A stretch of DNA of 64,000 nucleotides from Acidimicrobiales bacterium (GTDB lineage: Bacteria > Actinomycetota > Acidimicrobiia > Acidimicrobiales > Aldehydirespiratoraceae). The notes under the pieces were generated by a model that saw only the letters and a program-made list of their open reading frames with translations, was not told where the DNA came from and did no database searches. The number at the start of each line of letters is the position of its first letter. The stretch's first letter is position 1. Both the position numbers and the translations under genes were made by a program. Below are positions 1 to 64,000 of the stretch, piece by piece. The DNA is taken from positions 62,001-126,000 of the forward strand of contig JAVJSI010000007.1 of assembly GCA_040219515.1 (NCBI GenBank), written 5' to 3'.

Positions 1-1
1 C

Positions 2-226
2 GTGTCACGCGTCTTCGCCCCGGCCGTCGGGATCGACGAGGACCCCGTCACCGGATCGGCCCACACCACCCTCGCGCCCTACTGGTCGGCCCGGTTGATG
101 AGGGATCGCATTCGCTACCACCAGGCCTCGGCCCGGGGCGGCGACCTCGAGGTGACCGTGGTCGGCGATCGTGTCGAGATCTTCGGCCAGGCCGTCACGA
201 CGATGCGCGGCGAACTCCTGGTCTGA
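2..226 (+). CDS. PhzF-family isomerase-like protein, C-terminal part (5' end outside window)
   Basis: This is the C-terminal 74 residues of a PhzF / phenazine-biosynthesis-like protein. The family folds as a two-domain diaminopimelate-epimerase-like barrel and catalyses isomerisations or is of unknown substrate. The visible part has the family signature: an R-x-F-x-P-x-x-G-I segment, then E-D-P-V-T-G-S-A-H, then P-Y-W, and a closing S-x-R-G-G-x-L segment with a hydrophobic strand ending in G-E-L. The GTG at position 2 is simply the first in-frame codon; the real start lies upstream of the window. It is convergent with the oxidoreductase that follows, with three palindromes between them. The family call is firm; the substrate is unknown. 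Confidence 0.85.
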   Translation: MSRVFAPAVGIDEDPVTGSAHTTLAPYWSARLMRDRIRYHQASARGGDLEVTVVGDRVEIFGQAVTTMRGELLV

Positions 227-237
227 CCCGTCCCCCC

Positions 238-294
238 GGTGTCAGACACCTGTCCCGCCGGTGTCAGACACCCGTCCCGCCGGTGTCAGACACC
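238..294. repeat. Three tandem copies of a 13-bp palindrome, 22-bp period
   Basis: GGTGTCAGACACC (GGTGTC / A / GACACC) starts at 238, 260 and 282, separated by a 9-nt spacer reading TGTCCCGCC or CCGTCCCGCC-like, so the period is exactly 22 bp. The array fills the gap between two convergent genes, so it may act as a bidirectional terminator or transcript end. The third copy overlaps the last codons and the stop codon of the oxidoreductase on the minus strand. Confidence 0.9.
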
Positions 295-1275
295 TGTCCC
301 GATGCCGAGCACGATCTTGCCGGCGTTGGCATTGGCGGCCATGTGCTCATGAGCCGCGCCCACCTGGTCCAACGGGTACCGGCTGTCGATCACGGGCGCC
401 AGGTCCCCGTCGGCAACTCGGGGCAGGATCTGGGCGGCGAACTCGCGGGTGATGGCGATCTTCTCCTCGAGCGGACGGGCCCGCAGCGTCGTACCCGTGA
501 TCGTCGCCCGCTTCGCGAGGAGACTCCCTGCGTCGAACGGGACCGGACCTCCGGCCATCACCCCGACCTGGATGATGCGTCCGCCGAGGCACAGCGATTG
601 CACGTTGCGGGGTAGATAGTCGCCACCGATCACATCGAGCACGACCTCGACGCCACGACCGTTCGTGGCCTCGCGGACCCGTTCGACGAAGTCCTCGGTT
701 CGGTAGTCGATCACCACGTCGGCACCGAGACGCTCGCACACGTCGTGTTTGCCGGCCGATGCGGTGACCGCGATGCGGGCCCCGAGCACCTTGGCGATCT
801 GGATCGCGGCGGTACCCACGCCCGACGCCCCGGCGTGCACGAGCGCCCAACGGCCCGAGGTGAGGCCGCCCTGGCGAACGAGTGCATCCCAGGCGGTGAT
901 GAAGACCTCGGGAAACGCACCGGCGTCGGCCAGCGGGAGAGCATCCGGCACGAGCATGGTCTGGCGCTCGTGCACGGCGATCTGCTCGGCGTGGCAACCG
1001 CCGTTGCTGATGCCCATGACGGCATCCCCCACGGCGCGATCGACGACCCGCTCCCCCACGGCGATCACCCGTCCTGCGTACTCGAGCCCGGGGATCTCGT
1101 GAACCATCGGCGGGCCAGGGTAGAGACCCATCCGCTGGAGCAGGTCGGCTCGGTTGAGCGCCGACGACTCGATCGTCACCAGCACCTCCTCGGGTCCGGG
1201 CACAGGGTCGGGAATGTCGCCACGAACCCGGAGAACCTCGGGTCCACCCTTCTCCTCGAGTACGACGGCACGCAT
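286..1275 (-). CDS. NAD(P)H-quinone oxidoreductase, PIG3/zeta-crystallin type
   Basis: A 329-residue medium-chain dehydrogenase/reductase without the zinc ligands, of the PIG3-type quinone oxidoreductase family, which reduces quinones or enones with NADPH in the cytoplasm. The N-terminal GroES-like domain spans about residues 1-125 and the Rossmann domain about 126-260. The nucleotide-binding motif A-G-A-S-G-V-G lies near residues 148-154. The start has a clear ribosome-binding site (GGAGG, about 6 nt before the ATG). It lies 14 bp downstream of the SDR gene and is the last gene of the GntR-AceK-SDR operon. The stop codon and the last two residues fall inside the third 238-294 palindrome, so the repeat may have set the C-terminus. 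Confidence 0.88.
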   Translation of the reverse strand: MRAVVLEEKGGPEVLRVRGDIPDPVPGPEEVLVTIESSALNRADLLQRMGLYPGPPMVHEIPGLEYAGRVIAVGERVVDRAVGDAVMGISNGGCHAEQIAVHERQTMLVPDALPLADAGAFPEVFITAWDALVRQGGLTSGRWALVHAGASGVGTAAIQIAKVLGARIAVTASAGKHDVCERLGADVVIDYRTEDFVERVREATNGRGVEVVLDVIGGDYLPRNVQSLCLGGRIIQVGVMAGGPVPFDAGSLLAKRATITGTTLRARPLEEKIAITREFAAQILPRVADGDLAPVIDSRYPLDQVGAAHEHMAANANAGKIVLGIGTGV

Positions 1276-1289
1276 GTGGTTCCTCCGGT

Positions 1290-2120
1290 TCAGTCGACCG
1301 TCGGGGTCGGCGGCAGGCGCCGCTCGAGCAACGCGTCGAATCGGGTCTGGATCTGGTCGCGGTACGACGGCTTGGTGGCGATCAGAAAATCGCCGGCATC
1401 GATGCCGGCGAGCACGATAGGTGGCACTTCGGCCGGGTCGATGCCGGTCTCGGTGATCTGGAAGAGCGACTCGCGTACGAACGCCGCGTCGTCGCCCTCG
1501 TCGGCGGGGCCGCCGGGCCGCACCTTGTCGGTGTGGGCGATGCCGGTACGGATCGAACTGGGGCAGAGGACCGACGCGCCGATCTTCGCGCCGGAGGCCT
1601 GGAGATCATGGGCCAGCGTCTCGCTCATCGAGAAGGCCGCCACCTTCGACACGTTGTAGGGCCCCGAGAACGGCGCAGCGACGAAGCCGGCCACCGATGA
1701 CGTGTTGACCACATGGCCGTCGTCGCCGCCCGCGATCATGCGGGGCACGAAGGACTTCACGCCGTGGATGATCCCCCACAGGTTCACACCGAGCGCCCAC
1801 TCCCAGTCCTCGATCGACCGCTGCCACGACAAGCCGGCCTGGAACACGCCGGCGTTGTTGCACAGCAGGTGGACCGCGCCCCACTCACCGAAGACGGCAT
1901 CGGCCAGGGCATCGACCGCCCCGGCGTCGGCGACGTCGACGCCCATCGAGATCGTGTCACCGCCGGCCAGGGTGGCGGACTCGGCCGCCGCCGCGGCGTC
2001 GATGTCGGCGGCCGCGACCTTCATGCCCCGTTCGACGAAATGGGCGACCATGGCTCGGCCGATGCCGGAACCGGCGCCGGTAACGACCGCCACTCGTCCT
2101 TCAGTTCGTGAGAGTGGCAT
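1290..2120 (-). CDS. SDR family NAD(P)-dependent oxidoreductase
   Basis: A 276-residue classical short-chain dehydrogenase/reductase. It shows T-G-A-G-S-G-I-G at residues 14-21 for cofactor binding, N-N-A-G at 88-91, the catalytic serine region N-T-S-S at about 139-142, and Y155-x-x-x-K159. The insertion around residues 190-230 (acidic, P-G-G-P-A-D-E) is typical of a subgroup also represented at 51.7 kb in this window, which shares the L-C-N-N-A-G and W-G-x-I-H-G signatures. Its first 20 nt overlap the end of aceK, so the two are translationally coupled. The substrate cannot be told. Confidence 0.88.
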   Translation of the reverse strand: MPLSRTEGRVAVVTGAGSGIGRAMVAHFVERGMKVAAADIDAAAAAESATLAGGDTISMGVDVADAGAVDALADAVFGEWGAVHLLCNNAGVFQAGLSWQRSIEDWEWALGVNLWGIIHGVKSFVPRMIAGGDDGHVVNTSSVAGFVAAPFSGPYNVSKVAAFSMSETLAHDLQASGAKIGASVLCPSSIRTGIAHTDKVRPGGPADEGDDAAFVRESLFQITETGIDPAEVPPIVLAGIDAGDFLIATKPSYRDQIQTRFDALLERRLPPTPTVD

Positions 2121-3849
2121 CGAATCTGAGCTCCTCGGGATAGGGGAAGAAGTCGGGCATCTCGCCGCGCTTGTGTTGTTCCTGCATCGATTTCCAGAAT
2201 TCGACCGTGCAGAGTTCCGGGTGACGGGTTTCCATCACCTCACCGACGACACGCGGCGAACGCAGGTAGGTCTTGAACTCCTCCGGGAAGACGTCGTGGG
2301 GTTCGACCGGGAACCACGGCTGGTCCGACATCTCGTCCTCGTAGTTCTGGCTCACCGGCATCTTGCGGAAGTTCACGTCTTCGAGCAACGCCAGCTCGTC
2401 GTAGTCGTAGAACACCACCGCGCCGTGGCGGGTGACGCCGAAGTTCTTCGGGAAGAGGTCACCGGGGAAGATCGCCGCGGCCGCGAGATCCTTCACCGCG
2501 TAGCCGTAGTCGATGGCTGCCGCCCGGGCCCGATCCGGTGCCATCTCCCGCAGGTAGAGGTCGAGCGGGTAGAGGCGGCGCTCGGTGTAGACGTGGTGGA
2601 GCACGACCTCGTCGTCGGTGATGGTGACCGTGCGGGCGCAGTCGTTGCGCAGCTCGTCGATCAGATCCTCGTCGAAGCGGTCACGTTGGAAGCTGAGGTT
2701 GGTGAACTCCTGGGCATCGACCAGCCGGCCGACGCGATCGTGGTTGAACACGAGCTTGTAGCGCCGCTTCACCTCTTCAGGGGTGGTGCGCTTGGTGGGT
2801 GCGAAGCGGTCCTTGATGAGCTTGAACACCACGTCGAACGACGGCAGCGTGAACACCGCCATCACCATGCCCCGGGCACCGCGGGCCCGCTCGAACCGTG
2901 TGTTCGAGTGCTCCATGTGCCGATAGAGCGCGCGGAAGAGGTTGGTCTTGCCGTGCTGGCTGTAGCCGATCGATGTGTAGAGCTCGGCCACCGGTTTGAC
3001 CGGCAGCAGTGACTTCAGGAACCCGACGATGGCTGCCGGGCGCCGGCACAACACATGGAAATACGAGCGGGTGTAGCCGAACAGCCGACTCGCGTCGGTC
3101 TCGGTGAGGAGAACGGCGTCGACCTGTACACCCTGCTCGGTGTTGAGCAACGGGATGATCACCGGCGACACTCGGTTGAGCCACCGCAGACGACCGACCA
3201 GATAGGCGCCTTTGTTGCGGTAGAAGATCGGTCGGAGCACGTCGATCTCATCGAGCTGGCCATCCCAGATCTCGTCGATCTGTGCGCCGATCCGAGCGGC
3301 GACGAGCTCCGCGTCACCCTCGAGGTCGGCGAAGTGGGCGGCCAGGGGTGAGTGCTCGAAGATCTCGCGCACACAAGCGGCCAGCGACTCGTCGTTGGGA
3401 AATGCTCGATACTCGCCGCGGGTGCCGTCGTCGGCGGGCAGCGCGGTCGGCCCCAGCCAGAGGAACTCGAGGTCGGTGTCGAGGCCGACGATCTCGAACA
3501 AGCGACGCGTCACCGAGTTGTAGAACGTCTCGGCCAGCTCGAGATCCATGCGCTCACCGACGAGATCGACATAGCGGCGCCGGGCCCGCACCCAGAGCGC
3601 CCGCGCCGCGAAATCGTCGTCGGGCAACACGAGGCGGGCCGCGTCGACCACCCCGTAGACCAGCTGCTTGTGGAGCGCGAGACGCTCGGTGGCATCGCTT
3701 TGAAGGGCACTCCAGTCGCGCTCGAGGAACCGACGCGACGCACGATGCGTGACGCCCAGGTAACGGTCGTGGTAGTCGTCGAACGCATCGTGCAGCATGC
3801 GGGCGAGCCGCTCGACGGCCGGATCGACCGGGGGGGCGGTTTCGGTCAC
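2101..3849 (-). CDS. aceK: Isocitrate dehydrogenase kinase/phosphatase AceK
   Basis: A 582-residue protein close to the usual AceK length of about 570-600. AceK phosphorylates and dephosphorylates isocitrate dehydrogenase, switching carbon between the TCA cycle and the glyoxylate bypass. Family hallmarks are visible: the G-Y-S-Q-H-G-K-T segment with a following L-Y-R-H, the K-N-F-G-V-T-R-H-G run and V-F-Y-D-Y-D-E-L, which contains the acidic residue that binds metal in the kinase fold. The start is a GTG that overlaps the stop of the GntR gene (GTGA). AceK is best known from Proteobacteria, so its place here in a GntR-SDR-oxidoreductase operon, with no aceA/aceB in sight, is notable. Family call is secure. 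Confidence 0.95.
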   Translation of the reverse strand: MTETAPPVDPAVERLARMLHDAFDDYHDRYLGVTHRASRRFLERDWSALQSDATERLALHKQLVYGVVDAARLVLPDDDFAARALWVRARRRYVDLVGERMDLELAETFYNSVTRRLFEIVGLDTDLEFLWLGPTALPADDGTRGEYRAFPNDESLAACVREIFEHSPLAAHFADLEGDAELVAARIGAQIDEIWDGQLDEIDVLRPIFYRNKGAYLVGRLRWLNRVSPVIIPLLNTEQGVQVDAVLLTETDASRLFGYTRSYFHVLCRRPAAIVGFLKSLLPVKPVAELYTSIGYSQHGKTNLFRALYRHMEHSNTRFERARGARGMVMAVFTLPSFDVVFKLIKDRFAPTKRTTPEEVKRRYKLVFNHDRVGRLVDAQEFTNLSFQRDRFDEDLIDELRNDCARTVTITDDEVVLHHVYTERRLYPLDLYLREMAPDRARAAAIDYGYAVKDLAAAAIFPGDLFPKNFGVTRHGAVVFYDYDELALLEDVNFRKMPVSQNYEDEMSDQPWFPVEPHDVFPEEFKTYLRSPRVVGEVMETRHPELCTVEFWKSMQEQHKRGEMPDFFPYPEELRFDATLTN

Positions 3850-4613
3850 GTTGGCTCCTCTGAGGTCATGCGTAGACCGCCGCTTCCCGACGCCGACCAG
3901 TCAGCGAAGAACCGATAGCGGTCACCGCGGATCAACGTCACTCGCCACTCGACGACGTCGGCACCGTACTGGCCCAACCGCTCGACCTCGAACGCCGCCT
4001 CGTCGGGTGCGGACCGCAGCACCGAGCGTTGCGGGTCCGAGAGGATGACCGGCGCGATCCGCTCCCAACCGCGATCGGGCCGAAAACCGCATCGCTGCTC
4101 GAGTTCGTCGTAGAGCGCGGTGCGGCTGAAGTCGGCGTCGAGGAGTGGGCGACCGAGGTCTGCAGTCAGCCATGCCGTGTCGAGCGCCAACGGTTCGTCG
4201 TCGGCGAACCGCAGCCGCTCGAGGCGGAACAACTCCGCCCCCGCATCGAGACCGAGCCGTTGGGCCACCTGCGCATCGGCGACCATCCCCAACGCGAGCA
4301 CCTCGCTGCGCTGCTCGACGCCGGCCGCCTCGATCGACGAGAACAGGCTGTAGAGCGCACCGAGGCGCTGCTCGAACGCCGGTCGTTCGACGACCGTTCC
4401 GCGCCCGCGCACACGGGTGAGCAGACCATCGGCCTGGAGCCGTCCGACGGCCTCTCGGACGGTGTGCCGACTCACGTCGTAGTGCCGCGTCAGCTCCAGA
4501 TCGGTGGGGAACCGGTCGTCGAATTCCCCGGCGTCGATGGCTCGGCGCAGTTCGTTCTCGAGCTGCACCCACAGGGGCAGGGCGCTCGATCGGTCGAGTC
4601 GGGAGGAGTCCAT
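3846..4613 (-). CDS. GntR/HutC-family transcriptional regulator
   Basis: A 255-residue regulator with an N-terminal winged helix (about residues 10-80, including the recognition segment Y-D-V-S-R-H-T-V-R-E-A and the wing G-R-G-T-V-V) and a C-terminal UTRA ligand-binding domain (about 95-245), the layout of the HutC subfamily. It is the first gene of the leftward GntR-aceK-SDR-oxidoreductase operon and its stop overlaps the aceK start. A TAGGGT box at 4628-4633 on the same strand could be the -10 element, which would give a leader of only a few nucleotides. It probably controls its own operon; the effector is unknown. Confidence 0.9.
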   Translation of the reverse strand: MDSSRLDRSSALPLWVQLENELRRAIDAGEFDDRFPTDLELTRHYDVSRHTVREAVGRLQADGLLTRVRGRGTVVERPAFEQRLGALYSLFSSIEAAGVEQRSEVLALGMVADAQVAQRLGLDAGAELFRLERLRFADDEPLALDTAWLTADLGRPLLDADFSRTALYDELEQRCGFRPDRGWERIAPVILSDPQRSVLRSAPDEAAFEVERLGQYGADVVEWRVTLIRGDRYRFFADWSASGSGGLRMTSEEPT

Positions 4614-4627
4614 GGGGCCGCCCGCTC

Positions 4628-4633
4628 ACCCTA
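4628..4633 (-). promoter_or_regulatory. Possible -10 box (TAGGGT) of the GntR-aceK operon
   Basis: TAGGGT on the minus strand ends 14 nt before the ATG of the GntR gene, which would put transcription start only about 7 nt upstream of translation. It is also in the 86-bp gap shared with the divergent SnoaL-like gene. No clear -35 element is visible. Confidence 0.35.
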
Positions 4634-4699
4634 GCGGCGCCCGCGGTGCGCATCGGCTCCCGCTGGCCGCCGACAGCGGCTCGTGGCAACGTGACCTCG

Positions 4700-5134
4700 A
4701 TGGCACACTCGCTCAGTCCTTCGATCACCCACGACGACCGGTTCGCGCTGGCCGAACTCGCGGCACGCTACGCCGTTGCCGTCGACACCAGGGACTTCGC
4801 CCGGCTGCGTGACGTGTTCGTCGCCGACGCCCGACTCGACTCCGGACGCAGCGTGCGCGACGGCATCGACGCGATCCTCGATGCGATGCAGGGCCTGCTC
4901 CGCTACGACGCGACGACACACGTCCTGGGACAACAGCTTCTCGAGCCGCACGACGGCGACATCCGGGGGGTCACGTACTGCACCGCTCACCACCTGACTG
5001 TCGCCGACGAGCAGCGGACCGATCGGGTCATGCACATCCGCTACCACGACCGGTTCGTGCCCACCGACGCAGGGTGGCGCATCGCGAACCGGCGCCTGGA
5101 GCTGGTGTGGATCGACGAGCAACCGGTGAACTGA
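4700..5134 (+). CDS. SnoaL-like / nuclear transport factor 2-fold protein
   Basis: A 144-residue protein of the NTF2-like superfamily (SnoaL-like polyketide cyclase / ring-hydroxylating dioxygenase beta-like fold). Seen: an N-terminal helix with A-L-A-E-L-A-A-R-Y, the Y-A-V-A-V-D-T-R-D-F region that usually lines the cavity, F-V-A-D-A-R-L-D, H-V-L-G-Q and a C-terminal W-R-I-A-N-R-R-L-E-L strand. An earlier in-frame ATG at 4646 would add 18 residues unlike the family, so the ATG at 4700 is chosen; there is no strong ribosome-binding site before it. Members are small enzymes or binding proteins, and the role here cannot be told. It is divergent from the GntR gene. Confidence 0.75.
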   Translation: MAHSLSPSITHDDRFALAELAARYAVAVDTRDFARLRDVFVADARLDSGRSVRDGIDAILDAMQGLLRYDATTHVLGQQLLEPHDGDIRGVTYCTAHHLTVADEQRTDRVMHIRYHDRFVPTDAGWRIANRRLELVWIDEQPVN

Positions 5135-5147
5135 GCGGACCGGCGGG

Positions 5148-5432
5148 TCAGTCGCCGTTGGCCGCTCGCTCGTGATGGCGGATCACTTCGGCGATCACGA
5201 AACGCAGGAACGCCTCGCTGAACGCCGGATCGAGGTTGGCCGACGCGGCCAGCTCGCGCAGGCGGGCGATCTGGGCTTCCTCGCGGGCCGGGTCGGCCGG
5301 CGGGAGTCCGACCTGCGCCTTGTACTCCCCAACCGCCTTCGTGACCTTGAACCGCTCGGCGAGGAGAAGGATCAGCGCGGCATCGATGTTGTCGATGCTG
5401 GAGCGATATCGCTCGAGGTTTTCATCACTCAC
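5148..5432 (-). CDS. Chorismate mutase, AroQ type
   Basis: A 94-residue all-helical chorismate mutase domain, which converts chorismate to prephenate on the way to phenylalanine and tyrosine. Seen: R-x-x-I-D-x-I-D near the N-terminus, L-L-A-E-R-F, a conserved K-A-V-G-x-Y-K, the D-P-A-R-E motif and a C-terminal I-A-E-V-I-R-H-H. The likely start is the GTG at 5432, because the only earlier in-frame start (TTG at 5447) lies inside the tRNA-Val gene. The GTG comes only 3 nt after the tRNA 3' end on the same strand, so there is no room for a ribosome-binding site; the message is probably released by tRNA 3' processing. Confidence 0.85.
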   Translation of the reverse strand: MSDENLERYRSSIDNIDAALILLLAERFKVTKAVGEYKAQVGLPPADPAREEAQIARLRELAASANLDPAFSEAFLRFVIAEVIRHHERAANGD

Positions 5433-5435
5433 TCG

Positions 5436-5509
5436 TGGGCCGTACAAGAGTCGAACTTGTGACCTCCTGCGTGTCGAGCAGGCGCTCTAACCAACTGAGC
5501 TAACGGCCC
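5436..5509 (-). tRNA. tRNA-Val (anticodon GAC)
   Basis: A 74-nt tRNA folds cleanly: acceptor GGGCCGT/ACGGCCC with discriminator A, D-stem GCTC/GAGC, anticodon stem CCTGC/GCAGG, T-stem ACAAG/CTTGT with loop TTCGACT. The anticodon loop reads TCGACAC, which puts GAC at positions 34-36 (valine). The residue at position 33 is C instead of the nearly universal U. The 3' end is not followed by an encoded CCA. Confidence 0.92.
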
Positions 5510-5519
5510 TGAGGCCGGA

Positions 5520-5525
5520 ACTGTA
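5520..5525 (-). promoter_or_regulatory. Probable -10 box (TACAGT) for tRNA-Val and chorismate mutase
   Basis: TACAGT on the minus strand lies 10 nt upstream of the tRNA-Val 5' end. TTCGGG, 18 nt further up, is a poor but correctly spaced -35 candidate. Confidence 0.45.
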
Positions 5526-5619
5526 GCAGCGGATCGTCGAAATCCCGAACAGGATTCTGCGCTCGGAAACCAGCCGGGGCCGCCGCGTAAGCGACGACCC
5601 CGGTACTGACCAACTGACG

Positions 5620-5694
5620 AGCGCCGGGCGGGATTTGAACCCGCGACTGTACGGCTTTGCAGGCCGTTCCCTTGGGCCGCTCGGGCACCGGCGC
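5620..5694 (-). tRNA. tRNA-Cys (anticodon GCA)
   Basis: A 75-nt tRNA: acceptor GCGCCGG/CCGGCGC with discriminator U (as expected for cysteine), anticodon stem ACGGC/GCCGT, loop CTGCAAA with anticodon GCA, T-stem GCGGG/CCCGC with loop TTCAAAT. A TACCAT box at 5706-5711 (minus strand), 11 nt upstream, is a plausible -10. No encoded CCA. About 110 nt separate it from tRNA-Val; that spacer holds nothing else I recognise beyond the tRNA-Val promoter. Confidence 0.95.
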
Positions 5695-5760
5695 CAGCGG
5701 GGGAAATGGTAGCGGGCCTCACCGTTGGTGCGGGCCTTTGTTGCGTGAGACCATCAGGCG

Positions 5761-6480
5761 ATGTCCGAAGTCCCGCACCGGCGCTCGCCAGCCTCCGCTC
5801 CCCGGCGCTCGCCGCTCGACATGTTGGGTGTGCTGGCCAAGACCGACGGCGAGGTGAGCGAGACCACCCGCCTCGTCGAGATCTACACGATGGAGGGCCT
5901 GCTGCAGATCATGTGGCACGGCGCGCCCGACGCCGACGATGTGGTGCTGATGTGTGGCGGAGCCATGGGCGGCATGCTCGGCCCCGGACGGTCGCTCTAC
6001 CTCGACTTCGGCCTCGAGCTCGCGGCGCAGGGTCGCGCCGCGATGGCGGTCGGCTACCGCAAGCCCGGCGACCTCACGCGCTCGCTGCTCGACACCTGCG
6101 CCGCTGCGGATCTGGCATTGCGCAACGGCGCAAAACGGTTCGCGATTCTCGGCCACTCGTTCGGTGGCGCCGTGGCGATCCAGGCTGCATCGACCTTCGC
6201 GGCCCACACCGCAGGCGTGATCACCTACGCCACCCAATCGGCCGGTTGCGAGGAAGCCGCCCGCATCGGCGACACGCCGCTGCTCCTGCTGCATGGCGAG
6301 AACGATTCGATTCTCGGTCCGGAGAACTCGATGATGGTCCGCTCTCTCGCTGGCACCGGCGAGGTCCGGCTGTTCCCCGACACCGACCACCTCATGGCCG
6401 AAGTCGCCGACGAGATCGCCGAGATCACCCGCACCTGGATCCACGATCGTTTCCAGCCCCCCGTCACCCCACCAACTTGA
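5761..6480 (+). CDS. Alpha/beta hydrolase (dienelactone-hydrolase-like)
   Basis: A 239-residue single-domain alpha/beta hydrolase. The nucleophile elbow is G-H-S-F-G-G near residues 136-141. The acid is likely the D of H-G-E-N-D-S near residue 180 and the base the H of D-T-D-H-L near residue 209. The first 20 residues are Pro/Ser/Arg-rich and probably disordered. This small, lidless form resembles dienelactone hydrolases and intracellular acyl-carrier esterases more than secreted lipases. There is no signal peptide, so it acts in the cytoplasm. It stands alone after the divergent tRNA genes, and an inverted repeat follows its stop codon. The substrate is unknown. Confidence 0.82.
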   Translation: MSEVPHRRSPASAPRRSPLDMLGVLAKTDGEVSETTRLVEIYTMEGLLQIMWHGAPDADDVVLMCGGAMGGMLGPGRSLYLDFGLELAAQGRAAMAVGYRKPGDLTRSLLDTCAAADLALRNGAKRFAILGHSFGGAVAIQAASTFAAHTAGVITYATQSAGCEEAARIGDTPLLLLHGENDSILGPENSMMVRSLAGTGEVRLFPDTDHLMAEVADEIAEITRTWIHDRFQPPVTPPT

Positions 6481-6482
6481 TG

Positions 6483-6534
6483 GAGTTGACCACCGCTGCG
6501 GTGGTCAACTCACCTCAATTTCGGGGGTGGGGGG
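6483..6534. repeat. Interspersed inverted-repeat element, copy 1
   Basis: A perfect 14-bp inverted repeat with a 1-nt centre (GAGTTGACCACCGC / T / GCGGTGGTCAACTC, 6483-6511) is followed by CACCTCAATTT and a G-rich run. The same stem, the same CCTCAATTT and a similar G-rich tail recur at 15517-15570. It lies 2 bp after the hydrolase stop codon, so it could also terminate transcription. Confidence 0.88.
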
Positions 6535-6561
6535 ATTTCGGGAGGGGTGGGGGTGGAGTTC

Positions 6562-6567
6562 TACAGT
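6562..6567 (+). promoter_or_regulatory. -10 box TACAGT of a probable leaderless transcript
   Basis: TACAGT is followed by exactly 6 nt and then the ATG of the SDR gene at 6574. There is no ribosome-binding site in between, so transcription probably starts at or beside the A of the ATG. Confidence 0.5.
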
Positions 6568-6573
6568 GACGCG

Positions 6574-7404
6574 ATGTCGATCGAGATCAACTTCACGGGA
6601 CGAGTCGCGCTGGTCGTGGGCGGTGGCGGCGGCGGGATCGGCACGTCGGTCTGCCGCCACCTCGCCACCGCCGGTGCCGACGTGATCGCGATCAGCGGGG
6701 TGAACGAGCACGTCGACGCCACCCGCGCCGACGTCGAATCGCTCGGCCGTCGCGTCTCGACCCAGGTCGCCGACGTGCGCGACTTCGATGCGCTGCGCGC
6801 CGCGATCGACGCCGGTGCGGCCGAGCTCGGACACCCGACGCTGCTCGTGAACGTGGTGGGTGGGGCCACCCCCGAGCACTGGCATCGGATGACCGAGTTC
6901 CCGATCGAGTCATTCGATCATCTGATGACCACCAACCTCCGCTACGCGTTCGTCGCGTGCCAGCACGTCGCGAAGGAGCTCATCGCCCAGGGCACCCCGG
7001 GGGCGATCGTGAACATCTCGTCGATCGCCAGCAGGGGACAGCCGCTGCTGTCGGCCTATGGCGCGGCGAAGGCCGGCCTCGACTCGCTCACCCGGTCGAT
7101 GGCGATGGAGTGGGGACGCCACGGCATCCGGGCCAACACGCTGGCACCCGGCACGATCAACACGCCCCGCTCGGGTCGCGATCCCGACGAGGTCGACCCA
7201 TTGGCCATGAGCATCTCACTCCAGCGCCGGGGCCGCCCCGACGACATCGCCGACGTGGCGATGTTCCTCCTGTCGGATCTGGCGAGCTATGTCAGCGGTC
7301 AGACGCTCGACGTCGACGGAGGGCCGAGCCGCGGCGGTGTCGACGAACACGATCTGCCGATCTTCGTGACCAACGAAGCGATCCGCAGCCGGTTCGAACC
7401 GTGA
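6574..7404 (+). CDS. SDR family oxidoreductase
   Basis: A 276-residue classical SDR. The cofactor motif is V-V-G-G-G-G-G-G-I-G, an all-glycine variant of the usual T-G-x-x-x-G-I-G. Also seen are V-N-V-V-G-G in the N-N-A-G position, the catalytic I-V-N-I-S-S segment and Y-G-A-A-K-A-G. A GTG at 6547 would add nine residues, but the TACAGT box 6 nt before the ATG at 6574 and the loss of family similarity upstream favour 6574. The C-terminal extension past G-Q-T-L-D-V-D-G-G-P is about 30 residues. Its stop overlaps the start of the disrupted cyclase gene (GTGA), so both belong to one transcript. Confidence 0.85.
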   Translation: MSIEINFTGRVALVVGGGGGGIGTSVCRHLATAGADVIAISGVNEHVDATRADVESLGRRVSTQVADVRDFDALRAAIDAGAAELGHPTLLVNVVGGATPEHWHRMTEFPIESFDHLMTTNLRYAFVACQHVAKELIAQGTPGAIVNISSIASRGQPLLSAYGAAKAGLDSLTRSMAMEWGRHGIRANTLAPGTINTPRSGRDPDEVDPLAMSISLQRRGRPDDIADVAMFLLSDLASYVSGQTLDVDGGPSRGGVDEHDLPIFVTNEAIRSRFEP

Positions 7405-8269
7405 CCGCCGGAGGGAACGACGAATGGACTCCCGACCGCATGCGGTCGGTCTTCGAGAGCGTGAAGAACTGGGGCCGGTGGGGAGCCGACGACGAGGTGG
7501 GCGCGCTCAACCTGATCACGCCGGACAAGCGCCGGGAGGGTGCAGCGGCGGTGATCTCCGGCGAGGTCGTCAGCTGTTCGCTGCCACTCTCGGTGCAACC
7601 GGCGGTCGACAACCCGACTTCGTGGGCGTCGCCTTCCATGGCATGGCCACCAGCCACATCGACGCGCTCTGCCATGTGTTCGTCGACGGCAGGATGTACA
7701 ACGGCTTCGACGGCGCCGAGGTCCGTAGCACCGGTGCCCGCCGCAACAGCATCCTGGGCGCGAGCGACGGCATCGTGTCACGAGGTGTGCTCCTCGATGT
7801 CCCGCGCTCGCTCGGCGTCGATTCGCTCGACAAGGGACACGTCATCCGCCTGGCCGAACTCGAAGCTTGCGAAGCCGTCCAGGGTGTGACCGTGTCCGCC
7901 GGCGACATCCTGCTCGTGGCCACGGGCCGTGATGCACGGCGCGCGGCCGAGGGCCCGTGGAACCCGTTCACCGGACTTCCCCGCCTGCACCCCGAGTGCA
8001 TCCCGTGGCTGCACGACCGCGACATCGCCGTGCTCGGCGCCGACGGCGTCAACGACCCGATGCCGGGCCTCGGGATCGAGGGCTGGTTCATGCCCGTGCA
8101 CCAGTGCGCACTCGCCGGCATGGGCGTGCACCTGCTCGACAATCTCCGCCTCGACCGACTCGCCGCCGCGTGCTCGGCCAACGAGCGGTGGACGTTCCAG
8201 TTCACGGTCGCCCCGTTGCACGTGGAAGGCGGCACCGGCTCGCCCGCCAACCCGATCGCCGTCCTCTGA
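7401..8269 (+). pseudogene. Cyclase-family (kynurenine-formamidase-like) hydrolase, frame-disrupted
   Basis: The gene starts with GTG at 7401 and reads N-W-G-R-W-G-A-D-D-E-V-G-A-L-N-L-I-T, the classic N-terminus of the metal-dependent cyclase family (PF04199). That frame stays on track only to about 7605 (S-L-P-L ... V-D-N-P). The family similarity then resumes in another frame at D-F-V-G-V-A-F-H-G, followed by T-S-H-I-D-A-L-C-H and M-Y-N-G, and runs to the stop at 8269. Full-length relatives have roughly 25-30 more residues between these two points, so the simplest reading is an internal deletion of a length not divisible by three. It could also be an assembly error. Both metal-binding His clusters lie in the downstream part. 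Confidence 0.78.
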
Positions 8270-10711
8270 TCAGACCTCGACCTCGAGCACGGCGCGGACA
8301 TCGGTGGCCGAGGCCGCGACGACCACCCGGTAGGTCCCCCGGTCGACCACCCAGTCGTGTATCGACGGGTCCCAGCGCGCGAACGACCGGTCCTTCAGCG
8401 CGACCGTGGCGGTCGTCGGCTCCCCGCCGGCCAGCGTGACCTTGGCGAAGCCGGCCAGTTCCTTCGCGGGCCGGGGCACGACGTGGTCGACGGGCGCCAC
8501 ATAGACCTGCACGACCTCGCTCCCGGCCCGGTCACCCACGTTCTCGACCGGCACCTCGACCACGAGGTCGACACCGGTCCCCGACACCGCCGGGGTCCCC
8601 CACGCGAACGACGTGTAGGACCCGCCGTGGCCGAACGGCACCAGCGGTTCGATCCCCCGAGCGTCGTACCAGCGGTAGCCGACGAAGACGCCTTCGCCGT
8701 AGCGCACCACGCCGGCCTCGCCGGGGTAGTTCAGGAAGGCCGGTGTGTCGCGGTCGGCCCGGGCCCAGGTGGTCGGCATCCGGCCGGCCGGTTCGGCCGC
8801 ACCGGTCAACACGTCGGCGATCGCCTCGCCACCCTCCTGGCCCGGATACCAGGCCAGCACCGCGGCAGGAACGTCATCGAGCCAGGGCAGCGTCATGGGC
8901 GCCCCACAGTTCAGCACCACCACCGTGTTGGGATTCGCGGCCACCACGCGACGGACGAGATCGTCCTGACCGTTGGGCAGCTCGATCGACTCGCGATCGC
9001 CTCCCTCGGACTCCCATTCGGCGTTCGACCCGACCACCACGACCGCGACGTCGGCGGTTGCGGCCAGAGTGGCCGCCTCGGCGAGGCCACCCTCGTGGTC
9101 CCGAAGATCGAGTTCCGCTCCGACGTCGACCACACAGATCCACTGACTCGAGTCACGCGGGTAGTGCTCGAGTCGCACGTCGTAGGTTTGGCCCGCCTCG
9201 AGATCGACGAACCCCTCGCCCCCGTGCTGCCCGAGGCCGGCGCTGAAGCCACGCACCTCGTTGTCGGCCACGAGCTCGTCGTCGACGAAGAGTTGTGCGT
9301 GCGAGAAGCCCATCGCGCAGACCCGGTGACGGCCCGACACCTCGGGGGTCATGGTGAACCGGGCGACGACGGTGATCGCACCACGACCCTCGGGCCAGCC
9401 GTCGCCCATCCAGACGCTGAACGGCGTAGGCCGGGTGATCGTCTCGAACGGCTCACCCTCGATCGTCATCCCGTCGTAGAGGTCGAAGGCGACGCCCCCC
9501 TCACCGATCCAGTCGACCGGCACCCGGTCGGCTCGTCGCCTCATGTCGATCCCGGGCGCAGTGCCGACGATGCGGTCGCCGAGGCGGGCCGTCATCGCAT
9601 CGAGCACGCTGGTCGAGTGCTGCGGGATCAGGCTGGCCGAGCCGCCGCCGAGCAGGGCCGTGTCGGCCACCCCGGGACCGATCAGCGCCACCGACCCCGT
9701 GTCCGGCAGCGGCAACACCGCGTCCCCGCTCGATGCCGGCGCGTTCTTGATCAGCACCATCGACTCGGTCGCCGCGAGCCGGGCCAGGTCGCGGTGCTCG
9801 GGGCGATCGACCGGCGTCTCCTCGTGATCGGTCGGGGTGCTCACGCGCCCGGCCCAGGCCAGGAAGTCGACGATGCGCCGAACCTTGTCGTCGACCAGCG
9901 CCTCGTCGACCTCGCCGGTCTCGACCGCGGCCTGGAGGCGACCGCGGCCCCAGTACCGGCCCGGGCCCGGCATCTCCAGATCGAGCCCGTGGACGGCGGG
10001 CGCCACCGTCTCCTTGATCGCGCCCCAGTCGGACACGACGAAGCCCTCGAACCCCCACTCGTCCTTCAGCACGCCGACCAGGAGGTCGGGGTGGGCGCAG
10101 GCGTGATCACCGTTCACGAAGTTGTAGGCCCCCATCACCGAGCGGACCCCGGCCTCCTTGACCGAGGCCTCGAAGGGCGGAAGGTAGATCTCCCGCAACG
10201 TGCGCTCGTCGACATCCACGTCGATCGTGAACCGCTCGAACTCCTGGTCGTTGGCGACGAAGTGCTTTGCGCAGGCCCCCACGCCCTCGCGCTGCACTCC
10301 GGTGATGTAGGCGACCGCGATCCTCGAACTCAGCTCCGGGTCCTCGCTGTAGCTCTCGAAGTGCCGACCGCCCCGGGGCGACCGGTGCAGGTTCATCGTG
10401 GGTGCCAGCACGACGTCGACATGGCGATCCCTCGCCTCTGAACCGAGCGCCCTCCCCACCTCTTCCACCAGTGCCGGCTTCCAGGTGGCGGCGATGGCCG
10501 ACGGCCCGGGCACGACGAGACCCGTGCCCACGTCACGACCCCGCACCCCGACCGGGCCGTCGCTCAGGCACCACTCGGGGATGCCCAGGCGCTCGCAGCC
10601 GGGCACGATCCACGCGGTGCGGCCGGCGACCATCGCGCACTTCTCCTCGAGCGTCATCGCCGCGACGAGCGCCGATGCAGAAAGGTCGGGCGCGTCGGTC
10701 CGGTCGGTCAT
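8270..10711 (-). CDS. Glycoside hydrolase family 3 beta-glucosidase with internal PA14-like domain
   Basis: An 813-residue GH3 enzyme. The N-terminal barrel has K-H-F near residues 149-151 and the catalytic nucleophile D228 in V-V-S-D-W-G-A. The second GH3 domain contains the E-W-E-S-E-G-G-D-R segment expected to carry the acid/base. A PA14-like insert (about residues 385-500, W-x-G-D-G-W-P-E-G-R-G and a F-V-D-D-E-L-V-A-D-N strand) and a C-terminal fibronectin-III-like domain (about 700-805) complete the four-part BglB-type layout. The ATG at 10711 has AGGTGG 5 nt upstream and is preferred over the GTG at 10720. No signal peptide, so it probably acts on imported oligosaccharides. Its stop directly abuts that of the cyclase gene. 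Confidence 0.92.
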   Translation of the reverse strand: MTDRTDAPDLSASALVAAMTLEEKCAMVAGRTAWIVPGCERLGIPEWCLSDGPVGVRGRDVGTGLVVPGPSAIAATWKPALVEEVGRALGSEARDRHVDVVLAPTMNLHRSPRGGRHFESYSEDPELSSRIAVAYITGVQREGVGACAKHFVANDQEFERFTIDVDVDERTLREIYLPPFEASVKEAGVRSVMGAYNFVNGDHACAHPDLLVGVLKDEWGFEGFVVSDWGAIKETVAPAVHGLDLEMPGPGRYWGRGRLQAAVETGEVDEALVDDKVRRIVDFLAWAGRVSTPTDHEETPVDRPEHRDLARLAATESMVLIKNAPASSGDAVLPLPDTGSVALIGPGVADTALLGGGSASLIPQHSTSVLDAMTARLGDRIVGTAPGIDMRRRADRVPVDWIGEGGVAFDLYDGMTIEGEPFETITRPTPFSVWMGDGWPEGRGAITVVARFTMTPEVSGRHRVCAMGFSHAQLFVDDELVADNEVRGFSAGLGQHGGEGFVDLEAGQTYDVRLEHYPRDSSQWICVVDVGAELDLRDHEGGLAEAATLAATADVAVVVVGSNAEWESEGGDRESIELPNGQDDLVRRVVAANPNTVVVLNCGAPMTLPWLDDVPAAVLAWYPGQEGGEAIADVLTGAAEPAGRMPTTWARADRDTPAFLNYPGEAGVVRYGEGVFVGYRWYDARGIEPLVPFGHGGSYTSFAWGTPAVSGTGVDLVVEVPVENVGDRAGSEVVQVYVAPVDHVVPRPAKELAGFAKVTLAGGEPTTATVALKDRSFARWDPSIHDWVVDRGTYRVVVAASATDVRAVLEVEV

Positions 10712-10743
10712 CGTGTCCACCTGAGTCAGAGAACGGTCCGGGT

Positions 10744-10749
10744 TAGTCT
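10744..10749 (+). promoter_or_regulatory. -10 box TAGTCT upstream of the second GH3 gene
   Basis: TAGTCT lies 7 nt before an ATG at 10757 that opens a 15-codon reading frame, and 51 nt before the GH3 start codon. The spacing suits a leaderless start at 10757 or a short leader to the GH3 gene. Confidence 0.4.
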
Positions 10750-10756
10750 CGCCGCA

Positions 10757-10804
10757 ATGTCAGGGAGCGCACCAGTGAGCAACAAGTCAGCGAGGAAACC
10801 GTGA
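10757..10804 (+). CDS. Possible 15-residue leader peptide coupled to GH3
   Basis: ATG at 10757 opens 15 codons (Met-Ser-Gly-Ser-Ala-Pro-Val-Ser...Lys-Pro) ending at a TGA that overlaps the GTG start of the GH3 gene (GTGA). It sits 7 nt after the TAGTCT box, so it would be read as a leaderless message and its translation would deliver ribosomes to the GH3 start. The peptide has no recognisable motif and no run of one amino acid that would suggest attenuation. The frame could be open by chance. Confidence 0.3.
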   Translation: MSGSAPVSNKSARKP

Positions 10805-13155
10805 GCGAGCGATACCGGGACCCATCCGCCGGCGTCGACGAACGGGTGGCCGACCTGCTGGGCCGCATGACCCTCGACGAGAAGGTCGCCCAACTCGGCG
10901 CGATCTGGCTCACCTCGCTGGTGAAGGACGAGACGTTCGACGTCGAACGCGTCGCCGAGAAGCTCGCCGATGGCATCGGGCAGGTCACCCGCATCGGGGC
11001 CAGCACGGGCCTGTTGGCCGACGAGTCGGCTCGATTGGGCAACTCGATCCAGCAGGTGCTCGTCGAGCGCACCCGACTCGGCATCCCGACGGTGATCCAC
11101 GAGGAGGGAGTCGGCGGGTTCCTGTCGCGTGGCGCAACCACGTTCCCGCAGGGCCTGGGACTCGCCGCCACCTGGGACACCGACCTGATGGGCGAGGTGG
11201 CCGACGTCATCCGCACCCAGATGCTCGCCGTCGGGGCCCGCCACAACCTCGCGCCGGTGCTCGACATCGCGCGGGACCCCCGCTGGGGGCGGGTCGAGGA
11301 GACCTACGGTGAGTCGCCCGAGTTGAGCGGCCGCATGGGTGTCGCCTACGTGCGGGGCCTGCAGACCGACGACCTCCGCAACGGGGTGGTCTGCACCGGC
11401 AAGCACTTCCTCGGCTACGCGATGTCGCAGGGGGGCCGCAACCAGGCCCCCGTGCAACTCGGCCCCCGGGAGCTCCGCGAGGTCCACGCCGAACCCTTCG
11501 CCGCCGCGATCCGCGACGCCGGGCTGGCGTCGATCATGAACAGCTACTCGTCGATCGACGGTGAGCCGGTGGCGGCCAGCCGCGCCCTGCTGACCGACCT
11601 GCTGCGGGGCGAGCTGGGGTTCACCGGCACCGTCGTCGCCGACTACTTCGCCGTGATGCAGCTGCATCTCGACCACCGCACGGCCGAGGACCCCGAAGCC
11701 GCCGCTCGCCAGGCACTGGCCGCCGGTCTCGACATCGAACTCCCATCGCTCGACTGCTACCAGCACCTCCCTGCCGCCGTGCGCGACGGACGCGTCGACG
11801 AGGCGCTCATCGACGTATCGTGCGCTCGGGTTCTCGCCCAGAAGTTCCAGCTCGGATTGTTCGAGAACCCTTATGTCGACGCCGACGCCGCCATCGCCGT
11901 GTTCGACACCCCGGCTCAGCGCGCCCTCGCCCGCAAGGCCGCGGCCGAGGGCCTGATCGTGCTGAAGAACGACGGTGTGCTCCCCCTCGACCCCGGTTGC
12001 GCCTCCATCGCCGTCCTCGGCCCCCATGCCGACGACCGACGCCTGCTCCAGGGCGACTATCACTACCCCGCCCACCTCGAGATCATCTACCTCCTGGAAG
12101 GCCGCACGGCTGACACCGATCAGCTCCCCGAGTCCGGCGGGGCCTTCGCCGCCGGGCCGTACTACACCGACCACGTCACCCCGCTGGCCGGGCTGCGCGC
12201 CGCGCTGCCCGGCACCACCATCGTCCACGAGTCCGGCTGCGCCGACACCGGCGACGATGTCTCGGGGATACCCGCGGCGGTCGCGGCGGCCACCACATCC
12301 GATGTCGCGATCGTCTTCGTCGGCGCCCGATCGGGGCTGGTTCCGTCGGCCACCGTGGGCGAGGCTCGCGACGCCACCGACCTCGATCTCCCCGGCCCGC
12401 AGCGAGCCCTGGTGGCGGCCGTGGCGGCAACCGGCACACCCGTCGTCGTCGTGGTCGTCAGCGGACGGGTGCACACGCTCGTCGACGAGGCCGAAGCCGC
12501 CAACGCCCTGCTGTGGTCGGTCCCTCCCGGCGAGGAGGGAGGCAACGCGATCGCCGATGTGCTCACGGGCGCAGCCAACCCCGCAGGCCGACTTCCGATC
12601 ACCCTGCCCGCCCACGTCGGCCAGATCCCCATCCACCACGACGCCCGCCGGCGGGGCGACAAGGCCGAGTTCTACGGCGACTATGTCGACCGGGCCGCCG
12701 CCGGACTGTTCCCGTTCGGCCACGGCCTGTCGTACACCACCTTCGACTACGGCGCACTCGACGTCGACGCGGGCTCGACGACCGAGCCCACGACCGTCAC
12801 GGTCGACGTGACCAACACCGGCGAGCGCGATGGCGACGAGGTCGTTCAGCTCTACGTCACCGACGAGTTCGCCTCGGTGGCCCGGCCGATCCGCGAGCTC
12901 GTCGCCTTCAGCAGGGTGCCGATTCCGGCCGGTGCGACGCGACGCGTGCGGTTCACCGTTCATCCCAGTCGGCTCGCGTTCCATGGTCTCGACATGCGCC
13001 ATGCCACCGAGGCCGGTACGTTCACGTACCGGGTGGGGCGATCATCGGCTGATCCCGACATGAGGGCCACCTCGGTGGATCTCGCCGGCGAACGCACCGA
13101 CTACCAACGACGTTCGATCGTCGCAACCACTGCCGACGTCATCGAGGTCGTCTGA
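10801..13155 (+). CDS. Glycoside hydrolase family 3 beta-glucosidase/xylosidase
   Basis: A 784-residue GH3 enzyme of a different subgroup from its divergent neighbour. It shows D-E-K-V-A-Q near residue 25, R-D-P-R-W-G-R-V-E-E-T-Y-G-E around 158-171, K201-H202, and the catalytic nucleophile D281 in V-V-A-D-Y-F. The second domain has I-V-L-K-N-D-G-V-L-P-L-D and the fibronectin-like C-terminus begins at F-G-H-G-L-S-Y-T. There is no PA14 insert and no signal peptide. The R-W-G-R-x-E-E-T-Y-G-E form is common in GH3 enzymes acting on beta-glucosides and beta-xylosides; the exact sugar cannot be told. GTG start with GAGG 5 nt upstream. The sulfatase gene follows after 3 bp. Confidence 0.92.
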   Translation: MSERYRDPSAGVDERVADLLGRMTLDEKVAQLGAIWLTSLVKDETFDVERVAEKLADGIGQVTRIGASTGLLADESARLGNSIQQVLVERTRLGIPTVIHEEGVGGFLSRGATTFPQGLGLAATWDTDLMGEVADVIRTQMLAVGARHNLAPVLDIARDPRWGRVEETYGESPELSGRMGVAYVRGLQTDDLRNGVVCTGKHFLGYAMSQGGRNQAPVQLGPRELREVHAEPFAAAIRDAGLASIMNSYSSIDGEPVAASRALLTDLLRGELGFTGTVVADYFAVMQLHLDHRTAEDPEAAARQALAAGLDIELPSLDCYQHLPAAVRDGRVDEALIDVSCARVLAQKFQLGLFENPYVDADAAIAVFDTPAQRALARKAAAEGLIVLKNDGVLPLDPGCASIAVLGPHADDRRLLQGDYHYPAHLEIIYLLEGRTADTDQLPESGGAFAAGPYYTDHVTPLAGLRAALPGTTIVHESGCADTGDDVSGIPAAVAAATTSDVAIVFVGARSGLVPSATVGEARDATDLDLPGPQRALVAAVAATGTPVVVVVVSGRVHTLVDEAEAANALLWSVPPGEEGGNAIADVLTGAANPAGRLPITLPAHVGQIPIHHDARRRGDKAEFYGDYVDRAAAGLFPFGHGLSYTTFDYGALDVDAGSTTEPTTVTVDVTNTGERDGDEVVQLYVTDEFASVARPIRELVAFSRVPIPAGATRRVRFTVHPSRLAFHGLDMRHATEAGTFTYRVGRSSADPDMRATSVDLAGERTDYQRRSIVATTADVIEVV

Positions 13156-13158
13156 CGC

Positions 13159-14640
13159 ATGCGTTTCCTCTACATCGACATCGACACGCTGCGGGCCGAT
13201 CATCTCGGCTGCTACGGCTACCACCGCGACACCACCCCCAACATCGACGCGCTGGCGGCCGAGGGGATCCGCTACGAGAACGTGTACGCGTCCGACGTGC
13301 CGTGCCTGCCGTCGCGCACCGCGCTCGCCACCGGCCTGTTCGGCATCCGCAACGGTGTCGCCAACCATGGCGGGCTCGCGGCCGACCTCCGTCCGATGGG
13401 CGCCGAGCGGGGCTTCTTCGGCAAGGTGGCGATGAACGCCTGGGCCGCGAAGTTCTACTGGGCCGGCTGGCACACCGCGTCGATCTCGAGCTTCCCGTTT
13501 CGTCACTCCGCCTCGTGGTGGAACCACGGGGTCATGGAGGCCATGAACCTCATGCGGGGCTACGGCGGCGAGCGGGCCGACGAGGTTCTCCCCGGCGCGC
13601 TCGACTGGCTGGACCGCACCGGCGCGAACGACAACTGGTTCCTGCACCTGCACCTGTGGGATCCGCACACGCCCTACAACACGCCCGACGACTACGGGAA
13701 CCCGTTCGCCGATGACCCGGTGCCCGCCTGGCACACCGAGGACGTGCGGGCCCACAACTGGAGCCTGGCCGGGCCCCATTCCGCCCAGGAACCGTGGGGC
13801 TTCAAGCCCGACGAGTGGGGTCCGCTCCCCCCTCGTCAGCCGTGGAACGCGGACTCGATGGAAACGCTGAAGGGCATCTTCGACGGCTACGACGTGGGCA
13901 TCCGCTACGCCGACGACGCGGTGGGCACCGTGATGAACAAGCTCGACGACCTGGGCGTGCTCGACGACACCGCCGTACTCATCTCGTCGGACCACGGCGA
14001 GGCGTTCGGGGAACTCGGGGTCTACGCCGACCATCAGGCGGCCGACGAGGCAACCTGCCACATCCCGTCGATCCTGCGTTGGCCCGGGGTCGAGCCCCGG
14101 GTGTTCTCGGGCCTCCAGTACCACCTCGACATCGCGGCCACCGCCGTCGATCTCGCGGGCATCGCCGTGCCGACCGATTGGTGGAGCGGCGAGAGCACCA
14201 AGGCCGAACTCGACGCGGGCACCGACAACGGACGCGACGCCCTGTTCCTGTCGCAGGGCGCCTGGTCGTGTCAACGGGGTGTGCGTTGGGGCGATCACCT
14301 CTATCTCCGGACCTGGCACGACGGCTACCACCCGCACTGGAACGACGAGATGCTGTTCGACCTCGCCGCCGACCCGCACGAGACCCACGATCTCGCCCCG
14401 GCCGAACCGGACCGGGTGCGCGAAGGTGCCGACCGGCTCGAGGCCTGGACCCGGGAGCAGGTCCCGCTCGCGCTCGGTGATCTCGGCGACCCGATGGACA
14501 TCGTGCTCGCCGAGGGTGGCCCGCTCCATGTGCGCGGTGCGCTCCCGGAATACCTCGAACGGCTACGAGCAACCGACCGTGGTCACTGGGCCGATGCCCT
14601 CGTCGAGCGATTCCCCGACGACGCGAAGCCGGAGAAGTGA
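13159..14640 (+). CDS. Sulfatase (Cys-type, formylglycine-dependent)
   Basis: A 493-residue alkaline-phosphatase-superfamily sulfatase. C49 lies in the consensus C-L-P-S-R, the site converted to formylglycine, followed by T-A-L-A-T-G. Metal ligands are provided by the N-terminal D-I-D and by S-S-D-H-G-E around residues 278-283. A H-x-H pair is seen at L-H-L-H-L-W-D-P-H-T-P-Y. There is no signal peptide, so the enzyme would be cytoplasmic. It directly follows the GH3 gene, which suggests desulfation of a sulfated glycoside or oligosaccharide before or after glycosidase cleavage. No formylglycine-generating enzyme is present in the window. Confidence 0.92.
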   Translation: MRFLYIDIDTLRADHLGCYGYHRDTTPNIDALAAEGIRYENVYASDVPCLPSRTALATGLFGIRNGVANHGGLAADLRPMGAERGFFGKVAMNAWAAKFYWAGWHTASISSFPFRHSASWWNHGVMEAMNLMRGYGGERADEVLPGALDWLDRTGANDNWFLHLHLWDPHTPYNTPDDYGNPFADDPVPAWHTEDVRAHNWSLAGPHSAQEPWGFKPDEWGPLPPRQPWNADSMETLKGIFDGYDVGIRYADDAVGTVMNKLDDLGVLDDTAVLISSDHGEAFGELGVYADHQAADEATCHIPSILRWPGVEPRVFSGLQYHLDIAATAVDLAGIAVPTDWWSGESTKAELDAGTDNGRDALFLSQGAWSCQRGVRWGDHLYLRTWHDGYHPHWNDEMLFDLAADPHETHDLAPAEPDRVREGADRLEAWTREQVPLALGDLGDPMDIVLAEGGPLHVRGALPEYLERLRATDRGHWADALVERFPDDAKPEK

Positions 14641-14648
14641 ACAGACCC

Positions 14649-15479
14649 ATGAGTGACATCCCGCCAATCCTGCGCCTCGAGCCCGTGTCCGAGAACCGTT
14701 ACGCGGTGACCAACGCCGGCGATGCCGCGGAGAACCCCGTGGTGTTCGGCGGCCAGCTGCTGGCCCAGATGATCACCGCCGCCGGAGCCCACAGCGAGGG
14801 CAAGACGGTGAGGACGATCCACACGACGTTCGCCCGAGCGGCGAGGGTCGACGCCGACACCGAACTGCTGGTCGACACCTTCCACGGCGGACGATCGTTC
14901 GCCAGCCACACGATCACCGCGGTGCAGGGCGACCGCATCTGTGCCCGTGCCCAGGTTTTGACCGACGCCGGCGAGCCCGACCTGATCGAGCACCACGACC
15001 CTGCGCCCGAACGCACACCGCCGGCGGGCGACGGCGACACCGGCCACTCGGTGTTCCCCGGCGCCGAGTTCGTGATCGCCGACGGGGTCGACCTCGTCGA
15101 CAGCGCCGCCCCCGTCGGACCGGCCGAGCTCACCGTCTGGTACCGCAGCCGTCACACCCCCGACGATCCGCTCGTCAACCAGGCCGTGCTGGCGTGGGGC
15201 ACCGACGGCTTCCTCATCGGCACCGCCATGCGTCCCCATGCGGGGATGGGTTATGACCGCGCCCACGTCGACCTCTCGACCGGCGTGATCGGCCACACGC
15301 TCACGTTCCACCGCCCCTTCTCGATGACCGACTGGCTGCTGATGGAGCACGAAGCACCGTTCGCGGGCGGGGGTCGCAGCTACGGCCGCTGCCACATCTT
15401 CGACCGTGCCGGCGCGCTCGTCGCGAGCTACATCCAGGACAACATGATCCGGGCCATGCCCCAGGGCCAGTCGTTCTGA
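14649..15479 (+). CDS. Acyl-CoA thioesterase, TesB-like double hotdog
   Basis: A 276-residue TesB-type thioesterase that hydrolyses acyl-CoA to free acid and CoA. The first hotdog covers roughly residues 15-110 (V-F-G-G-Q-L-L-A-Q, then H-T-T-F-A-R-A-A) and the second about 150-275. The second carries the conserved L-T-F-H-R-P-F, D-W-L-L, G-R-S-Y-G-R and A-S-Y-I-Q-D series that positions the catalytic Asp and Gln. The ATG at 14649 is chosen over an overlapping GTG at 14637 because the extra residues do not fit. It is the last gene of the GH3-sulfatase operon, an unexpected partner. Three degenerate copies of its last codons occur at and after the stop codon. Confidence 0.85.
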   Translation: MSDIPPILRLEPVSENRYAVTNAGDAAENPVVFGGQLLAQMITAAGAHSEGKTVRTIHTTFARAARVDADTELLVDTFHGGRSFASHTITAVQGDRICARAQVLTDAGEPDLIEHHDPAPERTPPAGDGDTGHSVFPGAEFVIADGVDLVDSAAPVGPAELTVWYRSRHTPDDPLVNQAVLAWGTDGFLIGTAMRPHAGMGYDRAHVDLSTGVIGHTLTFHRPFSMTDWLLMEHEAPFAGGGRSYGRCHIFDRAGALVASYIQDNMIRAMPQGQSF

Positions 15480-15516
15480 GAAACCAATCCTTCTGACAAC
15501 CAATCCTTCTGAGGGC

Positions 15517-15570
15517 GAGTTGACCACCGCAGCGGTGGCCGACTCGCCTCAATTTGTGGGGGGTGGGGAG
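15517..15570. repeat. Interspersed inverted-repeat element, copy 2
   Basis: The same element as at 6483: GAGTTGACCACCGC / A / GCGGTGGCCGACTC (12 of 14 stem positions pair), then GCCTCAATTTG and a G-rich tail. The CCTCAATTT core supplies the stop codon of the minus-strand isochorismatase-fold gene and the G-rich tail supplies its Pro-Pro-Pro C-terminus. Confidence 0.88.
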
Positions 15571-16229
15571 GGCCAGAGTCGGCAGAGTTCGTCGGTGGTC
15601 GTGATGGTGGTGATCGACGACAACGTGTGGTCGATCACGGCGTCGGCGTAGTCGGCGGGGAGGCCCACGACGGCGTCGCGGGGCAGGACCACCTGGTAGC
15701 CGAGGTCGATGGCGTTGATGCAGAGGCCGAGGATGCCGAGGTTCACCGACACGCCGGTGGCGACGATCGTGGTGATGCCCATGTTGCGCAGCATCTGGTC
15801 GAGCGAGGTCGACATGAACGGGGTCATGCCGTGCATGCGGGGCACGACCACGTCACCCGGTTCGGGCCCGAGCTCGGGCACGAGCGCGGCGCCGGGGGTG
15901 CCGATCTCGGTGGGCACGATTCCCTGCTCGCGCCGGAGCTTGGCCCCCATGGCGAAGATCTTGCAGTTCTCGGTGGAACCGATGCCGTCGGCCCGGTGTT
16001 CGACCGTGCAGTGCACCACACTCGCCCCCGCACCACGGGCGGCCCGACACACGCGAGCGGCGTGGGTGATCGTGCCCGCCTCGGCGACCCTGGCCACCAG
16101 GGCAGGCAGTAGCGCGCCCTCGCCCACCACCCCCTGCTGGAGTTCCATCGTCAACACCGCAGTGTGCGCGGGGCCGACCAGGGTGGCGAGGCGTTCCTGG
16201 TCTCGGCGGGCTTTGGCGTCATCGTCCAT
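15549..16229 (-). CDS. Isochorismatase-fold (cysteine hydrolase-like) protein with altered active site
   Basis: A 226-residue isochorismatase-fold protein. The fold is clear from A-V-L-T-M-E-L-Q near residues 24-31, the V-V-H-C-T strand, the F-M-S-T-S-L-D region and I-V-A-T-G-V-S-V-N. The usual Asp-Lys-Cys triad seems absent: E29 stands where Asp is expected, Arg in V-V-P-R-M where Lys is expected, and Gly in V-N-L-G-I where the nucleophilic Cys is expected. The protein may belong to a non-hydrolase branch. The ATG at 16229 is chosen because the upstream 34 residues read across the neighbouring promoter. It is divergent from the acyl-CoA dehydrogenase with only 20 bp between. Confidence 0.78.
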   Translation of the reverse strand: MDDDAKARRDQERLATLVGPAHTAVLTMELQQGVVGEGALLPALVARVAEAGTITHAARVCRAARGAGASVVHCTVEHRADGIGSTENCKIFAMGAKLRREQGIVPTEIGTPGAALVPELGPEPGDVVVPRMHGMTPFMSTSLDQMLRNMGITTIVATGVSVNLGILGLCINAIDLGYQVVLPRDAVVGLPADYADAVIDHTLSSITTITTTDELCRLWPSPPPTN

Positions 16230-16249
16230 CGTGCGAACATGATGGCCCA

Positions 16250-17545
16250 ATGTGGGACTTCGAGACAGAACCGGATTATCAGGCCAAGCTCGACTGGGCC
16301 GACGAATTCGTCCGCGAGGAGATAGAGCCACTCGACCACGTGCTCGGCAGTCCGTTCGACAAGAGCGACCCGCGCGTGATCGACCTGATCCGCCCCCTCC
16401 AGCAGCAGGTGAAGGACCAGGCGCTGTGGGCCTGCCACCTCGGTCCCGAGCTCGGCGGCCCCGGCTACGGCCAGGTGAAGCTGGCGCTGCTCAACGAGAT
16501 CCTCGGGCGCTCCGGGTGGGCGCCCACGATCTTCGGCTGTCAGGCGCCGGACTCCGGCAACGCCGAGATCCTCGCCCACTACGGCACCGACGAGCAGAAG
16601 GCCCGCTATCTCGAACCACTGCTCGAGAACCACATCTCATCGTGCTACTCGATGACCGAACCCCATGCCGGGGCCGACCCGACGCTGTTCACCACTCGGG
16701 CCGAACTCGACGGTGACGAGTGGGTCATCAACGGCGAGAAGTGGTTCTCGTCGAATGCCAAGTACTCGACGTTCCTCATCACCATGGCGGTCACCAATCC
16801 CGACGTGAGCGCCTACCAGGGCATGTCGATGTTCATCATCCCCACCGACACACCCGGCATCGAGATCATCCGCAACGTCGGCATCGGCACCGAATCCGAG
16901 GAACACGCCTCCCACGCGTACCTGCGTTACGACGACGTGCGGGTACCCGCCGACCATGTGCTCGGCGGTGAGGGCCAGGCGTTCGCGATCGCCCAGACCC
17001 GCCTCGGCGGTGGCCGGATCCACCACGCCATGCGCACGATCGCCACCCTGCGCAAGGCGTTCGACCTGATGTGTGAACGGGCCCTGTCCCGCGACGTCCG
17101 CGGCGGCAACCTCGCGTCGCTCGGCATCACGCAGGAGAAGATCGCCGACAGTTGGATCGAGATCGAACAGTTCCGCTTGCTGGTGCTCCGGACCGCCTGG
17201 CTGATCGACAAGCACAACGACTACAAGATCGTGCGCAAGGACATCTCGGCGATCAAGGCCGCCATGCCCAAGGTGCTGCACGACGTCGTCCAGCGATCGA
17301 TGCACCTCCACGGCTCACTCGGCATCTCCAACGAGATGCCGTTCAGCGGCTGGATGGTCGCCGCCGAGGTGATGGGCCTCGCCGACGGCCCGACCGAAAA
17401 CCACAAGGTCGTGCTCGCCCGTCAGCTCCTCAAGGGATACCGGCCCCACGACGGGCTGTTCCCGAGGGCGCACCTCCCGGCTGTGCGCGAGGCCGCTCGG
17501 GCCAAGTACGCCGAGTTCCTCGAACACGAGGTGGGGAACTCCTAG
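16250..17545 (+). CDS. Acyl-CoA dehydrogenase (ACAD10/11-like)
   Basis: A 431-residue FAD-dependent acyl-CoA dehydrogenase that oxidises acyl-CoA to the 2-enoyl-CoA. The middle domain carries Y-S-M-T-E-P-H-A-G-A-D (near residues 135-145) and W-F-S-S-N-A, which contact FAD. The C-terminal helical bundle has G-G-G-R-I-H-H-A-M-R and H-G-S-L-G-I-S-N-E-M-P. The H-H-A-M-R and G-S-L-G-I-S signatures match the ACAD10/11-like branch, known to act on 4-hydroxy or longer branched acyl chains, but the substrate here is open. Its stop codon overlaps that of the convergent hydrolase (CTAG, 17542-17545). Confidence 0.92.
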   Translation: MWDFETEPDYQAKLDWADEFVREEIEPLDHVLGSPFDKSDPRVIDLIRPLQQQVKDQALWACHLGPELGGPGYGQVKLALLNEILGRSGWAPTIFGCQAPDSGNAEILAHYGTDEQKARYLEPLLENHISSCYSMTEPHAGADPTLFTTRAELDGDEWVINGEKWFSSNAKYSTFLITMAVTNPDVSAYQGMSMFIIPTDTPGIEIIRNVGIGTESEEHASHAYLRYDDVRVPADHVLGGEGQAFAIAQTRLGGGRIHHAMRTIATLRKAFDLMCERALSRDVRGGNLASLGITQEKIADSWIEIEQFRLLVLRTAWLIDKHNDYKIVRKDISAIKAAMPKVLHDVVQRSMHLHGSLGISNEMPFSGWMVAAEVMGLADGPTENHKVVLARQLLKGYRPHDGLFPRAHLPAVREAARAKYAEFLEHEVGNS

Positions 17546-18453
17546 CTGGAGGATTCGAAGACGAAGTCCTCGAGCAGCGCAGCCAACTCGAGCGGGGTGT
17601 CGCCCTGCACGCTGTGGCCGGCCTCGGCCACGTGCTCGACGCGGGCCGACGGTCGGCGACGAAGGAGCTCGGCCTCGTCGGCATCGTCGACGACCGACTG
17701 CTCGCGCATGCCCCGCACGAGCATGACCGGCACGGTCAGGTCGGAGATGATGTCCCAGAGCCGTTCGAACTGGGGGAACCCGCCGGCTTCAGTGCCGCGG
17801 AACCGCGCGTAGCGCCAGACCCAGCCGCCGTCGGGCCGTTGCTCGGCGTTGTGCAGGATGCCGCGACGCAGTGACTCGACCGTGCGGGTGGGGTTGAACT
17901 CGATGGTGCGGGCGAGCAGGTCCTCGAAGCTCGGGAACGACTCGGGACCGTTGACGAATGCGGTGATCTGTTCGGTCTTCTCGGCATCGACACCGGGGGT
18001 GACGTCGACGAGCACCGCCTTGCGCACCAGCTCGGGGGCGTGGTCGGCGAGGGCGAGCATGGTGAGTCCGCCGAGCGACATTCCGGCCACGCCGAGCGCG
18101 TCGGGGGCGAGGGTGCGCACGACCTCGGCGAGATCCTCGGCGTTGCGGTTCGCGTCCGTGGTGGCATCGGCCGGCGGTCCCGAGTGACCGTGGCCGGGCA
18201 GGTCGATGCACACGAGCGGGCGCCCGAGGGCGAGCGCGACGGTGTCCCATGTGTGGGCGTTCTGGGCGCCGCCGTGGAGCAACACCAGCTCCGGTGGGTC
18301 GTCGCCCCACACCAGCGCACTCAGGTGCCGGCCGTCGTCGAACTCGACGTTCTCCCGGCGCACCGTCGGCGGACCCGGATACGGAATGCCGTACTCGGAC
18401 GCGTTCTCGTGGAACAGCCCGAACTCGTCGTAGTCAACCTTCTCGACAGCCAT
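17542..18453 (-). CDS. Alpha/beta hydrolase
   Basis: A 303-residue alpha/beta hydrolase: H-G-G-A-Q-N-A-H-T-W-D forms the oxyanion region at 60-70, the nucleophile is S126 in G-M-S-L-G-G, and the base is probably the H of A-E-A-G-H-S-V-Q-G near residue 285. The acid is not clear; D-A-D-E-A is a candidate. No signal peptide. It lies 25 bp downstream of the transporter permease on the same strand, so it may end that operon, but it also has its own TAAGGT box 6 nt before the ATG. The context suggests hydrolysis of an imported ester, amide or lactone. Confidence 0.85.
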   Translation of the reverse strand: MAVEKVDYDEFGLFHENASEYGIPYPGPPTVRRENVEFDDGRHLSALVWGDDPPELVLLHGGAQNAHTWDTVALALGRPLVCIDLPGHGHSGPPADATTDANRNAEDLAEVVRTLAPDALGVAGMSLGGLTMLALADHAPELVRKAVLVDVTPGVDAEKTEQITAFVNGPESFPSFEDLLARTIEFNPTRTVESLRRGILHNAEQRPDGGWVWRYARFRGTEAGGFPQFERLWDIISDLTVPVMLVRGMREQSVVDDADEAELLRRRPSARVEHVAEAGHSVQGDTPLELAALLEDFVFESSS

Positions 18454-18459
18454 CAGCCG

Positions 18460-18465
18460 ACCTTA
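18460..18465 (-). promoter_or_regulatory. -10 box TAAGGT of a probable leaderless transcript
   Basis: TAAGGT (minus strand) is followed by exactly 6 nt and then the hydrolase ATG at 18453, the same layout as at 6562 and 59198. A 9-bp direct repeat (GGGACAGTG) surrounds the end of the upstream permease gene. Confidence 0.5.
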
Positions 18466-18478
18466 GAACGCACTGTCC

Positions 18479-19525
18479 CTAAAGAGCACTGTCCCGCGGG
18501 TCCCAGAACTGGCGGGCCTTGTCACCGAGCCGGTTGAGCGCATACACGGTGACGAACATCACCGCCGACGGAATGAACACCAGGTGTGGCGAGGTCCGCA
18601 GCTCTCCCTGGCCGGCCGAGATCATGTTGCCCCAGGTGGGCGTGGGCCGCGAGATGCCGACGCCCAGGAAGCTGAGCGATGCCTCGGCGACGATCAGCAC
18701 CGCCACGATGATGAACGAGTACGACAGCAGGGGGCGCAACACGTTGGGCACCAGCTCACGCAGGATGATCCTCGTGTGCCCGGCCCCCAGGGTGCGGGCC
18801 GCCACGACGAACTCGCGGTGCACGAGCGTGAGCGTGTTCGCCCGGGCCAGCCGGGTATAGGTGGGGATACCGAGCAACGCCAGGGCCAGGGCGATGCTCA
18901 ACACGCTGGGCTCGATCGCAGTGACCAGCGCGAGCAGGAGGATCAGCGGCGGAAAGGCGAGCGTCGAGTCGGTGAGCACACCGATGATCGAGTCCAGTCG
19001 ACCGCCGAAGTAGCCGGCTGCGATGCCGATCAGGCCACCGAGGACGGTGCCGACCAGTACCGCGATCAGGCTCACCTGGAGCGAGACGCGGGCGCCGTAG
19101 ATCACGCCGCCGAGGATGTCGAGGGCCTGCGAGTCGGTGCCGAACGGGTGGGCCGACAGCAGGTCGGGCGTGGCCCGGCTGGGGTCGGTGAGGGTCAGCG
19201 AGCTGTCGTAGGACTCGCTCAACGGCAGGAAGTCGGCGAACACCGCCGCACCGACGAGCATCACCACCCATGCCAGGGCGAGCCACAGGTCGGTCTCGAC
19301 CGGACGGCCCATCCAGTGGCGAAGTGCGCGGTCGAGCCCCGTGTACATGACGAAGACGCCGACGAGACCGCCGATCACCCGCGCGGCCATCGGGAACTCG
19401 ATCGCCATTCCCACGGCGACCATGACGGCACCGACGAACAGGACGGCGATCCACGCCGCAGCCGCGCCCGCCGACCGCGTTGTCGTGGTGGCCCGGGTTT
19501 CGGCGGGCACTGGTTCAACGGGCAT
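18479..19525 (-). CDS. ABC transporter permease, DppC/OppC type
   Basis: A 348-residue inner-membrane permease of the peptide/nickel family. Two N-terminal membrane segments (about residues 20-60) precede the usual DppC core, which is longer than the typical ~300 residues. The core shows L-S-A-H-P-F-G-T-D-S-Q-A-L-D-I-L, the S-L-Q-V-S-L-I-A-V start of the permease domain, and the ATPase-contacting EAA-like loop G-A-G-H-T-R-I-I-L-R-E-L-V-P-N. The C-terminus ends in D-K-A-R-Q-F-W-D-P-R. Its start overlaps the upstream permease by 11 nt. With the partner permease, two ATPases and lipoprotein upstream it completes one importer. Confidence 0.93.
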   Translation of the reverse strand: MPVEPVPAETRATTTTRSAGAAAAWIAVLFVGAVMVAVGMAIEFPMAARVIGGLVGVFVMYTGLDRALRHWMGRPVETDLWLALAWVVMLVGAAVFADFLPLSESYDSSLTLTDPSRATPDLLSAHPFGTDSQALDILGGVIYGARVSLQVSLIAVLVGTVLGGLIGIAAGYFGGRLDSIIGVLTDSTLAFPPLILLLALVTAIEPSVLSIALALALLGIPTYTRLARANTLTLVHREFVVAARTLGAGHTRIILRELVPNVLRPLLSYSFIIVAVLIVAEASLSFLGVGISRPTPTWGNMISAGQGELRTSPHLVFIPSAVMFVTVYALNRLGDKARQFWDPRDSAL

Positions 19526-20636
19526 CGCGCACCCTCGGGTCGAGGTAGAGATACGAGAGGTCCACCAGCAGGTTGATGAACACGTAGAACACGGCGATCA
19601 GGAGCACGCCGCCCTGCACGATCGGGAAGTCGCCGGGCGTCACACCATCGCTCACGACGAGTCGTCCGACGCCCTGGATGCCGAACACGGTTTCGACGAT
19701 GACGGTGCCGCCGATGGCCCGGCCGAGGCTGACCCCCAGCAAGGTGACCAGCGAGAACGACGATGGCCGCAACGCCTCCTTGCGCAGCACCTTGCCCGGG
19801 GACATGCCCTTGGCCCGAGCCGACAGGATGTAGTCCTCCTGCAGGGTGGCGATGAGGTCGCTGCGCAGGAGGCGGGTGAACACGGCGATCTCGGTGAGCG
19901 CGATCGTGAGTGCGGGCAGGAACGCCGTGCGCAGGTTCTCGCTGAGGCCCTCCTCGGCGGTGATTCGGGAGAAACCGGTGCGGTTGAAGGCGGGGAACTT
20001 GTTCGTGACGAGTGCGGTGAGGGCGAGAATGCCGACGCCGATGAGCAGCCAGCGCACCCGGAACCGTCCGCCCGGCGCGGCCCCGGGCCGCGCCGTCCAC
20101 AGCGCCCAGAGGCCGGCGGCGACGCCGAGTATGCCGATGGCCGTGCGCGGCACCGTGGGGTTGGAGACGAAGAGGAAGGCGAGGAGGAGCGCAGCGACGA
20201 AGCTCGGGATCGAGATCAGGGCCGAGGTGAGCGCGTTGCTGGCCCGATCGAACCCGCTCCCCTCCCGGTAGGCAGCCCACAAGGCGGTGGGGATGGCGAC
20301 GATCAGGGCGATGAGAATGCCCATGGTCGCGAGCTGGAGCGTGATGGGCAGGCTCTGCACCAGCAGTTCGCGCACGCTGAAGGCGGGCTTCAGGAGCGAG
20401 TTGCCGAAGTCGCCCTGGAGGGCGTTGCCGAGCCATTCGGTGTAGCGCTCGAGGACCGGACGGTCGAGGCCCAGCTCCATACGGATGCGGGCCACGTCTT
20501 CGGGGGTCGCGTCATTGCCCAGCAGCCGAATGGCAGGGTCGCCGGGAACGAGCTCGACCAGGAAGAACGTGGCCAGCGAGACCAGAAAGAGCACGGGCGC
20601 CAGCTTCAGGAGCCGGTTGCCGATGATGCGCATCAT
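19515..20636 (-). CDS. ABC transporter permease, DppB/OppB type, with an extra membrane insert
   Basis: A 373-residue permease: the N-terminal membrane segment is followed by the classic E-L-V-P-G-D-P-A periplasmic motif, then L-G-L-D-R-P, and the EAA loop E-D-Y-I-L-S-A-R-A-K-G-M-S. The C-terminus ends Y-L-D-P-R-V-R-D. Compared with the second DppB-type protein of this window (321 residues) it carries about 50 extra residues near positions 165-220, holding two additional hydrophobic stretches joined by a Pro/Gly/Arg-rich link. The ATG at 20636 overlaps the stop of the RDD gene (ATGA). Confidence 0.92.
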   Translation of the reverse strand: MMRIIGNRLLKLAPVLFLVSLATFFLVELVPGDPAIRLLGNDATPEDVARIRMELGLDRPVLERYTEWLGNALQGDFGNSLLKPAFSVRELLVQSLPITLQLATMGILIALIVAIPTALWAAYREGSGFDRASNALTSALISIPSFVAALLLAFLFVSNPTVPRTAIGILGVAAGLWALWTARPGAAPGGRFRVRWLLIGVGILALTALVTNKFPAFNRTGFSRITAEEGLSENLRTAFLPALTIALTEIAVFTRLLRSDLIATLQEDYILSARAKGMSPGKVLRKEALRPSSFSLVTLLGVSLGRAIGGTVIVETVFGIQGVGRLVVSDGVTPGDFPIVQGGVLLIAVFYVFINLLVDLSYLYLDPRVRDAR

Positions 20637-21211
20637 GGCTTCGACACCCCCAGCGATCCGGTGACTGCCCGCCAGAGCCGCGGGCCGTAGCGGGACTCGA
20701 TCTCGTCGGATGATGCCGCAGCGACGACCGGTCCCTCCTCGATGTCGGCGTCGTAGTCGATCACCCATGTGCCGAATACTCGATCGAACACGCTGCGGCC
20801 CCGGGGGTCCGCAAGCAGCGCAACAACTCCGACCGCCACCGGCAGCAGCGCCAGGCCGAAATCGGGTACGACCAGGACACCCCACGCGACCACGGCACGA
20901 CCGAACGCCCGGGGGCCCGGGGCGTCGACCGCGATGACCTTTACGTTGCAGAGCTCCTTCCCCGGGGTCTGACCGCGCCGAGCGACGAACGCCGTCTCGT
21001 AGGTCACCGCCACGACGAAGACCAGCAGCGCAGGAGCGAGGGCACGCCCCCATGGTCCGACGTCGAGCGCGTCGGTGAGCGGTGCCATGACCGCGAACAG
21101 GACGGTCACGGCGAGTCCGAACGACAGGAAGAACACCGTGAAGCCGTCGACCAGACGGGCGGCGATCCGCCGGGCGGACAGCGAGAGTCGGGCGCGGGTC
21201 GAGGCGCTCAT
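20633..21211 (-). CDS. RDD family membrane protein
   Basis: A 192-residue integral membrane protein of the RDD family, with A-A-R-L-V-D at the first membrane segment, the loop motif G-Q-T-P-G-K and a C-terminal R-S-V-F-D-R-V-F. Four hydrophobic segments are visible. RDD proteins are poorly understood; some have been linked to ion or Na+/H+ exchange. It is embedded between the ATPase and permease genes of the importer with ATGA overlaps on both sides, so it is co-translated with the transporter. A role as an accessory subunit is inference from that position only. Confidence 0.82.
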   Translation of the reverse strand: MSASTRARLSLSARRIAARLVDGFTVFFLSFGLAVTVLFAVMAPLTDALDVGPWGRALAPALLVFVVAVTYETAFVARRGQTPGKELCNVKVIAVDAPGPRAFGRAVVAWGVLVVPDFGLALLPVAVGVVALLADPRGRSVFDRVFGTWVIDYDADIEEGPVVAAASSDEIESRYGPRLWRAVTGSLGVSKP

Positions 21212-22191
21212 GACAGCGGATGGTGGCAGGCGACGTGGCGACCGGGGCTCACCTCGACGAGCTGCGGCTCGGTCGTGGTGCAGACGTCGGTGGCATGGGG
21301 ACAGCGGGTGCGGAACCGGCAGCCGCTCGGTGGGTCGATCGGCGACGGCATCTCGCCCTGGACCGCCGAGGGGGTGCGGGGAATGTGCGGGTCGGGCAGC
21401 GGGATCGACCTGATGAGCAGTTCGGTGTACGGGTGGTACGGCCGCTCGAAGAGCGCGCCCGGTGCGCCGACCTCACAGACCTTGCCCAGGTACATCACGA
21501 GCACGCGGTCGCTGATGCTGTTCACCACCGAGAGGTCGTGGGCGATGAACACCATCGTGAGCCCGAAACGCGCTTTCATCTCCTCGAGCAGGTTGAGGAT
21601 CTGGGCCTGCACCGACACGTCGAGTGCCGAGACCGGCTCGTCGCACACCAGGATGCGAGGCCGCATCAGCAGGGCCCGGGCGATCGAGATCCGCTGGCAC
21701 TGCCCGCCGGAGAACTCGTGGGGGCGGCGGTCGCCAACCACCGTGGGATCGAGGCCGACGGCGGTCAGGGCCTCGTCGATGCGCTCAGCCGCGTCATCGG
21801 GTCGACCCCAGATGTCGAAGCCCTCGGCGACGATGTCCTTGACCTTGCGTCGCGGATTGAGCGACGAGATCGGGTCCTGGAACACCATCTGGAGACGGGT
21901 CCGGATCCTGCGGAGATCGCGATGGCCGAGCTCGCACAGCTCAGTGCCCTCGAACTTCACCGATCCGGACGTGGGCGGTCGCAGCTGGAGAATGGCTCGT
22001 CCGGTGGTCGACTTGCCGCAGCCCGACTCGCCGACCAAGCCGAGCGTCTCTCCTTCGATCAGATCGAAACTGATCCCCGAGACCGCCCGGACGGTCTGAC
22101 CGCCCGGCAGGGGGAACTCGACGACGAGATCCTCGACCCGCAGAATCGCGTCGTCGGGCGAACGGAGGTGGGCGCTACCCGTGCCGGCCAT
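21208..22191 (-). CDS. ABC transporter ATP-binding protein, DppF/OppF type
   Basis: A 327-residue ATPase. It has Walker A G-E-S-G-C-G-K-S-T-T, a Q-loop at M-V-F-Q-D-P-I-S-S-L-N-P, the signature E-F-S-G-G-Q-C-Q-R, Walker B R-I-L-V-C-D-E-P and the switch His in F-I-A-H-D-L. The C-terminal oligopeptide-transporter extension contains four cysteines (C-R-F-R-T-R-C-P and C-T-T-T), the usual iron-sulfur or metal motif of this family. The ATG at 22191 lies one base after the stop of the partner ATPase; a start at 22266 would read into that gene. It energises import together with the 22.2-23.3 kb ATPase. Confidence 0.94.
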   Translation of the reverse strand: MAGTGSAHLRSPDDAILRVEDLVVEFPLPGGQTVRAVSGISFDLIEGETLGLVGESGCGKSTTGRAILQLRPPTSGSVKFEGTELCELGHRDLRRIRTRLQMVFQDPISSLNPRRKVKDIVAEGFDIWGRPDDAAERIDEALTAVGLDPTVVGDRRPHEFSGGQCQRISIARALLMRPRILVCDEPVSALDVSVQAQILNLLEEMKARFGLTMVFIAHDLSVVNSISDRVLVMYLGKVCEVGAPGALFERPYHPYTELLIRSIPLPDPHIPRTPSAVQGEMPSPIDPPSGCRFRTRCPHATDVCTTTEPQLVEVSPGRHVACHHPLS

Positions 22192-22192
22192 G

Positions 22193-23281
22193 TCAGGCAC
22201 TCTCCACGACGTCGAGCGCGAGACCGGCCGCGGTGACGCCCGACTCGCGATTGGCGGCGCGAGCACGGTCGCCGGCCGGGGTTCCCAGCGGATGAAGGCA
22301 GGCGTGGACGTGCTCGCCCTCGATCGGCACGAGTTCGGGATCGGTCTCGAGGCAATCGGGCTGGGCGAGGCGGCATCGGGGATTGAAAGAGCAACCGGTC
22401 GGCGGATCGGTCATGTCGGGGGGCCGACCCGAGATCGCGTGCAGCGGCGCGTGAGCCGGCCCGCCCATACGCGGGATGGAGTCGAGCAGCGCCTCGGTGT
22501 AGGGATGGGTGGTGGAGTCGAAGACCTCGACGGCGGTGGCCTGCTCGACGATGCGGCCGGCGTACATCACGGCGATGCGATCGGCATACGAGGCCACCAC
22601 TCCCAGGTCGTGCGTGATCAGGATCATGCCCATGCCCAGATCGTTCTGGAGTGTGGCGAGGAGATCGAGGATCTGCTTCTGCACCGTCACGTCGAGCGCG
22701 GTGGTCGGCTCGTCGGCGATCAGCAGTTTGGGCTCACACGAGATGGCGATGGCGATGGTGACGCGCTGACGCATCCCACCCGACAACTCGTGTGGATAGG
22801 CGTCGATGCGCCGCTCGGGATCGGTGATTCCGACCATGGCGAGCAGCTCGAGCGATCGTGCTCGGGCGTCGGCTCGACTCAGGCCCAGGTGTTGCCGCAG
22901 CGGCTCGGCCATCTGGTTGCCGATGCGGCGCACGGGATTGAGCGACGTCAGAGGGTCCTGGAAGACCATCGCCATCTCGTTGCCCCAGAAGCTCGTGGCG
23001 GTGGAGGGGTCGAGCTGGAGCAGATCGCGTCCCTCGAACAGAATGCTCGACTCGGGGGCAACCGTGGCGTTGCGCCCGAGCAGCTGCATGATCGTGCGCA
23101 CGAGCACCGACTTGCCGGAGCCCGACTCGCCCACGATGCCGAGCGTCTCGCCGGCCTCGAGGGCGAACGACGCGCCGTCGACTGCTCGTAACTCGCCGCG
23201 CGACGTCGAGAACGACGTCGACACGCGGGAGACGTCGAGCAGTGGCGGCGCAGCATGCATGGAAGTCATCGGTGAAGGCAT
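22193..23281 (-). CDS. ABC transporter ATP-binding protein, DppD/OppD type
   Basis: A 362-residue ATPase with Walker A G-E-S-G-S-G-K-S-V-L, Q-loop M-V-F-Q-D-P-L-T-S-L-N-P, signature E-L-S-G-G-M-R-Q-R, Walker B L-L-I-A-D-E-P-T-T-A-L-D and switch His L-I-T-H-D-L. The C-terminal extension holds a four-cysteine motif (C-S-F-N-P-R-C, C-L) as in other DppD proteins. It lies 61 bp after the substrate-binding lipoprotein, a gap that contains a strong stem-loop. Translation may start at 23281 or at the ATG 12 nt further on; neither has a convincing ribosome-binding site. Confidence 0.94.
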   Translation of the reverse strand: MPSPMTSMHAAPPLLDVSRVSTSFSTSRGELRAVDGASFALEAGETLGIVGESGSGKSVLVRTIMQLLGRNATVAPESSILFEGRDLLQLDPSTATSFWGNEMAMVFQDPLTSLNPVRRIGNQMAEPLRQHLGLSRADARARSLELLAMVGITDPERRIDAYPHELSGGMRQRVTIAIAISCEPKLLIADEPTTALDVTVQKQILDLLATLQNDLGMGMILITHDLGVVASYADRIAVMYAGRIVEQATAVEVFDSTTHPYTEALLDSIPRMGGPAHAPLHAISGRPPDMTDPPTGCSFNPRCRLAQPDCLETDPELVPIEGEHVHACLHPLGTPAGDRARAANRESGVTAAGLALDVVESA

Positions 23282-23292
23282 TCAAACACGGC

Positions 23293-23326
23293 GATGGTCC
23301 GGGCGCCCTCGGGCACCCGGACCATC
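23293..23326 (-). terminator. Strong intra-operon stem-loop after the binding-protein gene
   Basis: An 11-bp perfect stem (GATGGTCCGGG / CCCGGACCATC) encloses an inner GCCC/GGGC stem. It sits between the lipoprotein gene and the ATPase genes on the coding strand and has no T-run. Such hairpins often stabilise the binding-protein message or attenuate read-through so that the lipoprotein is made in excess. Confidence 0.75.
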
Positions 23327-23342
23327 GATCGTCAACCGTTCA

Positions 23343-25010
23343 TCAACCAGCGATCACCGCGTCGTGGAAGAGGAAGATGGTGGCGACGGTCGGGACGATG
23401 CCCTGGACCTCGTCGGACCACACGATGCCCTCATCGGTCGAGCCCAGCGCAACGGCCACCTTGTCCTCGATGAAGATGTTGTTCATCTCGGCGTAGGCGT
23501 CGAGCTGTTCCTGACCGGACGGCGCGGCGAGGATGGCGTCGAGTGCGGCATCCATCGCATCGCTGGCATAGCCCATGCGGTTCGAGGCACTGTCGGATCG
23601 CAGGTTGCGTCCGAAGGTGGTCGTGGCCGTGGCCGGGCCGGCGTTGAAGCCCCAGCAGGCGGCGTCGAAGTTGCCGGCGACGACCTCACCGATCTGGTCA
23701 CCCTGGCCGATGATGTCGACGGTGACGTCGAAGCCGACGCCCTCGAGCAGCGCCTCCATCGCGAGACCGGTGTCGCCGGACGGCGGCGTGGTCGTGCACA
23801 GCACCTGGAGAGTGCCGTCGTAGCCGTCGGCCTTGGCCTCCTCGAGCAGCTCGGTTGCCCGGTCAGCATCGGTTTCCGCCACCTCGACGGCGTCGGAGAA
23901 GTAACGCGAACCCGGGACGATGAGCGACTTCGAGGCGTTCAGGTTGCCCTCGTAGGCCCGCTCGTTCACGACCGCGTCGTCGACGGCGAGCGAGATCGCC
24001 TCACGGACCCGGATGTCGTTGCCCGGTCGGCCCTCGACATGGTTGATGATCAGGACGGTGCCACCGTCCTGGGGCACCATGAACTCGTTCTCACCGTTCT
24101 CGCGTGCGAGACCGATCTCCGCGGGACTGCGCAGGAAGGCGACGTCGAGGTCGCCGGCCTGGAACGATTCGTAGGTCGTACCCGGATTGAACACGAAGCG
24201 CAGGCGCTCCACGCAGACCGGGCCACCCCAGTAGTCGTCACGAGCGACGAGCACCAGTTCTTCGCCGGGGGCGTTGCGCTCCACGACATAGGGACCGACG
24301 CCGGCGGCGTCAGGCGGGTTGGCGCCGACGTCGTCGCCGATCACGCCGACGTTGACGACCATGCCCGGCTCGTCCGCGAACAGGAACGGGAACTCGGCCC
24401 ACGGTCCGTCGAGGGTGATGACCAGGGTGGTCGCGTCGACGACGGTCTTGTCGGTGATCGTGGTCATGAAGCCGGCGGACGTGTTGCGCACACCCTCGTC
24501 GAAGAACCGGTCCATGTGATCGGACACCATCTGGGCATCGAGCGGCGTCCCGTCGCTGAACGTGATGTCGTCCCGCAGGGTCAGGGTCCACTCGGTGAAG
24601 TCGTCGTTGGACTCGATCCCTTCGGCCACGTGCGGCGTGTAGGTGCCGTTCTCGTGGTCGTAGATGAACAGCGCGTCATAGATCGCGGCCACCTCGGTGC
24701 CACCCACCAGCGCGCCACTGGCGCGGGTCGGGTCGAGCACGTTGCTCGGCGCGAACGTGCCGTAGGTGATCTCGGTACCGGGGACCGTCGCGTCGCACTC
24801 ACCGGCAGTGTCGGTGTCGGTGTCGGTGTCGGTGTCACCGTCGGTATCGGTGTCGGTATCGGTGTCACCGTCGGTATCGGTGTCGCCGTCCGTGTCGGTG
24901 TCCGTCGTGTCCGGCGTCGCGTCATCCCCGTCGTCGTCACCGCAACCTGCGGCGATCACGACGAAGACGCACAGCGCCGCCAACAGACGGAGCCAGTTTC
25001 GTTCTCTCAT
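23343..25010 (-). CDS. Substrate-binding lipoprotein, ABC importer family 5 (peptide/nickel)
   Basis: A 555-residue solute-binding lipoprotein. The signal peptide ends at the lipobox V-I-A-A-G-C (Cys at about residue 23). A linker of about 50 residues made almost only of Asp, Thr and Gly follows, and then the SBP_bac_5 domain: L-D-P-T-R, the hallmark P-H-V-A-E-G-I-E-S-N-D-D-F-T-E-W-T-L-T-L-R-D-D-I-T-F-type start and A-V-D-D region. The acidic linker is encoded by imperfect hexanucleotide repeats (24808-24912). ATG 25010 has AAGGGG upstream, part of a motif repeated three times (25015-25074). This protein determines what the 18.5-25 kb importer takes up. Confidence 0.93.
   Translation of the reverse strand: MRERNWLRLLAALCVFVVIAAGCGDDDGDDATPDTTDTDTDGDTDTDGDTDTDTDTDGDTDTDTDTDTAGECDATVPGTEITYGTFAPSNVLDPTRASGALVGGTEVAAIYDALFIYDHENGTYTPHVAEGIESNDDFTEWTLTLRDDITFSDGTPLDAQMVSDHMDRFFDEGVRNTSAGFMTTITDKTVVDATTLVITLDGPWAEFPFLFADEPGMVVNVGVIGDDVGANPPDAAGVGPYVVERNAPGEELVLVARDDYWGGPVCVERLRFVFNPGTTYESFQAGDLDVAFLRSPAEIGLARENGENEFMVPQDGGTVLIINHVEGRPGNDIRVREAISLAVDDAVVNERAYEGNLNASKSLIVPGSRYFSDAVEVAETDADRATELLEEAKADGYDGTLQVLCTTTPPSGDTGLAMEALLEGVGFDVTVDIIGQGDQIGEVVAGNFDAACWGFNAGPATATTTFGRNLRSDSASNRMGYASDAMDAALDAILAAPSGQEQLDAYAEMNNIFIEDKVAVALGSTDEGIVWSDEVQGIVPTVATIFLFHDAVIAG
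24808..24912. repeat. Hexanucleotide-like tandem repeat coding an Asp/Thr/Gly linker
   Basis: Units close to GTCGGT and TGTCAC / GTATCG repeat without interruption over about 100 bp. On the coding (minus) strand they read Asp-Thr dipeptides broken by Gly-Asp. Such repeats change length by slippage without breaking the frame. Confidence 0.85.
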
Positions 25011-25014
25011 CGCT

Positions 25015-25074
25015 TGTCCCCTTGTCACTCGTCCAGTTCTCATTTCCTGTCCCCTTTTCACTACTTGTCCCCTT
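25015..25074 (-). promoter_or_regulatory. Three copies of an AAGGGGACA ribosome-binding-site motif
   Basis: AAGGGGACA occurs at 25066-25074, 25048-25056 and 25015-25023 (minus strand). The last is correctly placed for the lipoprotein ATG at 25010. The middle one precedes another in-frame ATG at 25043 that would add 11 residues. A close variant precedes the cupin at 26329 (AAGGGGGACA) and the second lipoprotein at 49201 (CAGGGGGACA). Confidence 0.65.
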
Positions 25075-25101
25075 TGTTGACTTCTTGGTTGCTTGCTCGA
25101 A

Positions 25102-25623
25102 TCACTTCTTCTTGCCGGAGAACACCGCGCGCAGGTCCTCGAGACCGGCCGGCAACTCGATCGGTGGGTCGGGCAACTGCTCGACGCCGCGTTCGGCGAG
25201 AATCTCCGCCATCACCTCGGGTTCGTCACTCCAGGAGCGAGGGTCACCCATCATCACTTCGTAGAGCTCGACGCCTTCGGGGCCGGCCACGAAAGGTCCG
25301 AACGCCGCGCCGAAGGGCAGCTCGATGTGCGAGCCGGGGCCGCACAAGACCCCGTCGCAGGTGAACTCACCCGACAACACGGTGATCACGTGGGGGCTGT
25401 AGTGGCCGTGGCGACGCACGATCATTCCCGGGTCCCACTTGGCGAACAGACCCAGGTAGAGCGGTTCGACCGAGAAGGCCACCCACCGCTCCCACACGTG
25501 GGACTCGCTGCCGTCGGCGTTGCGCTGGCTGCGCACCGCGATCCACGGCACGTCGTTGTCCCCGCCCGGATGCACGATGGTGTGCTCCTTGCCGGGGATC
25601 CTCGGGACTTCACCGATGTTCAT
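25102..25623 (-). CDS. Cupin-fold protein
   Basis: A 173-residue protein with a single cupin barrel. The first cupin motif appears as R-R-H-G-H-Y-S-P-H-V-I-T-V-L-S-G and the second as C-G-P-G-S-H-I-E-L-P-F-G-A. An N-terminal segment W-I-A-V-R and a W-E-R-W pair precede the barrel, and a Lys-rich tail ends the protein. Its start overlaps the end of the MarR gene by 14 nt, and the importer lipoprotein follows 91 bp further on. It may bind or modify the imported compound, or be a small metal-dependent dioxygenase. Three cupins lie in this island, which suggests a shared chemistry. Confidence 0.75.
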   Translation of the reverse strand: MNIGEVPRIPGKEHTIVHPGGDNDVPWIAVRSQRNADGSESHVWERWVAFSVEPLYLGLFAKWDPGMIVRRHGHYSPHVITVLSGEFTCDGVLCGPGSHIELPFGAAFGPFVAGPEGVELYEVMMGDPRSWSDEPEVMAEILAERGVEQLPDPPIELPAGLEDLRAVFSGKKK

Positions 25624-26152
25624 CTACCTGCTCCCAGTGGTCGGCTTCGAGTGCGTCGAGCAGCATGCTCACGGAATCGTCGATCACGCCGAGTTCGTCG
25701 CCACTGAGGCGGGCGAACACTCGCTCCCGGATTCCGTTGTAGGCGGTGAGCGCCTGATCGGCGAGCGCATGCCCCTCGGCGGTCAGCGTGACGATCACCT
25801 TGCGACGATCGTCGGTCGGCGTCTCTCGGCGGACGAGCCCCTTGCGCTCCACGCGGTCGACAGCGTGGCTGATCGATCCCATCGGCCGTATCACATAGTC
25901 GGCGATCTGGCTGACGGGCAAGGCGTGGGGCGGCGCTTCCTTGCGCAGCGTTGCGAGAATCACGAAATCACGAAAGCTGATGTCGAACTCCCTGACCGCT
26001 TCGACCTGCAGCATCTCGAGGAAGATCACGACCCGCTGAAGGCGGGTGAAGAGACCGGCAGGACTGTCGTGATCGAGCACGTAGCCCGGTACGACCGCGG
26101 CGAGGCGCACGTCATCGGCAAGGCGCACGTTGTCATCACTTGCTGCGCTCAC
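25610..26152 (-). CDS. MarR family transcriptional regulator
   Basis: A 180-residue MarR regulator. The winged helix lies at about residues 55-125, with I-A-D-Y-V-I-R-P-M-G-S-I-S-H-A-V-D-R-V as recognition helix, followed by V-E-R-K-G-L-V-R-R and the wing D-D-R-R-K. The GTG at 26152 is preceded by GAGGGGGG and is preferred to a TTG at 26203, which would lie inside the promoter. It is the first gene of the leftward importer operon and divergent from the rightward catabolic operon. The palindrome and half-sites between the two arms make it the likely controller of both, with the imported compound or an intermediate as ligand. Confidence 0.9.
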   Translation of the reverse strand: MSAASDDNVRLADDVRLAAVVPGYVLDHDSPAGLFTRLQRVVIFLEMLQVEAVREFDISFRDFVILATLRKEAPPHALPVSQIADYVIRPMGSISHAVDRVERKGLVRRETPTDDRRKVIVTLTAEGHALADQALTAYNGIRERVFARLSGDELGVIDDSVSMLLDALEADHWEQVDEHR

Positions 26153-26182
26153 CGGCCCCCCTCGGCTATTAATTTCATGCGA

Positions 26183-26210
26183 GACTATCTTGTCTGAGAG
26201 CAATTGTCCA
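26183..26210 (-). promoter_or_regulatory. Promoter of the MarR-importer operon
   Basis: TGGACA (26205-26210) and TAGTCT (26183-26188) on the minus strand are separated by 16 nt. The -10 overlaps AGAC/GTCT half-sites like those of the 26266 palindrome, which fits autoregulation by MarR. Confidence 0.55.
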
Positions 26211-26265
26211 GTCTCACCGGCACGGACGGTAGCTCCCGATTCACCGTCTTGCGACTACTCCAGAT

Positions 26266-26285
26266 TTAGTCTAGGGTAAGACTAA
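26266..26285. promoter_or_regulatory. MarR-type operator palindrome TTAGTCT-N6-AGACTAA
   Basis: A perfect 7+7-bp inverted repeat with a 6-bp centre. It lies over the -35 region of the rightward promoter and close to the leftward one, so one bound dimer would block the catabolic operon. Additional AGTCT/AGACT half-sites occur at 26181-26186 and 26210-26215. Confidence 0.65.
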
Positions 26286-26292
26286 CTCGCCG

Positions 26293-26298
26293 TAGAAT
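26293..26298 (+). promoter_or_regulatory. -10 box TAGAAT of the rightward catabolic operon
   Basis: TAGAAT lies 30 nt before the cupin ATG. The position 17 nt upstream has only a weak -35 (TCTAGG) and is inside the palindrome. The leader contains AAGGGGGACA as ribosome-binding site. Confidence 0.6.
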
Positions 26299-26328
26299 GA
26301 CCGGCGGACACGATCAAGGGGGACAGTA

Positions 26329-26706
26329 ATGAGTGATGCGATCTTCCACCCACTCGACGCGGCGCCGTGGGAAAACCCCGACGACGCGCCCGAGGAACTA
26401 CGCGAACTCGCCGAGAAGGCCAAGGCCGTCGGCGCCCGCCGGGCCCAGGTGACCACCGGCGCCATCGGACTCCACACCCAACTGTCCGAGATGCCCGCCG
26501 GCTACGAGGTACCGCCGCACCGCCACAGCGCTCACGAACTGATGGTCGTCCTCGAAGGCGGCTGCACCATCGCCAACGGCCCCACCCTCACCGCCGGCGA
26601 CATGGCCGAAGTGCCCGCCGACTCCGAGTACGGCTTCACCGTCGGTCCCGACGGCATGCGCTTCATCGTCGTCCGGCCCGACAAGTCCACCACCAAACTG
26701 TCCTAG
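26329..26706 (+). CDS. Small cupin-domain protein
   Basis: A 125-residue single-cupin protein. The metal-binding motif 1 is P-P-H-R-H-S-A-H-E-L-M-V-V-L-E-G-G (about residues 63-79: two His, one Glu) and motif 2 is G-D-M-A-E-V-P-A-D-S-E-Y-G-F, where the usual His is replaced by Tyr. It is the first gene of the rightward operon, directly under the palindrome-controlled promoter. Cupins this small can be isomerases, dioxygenases or dehydratases. A related cupin lies at 30133 with a similar S-Y-G-F ending, so the pair may catalyse similar steps. The substrate is unknown. Confidence 0.8.
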   Translation: MSDAIFHPLDAAPWENPDDAPEELRELAEKAKAVGARRAQVTTGAIGLHTQLSEMPAGYEVPPHRHSAHELMVVLEGGCTIANGPTLTAGDMAEVPADSEYGFTVGPDGMRFIVVRPDKSTTKLS

Positions 26707-26719
26707 GAGAAACTGAACC

Positions 26720-27907
26720 ATGCGCAACGGCCACAAGGTCTTCGACGCCGATTCCCACGTGATCTACCCGGCGGATCTCTGGGACACGTACCTCGAACCC
26801 GAGTTCAAGCACCGCGTCACCCGCAAGGCTCCGGCCGGGCTCGACACCTACAACCCGGTCGTCGTCGACGGTCGCTGGACCCAGCACGACACCAGCCTCT
26901 ACGGCCAGTTCCAGAAGGTCATCAACTGGACCGCCGAGGACATGGAAGCCAAGTACGGCGACATCGTCCACAAGGGTTTCACCGGCGACCGGGTCGCCGA
27001 CGCGCTCGCCGTCGACGGCATCGACGTCGCCGTGATCTACGGTCCCGAGTACGACCTCTGGGTCGACGGCATCGACCCGCAGCTCCAGGCCGCCATGGTG
27101 CGCGCCTACAACCGTTGGGGCGCCGAGATGCGCGAGACGTCCGGCGGTCGAGTGATCACCAGCTCACCCGTGCCGCTCAACGACATCGCCCGCGCCGTCG
27201 AGGAGATCCAGTTCGCCCACGACGAGCTCGGCATTCGGGCCTTCTGGGCGCGTCCGAACTACATCAACCACCGCAACCTCGGTCATCGCTACTACGACCC
27301 GATCTACGAGCTCCTCCAGGATCTCGATTGCGCCTTCGCAACCCACGAATTCATGGGCCTGCGGGGCAACACCGAAGGGTCGGATCGCTTCTTCACCTTC
27401 ACCGAGTGGCACACCGCCGTACACGCCCACGAGGCGCAGAACGCCATGCTCTCGATGATCACCCAGGGTGTCTACGAACGGTTCCCGAAACTGCGCGTGG
27501 CCTACATGGAGGCCGGCTGCGGCTGGCTCCCGTCCTGGCTGCACCGCATCGACGAGCACCTCGAGCTCGGCGGCGAGAAGGAATGCCCGGACCTCACCAT
27601 GTCCGCGACCGAGTACTTCAAACGCAACTGCTGGATCACGACCGAGTGCGAGGATCCGTTCGTCGCCGACGTGATCCGCTGGCTCGGCGACGATCGCATC
27701 CTGTGGGAGAGCGACTTCCCCCATCCCGACTCCAAGTACCCCGGCACCACCGTGGAGTTCATGGAGCTGCGCCCCGACCTGATCACCATGGAGAGCAAGT
27801 CCAAGATCCTCTGGGACAACGCCGTCGACTTCTACCGGTTCCCGGACGGGTACCTCCCGACCGAGTTCCACGAGGCGACCGACGAACCGATCAACGCTTC
27901 GGCCTGA
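26720..27907 (+). CDS. Amidohydrolase-2 family metal-dependent hydrolase/decarboxylase
   Basis: A 395-residue TIM-barrel protein of the amidohydrolase_2 family (ACMSD-like). The N-terminal metal site appears as D9-A-D11-S-H13. The barrel continues through T-H-E-F-M-G-L-R-G-N (His at the usual strand-5 position), A-Y-M-E-A-G-C-G-W-L-P-S-W and the terminal W-E-S-D-F-P-H-P-D-S. Members hydrolyse cyclic amides or esters or decarboxylate aromatic acids. It lies 13 bp after the cupin. A second member at 32222 in the same operon ends with the same W-D-N-A-L/V-x-x-Y element. The specific reaction is unknown. Confidence 0.88.
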   Translation: MRNGHKVFDADSHVIYPADLWDTYLEPEFKHRVTRKAPAGLDTYNPVVVDGRWTQHDTSLYGQFQKVINWTAEDMEAKYGDIVHKGFTGDRVADALAVDGIDVAVIYGPEYDLWVDGIDPQLQAAMVRAYNRWGAEMRETSGGRVITSSPVPLNDIARAVEEIQFAHDELGIRAFWARPNYINHRNLGHRYYDPIYELLQDLDCAFATHEFMGLRGNTEGSDRFFTFTEWHTAVHAHEAQNAMLSMITQGVYERFPKLRVAYMEAGCGWLPSWLHRIDEHLELGGEKECPDLTMSATEYFKRNCWITTECEDPFVADVIRWLGDDRILWESDFPHPDSKYPGTTVEFMELRPDLITMESKSKILWDNAVDFYRFPDGYLPTEFHEATDEPINASA

Positions 27908-27908
27908 G

Positions 27909-29288
27909 ATGGCGACGTTTCGTCGACCTCACCAAGCCGTCGACTTCGATGAACTCCAGCGGCGGTTCCCACCGCCACCGGAGTACTTCGAGTCGGCCTG
28001 GCTCGACGATCCAGAGCGGATCGAGGCCAAGCAGCTCGCCCGAGTGAAAGCGCGGGCGCATGCGGCCCAGCAGGTGCCGTTCTTCGAACGACGCTGGAGT
28101 GAAGCCGGGTTCGATGCCCGCGATCTCAACTCGCTCGACGACCTCCATCACATTCCGGCCTACACGGTCGACGACATCCGGGCTTCGATCGAGGCCCATC
28201 CACCCTACGGCGATTACCAGGGCGCCTCGGTCGCCGGCGCCATGCAGGAGCCGATCCGGCTCTTCGCCTCCGGCGGCACCACCGGGGCCTCACGGCCCAC
28301 GCTCTACACCGCATGGGACCGCGAGGTCGGCGCGCTGCTCACCGCCCGGGCGCTCTACCTCCAGGGCATCCGTCCGGGCGATGTCGTCGTGAACGCGTGG
28401 GCCTACTCGACCCACAACGGCGCCCACATCATGGATGAGGCCCTCTACAAGTGGCTCAACTGTGTCGTGATCACGACCGGCACCGGCAACGTCACCGCCA
28501 GCAAGAAGCAGGTCGAGTTGGCCCTGGCCTACGGCGCCACCGCCATTCTCACCACCGGTGACTATCTGCTCCATCTGGCCGACGTGGCCGAGGAGATGGG
28601 CCTCGACGTGCGCGAAGACCTCAACCTCAAGGCGTTGCCCAACATCGGTGATCCGGCGAAGCTCGAGGCTCGCTTCGGTGTGCCCGTGCTCGACAGTTAT
28701 GGCTTCCACGAAGTCCAGTGGGTCGCCGTCGAATGCCCCGAGCGCGACGGCCTCCACATCTTCGAAGACGCCTTTGCCGTCCAGATCGTCGACGTCGACA
28801 CCGGCGAGCCCCTTCCCGATGGAGAGCAGGGTTCGATCTGCATCACCGAGCTCTACAAGACCGGAAGCCCGCAATTCCGCTACAACATCATGGACCTGTC
28901 CACGTTGCGGCCCCGCGAGCAGTGTGCGTGTGGCAGTTGGCTCCGCAAGATGGAGCCCTTCGCCGGTCGCGGCGACAACATGGTGAAGCTCCGTGGCGTG
29001 AACCTGTGGCCCGAGGCCCTGGGCGAGATCGCCATGCGCGTGCCCGACGTCAGCGACGACTACTTCGTGCGGGCCCATCGCGAGGGCAACCGCGACGAGA
29101 TCACGATCTCGGTCGTGAGCACCTCCTCGCCGGGCGATTTCGACAGTGTGCGCGAGCAGGTCGCCAAGGCCCTGGCCGACACCACCGGCGTGAAGATCGG
29201 TGTCGAGGTCGTGGCGCCGGGTTCGCTCGATGCCAAGACCGGGTTCGGCACCGCGGCAAAGCTGATCCGCTTCGAGGACGAACGGTGA
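27909..29288 (+). CDS. PaaK-like acyl-CoA ligase (phenylacetate-CoA ligase family)
   Basis: A 459-residue AMP-forming ligase of the phenylacetate-CoA ligase type. The P-loop is F-A-S-G-G-T-T-G-A-S-R-P (about residues 117-128), followed by the D-S-Y-G-F-H-E adenine/acid-binding motif and F-A-G-R-G-D-N-M-V-K-L-R-G-V-N, which carries the Asp and Arg/Lys of the hinge. The C-terminal domain is short, as in PaaK. It would activate a carboxylic acid, probably aromatic or cyclic, to its CoA thioester in the cytoplasm. It starts 1 bp after the amidohydrolase stop and its own stop overlaps the TauD start (GTGA). Confidence 0.88.
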   Translation: MATFRRPHQAVDFDELQRRFPPPPEYFESAWLDDPERIEAKQLARVKARAHAAQQVPFFERRWSEAGFDARDLNSLDDLHHIPAYTVDDIRASIEAHPPYGDYQGASVAGAMQEPIRLFASGGTTGASRPTLYTAWDREVGALLTARALYLQGIRPGDVVVNAWAYSTHNGAHIMDEALYKWLNCVVITTGTGNVTASKKQVELALAYGATAILTTGDYLLHLADVAEEMGLDVREDLNLKALPNIGDPAKLEARFGVPVLDSYGFHEVQWVAVECPERDGLHIFEDAFAVQIVDVDTGEPLPDGEQGSICITELYKTGSPQFRYNIMDLSTLRPREQCACGSWLRKMEPFAGRGDNMVKLRGVNLWPEALGEIAMRVPDVSDDYFVRAHREGNRDEITISVVSTSSPGDFDSVREQVAKALADTTGVKIGVEVVAPGSLDAKTGFGTAAKLIRFEDER

Positions 29289-30124
29289 ACAACCCGCCCG
29301 GCGGGCTCACAATCGAACCCCTCACCGGCAACACCGGCGCGCTCGTCCATGGCGTCGACCTCCGGGACGTCGCCGACGAGGTCCATGCCGCGCTGCACCA
29401 GGCGCTGCTGGATCACCTGGTGCTGTTCTTCCCCGGCCAGTCGTTGACGATGACCGAACAGCTGGCCTTCGGTCGACTCCTCGGCGAGGTCGAGGTGCCG
29501 CCGTTCGGGCCGGGCCATCCCGACCTGCCCGAGATGACGGTGCTCGATCAGCACGCCCCGAAGGGCAACGGCACCGACGCATGGCACAGCGACAACACGT
29601 TTCGTGCCGAACCACCCAAGTTCACCATGCTCCAAGCCGAGCAGCTTCCGCCGACCGGTGGTGACACGTGCTGGTCGAACATGTACGAGGCCTTCGACAC
29701 CCTGAGCGGACCACTGCAACGCCTGCTCGACGGGCTGACCGCGACGCATGATCTCACCAAGATCCTCGAGCTCACCATCGCCAACGGCCACAGCGGGGGC
29801 GCCGACCTCGCGGCGATGCGCGCCGCGTTTCCGCCGATGTCGCATCCGGTCGTGCGGACACATCCCGAGACCGGACGCAAGGCGCTCTTCGTCAACGGCA
29901 ACTTCACGACGAAGATCGACCAGCTCGGCGACGCCGAGAGCCGGCGGGTCCTCGACCATCTCTACGACCACATCCAGACCCCCGACTTCCAGTGCCGTTT
30001 CCACTGGACCCCCGGCGCCCTGGCGCTGTGGGACAACCGATGCCTCCAGCACTACGCCGTCCCCGACTACGAGGACCGGCGCGTCATGCACCGACTGATC
30101 ATTCGCGGCGAACAACCCGCCTGA
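29285..30124 (+). CDS. TauD/TfdA family Fe(II)/2-oxoglutarate dioxygenase (copy 1)
   Basis: A 279-residue 2-oxoglutarate-dependent dioxygenase. Iron ligands are W-H-S-D-N-T-F (H-x-D, about residues 100-102) and the late His of V-M-H-R-L-I-I-R-G; the Arg there binds 2-oxoglutarate. V-T-x-T-H-P-E-T-G-R-K-A-L-F-V-N and L-W-D-N-R-C-L-Q-H-Y are standard TauD/TfdA signatures. Members hydroxylate next to sulfonates, aryl ethers, N-methyls or betaines and so release a leaving group. A second copy of the family lies at 34062 in the same operon. The GTG start overlaps the ligase stop. Confidence 0.9.
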   Translation: MNNPPGGLTIEPLTGNTGALVHGVDLRDVADEVHAALHQALLDHLVLFFPGQSLTMTEQLAFGRLLGEVEVPPFGPGHPDLPEMTVLDQHAPKGNGTDAWHSDNTFRAEPPKFTMLQAEQLPPTGGDTCWSNMYEAFDTLSGPLQRLLDGLTATHDLTKILELTIANGHSGGADLAAMRAAFPPMSHPVVRTHPETGRKALFVNGNFTTKIDQLGDAESRRVLDHLYDHIQTPDFQCRFHWTPGALALWDNRCLQHYAVPDYEDRRVMHRLIIRGEQPA

Positions 30125-30132
30125 GGAGAACC

Positions 30133-30498
30133 ATGCATCACATCCGCTACAACGACATCGGGTGGCACGTACCCACGTCCACCCGCGACGAGCTCGACCT
30201 CGCCGACGAACCTCCGGTCGATGAACCAGGACGCAAGTTCCTGGTCGACGGCGAGGCCGGCTTCTACATGCAGGCCGTGCGCATTCCGCCGAACTTCGAC
30301 GCGCCGGCGCACCACCACGATCGAGCGGAGCTGTTCATGGTGGTCGAGGGTGCGTGCACGTTCAACGGTGAACCGATGGTTCCGTTCGACGTGACCGTGG
30401 TCGAGCCCGGCGAGAGCTACGGCTTCATCGCCGGGTCCGAAGGCGTGACGTTCCTCGTCACTCGCCACGACATCGCCACGTTCGTCGAGGAGTCGTGA
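30133..30498 (+). CDS. Small cupin-domain protein
   Basis: A 121-residue cupin. Motif 1 is A-P-A-H-H-H-D-R-A-E-L-F-M-V-V-E-G (three His plus Glu, intact) and motif 2 is V-T-V-V-E-P-G-E-S-Y-G-F. GAGGAG lies 5 nt before the ATG. The protein resembles the cupin at 26329 in its length and in the S/E-Y-G-F-x-A/T-G ending, but has a complete first metal motif. It follows the TauD gene by 8 bp and its stop overlaps the next start. It may carry out an isomerisation or ring-cleavage step of the pathway. Function not recognised beyond the fold. Confidence 0.8.
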   Translation: MHHIRYNDIGWHVPTSTRDELDLADEPPVDEPGRKFLVDGEAGFYMQAVRIPPNFDAPAHHHDRAELFMVVEGACTFNGEPMVPFDVTVVEPGESYGFIAGSEGVTFLVTRHDIATFVEES

Positions 30499-32225
30499 GC
30501 GACCTCGTCGTTCGCGGTGGCACCGTCGTCGACGGCACGGGCCTGCCCCGCCGTCGAGCCGACGTCGTCGTCCGCGAAGGAAGGGTCGTGTCGGTCGGCC
30601 GGGCCGACAAAGCCACCGTGAACGCGGCCGACGAGGTGATCGACGCCGACGGACTGATCGTGGCCCCCGGCATCGTCGACGCCCACACGCACTACGACCC
30701 CCAGGTCACCTTCGAACCCCTCGCCTCGATGTCGAGTTATCACGGCGTCACCACCGTGCTGGCCGGCAACTGCGGCTTCTCGGTCGCTCCCACCCGGGCC
30801 GACGACCGCGACTTCGTCCGGCGGCTGTTCGCCAAGGTCGAACAGATGGAACCGACGGCCATGGACGCGGTGTCGTTCGATTTCGAGTCGTTCGGTGAGT
30901 ACCTGGGCGCCCGCCAGGGCACCCTCGGGATCAACCTGGCCTGCTACATCGGCCACTCGAACGTGCGGCGTTGGGTCATGGGCGAGGCCGGCTCCGAACG
31001 GTCCGCCACCCCGGCTGAGGTCACCGAGATGGCCGAGATCGTGGGCGACGCCATGCGAGCCGGTGCCGCCGGCCTGTCGTCGTCGCACGCGCCCACCCAC
31101 CTCGACGGCGACAACCGGCCGGTGCCGAGCCGGTTCTCCGATCGCGACGAGCTCGCTGCTCTCGCCGAGGCGGCCGGTTCCACCGGCAGCGGCTCGATCA
31201 CCTACCTCCCCGAGAGCGCCGTGGGCGGCATCGACGAGCGCGACGAGGACTACTGCATCGAACTCGGTCGTCGATCCGGGCTCCCGATCATCATCCAGGG
31301 CCTCGGCGGACGGAACAAGACCGACGCCCCCACCGCCACATGGGACCGAGCGCAGGACTTCCTCGACCGGGCAACGAACAACGGCACGCCGGTCTACAGC
31401 ATCCTGATCGCTCGCCCGCCGGAACGTCCCGTGACGATCGGGCCGGAGAACCACCACTATCTCGCCGTTCCCTCGTGGGTCGAGATGCTCGCCCTCGATC
31501 ACGATGCCCGCGCCGAGCGGCTCGCCGATCCCGACGCCCGTGCGGTGCTGCGCGACGCGGTCGAGAACTACAACCGCGACCCGGCTCTCGGCACCACCAC
31601 TCCCCCGCCGCTGTGGCACACCGTCCACGTCCAGCACGTGGCCGACGTTGCGAACCAATCGCTGGTCGGTCGCACCGTGGCCGACATCGCGACCGAACGA
31701 GGCGAGGCGCCGGCCGACGTCGTGCTCGACCTGGCGCTCGCCGAGGACTTCGCCACCGAGTTCCGCTGGAACTGGGAGACACCGGAGTGGACCGACGCGG
31801 TGCGCATCGCGCAGCAGGACCCGCGCATGATCATCGGCACGTCCGACGGCGGCGCCCACCTGGCCCGCGACGACGGTGCCGACTGGAGCTCGTGGTTCCT
31901 GCGCAACTGGGTGCTCGACCGCGAGGTGTGGTCGCTCGAGGAGGGCATCCGCCAGATCACCCACGTGCCGGCCGCCATCCTCGGCATCGGCGATCGCGGC
32001 ACGCTCGAACCGGGGCGATGGGCCGACATGTTCCTGTTCGACCCCGACCGCATCGACGCCGGCCGCAAGGAGTTCGTCCGCGACCTCCCCGGCGGCGCCG
32101 GCCGATTCAAGGCGTGGCCCGTCGGGGTCCACGCCACCATCGTCAACGGCGTCCCCGTGATCGTCGACGACACCCCGACCGGGAAACTCCCCGGACGCAT
32201 CGCATCACCCGGAGGCCCACGATGA
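30495..32225 (+). CDS. N-acyl-D-amino-acid deacylase / D-aminoacylase-like amidohydrolase
   Basis: A 576-residue amidohydrolase-superfamily member of the D-aminoacylase/dihydroorotase-like type. It has the small beta-sandwich N-terminus with V-V-D-G-T-G, the metal motif V-D-A-H64-T-H66-Y-D, the bridging Cys of L-A-G-N-C-G-F-S-V-A-P, a strand-5 His in C-Y-I-G-H-S-N-V and a strand-8 Asp at I-I-G-T-S-D-G-G-A-H. The C-terminal W-A-D-M-F-L-F-D-P closes the sandwich. Family members cleave N-acyl-D-amino acids and similar amides. It is probably the enzyme that opens an amide bond in the imported compound. Stop and start codons overlap with both neighbours. Confidence 0.88.
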   Translation: MSDLVVRGGTVVDGTGLPRRRADVVVREGRVVSVGRADKATVNAADEVIDADGLIVAPGIVDAHTHYDPQVTFEPLASMSSYHGVTTVLAGNCGFSVAPTRADDRDFVRRLFAKVEQMEPTAMDAVSFDFESFGEYLGARQGTLGINLACYIGHSNVRRWVMGEAGSERSATPAEVTEMAEIVGDAMRAGAAGLSSSHAPTHLDGDNRPVPSRFSDRDELAALAEAAGSTGSGSITYLPESAVGGIDERDEDYCIELGRRSGLPIIIQGLGGRNKTDAPTATWDRAQDFLDRATNNGTPVYSILIARPPERPVTIGPENHHYLAVPSWVEMLALDHDARAERLADPDARAVLRDAVENYNRDPALGTTTPPPLWHTVHVQHVADVANQSLVGRTVADIATERGEAPADVVLDLALAEDFATEFRWNWETPEWTDAVRIAQQDPRMIIGTSDGGAHLARDDGADWSSWFLRNWVLDREVWSLEEGIRQITHVPAAILGIGDRGTLEPGRWADMFLFDPDRIDAGRKEFVRDLPGGAGRFKAWPVGVHATIVNGVPVIVDDTPTGKLPGRIASPGGPR

Positions 32226-33376
32226 CCGACATGAAGATGTTCGACGGCGACGGCCATGTGGTCGAGCCGGCCGAGACGTTCGCCGACCTGCCCGAGCGGT
32301 TCCGGCACTACGTGCCCCGGGTCGAGGCCACCGAAGGCGGCTTCCACTATGTGAGCGGCGAGCGGACGGGGTTCACGATCCGGGCCCATCCCGACACCGT
32401 CGGATCCCCGGGCACGACCACCGGGTCGGAGCGGCCGCTCGACGAGCCCGTCGTGGCCCAGGGCGGCGCCGACCCGGCCGGGCGGCTGATCGACATGGAC
32501 ATCGAGTCACTGTCGATCGCTGCGCTCTACCCGACCTACGGGCTCATGATCCAGGGCGTGACCGACGACGAGGCCGCCGTTGCCCTGTCACGCTGCATCA
32601 ACGACTGGCTCGCCGACTACTGCCGGCACGCACCCGACCGCCTGCTCGCAGTGGCCACTCTCCCGATGACCAGCGCCGCCAGCGCGATCGCCGAGGCCGA
32701 ACGTTGCCTCGACATGGGCTTCGTCGGCGCGTGGCGCCGACCCGAACGCTTCCCCGGGGTCACTGCCCTGCAGGACCCCGAGATGGACGGGCTCTATTCG
32801 CTGCTGGCTGAAGCCAACCGGCCCCTGGCCATCCACCCGGGCCTCAACGGTGTGGTGCCGTACGAGTACTTCGGCGAGCGCTTCGACGAGGACTACTCGA
32901 CGATGCACGCCGCCCATTTCCCGCTCGAACAGATGATGAACCTCACGAGCCTCGTGGGATTCGGGATCCTCGATCACCATCCCACACTGCGGGTCGCGCT
33001 GCTCGAGACCGGGGCCACCTGGCTGCCGTTCTACGCCCACCGGCTCGACGAGCACCTCGAGATCTTCGGCTTCCCGGCCGGAAGGTCGCGGAAGTGGTCG
33101 GCAAAGCCCTCCGAGCAGATCCGACGCCAGATCTACGTCTCGGTCGAAGAGCCCGAACCGGGTCTCGCCGACATGCTGGAGACCTACACCACCAACGTGA
33201 CCTTCGCGTCCGACTATCCGCACGGCGACGGGATCTTCCCCGGCGCCACCGAGGAACTGGCGAAGACCGACCAGATCGGTCTCGAACACCGTCGCCGCAT
33301 CTTCTGGGACAACGCACTGGAGCTCTACGGCATGGACGAGAGCTCGACCAACACCGCAAGCAGGGGGAAGTCATGA
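32222..33376 (+). CDS. Amidohydrolase-2 family hydrolase/decarboxylase (second member)
   Basis: A 384-residue TIM-barrel amidohydrolase_2 protein. The N-terminal metal motif is D8-G-D10-G-H12, comparable to D-A-D-S-H of the 26.7 kb member. P-L-A-I-H-P-G supplies the strand His, A-L-L-E-T-G-A-T-W-L-P-F-Y and A-S-D-Y-P-H-G-D follow, and W-D-N-A-L-E-L-Y closes it. The ATG overlaps the deacylase stop (ATGA), so the preceding in-frame codons from 31340 are not coding. Proteins with this ending are often annotated as aromatic-acid decarboxylases or lactone hydrolases. The reaction here is unknown. Confidence 0.88.
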   Translation: MTDMKMFDGDGHVVEPAETFADLPERFRHYVPRVEATEGGFHYVSGERTGFTIRAHPDTVGSPGTTTGSERPLDEPVVAQGGADPAGRLIDMDIESLSIAALYPTYGLMIQGVTDDEAAVALSRCINDWLADYCRHAPDRLLAVATLPMTSAASAIAEAERCLDMGFVGAWRRPERFPGVTALQDPEMDGLYSLLAEANRPLAIHPGLNGVVPYEYFGERFDEDYSTMHAAHFPLEQMMNLTSLVGFGILDHHPTLRVALLETGATWLPFYAHRLDEHLEIFGFPAGRSRKWSAKPSEQIRRQIYVSVEEPEPGLADMLETYTTNVTFASDYPHGDGIFPGATEELAKTDQIGLEHRRRIFWDNALELYGMDESSTNTASRGKS

Positions 33377-34065
33377 CCACGATCAACGACATGTCGGTGC
33401 GCGACGCCATCTACGGACTGCGGGCCACCCGTATCTTCGACGGACGGCCGATCCCGCCCGAGCACCTCGACCAGATCCTCGAAGCGACCACCATGGCCTG
33501 CTCGTCGGGCAACACCCAGCCGTGGGAGCTGGTCGTCGTCACCGACCTCGACCTGAAACTGAAGATCAAGGCGGAGATGGAGATCGGGTTCGCGCCGGTC
33601 GATGCCGACCGGGTGCAGCCCGAGAAGGACCTCGTCGACGGGGTCGGTCGTCCGATCACCGGTCACGCAGCCATCGAGAACCTGGAGAAGGCGGCGGCCA
33701 TCGTCGTCGTCTGCTGGAATCCCGATCGTGGCATCCGCTTCACCGGCGAATACGAAGAGCTGCCCGACGGCTCGCTCAAGGAGACCCGTGAGATTCCCGG
33801 CGGTCGTGGTGCCAGCCTGTTCCCGGCCTGTCAGAACATGATGCTGGCCGCCCGCTCGTTCGGTGTGCAGTCGCTGTTCACGACGTTCTTCTACCTCCGC
33901 TACCAGCAGATCAAGGACATCCTCGGCATCCCGCCTCGCATCTTCATGGAGAACGCCATTTTCCTCGGCTACGCCGACGAGAAGCTCGGCGACCCGAAGC
34001 GCCGGCCGCTGTCCGAGATCGCCCACATCAACGGATGGGACAACGCCTACGAGGTCGCCGAATGA
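33373..34065 (+). CDS. Nitroreductase family FMN-dependent oxidoreductase
   Basis: A 230-residue nitroreductase-fold flavoprotein. The FMN-binding R-A-T-R-I-F-D-G and the S-S-G-N-T-Q-P-W-E-L segment (about residues 43-52) are standard. The second FMN region is Q-N-M-M-L-A-A-R-S-F-G-V-Q-S, followed by I-F-L-G-Y-A-D-E-K-L-G-D-P-K-R-R-P. Members reduce nitro groups, quinones, enones or dehalogenate iodotyrosine-type substrates; the long version with an extra segment near residues 95-130 resembles BluB/IYD-like branches only loosely. The ATG overlaps the amidohydrolase stop and has AGGGGGA upstream. Confidence 0.87.
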   Translation: MTTINDMSVRDAIYGLRATRIFDGRPIPPEHLDQILEATTMACSSGNTQPWELVVVTDLDLKLKIKAEMEIGFAPVDADRVQPEKDLVDGVGRPITGHAAIENLEKAAAIVVVCWNPDRGIRFTGEYEELPDGSLKETREIPGGRGASLFPACQNMMLAARSFGVQSLFTTFFYLRYQQIKDILGIPPRIFMENAIFLGYADEKLGDPKRRPLSEIAHINGWDNAYEVAE

Positions 34066-34886
34066 GCCTGACCGTCGATCCGCTCACGGGCACGATCGGC
34101 GCGGAAGTGTCGGGAGTCGACCTTCGCGAGAAGCTCGACGCCGACATGGCGGCGGAGCTCACGTCGCTCCTCCACGAGCATCTCGTGCTCGTGTTCCGAG
34201 AACACGCGCTCACCCCGGAGCAACAGATCGAGTTCGGTCGAGCGTTCGGCGAGATCAAGAATCCACCCGTGCGCACCAGCCATGGTGGCCCGCCCGAGAT
34301 AAACGTGGTCTCACAGGACGACCCCAAAGGCGAAGGCGCCGACAACTGGCACGCCGACAACACCTACACCGCCGACCCGCCGATGGGCTCGATCCTGCAC
34401 GTCAAGGAACTGCCCGGCAAGGGTGGCGACACGATGTTCGCCAACATGTACGAGGCGTTCGCAACGCTGTCGCCACCGCTGCAGCGGATGTGCGAGGAGC
34501 TGACGGCCACCCACGACATCACCATGTCGCTCACCAAGGCGATTCAGCGGGGCCACAGCACTGCTGACCTCGACGAGATCCGCAGCCGGTTCCCGCCGGT
34601 CGTGCATCCGGTGGTGATCACCCATCCGGTCACGGGCCGCAAGGCGCTGTTCGTCAACGCCAACTCCACGGTGCGCATCAACGAACTGTCCGACAACGAG
34701 AGCGACATGGTGCTGCGCACCCTCTACGAACACGTGCGGGCGCCCGACTTCCACGTGCGGGTCCGCTGGGACCTCTCGACGGTGGTGATCCTCGACAACC
34801 TGGCGACCCAGCACTACGCGGTACCGGACTACGACGAGCGACGAACACTGCATCGGGTGGCCATCAAGGGCGGCGTGCTCGCGTAG
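34062..34886 (+). CDS. TauD/TfdA family Fe(II)/2-oxoglutarate dioxygenase (copy 2)
   Basis: A 274-residue paralogue of the 29285 enzyme with the same plan: L-T-x-D-P-L-T-G-T-I-G-A near the N-terminus, N-W-H-A-D-N-T-Y as H-x-D iron motif, H-P-V-T-G-R-K-A-L-F-V-N, I-L-D-N-L-A-T-Q-H-Y-A-V-P-D-Y and R-R-T-L-H-R-V-A-I-K-G with the third iron ligand. Two dioxygenases in one operon suggest two hydroxylation steps or two related substrates. The ATG overlaps the nitroreductase stop. It is the last clear pathway gene before the LacZ-type gene, 9 bp downstream. Confidence 0.9.
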   Translation: MSLTVDPLTGTIGAEVSGVDLREKLDADMAAELTSLLHEHLVLVFREHALTPEQQIEFGRAFGEIKNPPVRTSHGGPPEINVVSQDDPKGEGADNWHADNTYTADPPMGSILHVKELPGKGGDTMFANMYEAFATLSPPLQRMCEELTATHDITMSLTKAIQRGHSTADLDEIRSRFPPVVHPVVITHPVTGRKALFVNANSTVRINELSDNESDMVLRTLYEHVRAPDFHVRVRWDLSTVVILDNLATQHYAVPDYDERRTLHRVAIKGGVLA

Positions 34887-38024
<3,138 letters not shown>

Positions 38025-38035
38025 CGCGAGTCGGG

Positions 38036-39277
38036 TCAGACCATGACCCCGACCGGCTGCGCCGTGTGGTCGGGAAACAGCGAGGCTGGATCGGTGCCGA
38101 GCACCGACGACGCGACCTCGCCGAGAACGTCGCGGAAGTCCGTGGTGACGGGGACGTCGAAACGCGGTGCCACCGTCGCCGGGTCGATTCCGGGCCACGT
38201 CCCGTGCACCCCACCGACCACCCCCGAACCCAGGACCAACATCGCGCTACCCCAGCCGTGATCGGTCCCGCCGGAGCCGTTCTCCTCGACCCGCCGACCG
38301 AACTCGGTCATCACGACGACCGTCACGTCGTCCTGCCCTCGCTGATCGAGGTCGGCAATGAAATCGCTGAGGGAGACGTCGAGCACGCCCAGGAGGTTTC
38401 GCATGTCGCCGGCCGACGCCGTGCCCATCGGCCCGTGGGTGTCCCATCCGCCGATGTCGACAGTTGCCACCTCGATGCCCAGATCGGCCTCGAGCAACAC
38501 CGCAAGATCGGCGAACTGGCGCCGCAGCGGATCGACCTCGGTCGAGCCCGTGAGCGTGGAGGCGGCACCCGCCGCATCGAGCGCCTGGTGCCCGAGCCGC
38601 TCGATCGGTTCGTCGCCGTAGTAGAGCATCCGGAACAGGTCCTCGCGACCGGCGGTCAAGCCGCTGCGCCCGCCCAGTCCGAAGGTGTCCAACGACGACA
38701 CCGCGAGGGCCGGGTAGCCGCGCAGACTCGAGGCGACGAGATCCCCCATCGAGACGGCTCGGAATGACTCACCGCTGACCGCGCCGCCGAGGTGGCGGGC
38801 GACCCAACCCTGACCGTCGTCGGGGTACTCGTCGGCGCCGAGCTCCGACAGATCCTGGGCCACGAAGTGGCTCCGGTTGCCCGCCGGGTTCCCCGCTGCC
38901 ACCACCACACCGACCTGTCCCGCCTGATAGAGCGAGTGCAGTCCCGTCATGACCGGGTGAAACCCGAACGTGCCGTCGAGATCGAGGACCGCCGAGTCGG
39001 GAATCGCGATGGTCGGGCGTTGGTCGTAGTACGCCGACTCGGTGAAGGGAACGGTCACCGACAAGTGGTCCTGGCCGCCGCGCAGATACACGACAACCAT
39101 GCGTCCGGTCGGAGAGGTGGCCGCCCCCGCCGGGCGGGTGCCGAGGCGCACCTGCACCGCAGAAGCCACCCCGACCGCGGCGCCGGCAGCCATGAATGTG
39201 CGGCGGTTCATCGCGGTTGCCCCGACGCGATCGCCGATGATTCCGGTGAGGGTGGGTGTGGAGGTCGAGTTCGTCAT
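38036..39277 (-). CDS. DUF1501 protein, Tat-exported
   Basis: A 413-residue DUF1501 protein. A twin-arginine signal M-N-R-R-T-F-M-A-A-G-A starts near residue 23 and ends at P-A-G-A-A. The mature part has the alkaline-phosphatase-like motifs of the family: V-V-Y-L-R-G-G-Q-D-H at the start, G-W-D-T-H around residue 278, and V-V-V-M-T-E-F-G-R-R with T-D-H-G-W-G. DUF1501 proteins are almost always encoded beside DUF1800, as here, and are secreted proteins of uncertain function. The ATG at 39277 has GAGGAG 5 nt upstream. It is the last gene of the sigma-factor operon. Confidence 0.9.
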   Translation of the reverse strand: MTNSTSTPTLTGIIGDRVGATAMNRRTFMAAGAAVGVASAVQVRLGTRPAGAATSPTGRMVVVYLRGGQDHLSVTVPFTESAYYDQRPTIAIPDSAVLDLDGTFGFHPVMTGLHSLYQAGQVGVVVAAGNPAGNRSHFVAQDLSELGADEYPDDGQGWVARHLGGAVSGESFRAVSMGDLVASSLRGYPALAVSSLDTFGLGGRSGLTAGREDLFRMLYYGDEPIERLGHQALDAAGAASTLTGSTEVDPLRRQFADLAVLLEADLGIEVATVDIGGWDTHGPMGTASAGDMRNLLGVLDVSLSDFIADLDQRGQDDVTVVVMTEFGRRVEENGSGGTDHGWGSAMLVLGSGVVGGVHGTWPGIDPATVAPRFDVPVTTDFRDVLGEVASSVLGTDPASLFPDHTAQPVGVMV

Positions 39278-39285
39278 GGTTCTCC

Positions 39286-40854
39286 TCAGCGGTACTGGGC
39301 GTGGGTGGATGCGAGAACGGTCAACGCGATCAGCGGCAGCGCCTCGCGGATCTCGGGCAACGACGGAACCGTTTCCTCATCCCATCCCGTCACCTGGTCG
39401 AGCACGACGACGCCCTGTTCGGTCGGGGTCTCGTCGAGCAGTTCGCCCGCGACGACGGCGTAGATCTCCGACCGGGTCCGCCCATCGGACTGGGCGAGAA
39501 TCGCCGAACCGTCCGGCTGGATGCCGGCGTAGTAGCCGCTGATGATGTCGGCGGCGAGATTCCAACGGTTGAGCAGCGAACCACTGTTCGACCAGGGTCC
39601 GGCCACATCGGGGTAGCCGTTGGGCGCCGGCCACTCGAACGGCGCCTGCCCGAGCCCGACGAGCGCCGAATAGAGAGCCACGAGGTCACCGACCTCGGTC
39701 GTCGGCACGATGTCGGCCTGCGCCGCACGCGCGATCATCGCCAGATAGTCCAGCGGACGCCGGAACTTCCGGGGCGCCGCGTCGAAGTCGGCGTGGTCGA
39801 TCATGGCCCGCAGTACGGGCTCGATGTCGGAGTCGTGGGCGAGCCATGCGTCGGCCATTGCCTGCACCAAGCCGGGCGAGGGCGTGTCGCTCACGAAGCG
39901 GACGGCGATCTTTCGACACACGAAGTCGGCGGTGCTCGGCAGCACCGCGAGATGACGGAGGAAGTCCTCGCCGTGCGCGAGCGGGTCACCGCCGGCCGGC
40001 CGCGACCAGTCGAGTATCGACAGCGCGGCGGGGTCGTGGCGCGCGGGACGGAACCAGAACTCGCCGGTGTCGGGATCGACCGTCCAGCCGGTGAGCAATC
40101 GCGCCGTGGCGACCACATCGTCCTCGTCGTAGCCGCCGTTCACGCCCACCGTGTGGAGCTCGAGCAGCTCCCGGCCGTAGTTCTCGTTGATGGCGCCGGC
40201 CGAGGACCGGGCATTGTCGAGGTAGACGAGCATCGCCGGGCTCTGCGCCGAGGCGACCAGGAGGTCGGCGAACCGGCCCAGTGCGTGCGGGCGGATCACT
40301 TCGCGGTCCTCGATGATCTTGAGCAGGTTCAGCTGGGGGTTGATCGCCGGGACATTGAAGTGATCGGACCAGAACTCGACCATGCGTTCGTGCAGCTGGG
40401 CGGGGCTGTGGACCATACGGATGAGCGACGCCAGTTTCAGCTGTGCTCCGGCGGCGGTGCTGCTCGACCCGCCCGAGTAGTTCGCGAGCAGCTGACCTGT
40501 GGACATCGACAGCGCCGGTAGCTCGGCGAGCTTGGCGTCGACGGCTGTGGTGTCGAGCAGATCGACGGCGAACTGCTCGTCGACCCACGCGTCGCGCCCC
40601 ACGGCGGCCAACCGGGCGCGTGTGTCGGGATCGGCGCCGAACGTCAACCGCTGGACGAGATGACGGTCGGCGTCGAACGTCGAATCCGTGATGTCACAAC
40701 CGGCGCCGATGGCTGCCGCAAGGGCCGCCGCCATCATCGGCAATGGGCGACGGAGCAGCGATCGACGATCCACTCTCTCGCCTCTCTCGCCTCTCTCGTC
40801 GATCTCGTCGATCTCGTCAATGCCGTCGTCGGCGATCGGGGTTTCGGTGGTCAT
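39286..40854 (-). CDS. DUF1800 protein, exported (Tat/lipoprotein-like signal)
   Basis: A 522-residue DUF1800 protein. The N-terminus has Asp-Glu-Ile repeats, then D-R-R-S-L-L-R-R-P (twin-arginine-like) and a hydrophobic stretch ending in I-G-A-G-C, which looks like a lipobox, so it may be a Tat-exported lipoprotein. Family motifs follow: H-L-V-Q-R-L-T-F-G-A near the start, M-V-E-F-W-S-D-H-F, N-E-N-Y-G-R-E-L-L-E-L-H-T-V-G-V-N-G-G-Y and A-R-L-L-T-G-W. The ATG overlaps the stop of the Notum-like gene. The Asp-Glu-Ile part is encoded by short CTCGTCGAT-type repeats near 40780-40820. Function of the DUF1800/1501 pair is unknown. Confidence 0.9.
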   Translation of the reverse strand: MTTETPIADDGIDEIDEIDERGERGERVDRRSLLRRPLPMMAAALAAAIGAGCDITDSTFDADRHLVQRLTFGADPDTRARLAAVGRDAWVDEQFAVDLLDTTAVDAKLAELPALSMSTGQLLANYSGGSSSTAAGAQLKLASLIRMVHSPAQLHERMVEFWSDHFNVPAINPQLNLLKIIEDREVIRPHALGRFADLLVASAQSPAMLVYLDNARSSAGAINENYGRELLELHTVGVNGGYDEDDVVATARLLTGWTVDPDTGEFWFRPARHDPAALSILDWSRPAGGDPLAHGEDFLRHLAVLPSTADFVCRKIAVRFVSDTPSPGLVQAMADAWLAHDSDIEPVLRAMIDHADFDAAPRKFRRPLDYLAMIARAAQADIVPTTEVGDLVALYSALVGLGQAPFEWPAPNGYPDVAGPWSNSGSLLNRWNLAADIISGYYAGIQPDGSAILAQSDGRTRSEIYAVVAGELLDETPTEQGVVVLDQVTGWDEETVPSLPEIREALPLIALTVLASTHAQYR

Positions 40855-42089
40855 GGAGTCTCCAGCAGTTCGTCGAGTACGGCGTGAAGGCGTCCGGTGT
40901 CGGCGTCGTCGAGTGGCGCCGCGAGAACCGGCTCGGCCCGGTCGAAGGTCGCCACGCTCCAGTTGAGGAGCGCATCGACGTCGGGACCGAGAGCATCGAT
41001 GAGCGAGGGCCATTGCGCCGTGGCGTCGTCGCCGAGCGGATCACAGGCCGCGGGCTCGGCGGCCAGTACCTCGGCCAGGCGGCCCGGGACGCGAGTGGCG
41101 GCGAGCCCGAAGCGAACATCCGGATGCCGGTCGGCGAGTTGGGCGTAGAAGGCCGAGAACCCGATCGTCGCAGGAGGCACCGGGGCGATCCAACGATCGG
41201 GCGGTCCGAGGTTCCATCGCGCATCCCACTGTTCGGCCAGACACATCGACGGGAGGCGGGCCGACCCCGGAAGCGGCGCGCCGTCGATGAGTGCAGCGAT
41301 CTCCGTCGTCGGAAAGATCTCCCGGAGTCGCCCGATGGTCCCGTAGACCCCCAGGCCACCCGCTCCCGACCCGGCAAGAAGGACACGATCCACCCTGGCG
41401 TCCTCCTGGCCGGCGATCGACCGGAGCACGCGAGCCACGTTCTGGGCCCCGACGAAGTGCTGTGTCGCGTCGCCCGCCGCTGCCGGGTCGGCCGACCGGC
41501 CGAGGTGCAGATCCCCGTTGGCGTTGGGGATCGCCACCACGTTCCAGTCGCGGAAGTAACCCTCGTCGACGTCGAAGACCCCCTGGCTGAGCAGGCCGCC
41601 CTCGGCAGTGTCGCGGGCGAAGTCCTCGGCGTCGTAGTCGGCGTCGTGGCGGTCACAGGTCTCGGCGTCGAGGCAGATGCCGCCGTCGAGTAGATAGACG
41701 AGCACGTCGCTCGACTCGGCATTGCGGCGCAACGCCACCCCTGTCGTCGAACCGTCACGGGCCTGGAGGGAGTCGGCCGGCCGCCAGGTCCACGCCGCGG
41801 AGCCGGCAACGCCCGCTCCGTCGTCGTCGACCGCAACGGCTGCCGACGGCAAGGTCAACAGGCCCTCGGGAAACGCAGCCGTTTCGACCTCGGTCTCCGA
41901 TGCCGGGAGCGCAACGGCGAGGCCTCCGACAACCGCCAATGCGACAACCAGCGCCCCCCCGCGTCGTCGCACCCTCCGGTTGCGTCGACGGCGTCGCAGC
42001 TCCGCCATGGGAGGAGCGTCGGGAGTCGCGATCGCCTCGAGCCCTTCGATGAGTTCGTTGCGCCCCGGCCGATCCAGCGGGTCAGTCAC
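40851..42089 (-). CDS. Membrane-anchored pectin-acetylesterase/Notum-like protein lacking the catalytic Ser
   Basis: A 412-residue protein. Residues 1-43 are cytoplasmic and very basic at the end (R-R-R-R-R-N-R-R), residues 44-63 form one membrane helix, and the rest is outside. The outer domain resembles pectin acetylesterase/Notum: L-V-Y-L-L-D-G-G-I-C-L-D-A-E-T-C near residue 130 and V-L-L-A-G-S-G-A-G-G-L-G-V-Y near 245. In active enzymes the elbow reads G-S-S-A-G-G or G-C-S-A-G-G; here the nucleophile position is Gly, so it is probably not a hydrolase. Its place directly after the ECF sigma gene (overlapping codons) is that of an anti-sigma factor or sensor. Confidence 0.75.
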   Translation of the reverse strand: MTDPLDRPGRNELIEGLEAIATPDAPPMAELRRRRRNRRVRRRGGALVVALAVVGGLAVALPASETEVETAAFPEGLLTLPSAAVAVDDDGAGVAGSAAWTWRPADSLQARDGSTTGVALRRNAESSDVLVYLLDGGICLDAETCDRHDADYDAEDFARDTAEGGLLSQGVFDVDEGYFRDWNVVAIPNANGDLHLGRSADPAAAGDATQHFVGAQNVARVLRSIAGQEDARVDRVLLAGSGAGGLGVYGTIGRLREIFPTTEIAALIDGAPLPGSARLPSMCLAEQWDARWNLGPPDRWIAPVPPATIGFSAFYAQLADRHPDVRFGLAATRVPGRLAEVLAAEPAACDPLGDDATAQWPSLIDALGPDVDALLNWSVATFDRAEPVLAAPLDDADTGRLHAVLDELLETP

Positions 42090-42583
42090 GGCAGATCCTC
42101 GGATCCGAGGGCGTGACGAAGGCGCTGTCGCGCTCGCGACAGCGCGGCGCTCACCGTGCCCTCCGACAGGTCGAGAAGGGACGCGATCTCCGCCTCACCG
42201 AGATCGGCGACATAGCGGAGCGCCACCAGTTCACGGGTTCGCGGCGGCAAGTCGTCCAGTACCGCCCACACCGAGATCGCATCGGCGGTCGCGCCCTCGA
42301 ACGACGGAGTGGCGACGCGTTGCCGACCGAGCGAGAGCAACCGACCCTCGTGCGCCTGACGACGGAACCGCCGCCGGGCGACGTTGAGTGCCACCGTGAT
42401 CGCCCATCGGTCGGGCCGTCCCATCTCGCGGACCCGCCGCCAGCGTTCGAAGGCCCGAACCATCGCCTCGTCGGTGGCCTCGGCCGCGATCTCCGCTCGG
42501 CCGCCGCAGGCGACGGTGACGACGCGCACGACGAGTGGCCGGGTCCGGCGATACCACTCCTCGAATTCGTCATCGGATTCCAT
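42086..42583 (-). CDS. ECF-subfamily RNA polymerase sigma factor
   Basis: A 165-residue ECF sigma-70 factor. Region 2 spans about residues 10-80 (A-T-D-E-A-M-V-R-A-F-E-R-W and W-A-I-T-V-A-L-N-V-A-R-R-R-F-R-R) and region 4 about 105-155, with L-P-P-R-T-R-E-L-V-A-L-R-Y, L-G-E-A-E-I-A-S-L-L-D-L-S-E-G-T-V-S-A-A-L-S-R-A-R. It leads the operon of Notum-like protein, DUF1800 and DUF1501. Upstream on the same strand, GGAAAC (42641-42646) resembles an ECF -35 element but no CGTC-type -10 sits at the normal distance, so autoregulation is only possible. TetR lies 89 bp upstream. Confidence 0.92.
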   Translation of the reverse strand: MESDDEFEEWYRRTRPLVVRVVTVACGGRAEIAAEATDEAMVRAFERWRRVREMGRPDRWAITVALNVARRRFRRQAHEGRLLSLGRQRVATPSFEGATADAISVWAVLDDLPPRTRELVALRYVADLGEAEIASLLDLSEGTVSAALSRARQRLRHALGSEDLP

Positions 42584-42658
42584 TCAGCGCCCCCGGTCGG
42601 GAGCTGGAGCGCACACGACCCCTGAAGTCACGAGCGGACCGTTTCCCTGCCGAATGCC

Positions 42659-42671
42659 CAAGATTTTCTTG
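42659..42671 (-). terminator. Weak hairpin after the TetR gene
   Basis: CAAGATTTTCTTG is a 5-bp perfect stem with a 3-nt loop beginning 1 bp beyond the TetR stop codon. It is short and AT-rich, so it is at best a weak terminator between TetR and the sigma-factor operon. Confidence 0.3.
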
Positions 42672-42672
42672 C

Positions 42673-43302
42673 TCAGCGGTAGGACGCGAGGAACCGATCG
42701 AGCAGGTGGTCGGCCAATGCCCCGGTGTCCACCTGGCTGCCCGCGAGCGCAGCAAGCACGAGCGGCCCGATGAGCTGGAAACCGACGATCTCGACGTCGA
42801 GTCCCGCCGGCAACACACCCTCGTCGGCGCCCAGCTCCAGCACGACCCGCAGCGCTGCGAGCTTCTCCTCCTGATCCTGGGCGGTCAGCTCGTCGACCTC
42901 GGGGATCTGCTGCTTGAGCGCGAACATCGCCGGCAGGATGCGCGCCCAGCGAGGGTCGGCCAGCGTGGCGGCGACCTGGGCCACGAGGGCCCGCAGGGCG
43001 GGCTCGAATCCGTCGCGAAGATCCGGTACCGCGATCTCGGGTGCGTTCGAGCGCATCACGTCGGTGAGCAGCTCGGTCCGTGACGGCCAATGTCGATAAA
43101 GGGTCGACTTCGCGACACCCGATCGCTCCACGACGGCATCGACCGTGACCGATCTCGCGCCCGAGTCGACCAGGAGTTCGGTGGCGGCATCGAGCAGCTT
43201 GGCCCGACTGCGGGTGATGCGCGGGTCGGTGGCCGCCGTGTCGTCCGGGCTGTCGGTCCCCGATGGTGTGTCGGAAGTCATGTCGATCGCGCTCGTACCC
43301 AT
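42673..43302 (-). CDS. TetR family transcriptional regulator
   Basis: A 209-residue TetR regulator: the N-terminal HTH covers about residues 30-75, with L-L-D-A-A-T-E-L-L-V, V-D-A-V-V-E-R-S-G-V-A-K-S-T-L-Y-R-H-W and P-S-R-T-E-L-L. The ligand-binding part is a TetR_C-type all-helical domain. It is divergent from the MFS transporter with 30 bp between the starts, and a 19-bp palindrome fills that gap, so it almost certainly represses the pump and itself. The reading frame continues far upstream as antisense to the transporter, but the family start fits the ATG at 43302. Confidence 0.92.
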   Translation of the reverse strand: MGTSAIDMTSDTPSGTDSPDDTAATDPRITRSRAKLLDAATELLVDSGARSVTVDAVVERSGVAKSTLYRHWPSRTELLTDVMRSNAPEIAVPDLRDGFEPALRALVAQVAATLADPRWARILPAMFALKQQIPEVDELTAQDQEEKLAALRVVLELGADEGVLPAGLDVEIVGFQLIGPLVLAALAGSQVDTGALADHLLDRFLASYR

Positions 43303-43304
43303 GC

Positions 43305-43323
43305 AAACAGTACGATACCGTTT
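43305..43323. promoter_or_regulatory. TetR operator palindrome between tetR and the MFS gene
   Basis: AAACAGTACGATACCGTTT matches AAAC-n-GTA-nnn-TAC-n-GTTT, a 19-bp palindrome with 7+7 paired positions apart from one mismatched pair. It overlaps the whole divergent promoter region, a layout typical of TetR-controlled efflux genes. Confidence 0.75.
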
Positions 43324-43332
43324 CGTCTTGTT

Positions 43333-45042
43333 ATGACCACTCCATCCCCCGAAGCCCTCTCGAACCCCGCTGCGATCGTGACGGACAAGCGCCGCCAGCG
43401 CAACATCCTCCTCGCCACGTGCACCGCCCTCATGGCCGTGATGGCATCGGTGTCGGGCCTGAACGTCGCCCAGCAGCAGCTGGCGATCGATCTCGGTGCC
43501 TCGCAGGGCGCCATCCTCTGGATCATCAACGGCTACACCGTCGCTCTCGCCGCGCTGCTCATGCCGATCGGCGCCATGGGCGACCGCTGGGGTCGCAAGT
43601 ACGTGCTGCTCGCCGGCCTCGCGGTCTTCGCCATCGCCAGCCTCGGCGCCGGCGTGGCCACCACCACGACCATGATGATCGCCGCTCGCGTTCTCGCCGG
43701 CGTCGGCGCCGCCATGATCATGCCCGTCACATTGTCGGTCATCACCTCGAGCTTCTCCGACGAGGACCGGGCTCAGGCCATCGGCGTGTGGGCCGGCGTG
43801 GCCGGCAGCGGTGGGCTGGTCGGACTCTTCGCCGCCTCGTTCATGGTCGACATCCTCACCTGGCGCTGGCTCTTCGCCATCCCCGCCGTGCTCGTCGCCT
43901 ACTCCGCCTACATGACCGTCCGCCACGTCCCGAACTCGGCCGAACACACCGAGCATCGCTTCGACGTCGTCGGCTCGATCCTCTCCATGCTCGCCATCGG
44001 CGGACTCGTCCTCGGGATCCACGAGGGTCCCGAGCAGGGCTGGACGGCCACGATCACCGTCGTCTCGATGATCGTCGGCGTGATCGGGGCCATCGGCTTC
44101 GTGATCTGGGAACGGCGCCAGGTCGATCCGCTCCTCGATGTCCGGGTGTTTCGCAACCGCACGCTCACCGCGGGCGCCGTCACCCTCATGGCCGTGTTCG
44201 CCGTCATGTTCGGCATCTTCCTGGTGCTGTTCCCCTTCTTCCAGGCTGTGATCGGCTGGTCGGCACTGAAGTCCGCGGTCGCCCTGCTCCCCATGGCGGT
44301 CGTGATGATGCCCACCTCCGCCGTGCTCGCCCCCTGGTTCACCAACCGGGTCGGCACCCGCAACGCCATGCTCGTCGGCGCGTCCATCGCCGGATTCGGA
44401 CTCATGACCCTGGCCCTTCGGGCGTCGGTCGACGGCGGCTACCTGTCGATCCTGCCCGGCCTGATGATCATCGGCCTCGGTATGGGCATCACCATGACGC
44501 CCTCCACCGCCGCCATCACCGAGACCCTGCCCGAGGACAAGCAGGGCGTGGCCTCGGCGCTCAACGACACCACCCGTGAGCTCGGCGGTGCCCTCGGTGT
44601 GGCCCTGCTCGGTTCGATCCTCACCGCGCGCTACGAGTCGAGCATCGATCCGCACCTCGTCGGCATTCCCGAGGAGTTCGCCGAGCCCGCCCGCGAGGGC
44701 ATCGGCAGCGCATTCGCCGTCGCCGGCCGCGCCGGCGACAACGGCCCTGCCATCATCGACGCCGCCAAGAACGCGTTCGTCGACGGCTGGGTGCAGTCGA
44801 TGTGGGTGGGCGTCGCGCTCGTCGCCGCCGCGGTGGTCTTCCTGATCGTGCGAGGCAACCCCACGACCGACGCGGTCACTGTCGGGCTTGAACCACCTGC
44901 GACGTCGACGACAGACCAAAGAACCCCTGCGCATCGCTCATCGTCGCCGTCGACACGCCGTGACCGTTCCCGTAGTCGAAATGGGTCCCGCCGACAAGGG
45001 CGATCCATTCGCCCACCGGCGGGCGCAGGACGTGGGCGTTGA
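43333..45042 (+). CDS. MFS efflux transporter, DHA2/EmrB-QacA type, with antisense C-terminal tail
   Basis: A 569-residue proton-driven drug exporter with about 14 membrane segments. It shows the motif A of the family as G-A-M-G-D-R-W-G-R-K between segments 2 and 3, motif C-like G-P/S-G-G-L-V-G in segment 5, and A-R-V-L-A-G-V-G-A-A. The transport core ends near residue 512 (V-V-F-L-I-V-R-G). The last ~55 residues are Arg/Ser/Pro-rich and antisense to the convergent thioesterase gene over 167 bp. A TGA in another frame at 44889 suggests a lost stop or a small indel. ATG 43333 lies just after the TetR operator. Its substrate is unknown. Confidence 0.88.
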   Translation: MTTPSPEALSNPAAIVTDKRRQRNILLATCTALMAVMASVSGLNVAQQQLAIDLGASQGAILWIINGYTVALAALLMPIGAMGDRWGRKYVLLAGLAVFAIASLGAGVATTTTMMIAARVLAGVGAAMIMPVTLSVITSSFSDEDRAQAIGVWAGVAGSGGLVGLFAASFMVDILTWRWLFAIPAVLVAYSAYMTVRHVPNSAEHTEHRFDVVGSILSMLAIGGLVLGIHEGPEQGWTATITVVSMIVGVIGAIGFVIWERRQVDPLLDVRVFRNRTLTAGAVTLMAVFAVMFGIFLVLFPFFQAVIGWSALKSAVALLPMAVVMMPTSAVLAPWFTNRVGTRNAMLVGASIAGFGLMTLALRASVDGGYLSILPGLMIIGLGMGITMTPSTAAITETLPEDKQGVASALNDTTRELGGALGVALLGSILTARYESSIDPHLVGIPEEFAEPAREGIGSAFAVAGRAGDNGPAIIDAAKNAFVDGWVQSMWVGVALVAAAVVFLIVRGNPTTDAVTVGLEPPATSTTDQRTPAHRSSSPSTRRDRSRSRNGSRRQGRSIRPPAGAGRGR

Positions 45043-45679
45043 CGTCGGGATTGATCGCGGTGAAGCGGTTGCTGGTGAACTGCACGCCGATCAGGTTCAC
45101 GAGGTCCATCGGCACCGTCACTCGTGACGTCGCCCGCACCGGCTCCCCCGCGACCACCGGGACCCTCAACCGCAACCAGATCCCGCTCACGTCGTGCACG
45201 GCCGGGTCGGTCCGACGGAAGTCGACTCCCGTGCGGAGGAACTCGGCGAAGGTGGCCATCCCCTCCATGCCGACCAGCTCCTCGGGCTCCGGCATCGTCG
45301 CGGCAGGGTTCTGATCGGTCGTCGACGCGGGGGCACCATCGGTGCCGCTCATGTCGGCGTCGCGGATCCGCAGCACCCGTGCCCGGACGTGCTCCGCGTG
45401 CGCGGAGGTGACCGTCAGATCGACCACCTGGATCTTCTTGCCCTCACGAACGATCTCGTGATCGATTCGCAGGCGCTCCCCGACCGGCACGGGGCGCACG
45501 AAGTCGGCGGTGAGCCGGCTGACGCTCATTGGAGCGAGGGTGTCGATGTCCTCGATGACATGACCGAGTAGGGCGAGCACCGCGCCCCCGCTCTGTGCGT
45601 CGGGACTCCAGCCGCCGGTGGTGGCCACGGTCCCGACGAAGCCGTCGCCCTCGCGTTCGTAGAGCGCCGGTTCCGTCAT
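44876..45679 (-). CDS. Acyl-CoA thioesterase-like protein (double hotdog)
   Basis: A 267-residue thioesterase-superfamily protein. The N-terminal hotdog has G-G-W-S-P-D-A-Q-S-G-G-A-V-L-A-L-L and L-T-A-D-F-V-R-P-V-P-V-G, typical of acyl-CoA thioesterase-like domains. The C-terminal half repeats the fold with W-L-R-L-R-V-P-V-V-A-G-E-P and Q-F-T-S-N-R-F. The ATG at 45679 is chosen because the 33 extra residues from 45778 have no family similarity and cover the promoter. A TAGCGT box at 45712-45717 is a plausible -10. It is convergent with the MFS transporter and their 3' ends overlap. Confidence 0.82.
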   Translation of the reverse strand: MTEPALYEREGDGFVGTVATTGGWSPDAQSGGAVLALLGHVIEDIDTLAPMSVSRLTADFVRPVPVGERLRIDHEIVREGKKIQVVDLTVTSAHAEHVRARVLRIRDADMSGTDGAPASTTDQNPAATMPEPEELVGMEGMATFAEFLRTGVDFRRTDPAVHDVSGIWLRLRVPVVAGEPVRATSRVTVPMDLVNLIGVQFTSNRFTAINPDVNAHVLRPPVGEWIALVGGTHFDYGNGHGVSTATMSDAQGFFGLSSTSQVVQARQ

Positions 45680-45734
45680 CGGATCAGTGCTCGAGTTCGG
45701 CGCATGCGCCGACGCTAGCGGTCGCCCCACCGAT

Positions 45735-46805
45735 CTAGAGGAGCGACTCGTCGCGATGGGACAGGCCGAGGCGGTCACCGATCCGGCTCATGCTGTAGAC
45801 GCTGAGGAAAAGGAACACCCCGGGCACCAGCGCGATGTGCGGATGCTCGCGCAGGGTCGTGAAGTCCGCCTCGGCGATCATGTTGCCCCAGGTCGGCTCG
45901 GGCGGCTGGAGTCCCAGTCCGAGGTAGGCGAGCGAACCTTCGGCGACGATCAGCACGGCCGCCATCACGAAGGCGTACGCGACCACCGGCACCGCAACCG
46001 ACGGGAGGATCTCCCGGAAGAGAATGCGACGCTGTCTCGCCCCGATCACCCAACTGGCCTGCACGAACTCGCGTTGGGCCACCGACATGGTGTTGGCCCG
46101 CACCAGGCGGGCCATGACGGGCATGCTCGTGATGGCCAACGAGACGCCGGTCTTGAGGATCGCCGACGACGCGGTGGCCGGTGGCCCGAGCACGGTGGCG
46201 AGCGCGATCAACATCACGAGCGCGGGGAAGGCCAGGAAGCTGTCGGTCACGATGCCGACGGCGGCGTCGATTCGCCCTCGCCGATACCCGGCGATGAGGC
46301 CCACGGTGCCACCGATGAGGAGGCTGCCGACCACACCGACGACGGCGGTCAGGAGGCTGACACGGGCGCCGTAGATCGACCGGGCCAGGATGTCGAGGCC
46401 GAAGTTGTTGGTACCGAAGGGGTGCGCCGACAGCAGATCGGGGTGAGCCTTGCCCGGCTCGTTGAGCGTCGCCACCGTGTCGACATGTTCGCTCAACGGA
46501 AGCAATCCGGCGAACGTCGCGGCAAGGCCCAGCGCCACGATCCATCCGATCGACAGCACCAGTCCGGTGTCGAAGGTCGGCCCACGCCACGCGACGCCGG
46601 CAATACCGACCGCCCGACCGATGAGTAACAGTCCGAACAGCACGAGCGGACCCTTGAGGGTCATGGCGAGCGCACCGAACGGGTCGAGCGTGAGGAAGAT
46701 CAACGCGACACCGGCGAACGCGCATGCGACCGCGCGTGGCAGCGCTCGCCGGACCCGTGTGCGGGTCGTGAGGACCTCGGGTCCCGAAGGATCAACGACC
46801 TGCAT
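45735..46805 (-). CDS. ABC transporter permease, DppC/OppC type (second importer)
   Basis: A 356-residue permease, the counterpart of the 18.5 kb one. It has extra N-terminal membrane segments, the L-S-A-H-P-F-G-T-N-N-F-G-L-D-I-L motif also seen in copy 1, and the EAA-like loop G-A-R-Q-R-R-I-L-F-R-E-I-L-P-S. The C-terminus ends R-I-G-D-R-L-G-L-S-H-R-D. Its start overlaps the DppB-type gene by 14 nt. No ATPase gene occurs in this cluster, so the importer may share the ATPases at 21.2-23.3 kb or others in the genome. Confidence 0.92.
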   Translation of the reverse strand: MQVVDPSGPEVLTTRTRVRRALPRAVACAFAGVALIFLTLDPFGALAMTLKGPLVLFGLLLIGRAVGIAGVAWRGPTFDTGLVLSIGWIVALGLAATFAGLLPLSEHVDTVATLNEPGKAHPDLLSAHPFGTNNFGLDILARSIYGARVSLLTAVVGVVGSLLIGGTVGLIAGYRRGRIDAAVGIVTDSFLAFPALVMLIALATVLGPPATASSAILKTGVSLAITSMPVMARLVRANTMSVAQREFVQASWVIGARQRRILFREILPSVAVPVVAYAFVMAAVLIVAEGSLAYLGLGLQPPEPTWGNMIAEADFTTLREHPHIALVPGVFLFLSVYSMSRIGDRLGLSHRDESLL

Positions 46806-47757
46806 GACTCACCCTGGGGTCCAGATAGCCGTAGGCGATGTCGACGACGAACCCGACGACCACATAGACCACTGCGATCGCCAACACGCCGCTCTGCACG
46901 ACCGTGAAGTCGCTCTGACGCGCGCCGTCGACCACCACCCGACCGACACCGGGCAACGAGAAGACCTGTTCGATGACGATCGTGCCGCCCATCAGCCGCC
47001 CGATGCTCACGCCGACGAGCGTGATCAACGAGAACGACGACGGTCGGAGCGCGTGCCGCAGGACGATCAGCCGTTGCGGGAGCCCCTTGCCGCGCGCCGC
47101 CTGGATGTAGTCCTCCTGGAGGGTGGTGATCATGTCACTGCGCAGCACTCTGGTGAACGTGGCCATCTCCGGCAGCGCCAGGGTCAGCGCGGGCAGGAAG
47201 GCGTGGTGGAGATTCGATGCCCAACCCCCGTCGCTGGGCCGGACCCACTGGCCGAGCGGGAACACCGGGAAATAGATCGCGAAGACGAGGACCAGCACGA
47301 TGCTGGCGAGAAAGGGTGGCACGGCAATCACGGCGAACGTGCCCGACGTGGCGATCCGGTCGATGCGGCTGTCGGGCTTCTGCGCCGTCCACATGGCGAG
47401 CGGAACGGACACCGCGAGGGCCATGACCAAGGCCAAGACGGCCAGTTCGATGTTGACCGGGAAGGCACGCACCAGGCGGGTGCTCACATCCTCGACCGGC
47501 GGCACGAGGTTGCGACCGAGGTCGCCCTGGAGTGCACCGCCGACCCAGTCGAGGTAGCGCTCGACCATCGGTTCGTCGAGGCCCATCGACTCGCGGACCC
47601 GCAGATACTCGTCGCGGGTGCTGTTCGGGCCGAGCACCTGTTCGGCCGGGTCGCCCGGCACGAGGTCGACCATGAGAAACGTGCCGATGCTCACGATGAC
47701 GAGTACCGGGATCAGCCGAAGAAGTCTCGAGGCGACGAGCCGGACCATCGGGCTCAC
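46792..47757 (-). CDS. ABC transporter permease, DppB/OppB type (second importer)
   Basis: A 321-residue permease with the D-L-V-P-G-D-P-A-E-Q motif after the first membrane segment, M-G-L-D-E-P, the EAA loop E-D-Y-I-Q-A-A-R-G-K-G-L-P and a G-Y-L-D-P-R-V-S C-terminus. It is the normal family length and lacks the 50-residue insert of the 19.5 kb copy. The GTG at 47757 overlaps the SDR stop (GTGA); the ATG at 47748, three codons on, is an alternative. It lies with its DppC partner downstream of SDR and SnoaL-like genes, so transport and metabolism are co-expressed. Confidence 0.92.
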   Translation of the reverse strand: MSPMVRLVASRLLRLIPVLVIVSIGTFLMVDLVPGDPAEQVLGPNSTRDEYLRVRESMGLDEPMVERYLDWVGGALQGDLGRNLVPPVEDVSTRLVRAFPVNIELAVLALVMALAVSVPLAMWTAQKPDSRIDRIATSGTFAVIAVPPFLASIVLVLVFAIYFPVFPLGQWVRPSDGGWASNLHHAFLPALTLALPEMATFTRVLRSDMITTLQEDYIQAARGKGLPQRLIVLRHALRPSSFSLITLVGVSIGRLMGGTIVIEQVFSLPGVGRVVVDGARQSDFTVVQSGVLAIAVVYVVVGFVVDIAYGYLDPRVSHAGR

Positions 47758-48518
47758 AGCATGTTGAACCGGTGGAAGCCGCCATCGGTGGCGAGGAACG
47801 CACCCGAGAGGTAGGAGGCGTCGGCCGAACAGAGGAAAGCGATCGCGGCGGCGAACTCGTCGTAGGACCCGACTCGACCGAGGTGCACCCACTCGTCGAG
47901 CAACTCCTGACGGTCGGCGGTGCGGCTCGGGTGCGGCGCGTTGCCGACCGTGATGCCGTTGACCGCCACACCGTGAGGCCCGAGTTCCTTCGCGAGCGAG
48001 GCAACCAACCCGACGAGTCCGGCCTTGCCGGCGGCATAGCCGGCTCCGGCCCGTTGGCCGTTCTCGCCGGAGATCGAGTTGACGCAGACGATGCGGCCGT
48101 AGCCACCGTCGATCATCGACGGGATGACCGCACGGGCGCAGAGGAAAGCCGACGTGAGGTTGAGGGCGAGGAAGCTGTTCCACTCCCCGGTGGTGGTGTC
48201 GGCGACCGGGACCCAGCGCGACCCTGGCATCGCGCCGCCCGCGTTGTTCACCAGGATGTCGATCTTCCCGTGGTCGGCGACGACCCGTGCGACGAGCGCA
48301 TTGATGGCGCTCTCGTCGGTCACGTCGGCGACCCCCGCGACCGCGGTGCCCGGTTCGTCGGTCAACGCGGCGACGGTGTCGGCCACCGCGGCGGCGTCGA
48401 CGTCGTTGACGACGACGGTCGCACCCTCACGGGCGAGCCGGGTGGCCGTCGCGCGACCGATACCGCGCCCGGCGCCGGTGACCAGCGCGACGTTGCCCTC
48501 GAAGCGTGTCATCCCCAT
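47754..48518 (-). CDS. SDR family oxidoreductase
   Basis: A 254-residue classical SDR: T-G-A-G-R-G-I-G at about 14-21, N-N-A-G near 91, a catalytic V-N-S-I-S-G and G-Y-A-A-G-K. The C-terminus ends G-A-F-L-A-T-D-G-G-F-H-R. In the lid region (N-A-P-H-P-S-R-T-A-D-R) the sequence differs from the other four SDRs of the window. It follows the SnoaL-like gene by 8 bp and its stop overlaps the permease start, so the enzyme is tied to the second importer. The substrate is unknown. Confidence 0.88.
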   Translation of the reverse strand: MGMTRFEGNVALVTGAGRGIGRATATRLAREGATVVVNDVDAAAVADTVAALTDEPGTAVAGVADVTDESAINALVARVVADHGKIDILVNNAGGAMPGSRWVPVADTTTGEWNSFLALNLTSAFLCARAVIPSMIDGGYGRIVCVNSISGENGQRAGAGYAAGKAGLVGLVASLAKELGPHGVAVNGITVGNAPHPSRTADRQELLDEWVHLGRVGSYDEFAAAIAFLCSADASYLSGAFLATDGGFHRFNML

Positions 48519-48526
48519 CGGCCGAG

Positions 48527-49087
48527 CTATCGCTGGAACATCGGGTTGCGGGCGTTCTCGCTGATCACCGTCATGCTGCAGAACCGCCAGACGTCGGGAT
48601 CCCGGCGGAAGCCGAAGATGTAGCCGCCCTCGTGCACCCCGCGCCGGAAGTCGTCGCCGTCCCCGCTGGTGGCGACGATGCTGTAGCAGGTCGCCGCGGT
48701 CGCGGTCTGGTTGTCATCGCCGACGCGCACGACGGGCGGATGGATCAGGTGCCGGATCTCGAGCGAGTTCACCTCGTCGGCCGGCGGTGGGCCACCGGGC
48801 TTGCCATCGGCGCGCGGCAACACCGGCGCCTCGTAGACCGCCCGCATGTTCTCCTTGCCCGAGATGCGCTCGACGAGGGTGCCGGCGAGCACCCGCTCGA
48901 AGTCGTCGGTGTAGATCGCGAGCAGTTCGTCCCATCGGCGAGCGTCGCACAGCCAGCCGTATTCCATGACCCGGTCGGTGATCGCACGATGGTCCTCGGC
49001 CAACTGCAGGCGCTCCTCGAGCGACGTTCGCGGCGCCTCGGCCTCGTTGACCACGTCCAAGAGCATCGCCAACTCGTCATCGGTCAT
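48527..49087 (-). CDS. SnoaL-like / NTF2-fold protein
   Basis: A 186-residue SnoaL_4-type protein. An N-terminal helical extension of about 25 residues precedes the fold, which has I-T-D-R-V-M-E-Y-G-W-L-C-D-A-R-R-W-D-E-L-L-A-I-Y-T-D-D-F, I-R-H-L-I-H-P-P-V-V-R-V and W-R-F-C-S-M-T. The D-A-R-R-W-D and I-R-H elements are typical of ring-hydroxylating-dioxygenase-beta-like small enzymes. GAGGGGAGAA lies before the ATG at 49087. It is the first gene of the leftward arm (SnoaL, SDR, two permeases), divergent from the lipoprotein arm, which also contains SDR and SnoaL-like genes. Confidence 0.78.
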   Translation of the reverse strand: MTDDELAMLLDVVNEAEAPRTSLEERLQLAEDHRAITDRVMEYGWLCDARRWDELLAIYTDDFERVLAGTLVERISGKENMRAVYEAPVLPRADGKPGGPPPADEVNSLEIRHLIHPPVVRVGDDNQTATAATCYSIVATSGDGDDFRRGVHEGGYIFGFRRDPDVWRFCSMTVISENARNPMFQR

Positions 49088-49111
49088 GTCGTTCTCCCCT
49101 CATCCGTCCCC

Positions 49112-49160
49112 CGGATATGCGTTCTTGATTTTATCTTTTACTTATTACACAATAGTACAG
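49112..49160. promoter_or_regulatory. AT-rich divergent promoter region of the second importer
   Basis: This is the most AT-rich stretch of the window. On the minus strand TAAAAT (49128-49133) is a good -10 for the SnoaL-SDR-permease arm. On the plus strand TTGATT (49125-49130) and CACAAT (49148-49153), 17 nt apart, could serve the lipoprotein arm. A small palindrome TATT-ACAC-AATA (49143-49154) sits between and may be an operator. Confidence 0.45.
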
Positions 49161-49200
49161 CTCGCCGAACAGCGGCTGCAAAATCTCAGGGGGACACACC

Positions 49201-50916
49201 ATGAAAGTCACACGACACCTACGGCTGCGCGTGTTGGGAATGGTCGCCGTTCTGGCGATGTTCGGCGCATCGTGCGGGGACGACAGTGCCACGCCGACCG
49301 ATGACCCGACCGATTCCGCCGACACCGACACGGGTTCCGACTCCGACTCCGACTCCGGCGACAGCGACACCGGCGACAGCGATGGCGAGAGTGCCGATTC
49401 GATCACCATCGGCGTGTTCGCCGAATCGCAGGGGCTCGACCCGATCATCCAGAGCAGCACCGGTCTCGCCGGTGGCATGGAGAACGCGGCAATCTACGAC
49501 GTCCTCATGCGCTGGATTCCCGAAACGGGCGAGTACGAGCCCCACGTGGCCGAGTCGCTCACCGCCAATGACGACTTCACCGAGTGGACCCTGGCGCTGC
49601 GACCCGAGGTCGAGTTCAGCGACGGCACACCGCTCACGGCCGATGCCGTGATCGCCAGCATCAATCGTCACATCGAGAACAACTCTCGTACGGCGGGCCT
49701 GGTCACCCCGATCGCCTCGATGGAGGCCACCGACGACCACACCGTGGTGTTCGGGTTCGAGTCGCCGTTCGCGTCGCTGCCCTTCTCACTCGCGTCGGCA
49801 CCGGGGATGATCGTGAACCCCGCAGCCGTCGAGGCAATGGGCGAGGACTTCCCGACCAATCCGCAGGGTGCCGGTGTCGGCCCCTACGTGATCGACAGCT
49901 TCCTGCCCAACGAGGCGGTCACGCTGACGGCCAACCCCGACTACTGGGGCGGTGCACCCGCCATCGGCGAACTCCGCTTCGTGTTCGTGGCCGGGGCCTC
50001 GGCCACCTACGAGACCTTCAAGAGCGGACAGTTCCAGGCAGCGTTCCTGCGCGACGACGCCGCGATCAACCAGGCCCGAGACGACGGCTTCGACGGATTC
50101 GAGGCGGTCTACTCCGCGGGCGGCGTGATCCTCATGAACAACGGTGTACGTGTGACGTGCACCGGTGAAGCCGAGGACGCCGCCATCTGTGAGGGCGAGG
50201 AAGCCGGCGCGACCCCCCGCGTCGAGTCGATCGCCAACGACCTGCGTATCCGTCAGGCCGTGGCCGCCGCGATCAACCTCGACACACTCAACGAGCGGGC
50301 GTTCGAGGGCGCCGGTCGCATGTCGACCTCGCTCATCCACGAGGAGAGCAGCTGGTTCAACGGCATCGAAGGGCCGCAGTACGACCTCGATCTCGCCACA
50401 CAGCTGGTCGACGAGGTCAAGGCCGAAGGTTGGGACGGCACGATCCGCATCGCCTGCCACGACGGTCTCCCCGCCTGGGGTACCGCGGTGGGCGCGATGC
50501 TCGAAGCGGCCGGGTTCGCTCCGGTCATCGAGGACCAGCGTGACATCCAGGCCAACATCAGCGCGATCATCGTGCAGAAGGACTTCGATCTCGCCTGCTG
50601 GGGCCTGACCATTGCCGACGAAGCACCACTGTTCGCGATGAACCGCGACTTCAACCCGGCCCTCAACGGACTGGGCGGCAACTTCGGTGGCTACGAGAAC
50701 GACGAGGTCGGCGCACTCCTCGCCGGTGCGTCGTCGGCCGGCCCCGACGAGATCCAGGCGATCGTCGATGGCATCGCCACGGCGTACACCGAGGACGTCC
50801 CGTTGTTGTCCCTCCAAGCAACCTCGGACTTCATCCTCATGAACCCGGATCTCGACGGGGCCGAGCTGACGGTCGGGTCGGTGGTGCTCTTCGACGACGC
50901 CACCTTCGCCGGGTGA
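49201..50916 (+). CDS. Substrate-binding lipoprotein, ABC importer family 5 (second importer)
   Basis: A 571-residue solute-binding lipoprotein. The signal peptide ends at the lipobox F-G-A-S-C (Cys at about residue 25). A linker of about 40 residues rich in Asp, Ser, Gly and Thr follows, then the SBP_bac_5 domain with Q-G-L-D-P-I-I-Q, P-H-V-A-E-S-L-T-A-N-D-D-F-T-E-W-T-L and an F-S-D-G-T-P-L-T-A-D-A-V motif. It is a diverged paralogue of the 23.3 kb protein with a similar acidic linker. CAGGGGGACA precedes the ATG. Its stop overlaps the next SDR start (TGATG). Confidence 0.93.
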   Translation: MKVTRHLRLRVLGMVAVLAMFGASCGDDSATPTDDPTDSADTDTGSDSDSDSGDSDTGDSDGESADSITIGVFAESQGLDPIIQSSTGLAGGMENAAIYDVLMRWIPETGEYEPHVAESLTANDDFTEWTLALRPEVEFSDGTPLTADAVIASINRHIENNSRTAGLVTPIASMEATDDHTVVFGFESPFASLPFSLASAPGMIVNPAAVEAMGEDFPTNPQGAGVGPYVIDSFLPNEAVTLTANPDYWGGAPAIGELRFVFVAGASATYETFKSGQFQAAFLRDDAAINQARDDGFDGFEAVYSAGGVILMNNGVRVTCTGEAEDAAICEGEEAGATPRVESIANDLRIRQAVAAAINLDTLNERAFEGAGRMSTSLIHEESSWFNGIEGPQYDLDLATQLVDEVKAEGWDGTIRIACHDGLPAWGTAVGAMLEAAGFAPVIEDQRDIQANISAIIVQKDFDLACWGLTIADEAPLFAMNRDFNPALNGLGGNFGGYENDEVGALLAGASSAGPDEIQAIVDGIATAYTEDVPLLSLQATSDFILMNPDLDGAELTVGSVVLFDDATFAG

Positions 50917-51662
50917 TGCCGGCTCCCGTCGCCATCGTGACGGGGGCCGGAGACGGCATCGGCCAGGCGACCGCACTTCGCCTGGCCGATGCCGGCTACC
51001 GGCTCACCCTCGTCGACGTCGCGCAGGAGGCGCTGGTCGCCACCGCGGCGGAGATCGCCGACGGCGCCAATCCGACCCCGGTGCACACGGTCGTCACTGA
51101 CGTCACTGACGAAGCGGCCACTCAGGCTGCCGTCGACGAGACGATCGAACAGTTCGGTCGGCTCGACGTGCTGGTCAACGTCGTCGGCGGGAGTCGGCCG
51201 GGCAAGACCGTGCTCGACCTCGACCTGGCCGAATGGAACACCATGCTGGCCCTCAACCTGACGAGCACGTTCCTGATGTGTCGAGCCGCGATCCCCCACA
51301 TCGGGCCGGGTGGCGCCATCATCAACGTCTCCTCGGGTGCCGGCGTGCGCGGGATGAAGGCGAACCCGGGCTATGTCGCGGCCAAGGCCGGGGTGGTCGC
51401 GCTCACCCGCGCCCTCGCCATCGACCACGGCGGCGACGGCATCCGTGTCAACGCGGTCGCCCCGGGTCCGATCCGCACCCCGCTGATGCGCCGCAATCGC
51501 ACGCCCGACGAGATCGACGCCATGGGCGGCCTCTCGCTCACCGGGCGCATCGGTGAACCCAGGGAGATCGCCGACGTGATCGCATGGCTCGCCGGCGACG
51601 AGTCGTCCTATGTCATGGGTCAGACGATCGAGGTCGACGGTGGCACGTCGCCCTCGATCTGA
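50916..51662 (+). CDS. SDR family oxidoreductase
   Basis: A 248-residue SDR of the FabG-like type: T-G-A-G-D-G-I-G at about 9-16, V-N-V-V-G-G in the N-N-A-G position (as in the 6.6 kb SDR), I-I-N-V-S-S-G-A-G and G-Y-V-A-A-K. The C-terminus Q-T-I-E-V-D-G-G-T is standard. The ATG at 50916 overlaps the lipoprotein stop by one base. It is followed after 5 bp by another SDR. A stepwise dehydrogenation of the imported compound is a reasonable guess; the substrate is unknown. Confidence 0.88.
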   Translation: MPAPVAIVTGAGDGIGQATALRLADAGYRLTLVDVAQEALVATAAEIADGANPTPVHTVVTDVTDEAATQAAVDETIEQFGRLDVLVNVVGGSRPGKTVLDLDLAEWNTMLALNLTSTFLMCRAAIPHIGPGGAIINVSSGAGVRGMKANPGYVAAKAGVVALTRALAIDHGGDGIRVNAVAPGPIRTPLMRRNRTPDEIDAMGGLSLTGRIGEPREIADVIAWLAGDESSYVMGQTIEVDGGTSPSI

Positions 51663-51667
51663 TCATC

Positions 51668-52468
51668 ATGGAGGACTTCGACGGTCGGGTCGCCGTCGTC
51701 ACCGGCGCGGCCAGCGGCATCGGACTGGCGTTGTGCCATCGCCTGGTGGGTCTCGGCATGCAAGTCGTGGCCACCGATGTCCAGCGGGACCGACTCGAGG
51801 GCGCGGTCGCCGATCTCGGCGAGTCCGTCCTCCCTCGCGTCGTCGACGTCTCGGATCACGGGGCCATGCTCACGCTCGCCGCCGAGGTGTTCGAGACCTG
51901 CGGCGGTGTTCATCTGCTGTGCAACAACGCAGGGGTGACCGTGCGCACCTCGCTGCTGGAGGCGACGCACGCCGACTGGGAATGGGTGCTCGGCGTCAAC
52001 GTGTGGGGCGTGATCCACGGCATCGAGGCGTTCGTGCCCCGCATGATCGCCGGCGGTGAGCCGGGACACGTCGTCAACACCTGCTCGATGGCCGGTTTCC
52101 TGGCCGCGGCTCGCTACGGAATCTATTGCGCGACGAAACATGCCGTCGCCGCGATCTCGGAGTCGCTTGCGGGCGACCTCGCCGATGTCGGTGCGCCCAT
52201 CGGGGTCACCGCGCCCTGCCCGTCGGCGGTCGCCACCAACTTCGCGCAGGCCGAGACCACCCGGCCCGCCCGCTACGGATCCCCGGCCGCGTCGAGCACC
52301 GGCACGGCCGAGCAGGATCGCATCAACGCGGCGCGAGACTCGGCCCAGAGCGCCGACCAGGTGGTCGATACCATCATGGCCGGGGTGCGGAACAACGAAC
52401 TGTTCGTGTTCCCCGACGACGACGCCCGGGCGCCGGCCCGCGACCGCATGACGAGGATCCTCGGCTGA
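51668..52468 (+). CDS. SDR family oxidoreductase
   Basis: A 266-residue SDR with T-G-A-A-S-G-I-G near 13-20, L-C-N-N-A-G, N-V-W-G-V-I-H-G, a catalytic S in N-T-C-S-M-A-G and Y-C-A-T-K. It belongs to the same subgroup as the 1.3 kb SDR (shared L-L-C-N-N-A-G-V and F-V-P-R-M-I-A-G-G). The ATG at 51668 is taken because the upstream 28 residues read across the end of the previous SDR. Its stop overlaps the SnoaL-like start (TGATG). Confidence 0.87.
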   Translation: MEDFDGRVAVVTGAASGIGLALCHRLVGLGMQVVATDVQRDRLEGAVADLGESVLPRVVDVSDHGAMLTLAAEVFETCGGVHLLCNNAGVTVRTSLLEATHADWEWVLGVNVWGVIHGIEAFVPRMIAGGEPGHVVNTCSMAGFLAAARYGIYCATKHAVAAISESLAGDLADVGAPIGVTAPCPSAVATNFAQAETTRPARYGSPAASSTGTAEQDRINAARDSAQSADQVVDTIMAGVRNNELFVFPDDDARAPARDRMTRILG

Positions 52469-52971
52469 TGAACGCACCCACCGACCAGTACCTCCGCGAC
52501 CGACTCGCCATACTCGACACGGTGACGGCGTACTTCATCGCCATCGATCATCGCGAGTTCGACCGGCTCGATCAGGTCTTCTCGGCCGACGCCGTCGCCG
52601 ACTTCGACGGCAAGGCGGTCGGGCCCGGCCTCGAGGCGATCATCGACTTCGTCGCCGGCCGGGGCAAGATCGACTACCCGGTCGACATCCAGAACCTCCA
52701 GCTCTCCCAGCATCAGATCTCGAATCACGTGGTCCGGATCGACGGCGACACGGGCTGGTCGGAGACCTATGCGGTGGCCTATCTCGTCGACCGGCCCGAC
52801 TCGGGGCCCCGCATGCGGACGCGGGGCCTCCGGTACCAGGACGTCCTGACCCGTACCGCCGACGGCTGGCGGGTCAGCGACCGGACCCACGTGTGCGACT
52901 GGATGCGTCTCGACGCACTCGAATGGGCCGCCACCGGCATCACTCCCCTCCCCGACCAGCTCCGGTCCTGA
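52468..52971 (+). CDS. SnoaL-like / NTF2-fold protein
   Basis: A 167-residue SnoaL_4-type protein: I-L-D-T-V-T-A-Y-F-I-A-I-D-H-R-E-F-D-R-L-D-Q-V-F near the N-terminus, Q-I-S-N-H-V-V-R-I-D-G-D and D-G-W-R-V-S-D-R-T-H-V-C-D-W at the end. The I-D-H-R-E-F-D pattern matches the family's cavity Asp/His region. With the 48.5 kb member it makes a pair of SnoaL-like proteins on either side of the second lipoprotein gene. It starts within the stop codon of the SDR gene. The exact reaction (dehydration, isomerisation or ring closure) cannot be told. Confidence 0.8.
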   Translation: MNAPTDQYLRDRLAILDTVTAYFIAIDHREFDRLDQVFSADAVADFDGKAVGPGLEAIIDFVAGRGKIDYPVDIQNLQLSQHQISNHVVRIDGDTGWSETYAVAYLVDRPDSGPRMRTRGLRYQDVLTRTADGWRVSDRTHVCDWMRLDALEWAATGITPLPDQLRS

Positions 52972-52995
52972 GCGTCCGGTCCCGAAAGGACGAAC

Positions 52996-53478
52996 ATGGC
53001 ACACATCGGCATTCCCGACGGCGACGGCCTCGAACGCGAACGCATCTGGCAGCACAAGCCGGCGGTGGGCGCCGCGCTCACCCAGCTGGCCGTGGCCCTC
53101 TACACCGACAGCCTGCTCTCGGTGCGCGAGCAGGAACTGGCCCGCATGCGGGTCGTGGTCATCAACGGGTGCCACTATTGAATGCAGTCCCGTGTCTCGC
53201 AGTCTGCGGGATCTGACGATCTGTGGTCCGAAGAGGACGAGGACGCGATCAATCACGTCCTGATGTGGCCGGACTGGCCCGGATTCAGCGACCGGGAACG
53301 GATACTGATCGAGTACGCCGAGCGGTTCGTCGAGGACCACAACTCTCTCGACGCGGCGTTCTACGGCCGGCTTCGGTCGATCCTCAGCGATGCCGAGATC
53401 GTGGAGGCAACCGCCCTGATCGGCCGCCATCTGGCGTTCGGGCGCCTGTCGCACGTGCTCGCCCTCGACACGACCTGA
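52996..53478 (+). CDS. Carboxymuconolactone decarboxylase/AhpD-like protein with in-frame UGA (probable selenoprotein, Cys-x-x-Sec)
   Basis: Reading through the TGA at 53179-53181 gives a 160-residue CMD/AhpD-like protein. Residues 44-62 run R-E-Q-E-L-A-R-M-R-V-V-V-I-N-G-C59-H-Y-[UGA62]. In this family the segment is normally I-N-G-C-x-Y-C-x-x-x-R, so the UGA replaces the second, redox-active Cys of the CxxC pair. Downstream, in the same frame, the family continues with W-P-x-W-P-G-F-S-D-R-E-R-I-L-I-E-Y-A-E-R-F, then D-A-E-I-V-E-A-T-A-L-I-G-R-H-L-A-F-G-R. An 8-bp stem-loop sits 12 nt after the UGA. CMD/AhpD-like proteins are a known bacterial selenoprotein family, mostly thiol peroxidase or disulfide-exchange enzymes. 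AAAGGA precedes the ATG. Alternative: a nonsense mutation. No sel genes are in the window. Confidence 0.8.
53182..53217 (+). promoter_or_regulatory. Candidate bacterial SECIS stem-loop
   Basis: GUCUCGCA (53194-53201) pairs with UGCGGGAU (53205-53212): eight pairs, two of them G-U, closing a three-base loop G-U-C. The loop G is the 21st base after the UGA, inside the 16-37 nt window of the published bSECIS model, which also asks for a G among the first loop bases. The GCA-GUC-UGC top resembles the apical hairpin of E. coli fdhF. A lower GUC/GAC stem (53187-53189 with 53215-53217) can extend it. Confidence 0.72.
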
Positions 53479-53522
53479 CCGCCGTCGCCGGAACCACACC
53501 AATGATCTAGTAATTTGACGTC

Positions 53523-54293
53523 ATGGCCCGACCCCAATCGCAACGACGATCGCCACGCCTGGCCGAGGACGTCGCCAACCAGCTCCGGGGTCGGATCCTG
53601 GCCGGCGAGTTCGCGGAAACCGAGTCGCTCCCCACGCAGGACCGACTGGTCGAGGAATACCGCGTCAGTCTGCCGTCGGTTCGGGAAGCCCTTCGCATCC
53701 TCGAGACCGAGGGCCTCCTCACCGTGCTGCGGGGAAAGGTCGGCGGCTCGGTCGTCCACGTTCCGCAGACGAAGAAGGTCGGGTACATGCTGGGCCTGGT
53801 TCTCGAATCCCGGGGGGTCGAGGTCGACGAGGTGCTGTCGGCCATCGCCCAGGTCGAGCCGCTCTGCGCCGCGGCCTGCGCCCGCCGCGAGGACCGGCTC
53901 ACCACCGTGGTCCCCGAACTCGAGGAGATCCAGGCGGCGTCCACTGTCGCCATCGACGATCCCGCCGCCTTCGCCCGCGCCGCCCGCCGATTCCACGAGG
54001 TGCTGGTCGAGGGATGCGGCAACCAGCCCCTGGTCGTCATCGTCGGCGCCCTCGAGGCGCTCTGGTCGGGACAGGTGGAGACCGCGGGCGACAAGATCGA
54101 CTTCGGTGCCTTCCCCGAGGTCACGACCCGTGAGGCATCGCTCGAAGAGCACCGTCAGATGATCGACCACATCGCGGCCGGCGATCCCGAGAAGGCCGCG
54201 GCCGCAGCGCAGGCCCACAACCACGACCCGGGTCGACACCAGCTCTCGGGGCAGTCCGTGCTCGTCTCGGCCGAACCGCTGCGCGAGTCCTGA
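53523..54293 (+). CDS. FadR/GntR family regulator with FCD domain
   Basis: A 256-residue FadR-subfamily GntR regulator. The winged helix spans residues 12-80, with L-A-E-D-V-A-N-Q-L-R-G-R-I-L, L-P-T-Q-D-R-L-V-E-E-Y-R-V-S-L-P-S-V-R-E-A-L-R-I-L and the wing G-K-V-G-G-S-V-V. The FCD ligand domain (about 95-235) has the metal-binding pattern F-H-E-V-L-V ... E-H-R-Q-M-I-D-H-I-A-A-G-D. It is 44 bp from the CMD gene and has its own TAGTAAT box just upstream. Its gene is flanked by the importer/SDR operon and the acyl-CoA ligase operon, so either could be its target; FCD ligands are often acids or acyl-CoAs. Confidence 0.9.
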   Translation: MARPQSQRRSPRLAEDVANQLRGRILAGEFAETESLPTQDRLVEEYRVSLPSVREALRILETEGLLTVLRGKVGGSVVHVPQTKKVGYMLGLVLESRGVEVDEVLSAIAQVEPLCAAACARREDRLTTVVPELEEIQAASTVAIDDPAAFARAARRFHEVLVEGCGNQPLVVIVGALEALWSGQVETAGDKIDFGAFPEVTTREASLEEHRQMIDHIAAGDPEKAAAAAQAHNHDPGRHQLSGQSVLVSAEPLRES

Positions 54294-54306
54294 CCCTCTG
54301 GCGCGG

Positions 54307-55863
54307 TCAGGCGTCGAAGTCCCGGCGCAACCGGTGTTTCTGGATCTTTCCCGATGCGGTGGCGGGCAACTCGTCGAGCACCTCGAGCAGCTCGGGCAGC
54401 TTGTAGGTGGCGAGCCCCTTCTCTCGGAGACGTTCGACCGCGGTTGCCAGCGTGAGTTGGGCACCGTCGACCAGGGTTACGAACGCAGCCATGCGTTCGC
54501 CGAGCCGCGGGTCGGCGAGACCGACCACCGCACAGCGTTCGACTTCTGCGAAGTCGAGCAGCATCTCCTCGATCTCACGAGGGGCGATGTTCAGCCCACC
54601 GCGGATGATGATCTCCTTCTTGCGGCCCACGATCGAGAGGGATCCGTCGTCGTCCAGCACACCGAGGTCGCCGCTGCGCACCCAGTTGTCGTCGAGGAAG
54701 GTCGCCGCGGTGCGCTCGGGATCATCGTAGTAGCCGAGCGCGTTCTGCGGGCTCTGGACCTCGATCTCGCCGGGTGCGCCCGGTTCGAGGAGTTCGCCGT
54801 CGTCGCCGCGGATGCGGATGGCGACTCCGGGCAGGGCGACGCCATCGGTGTGCAGCCGGGCCGCCTCGGGCCGGTCGGGGCGATTGCACGACACGACCAG
54901 CGCCTCGGTCGACCCGTAGAGACGCTGTACACCGATGCCACGTCGCCGGGCGGCCGTGACCAACTCGGGTGGCACCGCCGCACCACCGCAGGCGAAGGAG
55001 GTGAGCTCCGGGAGTTGCTCGTTGCGGTCGCCGAGCACCCGCACGAGGTCCTGGAGGAACGTGGTGGCGGCCAGCGTGTAGGAGGCGCCGAAGCGACGCA
55101 CCAGGCTGATGGCGATCGCAGGGTCCCACTCGTCCTGCAGGATCAGCGGGAAACCGTGGAAGAGGGCGAACCGCAGCCCGAAGTTGAACCCGGTCGAGTG
55201 GCCCACGGGCGAGGGCATCCAGACGACCGCATCGTCGTCGAGCCCGAGGAACTCCCGGAACGACCGCACACCGGCGTTCGTGGTCTGCTCGGAGTGCAGC
55301 ACGCCCTTCGGCGTCGATTCGGTGCCCGAGCTGAAGATGAGCTCGGACCATGCCGAAGCCCCCGGCTCGGGCGCCGTGATCGCCGAGGCGTCCTGCGGGT
55401 CGGCTCGCAGCTGGTCGAGGAATTCGTCGCCATCGACCACCACATGGGAGAACCGACCCGCTCCCCCACCCTGGAGCGAGTCGATCATCGGTCGATGGTC
55501 GAAGCGACGATGGACGGCCGGCGTCACGACCGCCCGGGGTGTCGCCGTGCTGAAGATGTGGTCGAGCTCGCGCTCGCGATAGTTCGGCAACAGCGTGTTG
55601 ATCACCAGACCCAAGCGCAGCGCGGCCAGGGCCACGACCGCCGTCTCGTAGCGATTGGGGAGCTGCACCGACAGCACGTCACCGGGAACCAGCCCGTCAC
55701 GCTCGAGGGCGGTGGCGAAAGCGACCGAATCGGCGAGCAGTTGGCCCCGGCTGTGGCGACGCGAACCCTCGCGGTCGACGACCGCCAGGGCCTGCGGGTC
55801 CGCAGCCGCGTGCGCGGTGAAGTGCTGCCACAACGTGTCGTCGTTCCATCCCGGCCGCGTCAT
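54307..55863 (-). CDS. AMP-forming acyl-CoA synthetase
   Basis: A 518-residue AMP-dependent synthetase/ligase. Motifs: F-S-S-G-T-E-S-T-P-K-G (P-loop, near 184-194), Y-G-S-T-E-A-L (near 320), W-V-R-S-G-D-L-G and G-R-K-K-E-I-I-I-R-G-G-L-N-I (hinge), and the C-terminal A-S-G-K-I-Q-K-H with the catalytic Lys. It resembles medium-chain or cyclohexanecarboxylate-CoA ligases. It activates an acid for the beta-oxidation-like genes upstream. The ATG at 55863 has GGAGAGG 5 nt before it and overlaps the enoyl-CoA hydratase stop. Convergent with the FadR gene. Confidence 0.9.
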   Translation of the reverse strand: MTRPGWNDDTLWQHFTAHAAADPQALAVVDREGSRRHSRGQLLADSVAFATALERDGLVPGDVLSVQLPNRYETAVVALAALRLGLVINTLLPNYRERELDHIFSTATPRAVVTPAVHRRFDHRPMIDSLQGGGAGRFSHVVVDGDEFLDQLRADPQDASAITAPEPGASAWSELIFSSGTESTPKGVLHSEQTTNAGVRSFREFLGLDDDAVVWMPSPVGHSTGFNFGLRFALFHGFPLILQDEWDPAIAISLVRRFGASYTLAATTFLQDLVRVLGDRNEQLPELTSFACGGAAVPPELVTAARRRGIGVQRLYGSTEALVVSCNRPDRPEAARLHTDGVALPGVAIRIRGDDGELLEPGAPGEIEVQSPQNALGYYDDPERTAATFLDDNWVRSGDLGVLDDDGSLSIVGRKKEIIIRGGLNIAPREIEEMLLDFAEVERCAVVGLADPRLGERMAAFVTLVDGAQLTLATAVERLREKGLATYKLPELLEVLDELPATASGKIQKHRLRRDFDA

Positions 55864-56660
55864 GCGCCTCTCCATTCCGGCGGTCGTTTCTCGAGGAAGG
55901 CGACCAGTCCTTCGGTGGCATCCGCGCTGGTGGTCGCGTAGTCCTCGACGACGTCCATCTCTGCTTGCAATGCCTCGGGCCGATCCATCTCCTGGGAGAT
56001 GCGGATGAGCTCCCTCATCCGGCGCACGGCCAACGCGCTGTGGCCGGCGACATCATCGGCCATCGCCTCGACGCGGGAGACGAGTTCGTCGGGCGCCACC
56101 GATGCGACCACGAGCCCGATGGCCGCCGCTTCGTCACCGGTGATCGTGCGTCCGGTGAGGAGCAGGTCCTTCGCGTGCTGCAGGCCGACGGCCCGGCAGA
56201 GCCGCTGGCTCCCGCCCGCGCCCGGCAGCTGGCCGAAGTTCAGGTGTCCGTCGGCGATGGCGGCCGACGACGAGGCGACGAGCAGATCACAGGCGAGGGC
56301 GAGCTCGAGACCGCCGGCGACGCAGGCGCCGTTGATCATCGCGATGCTCACGAAGTCGGCGGCCTCGAGTTGATCGCAGACCCGACCGAACGTCTCGAGG
56401 AATCGCCGGAACGCAGCTGCGTCGCGATAGAGCTCGACATAGCCCTCGAGATCGCCGCCGGCGGAGAACGCCCGACCGGCGCCGGTGACCACGACCACGC
56501 GCACGGCCGGATCGTCCGACGCGCGCTCGATCCGTTCCTCGAGTGCGGCGATCGTCGCCTTGTCGATCGGGTTGAGCTTGTCGGGCCGTTGCAGGGTGAG
56601 CGTGCGGACGACGGCCCCCCGGTCGGTGGTGCGGTCGGCGACCGCGACGAGTTCGGTCAC
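55860..56660 (-). CDS. Enoyl-CoA hydratase/isomerase (crotonase family)
   Basis: A 266-residue crotonase-fold protein. L-T-L-Q-R-P-D-K-L-N-P-I opens the fold, F-S-A-G-G-D-L and I-N-G-A-C-V-A-G-G-L-E-L form the oxyanion hole, and the expected Glu sites appear as F-G-Q-L-P-G-A-G-G-S-Q and L-T-G-R-T-I. In classic hydratases the two catalytic residues are Glu; here the first position reads A-G-G-L-E-L-A (no obvious Glu base), so the reaction may be isomerisation, ring cleavage or hydrolysis. GTG start overlaps the stop of the DUF35 gene. Confidence 0.87.
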   Translation of the reverse strand: MTELVAVADRTTDRGAVVRTLTLQRPDKLNPIDKATIAALEERIERASDDPAVRVVVVTGAGRAFSAGGDLEGYVELYRDAAAFRRFLETFGRVCDQLEAADFVSIAMINGACVAGGLELALACDLLVASSSAAIADGHLNFGQLPGAGGSQRLCRAVGLQHAKDLLLTGRTITGDEAAAIGLVVASVAPDELVSRVEAMADDVAGHSALAVRRMRELIRISQEMDRPEALQAEMDVVEDYATTSADATEGLVAFLEKRPPEWRGA

Positions 56661-57046
56661 GATGCCACCCGCCCCGTCTCGGCGACGAACTCCAGTCGAC
56701 GGCCGCCGTCGGCGAGGCGCGGGTAGGTGGCCTGAAGGGGAAGACCGTCGGCGAGATCGGCCGGGTCCACGGCCACCCGGGCGACGATGCGGGCGCCCTC
56801 GGGTACGTCGACGAGCCCGACCACATAGGGCGTCTCGTCGGCGAAGGCCGGGTCGAAGGCGATGTGGCAGACGGTCCACGAGTAGAGCGTGCCGCGGCCA
56901 CACGACTCGACGACGGCACCGTGTTCGTGTCCGCAGTGGGGGCAGCCGGGCATCGGTGGGTAGGCGGCCCGGGCGCACGACGAACACACCCGGACGAGCA
57001 GTCGCTCGTCGTCGATCCCGTCCCGGAAGAACTGCACGTCGCTCAT
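56657..57046 (-). CDS. Zn-ribbon/OB-fold protein (DUF35)
   Basis: A 129-residue rubredoxin-like zinc ribbon plus OB-fold. Cysteines C-S-S-C (near 21-24) and C-P-H-C (near 35-38) bind zinc, and the OB strand series G-T-L-Y-S-W-T-V and Y-V-V-G-L-V-D-V-P-E-G follows. DUF35 proteins form complexes with thiolase-like partners and channel acyl-CoA in retro-aldol or thiolytic side-chain degradation. The partner thiolase is directly upstream, with an ATGA overlap. Together they would release acetyl- or propionyl-CoA. Confidence 0.88.
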   Translation of the reverse strand: MSDVQFFRDGIDDERLLVRVCSSCARAAYPPMPGCPHCGHEHGAVVESCGRGTLYSWTVCHIAFDPAFADETPYVVGLVDVPEGARIVARVAVDPADLADGLPLQATYPRLADGGRRLEFVAETGRVAS

Positions 57047-58203
57047 CGTCGTACCAACACCATCGCCGACCCGTCCTGCAATGCGCCCGAGGTGACCACG
57101 GCGACCTCGGCGTCGGCCACCTGGCGATCGCCGCCCCGACCCTGGAGCTGGATCACCGCCTCGGCCACGGTGTTCATGCCGTGGAGGTACCCCTCGTTGA
57201 GGAGGCCACCGTTGGTGTTCGTCGGCAGCGAGCCACCGGGAGCCGTCGCGCCCGACCGAACGAGGTCGCCGGCGCCGCCGCGTTCGGCGAATCCGAGGCC
57301 CTCGAGCGCGAACAGCACCACGCTGGAGAAGCAATCGTAGAGCTCGGCGACGTCGACGTCGGCGGGGCCCAGACCGGCGATGTCCCAGAGCCGGTCGGCC
57401 AACAGCGATGTGTAGTTGCGGCTCAGGTCGGGCCATGTGGCCATGTCGGCCATGTCGAGCCCGCCGCCGCCACCGAGCGAGTAGGCACCGGCTTCGATGC
57501 CGATACCGGGATGCGGCGCATCGAGCGCGGCCCGCGAAGAGGTGAGCACCAGCGCGCACCCGCCGTCGACCTCGGTGGTGCAGTCGACGGCCCTCAGCGG
57601 GTCGGCCACATAGGGGGATTCGTGGTGCAACTCGAGCGTCATCGGCGTGCGCCGGAACGCCCGTTCGTTGCGCGCCGCCCACTCCCGTTGCGCAATGGTG
57701 ACCGCGGCGAGGTCGTCCTCGGTCGCGCCGGTCTCGATCATGAACCGGCGGGCCCACATGGCGATGGCCTGCGGATACGCGGTGAGCCCGGCGTCGTGGC
57801 GCAGGTCGGCGGCATCGCCCGGCGCCCGGGCGCTCCCCACCCGCTGCCCGCTGCGCCCGTTGAGCGCTCGATACACCACGATGTTCTCGGCCACGCCCAT
57901 GCCGATCATCGACGCGGCGTGGGTGGTGAGGTAGCACGGCGCCTGCCCGGCGAGCCCCGAGTCGAGTGTGTGGGCGAGGGTGCCCATGCCGAGCACCGAG
58001 GCCACCGCCTGGGCCGGCACCGAGTCCCCGAGGTACTGGTAGGTCACCACACCGTCGATGTCGCCCGGCGTGAGCCCGGCATCGGCGATGGCGGCCCGGC
58101 AGGCATCGGCAGCCACGGCGAGCACCGAGCGACCGGAGTTCTTCGACAGTTCGGTGAACCCGACCCCGGTGATGCAGGCGTCGCGGTACGGCAAGCTCGT
58201 CAC
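57043..58203 (-). CDS. Thiolase-like acetyl-CoA acetyltransferase (SCP-x type)
   Basis: A 386-residue thiolase-superfamily protein of the SCP-x/Ltp2-like branch. C-I-T-G-V-G-F-T-E-L at the N-terminus, the Cys-containing Q-A-P-C-Y-L-T-T-H-A-A in the nucleophile region, Y-D-C-F-S-S-V-V-L-F-A-L-E-G-L-G near 290 and N-E-G-Y-L-H-G-M-N with the catalytic His are visible. Branch members pair with DUF35 proteins in steroid or aromatic side-chain cleavage. GTG at 58203 has GGGGATGAGAAC upstream. It is the first gene of the thiolase-DUF35-hydratase-ligase operon; the 73 bp before it hold a TTATGCT-like -10. Confidence 0.87.
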   Translation of the reverse strand: MTSLPYRDACITGVGFTELSKNSGRSVLAVAADACRAAIADAGLTPGDIDGVVTYQYLGDSVPAQAVASVLGMGTLAHTLDSGLAGQAPCYLTTHAASMIGMGVAENIVVYRALNGRSGQRVGSARAPGDAADLRHDAGLTAYPQAIAMWARRFMIETGATEDDLAAVTIAQREWAARNERAFRRTPMTLELHHESPYVADPLRAVDCTTEVDGGCALVLTSSRAALDAPHPGIGIEAGAYSLGGGGGLDMADMATWPDLSRNYTSLLADRLWDIAGLGPADVDVAELYDCFSSVVLFALEGLGFAERGGAGDLVRSGATAPGGSLPTNTNGGLLNEGYLHGMNTVAEAVIQLQGRGGDRQVADAEVAVVTSGALQDGSAMVLVRR

Positions 58204-58276
58204 GTTCTCATCCCCACGGAAGCATAACCTCTAAACATTGGAAGATACAGTAGGTGCCGCGGGGCCCGACACCCGG

Positions 58277-59191
58277 TCACGGCCGAAGGCCCTCGGCGCG
58301 GTCCACGCCGTCCACGCCGAGCTGGCCGACGAGCGCCTCCACCAGGGTGTCGTCGCTCGTGAGCCGCGGGGCTCGCGGCCACCCGCCGGGAGCGCCGAGC
58401 GCCCGCAGCGCGGCCTTGGTGCCCACGATGCCACCGGCGGCCTGCGTGGCCCGGAACATCCGGATGAGCCGGGCGTAACGGCGCGCCATTGCATCGGCAT
58501 CGCCTCGCTGGTGGGCATCGATGAGTGACACGCAGAGCTTCGGGACCAGGTTTCCCTCGGAACTCAGGTAACCCTGCGCACCGAGGGCGAGCGCAGTGAG
58601 GGCGTGCATCGGGCCACCCACGTGGACGTCGACGGCGCCGTCGATCGCATCGATCACCCGGGAGAGATAGCCGACGTCGCCGGTGGTCACGTTGAGACCG
58701 ATCACCTGGTCGTACTCACGTGCCGCGTCGACCAGCAAGCCGACCGGGTAGAGATAGCCGACCGACTGGTGCGTGGAGATGACCACGGGACACTCGACGG
58801 CATCGAGAACCGTGTGCAGGTAGGTGCTCAGCTCCTCGGGCCGGGGCGAATAGCCGTGTCCGAGGTCGAGCGAGTAGAGCTGCATCGCGTCGAGTCCGAC
58901 CTCGGTGGTCATCCGCCCCAGGGCGATCGCCTCGTGGGCCGTGCGCGGTTCCACACCCATGACCCGCACCGGCACATGTCCCGACAGCTCCTCTCCTGCG
59001 ATCTCCATGACCCGGCGCACCTCGTCGACGGTCAGCGTGTAGCCCTCGCCGCTACCGCTGCCGGCGACGTAGACACCGATGCCGCTGTCGCGCAGCCGGC
59101 CCAGGTGGCCACGGAAGCCGACCTCGTCGAGCCGACCGTCCTCGGTGAAGGGCGTCAGGCTGATCACGAACGTGCTGGAGGGGTTGGCCAT
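58277..59191 (-). CDS. Dihydrodipicolinate-synthase-family protein lacking the Schiff-base Lys
   Basis: A 304-residue TIM-barrel protein of the DapA/N-acetylneuraminate lyase family. The phosphate/carboxylate loop reads G-S-G-S-G-E (usual G-T-T-G-E) near 45-49 and the rest of the barrel aligns well. The catalytic Lys, normally in I-G-I-K-x-x-x-G-D, is N167 here (I-G-L-N-V-T-T-G-D), and the usual Y-N-x-P Tyr motif reads S-T-H-Q-S. So it cannot use the normal Schiff-base mechanism. A TAGGCT box 6 nt before the ATG suggests a leaderless message. Its gene ends 73 bp from the thiolase gene. Confidence 0.8.
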   Translation of the reverse strand: MANPSSTFVISLTPFTEDGRLDEVGFRGHLGRLRDSGIGVYVAGSGSGEGYTLTVDEVRRVMEIAGEELSGHVPVRVMGVEPRTAHEAIALGRMTTEVGLDAMQLYSLDLGHGYSPRPEELSTYLHTVLDAVECPVVISTHQSVGYLYPVGLLVDAAREYDQVIGLNVTTGDVGYLSRVIDAIDGAVDVHVGGPMHALTALALGAQGYLSSEGNLVPKLCVSLIDAHQRGDADAMARRYARLIRMFRATQAAGGIVGTKAALRALGAPGGWPRAPRLTSDDTLVEALVGQLGVDGVDRAEGLRP

Positions 59192-59197
59192 GGGCCG

Positions 59198-59203
59198 AGC
59201 CTA
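59198..59203 (-). promoter_or_regulatory. -10 box TAGGCT of a probable leaderless transcript
   Basis: TAGGCT on the minus strand is followed by exactly 6 nt and the ATG of the DapA-family gene at 59191. TTGGAG stands close upstream but too near for a standard -35. Confidence 0.5.
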
Positions 59204-59279
59204 TGTTCTCCAATCCTATGAGGAATGGCCTGAAGGGCCTGGCGGGCCTTCCGCTTCGTTGACAGCCGTCCCGACCGGG

Positions 59280-59582
59280 CTACTGGTCGAGCGACGTCAA
59301 CAGATCACCAATGGTGTGCTGGTCCTCGAGGGGGTGACGAAGCGATTGCTCGTCGTTGACGACATAGCGGTTTCGCCGCCCCACCTTCTCACTTCGCAGG
59401 TAGCCCTCTTCCTCGAGCTCGTGGATGATCCGCTGCACTGCGCCGACCGTGACCCCGACCGCGTAGGCGATGTCACGCTGACGGGCCTCGGGGTTTCGGG
59501 CGATGGCGATGAGCACATGGGCGTAGTTGGTGAGGAACGTCCACGAGGGGATCTTGGTTTCCGGCGCTTCGAACATCGTCAT
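59280..59582 (-). CDS. Small winged-helix transcriptional regulator
   Basis: A 100-residue protein consisting of little more than a winged helix: the helices A-R-Q-R-D-I-A-Y-A-V-G-V-T-V-G-A-V-Q-R-I-I-H-E-L with E-G-Y-L-R-S-E and the wing G-R-R-N-R-Y. It resembles ArsR/MarR-type single-domain regulators. It is divergent from the CoA-transferase gene with 95 bp between the starts, and convergent-side neighbour of the DapA-family gene. In the gap, CAGGT occurs twice as a direct repeat (near 59618 and 59632 on the minus strand), a possible binding site. It probably controls the CoA-transferase/thiolase operon. Confidence 0.8.
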   Translation of the reverse strand: MTMFEAPETKIPSWTFLTNYAHVLIAIARNPEARQRDIAYAVGVTVGAVQRIIHELEEEGYLRSEKVGRRNRYVVNDEQSLRHPLEDQHTIGDLLTSLDQ

Positions 59583-59677
59583 TCAGTCACACCCATCACA
59601 AGGGCCACTCGTTGACACCTGTATCAGATTACCTGCATTTCTATTCATATTTCAACTCCAGCCTATATGGTGGACGA

Positions 59678-60940
59678 ATGGTTTCAGTACCCAGCCCGAC
59701 CTCGGGCCCCGTGACGAGGACAGGTCTCCTCTCCGGGCTGCGGGTGGTCGAGGTCGCGCATCTCGGCGCCGGCGCCCTCACGACCTCGTTGGCCGACCTC
59801 GGCGCCGACGTCATCAAGGTCGAGCCACTCGAGGGCGACTACGGCCGCCAGATGACCTGGCCGATGGTCGAGGGCACCTCGCTGCTCTTCCGGCACATCA
59901 ATCGCGGCAAGCGGTCGGTGCAACTCGACCTCGCTTCGGATGCCGGCGTCGCCACCTTCCTCCAGCTGGTGGAGGCCAGCGACGTCGTCGTGGAAGGCAT
60001 GCGACCGGGAGCCCTCGATCGCCGGGGTCTCGGTTACGACAGGCTCTCCGGTGTCAACCCCACGATCGTGCTCGTCTCCATGAGCGGCTTCGGCGCCACG
60101 GGCCCGTACCAGAACATTCCCACCCACGGGGTGGCCTACGACGCCTGGGCCGCCGTCTTCGCCCCCGATCACGATGACGACGGTCGGCCGTTCATCCCCG
60201 AGCACGTCTCCATCGGCATGAACGCAGGACCGCTCTACGGCGCCATCGGCGTACTCGCCGGGGTCCTCAGCGCCCGTGCGACCGGGCGTGGTAGCCATGT
60301 CGATCTCGCCCAGGCCGATGCCGCCGTGGCGTTCGACTGGCTCCGCCACGAAACGGCGCGGGCCTACGAACGCCCCACGACCGAAGTGGCCGGCAACCCG
60401 ACCGATGGGAACGAGCGGCGGGCCGCCGGCACCGCAGGCCTGCGCGACGGCGTCCGCTACCAGATCTACGAGTCCGCCGATGGCCACGTGCTGTTGATGG
60501 CCTCGGAGCGGAAGTTCTGGCGCAACTTCTGCGAAGGCTGCGGCCGCGCCGACCTGTTCACGCGATGGCCGGGGTCGGAATACGCCGATCACGCCCGCGG
60601 CAACGACGCGCTGCGAACCGAACTCACCGACCTCTTCCGTACCCGCACGACCGCAGAGTGGGTCGCCCTCGCGATTGCCGCAGACACCGCGATTGCACCG
60701 GTGAACTCGCCGGCGTCGCTGCCCCTGGATCCCCAGTTCCTCGACCGGATGCCGTGGCTGTCGCGCGACGATCATGGCGCCGAGCTGGTGCCCACCCCGC
60801 TCCGACTCGTCGGCGAGAGTCGTTACGAGCCGACCCCGTCGCCGACCGCCGGGCAGCACACGGCCGAAGTTCTCGACGAGGTGATCGGTCTCGACGACGA
60901 TCAGATCGACGCCCTCCGCCGACTCGGCGCCATCCGATGA
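59678..60940 (+). CDS. Class III CoA-transferase (CaiB/BaiF family)
   Basis: A 420-residue family III CoA-transferase that moves CoA from a donor thioester to an acid. G-L-R-V-V-E-V-A-H-L-G-A-G-A near 15-28, L-A-D-L-G-A-D-V-I-K-V-E, N-R-G-K-R-S-V-Q-L-D-L and the active-site Asp in R-G-S-H-V-D-L-A-Q-A-D are visible. The ATG at 59678 is preferred to an earlier in-frame ATG at 59612, because TATATG lies 8 nt before it and family similarity begins after it. A leaderless start is likely. Its stop overlaps the following thiolase-like gene (ATGA). It probably activates the substrate of that operon. Confidence 0.9.
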   Translation: MVSVPSPTSGPVTRTGLLSGLRVVEVAHLGAGALTTSLADLGADVIKVEPLEGDYGRQMTWPMVEGTSLLFRHINRGKRSVQLDLASDAGVATFLQLVEASDVVVEGMRPGALDRRGLGYDRLSGVNPTIVLVSMSGFGATGPYQNIPTHGVAYDAWAAVFAPDHDDDGRPFIPEHVSIGMNAGPLYGAIGVLAGVLSARATGRGSHVDLAQADAAVAFDWLRHETARAYERPTTEVAGNPTDGNERRAAGTAGLRDGVRYQIYESADGHVLLMASERKFWRNFCEGCGRADLFTRWPGSEYADHARGNDALRTELTDLFRTRTTAEWVALAIAADTAIAPVNSPASLPLDPQFLDRMPWLSRDDHGAELVPTPLRLVGESRYEPTPSPTAGQHTAEVLDEVIGLDDDQIDALRRLGAIR

Positions 60941-62430
60941 ACGACCGGCAGCCGTGCCTGATCGGGACCGGGCGGCGAACGTGGCACCCCGACGGTTCAG
61001 CGCCGGAACCGCTCGCCATGATGGAGCACGTGGCCCGAGCAGCGGCCGACGACGCCGCCGTTCGAGTCGATCCGCTCGCCCTGCTCGACGATCTCGGTGT
61101 GGTCCACTGCCAGTCCTGGGCCTACGACGACCTGCCGGGTCGTCTGGCCGATCGTCTGGGGGCGACCGATGCCGCCCGCCACGAGTCGATCCTCGCCGGC
61201 ACCTCGCCACAACGTCTGATCGACGCGGCCGCCGCGAGGATGCTGGACGGCGAGATCGAGGTCGCCCTCGTCGTCGGCGGGGAGGCCCTCCACACCCGTC
61301 GAGCCTTCGCCCAGGATGGGGAAACACCCCCGTGGAGTCACCCGCATCCGTCACCGCCCGTCCTCCCCATCGATCTCGACGAGTGGCACCTGCCGACCGA
61401 ACTCGCCCACGGGGTTCTGCCGGCATGGCTCACGTTCGCCCTGCTCGAGCAGGCTCGCTGGGCCTCTCGCGGGGCGACGCCGGACGACCGCGACCGTCTG
61501 GTTGCACTCATGTCCCGGCTGAACGAGACGGCGATCCGCAATCCGGACGCATGGTTCCGGACGCCTCGCACCGTTCACGCCCTGGCCACGGCGACGCCCG
61601 GGAATCGTATGGTGGCGCTGCCGTACACCAAGCACATGACGGCCTTTCCCGATGTCGACATGGCCGCCGCCAACCTGCTGGTGACGAGATCGGTGGCCGA
61701 CCGCTGGCGTGTCCCCGAGGATCGGCGCGTGTATCTGCGGGGTTGGGGGTTCGCTCGTGACTCGATCCACATCGGTGCGCGCGCCGACCTGGGTGCGTCT
61801 CCCGCCATGCGGTCAGCGACGGCGGAAGCCCTGTCGATGGCGGGTCTCGAAACCGCGGAGGTCGACGCGTTCGACCTCTACAGCTGCTTCGGCTCGGCGG
61901 TGCAGTTCGCGCGGGACGCGCTGGGAATCGGCCCCGAGGATCCGCGGCCACTGACGCTCACCGGCGGTCTGCCGTACCACGGTGGACCCAGCAGCAACTA
62001 CATGAGCCACTCGATCAGCCATGCGGTCGAACACCTGCGTGCGAACCCGGGCCAGGTCGGTCTCGTCACCGGCGTGGGCATGCACATGACCAAACACGTC
62101 GCCGCGATCTATTCGACCACGGCCGGCGAGCTCCCCGACCCCGCCCAACCCGTTCGTTCGCAGCAATGGGACGCACCCCCGCTCGTACCCGACGTCGCCA
62201 TCGTGGAACGGGCCGACGGCCCGGCGAATGTGCTCGCCGCCACCGTCGTCCACTCCGGTGACGGCAGCGCCGGCCACGTCGTCGCAATCTGCGAGTTGGA
62301 TGACGGCACCCGGTGCTATGCCCGTTCGGACGACGCCGACGCCATCGAGGTCGTCACCACGGCCGCATGGGTCGCAGCGAAGGCCCAGGTCGTGCCGGCC
62401 GGCGACGGCACCAACGAGATCCGCTGGTAG
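60937..62430 (+). CDS. Thiolase-like acetyl-CoA acetyltransferase
   Basis: A 497-residue thiolase-superfamily protein with a C-terminal extension, of the type annotated as acetyl-CoA acetyltransferase or SCP-like thiolase. Seen: L-I-G-T-G-R-R-T at the start, V-V-G-G-E-A-L near 110, F-D-L-Y-S-C-F-G-S-A-V-Q near 310-321, G-G-L-P-Y-H-G-G-P and V-G-M-H-M-T-K-H, whose His resembles the HxG-type catalytic His. The nucleophilic Cys region is not obvious, so activity is uncertain. The last ~100 residues form an added beta-rich domain. It follows the CoA-transferase with an ATGA overlap. Confidence 0.82.
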   Translation: MNDRQPCLIGTGRRTWHPDGSAPEPLAMMEHVARAAADDAAVRVDPLALLDDLGVVHCQSWAYDDLPGRLADRLGATDAARHESILAGTSPQRLIDAAAARMLDGEIEVALVVGGEALHTRRAFAQDGETPPWSHPHPSPPVLPIDLDEWHLPTELAHGVLPAWLTFALLEQARWASRGATPDDRDRLVALMSRLNETAIRNPDAWFRTPRTVHALATATPGNRMVALPYTKHMTAFPDVDMAAANLLVTRSVADRWRVPEDRRVYLRGWGFARDSIHIGARADLGASPAMRSATAEALSMAGLETAEVDAFDLYSCFGSAVQFARDALGIGPEDPRPLTLTGGLPYHGGPSSNYMSHSISHAVEHLRANPGQVGLVTGVGMHMTKHVAAIYSTTAGELPDPAQPVRSQQWDAPPLVPDVAIVERADGPANVLAATVVHSGDGSAGHVVAICELDDGTRCYARSDDADAIEVVTTAAWVAAKAQVVPAGDGTNEIRW

Positions 62431-62442
62431 TCGCCCCCGCAC

Positions 62443-62460
62443 GCCCGTGTCCACGCGGGC
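62443..62460. terminator. Bidirectional hairpin between convergent genes
   Basis: GCCCG and CGGGC enclose an 8-nt loop that can pair further (GTG/CAC with a bulge). It fills the 30-bp gap between the convergent thiolase-like and PII-like genes. There is no T-run. Confidence 0.5.
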
Positions 62461-62805
62461 TCATTCGTCGACCCCGGGGGCCGTGAAGTACTCGGGCCGG
62501 CTCACATGGGTCTCGCTCACGAACATCACGCCGTGGGTGTTGTCGAGCACTCGCCGAATGCCGGCGACCAGCGACTCGGCGTGCTCGATCGGAATGATGC
62601 TGATGAGCAGCGAAAGACTGTTGCGGTCGTTGAAGAGCAGACGCCCTTCGTGTTGTCCGCCATGACCGAATCCCGACACTCCGTGGAGTGCCGTGTAGCC
62701 CGTTGCCCCCGAGGCGAGCAACAGGTCCCGAATCGTGGGGACGTGCTCGCCGTCGATGACGACCTCGATTCGAGCCATGGGCGTCAACCCTGTCCAGCTG
62801 TTCAT
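62461..62805 (-). CDS. PII-like protein associated with DabA
   Basis: A 114-residue ferredoxin-like-fold PII-superfamily protein: A-R-I-E-V-V-I-D-G, then I-R-D-L-L-L-A-S-G-A-T-G-Y-T and the G-V-S-G-F-G-H-G-G-Q-H-E-G T-loop region, S-L-L-I-S-I-I-P, and a C-terminal V-S-R-P-E-Y-F. PII-like proteins of this type often accompany DabA/DabB inorganic-carbon transporters and probably gate them by binding nucleotides or bicarbonate. The ATG at 62805 overlaps the DabA stop (ATGA); in-frame codons before it belong to the DabA gene. Which signal it senses is unknown. Confidence 0.78.
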   Translation of the reverse strand: MNSWTGLTPMARIEVVIDGEHVPTIRDLLLASGATGYTALHGVSGFGHGGQHEGRLLFNDRNSLSLLISIIPIEHAESLVAGIRRVLDNTHGVMFVSETHVSRPEYFTAPGVDE

Positions 62806-64000
62806 GCGTTGTCCTCTTTCGCTCTGGGAATGTGGCTTGCTGTGGGGAAGGGGTCGGCGTCGAACGCCTGAGGGGTTTCGATCCAGGTTCCGGACGGGGT
62901 TCGTGTCGACCATCGTTCGTGCGGCTGCGAACGTCCGGCGATGCGAAGCCATGATCCTCCGGTCAGGGTCTGGAGGATGGGATTGGCGGCGATGATGCCT
63001 TCGATCCGGGTGAGGTCCGCCTGGATCACCGCCAGCAGCCGCACCGGCTGATGAAAGCGCCGACCGTCGACGTGGGTGCTCTGGAGTGGAAGCCCGACCC
63101 GGAGATCGCCGCCGTCGCCGGAGATCACCCCGGTGGTGCCGATCGGATTGTGGAGGAGCTTGTCGCCGGCGCCGAAGGCCTGGGGGTCCACGGTGGAGAA
63201 GTAGTACTGGCTGGAGATCCAGTGCCCGACGACGAGCGGCGCCGTCATGATGGTCTCCAGCACCCGGCCCGTGGGATCGTCCTCGGCGTCATAGGTGTGC
63301 AGGAAGGCGCGCCCCTCGAGGTCGATGCCGGCGGTCAACGACCGTGGGCCGATGATGAAGGCCGCGTTACGGGCGAGACCCCACTCGGGACGGACCTGGG
63401 CCCAGTCGGCGCCACGGTCGCGCACCTTCGACGCAGTCCCGGGCAAGTGGGTCGATCGCGCGGCCGCCTGACGTCGGCCGGCGACCTCGAGTGTCTCTTC
63501 CAGCGTGTCCACGAGCCGACGGTGTTCGGTGGGGATGTCGGCGACGTCGAGCAGGGTCACGCGATCGGCGGCGGTGTCGTGCAGACCGGCGGCGAACCAC
63601 GTGTCGTCGGGAATCGCGATTCCACGGGTCTCGAGGCCATGCCGCACGTCGGGTGAGTTGAGCAGTGCGGCCACGGCTCGAGCGTTGTCATCGCCGGAGG
63701 CTCCCGCGCATGCGCCACATTCGAGAGCAGTGGCGTGCGGGTTGTTCGTGGTGCGGCTGGTGTGGCCGCAGAGAACCACGATCGGCGCGAACCGATCGGT
63801 GAGCCCCATCGTCTTGAGCACCGACTCGGCGAAGAACGTCCGCTGCTCGAGGAGGACCTCGTCGTCATCGAGGAGCATCCGAGTCGGTGGCATCGCCGGC
63901 ATCGCCGACACGCCGGGCCGGAACGTCTTCCATGCGGCTCTGGGCCCGAGGAACCAGCCCGCGGTCTCGGCGAGGGCAAACGGCGAGCCCGGGCCGTGCT
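62802..64000 (-). CDS. dabA: DabA-type inorganic carbon transporter subunit (UPF0753/DUF2309), 5' end outside window
   Basis: The C-terminal ~400 residues of a DabA protein; the reading frame stays open to the window edge (W-F-L-G-P-R-A-A-W-K-T-F), so the GTG at 63911 is not the start. DabA and the membrane protein DabB form a complex that hydrates CO2 to bicarbonate in the cytoplasm, driven by cation uptake. The carbonic-anhydrase-like zinc site is visible: V-V-L-C-G-H-T-S, N-N-P-H and L-E-C-G-A-C-A-G, with the His and the last Cys as expected ligands. It also has W-A-Q-V-R-P-E-W-G-L-A-R-N-A. It overlaps the PII-like gene; dabB should lie upstream of it, beyond the window. Confidence 0.88.
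   Translation of the reverse strand, partial: HGPGSPFALAETAGWFLGPRAAWKTFRPGVSAMPAMPPTRMLLDDDEVLLEQRTFFAESVLKTMGLTDRFAPIVVLCGHTSRTTNNPHATALECGACAGASGDDNARAVAALLNSPDVRHGLETRGIAIPDDTWFAAGLHDTAADRVTLLDVADIPTEHRRLVDTLEETLEVAGRRQAAARSTHLPGTASKVRDRGADWAQVRPEWGLARNAAFIIGPRSLTAGIDLEGRAFLHTYDAEDDPTGRVLETIMTAPLVVGHWISSQYYFSTVDPQAFGAGDKLLHNPIGTTGVISGDGGDLRVGLPLQSTHVDGRRFHQPVRLLAVIQADLTRIEGIIAANPILQTLTGGSWLRIAGRSQPHERWSTRTPSGTWIETPQAFDADPFPTASHIPRAKEDNA

Follow-up and report, generated by a model that had tools for sequence, protein, structure and literature searches.

A CMD/AhpD-like gene with an in-frame UGA predicted to encode selenocysteine in an Acidimicrobiales bacterium

The window analysed here is a 64,000-nucleotide stretch of contig JAVJSI010000007.1 (positions 62,001 to 126,000 of the forward strand) from an Acidimicrobiales bacterium whose genome assembly (GCA_040219515.1; 4.02 Mb in 19 contigs) has a completeness of 99.98. 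Positions 52996 to 53478 of the window, on the forward strand, hold one 160-codon gene of the CMD family. The frame opens with an ATG at 52996, reaches a TGA at 53179 to 53181, stays open for 98 further codons and ends with a TGA at 53476 to 53478. A likely ribosome-binding site, AAGGA (52986 to 52990), was read from the sequence 5 nt before the ATG. The internal TGA corresponds to residue 62 of a 160-residue protein, the predicted selenocysteine (Sec); the translation around it is RVVVINGCHY-U-MQSRVSQ, and the UGA occupies the second Cys position of a CxxC motif (C59-H-Y-U62). With C placed at the UGA, the joined protein matched PF02627 (CMD) with an E value of 2.4e-9 and a score of 37.5 bits, above the cut-off of 23, and a search from the genome gave 31.3 bits for this gene. 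The 98-aa piece after the UGA, taken alone, had no Pfam match. A CMD-like selenoprotein is recognised by a PF02627 match above the gathering score together with a CxxU motif, and both were present in the window gene. A first-pass annotation of this DNA had described two segments in one frame across a single TGA, followed by 98 open, CMD-like codons; direct reading and the domain match of the joined protein confirmed this description.

The gene forms part of a likely operon on the forward strand, in which the genes run in one direction and overlap or are closely spaced. The first member encodes an ABC transporter substrate-binding protein of the SBP_bac_5 family (49201 to 50916), described as a lipoprotein from a reading of its N-terminus. 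It is followed by an SDR oxidoreductase (50913 to 51662, overlapping the preceding gene by 4 nt), a second SDR oxidoreductase (51668 to 52468), a SnoaL-like protein immediately upstream of the selenoprotein gene (52468 to 52971; SnoaL_4 E value of 2.5e-26) and, downstream of it, a FadR/GntR-type regulator with GntR and FCD domains (53523 to 54293). Domain matches agreed with the neighbors named in the first-pass annotation. Divergent from the operon, on the reverse strand, are a second SnoaL_4 protein (48527 to 49087) and an SDR oxidoreductase (47754 to 48518), and two Opp/Nik-type ABC permeases lie on the same strand (45735 to 47757). Permeases, an acyl-CoA ligase, a thiolase-like protein, a CoA-transferase and a thioesterase-like protein surround the operon. 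The whole region from 44876 to 62430 can be described as a dense catabolic island, with two ABC permeases, SDRs, two SnoaL proteins, a thioesterase-like protein, an acyl-CoA ligase, thiolase-like proteins, a DapA-like protein, a CoA-transferase and an enoyl-CoA hydratase-like open reading frame; the hydratase and the second thiolase (from 60937) were called from a reading of the translations only. A horizontal origin was considered on the basis of base composition and was rejected, as the GC contents of the operon (67.9%), the gene (65.6%) and the window (68.2%) gave no signal.

The genome carries the four Sec genes that the first-pass proposal called for, selA, selB, selC and selD. The tRNA-Sec gene (selC) scored 64 bits, above the cut-off, and ARAGORN concurred; selA (393 bits) and selB (276 bits), both above their cut-offs, are adjacent on contig 18, the selB match spanning profile positions 2 to 342 of 581, and selD scored 362 bits. 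Other genes of this genome also contain an in-frame UGA. The selD gene itself (contig 16, 95480 to 96403; L049) has one near its N-terminus, within S-H-G-A-G-U-G-C-K-L, and a formate dehydrogenase-like gene (contig 10, 149240 to 150400; L270), which scored under the TIGR01553 cut-off, has one within T-U-H-A-P. A second UGA-containing CMD gene, with the motif D-C-G-I-U-R-N-L-R, lies on contig 12 (75354 to 75812; L055 and L233). This gene was present in six of the seven genomes of the genus, with UGA in all six, and no Cys form of it was found in 51 genomes of the family at an E value of ≤1e-8. Its hairpin is different and is without a G at +21, which was counted against recoding.

Homologues of the window protein were sought in the family, and 26 of the 51 genomes contained a match. 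Among the family genes read at the codon, UGA was found in 11 and Cys in 16, and the source genome has one of each; the Cys homologues were single uninterrupted proteins. In the 11 family genomes with a UGA gene, a tRNA-Sec was detected in nine and a selB above the cut-off in nine, each genome having at least one of the two, and the genomes missing either are drafts of 84 to 87% completeness. A profile search was then extended to 397 genomes of the order, of which 253 had a match, and for the CMD matches in the resulting loci the codon aligned with the second-Cys column of the profile was read. The first set comprised 151 redundant rows (89 TGA, 61 TGC/TGT and 1 GAG), a gene being represented in many cases by more than one locus. 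Collapsed over a 150-nt window, the rows were reduced to 65 UGA and 40 Cys genes, and over the 45 nt following the codon to 59 and 40, respectively. A second set had 47 TGA and 9 TGC rows. The second UGA CMD gene of the source genome scored below the order-wide threshold and is absent from both sets. Every TGA in the matched stretches was either at the second-Cys codon or at the protein end. The 136 UGA rows reach their next in-frame stop after 94 to 128 codons, except for one locus that ends before a stop. Relatives with Cys at this codon, which the first-pass annotation had predicted, were found beside others with UGA in the family and in both order-wide sets. No stop codon elsewhere in the gene was seen in the UGA relatives, their rows being free of a further stop within 94 codons after the UGA.

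A verified UGA gene was present in at least 57 of the 397 genomes. A tRNA-Sec was detected in 53 of these 57 genomes versus 183 of the 340 others (Fisher p of 1.5e-9, uncorrected for relatedness). In the other four (G216, G240, G350 and G166, the last with a completeness of 95%), no tRNA-Sec was detected under strict search filters, and these genomes were counted against recoding. Named contigs matching the branch (80 loci) were mostly titled as Acidimicrobiia, Acidimicrobiales or Actinomycetota, with some Pseudomonadota among the Cys forms. UGA genes of the branch are also carried by contigs titled as a Bifidobacterium breve metagenome-assembled genome (L067) and a Betaproteobacteria metagenome-assembled genome (L100); on the tree, L067 clusters with genes of freshwater actinobacteria, which makes a mislabelled record probable. 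A match was found in 32 plasmid records, of which four Cys relatives were read, and a scan of viral_contigs detected no relative of the window protein.

The region following the UGA was examined for a selenocysteine insertion element (SECIS). A bSECIS-like hairpin occupies positions 53194 to 53212 of the window and consists of an 8-bp stem with the loop G-U-C (53202 to 53204), the loop G being 21 nt past the UGA. Relative to the UGA, positions +13 to +20 pair with +24 to +31 around a loop of +21 to +23, and two of the eight pairs are G-U. This is the structure that the first-pass annotation had read. The accessible text of PMC1088965 words its criterion as a hairpin just after the UGA with a G in a small apical loop, and the window gene has this arrangement. 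The two strands of the window together contain 1,380 TGA triplets. Two of these combine a G at +21 with seven or more consecutive pairs enclosing a 3-nt loop; the TGA at 53179 alone reaches eight in this fixed geometry, and the other one lies at 16691 on the reverse strand. The folding energy of the window hairpin was unexceptional (z of −1.28, with 23 of 200 shuffles folding equally well), and this was counted against recoding.

Comparison of the UGA and Cys genes detected a clear difference in this geometry. A G at +21 was present in all 59 distinct UGA sequences versus 10 of 40 Cys genes, and standard pairs filled 90.9% of the cells of the fixed hairpin in UGA genes versus 40.9% in Cys genes. 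When the pairing partner was slid by 1 to 3 positions, the paired fraction in the UGA set fell to 21 to 55%. The observed paired fraction of the UGA set was reached by none of 500 shuffles and its number of pair types by three of 500, the shuffles ignoring relatedness. Two-sided stem changes numbered 44 in the UGA set (reached by 0 of 500 shuffles). Because the Cys set, which is more diverse, shows 30 of them in these columns too, the paired fraction is the telling measure and the two-sided changes weigh less. Seven or eight of the eight pairs formed in 55 of the 59 distinct UGA genes, six in three genes and three in one (L135). The stem of the window gene is unlike the common one in sequence and still forms 8 of 8 pairs. 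Similar results were obtained with the second set, in which 12 of the 47 UGA rows repeat sequences of the first: a G at +21 was present in 47 of 47 UGA rows versus 4 of 9 Cys rows, and 341 of 376 versus 29 of 72 possible pairs were formed. Folding energy over +1 to +45 did not differ between UGA and Cys genes (p of 0.11), a further result counted against recoding. The first-pass claim of a match to the bacterial SECIS model was thereby supported, in that the geometry with G at +21 is conserved in UGA relatives and not in Cys relatives.

On this computational evidence, we consider it highly probable that the UGA at 53179 to 53181 is decoded as selenocysteine. Were this codon a true stop, a second piece would start at the ATG at 53182, which follows the TGA immediately and opens a 98-aa reading frame, and two small separate proteins would result. 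This arrangement is very improbable, since the Pfam match belongs to the joined protein and none was found for the 98-aa piece, the CxxC motif would be cut in two, the Cys homologues read are uninterrupted, and the hairpin characterises the UGA genes. An ATG at this place is also far from general, the codon after the UGA encoding Met in 11 of the 65 distinct UGA genes, Leu in 41, Ile in 9 and Gln in 4.

A pseudogene, or a TGA arising from a sequencing or assembly error, would fit the presence of the exact gene in one genome only and its long tree branch (1.47). UGA at the same codon in dozens of other genomes, retention past the UGA of residues invariant in a 17-sequence alignment and the unbroken hairpin geometry argue against such decay or error, to which we give a still smaller probability than to the true stop. 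Reading of TGA as Trp, or unspecific near-cognate read-through, would be compatible with the open frame taken by itself and is the least probable of the explanations considered, to the point of being negligible: TGA terminates the window gene and 26 of the 27 family genes read (own included), Trp never occurs at the site in homologues, and the genome has a dedicated Sec system. The separate reinitiated reading frame, the pseudogene or error, and TGA as Trp were each rejected on the evidence just given for them.

Decoding as Sec is predicted to proceed through the hairpin just after the codon, which would recruit SelB with Sec-tRNA-Sec for insertion of selenocysteine at UGA 53179 to 53181. The product would be a 160-residue thiol oxidoreductase of CMD/AhpD fold with Cys59-His-Tyr-Sec62 as its redox pair. 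Such an enzyme may cycle between a selenenyl-sulfide and a thiol/selenol form, reducing a substrate, and could be re-reduced by a cellular dithiol.

The active site was compared with those of known proteins of this fold. Invariant columns in the 17-sequence alignment include Glu47, Asn57, Cys59, Cys/Sec62 and Arg66. When rows of less than 80 bits were excluded, the Glu, the first Cys and the Arg were invariant in 65 of 65 UGA genes and 39 of 39 Cys genes, and the four plasmid Cys relatives that were read have Arg at the same position too. An AlphaFold model of the window protein, built with 17 sequences, had a pLDDT of 79.6, and its best PDB matches were P. aeruginosa AhpD-like proteins, with predicted-model TM scores of 0.67 to 0.69 and a best E value of 2.5e-5, at 25 to 26% identity to the window protein. 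As modelled, the protein appears to share an all-helical fold with M. tuberculosis AhpD and P. aeruginosa PA0269 (PDB entries 2ijc, 2o4d and 7xw1). The available part of PMC3141380 proposes for M. tuberculosis AhpD a relay of Glu118-Cys130-His132-Cys133-His137; judged by that text, the window protein resembles AhpD and PA0269 in its Glu...Cys-x-x-Cys arrangement, with the first Cys likewise 12 residues after the Glu, and according to it and the PDB alignments, the residue equivalent to Arg66 is the relay His in both. The window protein differs from them in having Sec for the second Cys and Arg for the relay His. The AhpD relay of Glu-Cys-Cys-His is thus kept in its Glu and first Cys and altered in its other two residues. 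By analogy with M. tuberculosis AhpD, Sec would be the equivalent of Cys133 and Glu47 that of Glu118, while Arg66 would replace His137.

The debrominase Bmp8 (PDB entries 6ohi and 6ohj) belongs to the same fold family, with a query-normalised TM score of 0.66, near those of the best matches, and an E value of 5e-3, and it was found by profile as well. Unlike the window protein, to which it has 15 to 16% identity, Bmp8 acts on brominated pyrroles according to the entry title, and nothing in the analysis of the window suggested halogenated substrates. From the fold matches of the model to AhpD-like structures and Bmp8, the window protein should work like an AhpD-type oxidoreductase, though one defining AhpD feature is absent.

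Curated NCBIfam models did not assign the protein to an established family. NF053654 (GroundWater_YciW (seleno)protein) and TIGR01926 were the best-scoring models for the window protein and eight other UGA members. The window protein scored 41.7 bits against a cut-off of 310 for NF053654 and 37.1 against 81.8 for TIGR01926, and the eight others scored at most 70.5 and 42.0, respectively, so that none is a member; the Cys paralogue in the source genome likewise fell under both cut-offs. Selenoprotein-level NCBIfam cut-offs were missed by all nine UGA proteins tested. TIGR00778, a short AhpD-core domain model, was above its cut-off in two of the eight other UGA members (L012 and L097). The gamma-carboxymuconolactone decarboxylase model was absent from the NCBIfam matches of the window protein.

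The relationship between Sec and Cys forms was examined on a quick tree of 102 rows, with SH-aLRT support only, in which the Sec/Cys column was left in and U was treated as a gap. At least six changes between the forms were required, compared to a mean of 31 in 500 shuffles, none of which was as low, and the starred branches of the tree force two of these changes. The window gene is on a long branch (1.47) of uncertain place, its nearest relative being a UGA gene at 44% identity, and this low identity was counted against the recoding reading.

The genomic neighborhoods of the relatives were then compared with the operon. With the SnoaL neighbor as query, matches were found in 22 of the 397 genomes of the order at an E value of ≤1e-15, with identities of ≤44% outside the source genome, and no CMD gene (E ≤ 1e-3) was detected near the SnoaL matches in the 25 loci from other genomes (the match plus ~1.5 kb per side). 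In searches with the window proteins (tblastn) within 4 kb, in which rows are redundant and flank lengths unequal, none of the 77 UGA rows had a SnoaL match, as against 6 of the 43 Cys rows; SDR1 was matched in 13 UGA and 17 Cys rows, thiolase in 7 Cys rows and CoA-transferase in 15 UGA rows, 13 of which come from a single lineage (f27). Elsewhere, UGA copies had varied neighborhoods. Four plasmid regions containing Cys relatives were also inspected, of which three carried annotation. On two Sphingobium plasmids the relatives lie beside SDRs, among which one bears the name 3-alpha-hydroxysteroid dehydrogenase; one of these records also has a named NTF2-type (SnoaL-like) protein with the Cys relative. 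On the Streptomyces plasmid, kstD, a 3-oxosteroid dehydrogenase, lies two genes past the relative. As annotated, these contexts tentatively suggest steroid- or terpenoid-like substrates.

Two accounts of the role of the protein were weighed. If recoding is real, the protein could still be a general AhpD-like antioxidant or adaptor whose presence among these genes is incidental or helps against stress arising from the pathway chemistry. To this account, which the CMD/AhpD fold, the CxxC-type chemistry and the varied neighborhoods of other UGA copies favor, we give a nearly even chance. It sits less well with the co-directional, closely spaced SDR and SnoaL genes, with Cys relatives in SnoaL-SDR-CMD or kstD-type clusters (three annotated regions) and with an Arg in place of the relay His in all 104 genes counted. 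Alternatively, from the ABC-SDR-SDR-SnoaL-CMD-FadR unit we tentatively infer that the protein may act in the breakdown of a steroid- or terpenoid-like compound taken up by the cell, a possibility that we place somewhat further below even. The exact SBP-SDR-SDR-SnoaL-CMD-FadR order was found in no other genome examined, and for this reason the pathway assignment is weak. A redox step in the catabolism of an imported compound, as the first-pass annotation had suggested, is therefore plausible in the light of some Cys relatives in SnoaL/SDR or steroid-type clusters and unproven for an operon seen in this one genome among those examined.

A bolder version of the catabolic role would make the branch a distinct class of selenoenzyme, with an E...CxxUxxxR site in an AhpD fold and Sec used for substrate-level reduction in steroid- or xenobiotic-type catabolism rather than for peroxide defence. 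Iodothyronine deiodinase is a Sec enzyme that removes halogen reductively. By analogy with it and with Bmp8, a Cys enzyme of the same fold, members of such a class might carry out reductive halogen removal or the reduction of an activated ring. We regard this version as unlikely.

CxxU CMD selenoproteins are, as a kind, already known since 2005, on the strength of the Sargasso Sea, Global Ocean Sampling (GOS) and review listings; selenoproteins of Actinobacteria are likewise known for the phylum. According to the text available for each source, the 2005 study of the Sargasso Sea described CMD-like selenoproteins with CxxU from four sequences (PMC1088965), AhpD-like 2 selenoproteins were represented by 70 sequences, as metagenome counts, in the GOS study (PMC2398784), and the CMD-like selenoprotein is included in two reviews (PMC9312934 and PMC13188914), the second of which gives MBW1767730.1 as a representative. 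These four sources bear out the first-pass statement that AhpD/CMD-like proteins are known selenoprotein families. Compared by description only, the published CMD-like selenoprotein (PMC1088965, PMC9312934 and PMC13188914) resembles the window protein in its CMD domain, its CxxU motif with Sec at the second Cys and its predicted downstream SECIS, and AhpD-like 2 (PMC2398784) in being defined by pfam02627 and CxxU. As described in those parts of the sources, the CMD-like selenoprotein is given no lineage, operon or Arg-for-His feature. Twelve selenoprotein families were counted in Actinobacteria in the available text of PMC1794560, and SelA/SelB were reported in most sponge-symbiont bins, of various phyla, in that of PMC5649159. 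The order-wide branch, the active site with Arg for His and the operon are absent from the descriptions in the text seen of PMC1088965, PMC2398784, PMC9312934, PMC13188914 and PMC1794560, and no study of the branch was found in the accessible portions of literature on Acidimicrobiia selenoproteins (PMC13083753, PMC5649159 and PMC7435645), drawn mostly from outside subscription journals.

The branch is conserved, little described and widespread in the order. Gene callers often split or shorten selenoprotein genes, as noted in the available part of PMC1088965. Because the branch occurs in at least 57 of 397 genomes and nine UGA members miss the cut-offs of the NCBIfam selenoprotein models, it may be widely misannotated. 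As a natural collection in which Sec and Cys versions share one fold and the SECIS is conserved, the branch lends itself to the questions of what advantage Sec confers on AhpD-type enzymes and of why Arg has taken the place of the relay His. Should the connection to steroids or xenobiotics prove true, Sec chemistry would be added to catabolism in little-known actinobacteria.

Other genes of the window were noted during the analysis. A LacZ-type beta-galactosidase of 1,042 residues with GH2 domains is encoded at 34896 to 38024 on the forward strand. At the far end of the window, the reverse strand holds the C-terminal part of a DabA-type inorganic carbon transporter subunit (PF10070; 62802 to 63998), which runs off the window end and is followed by a small open reading frame (62461 to 62952) to which no family was given.
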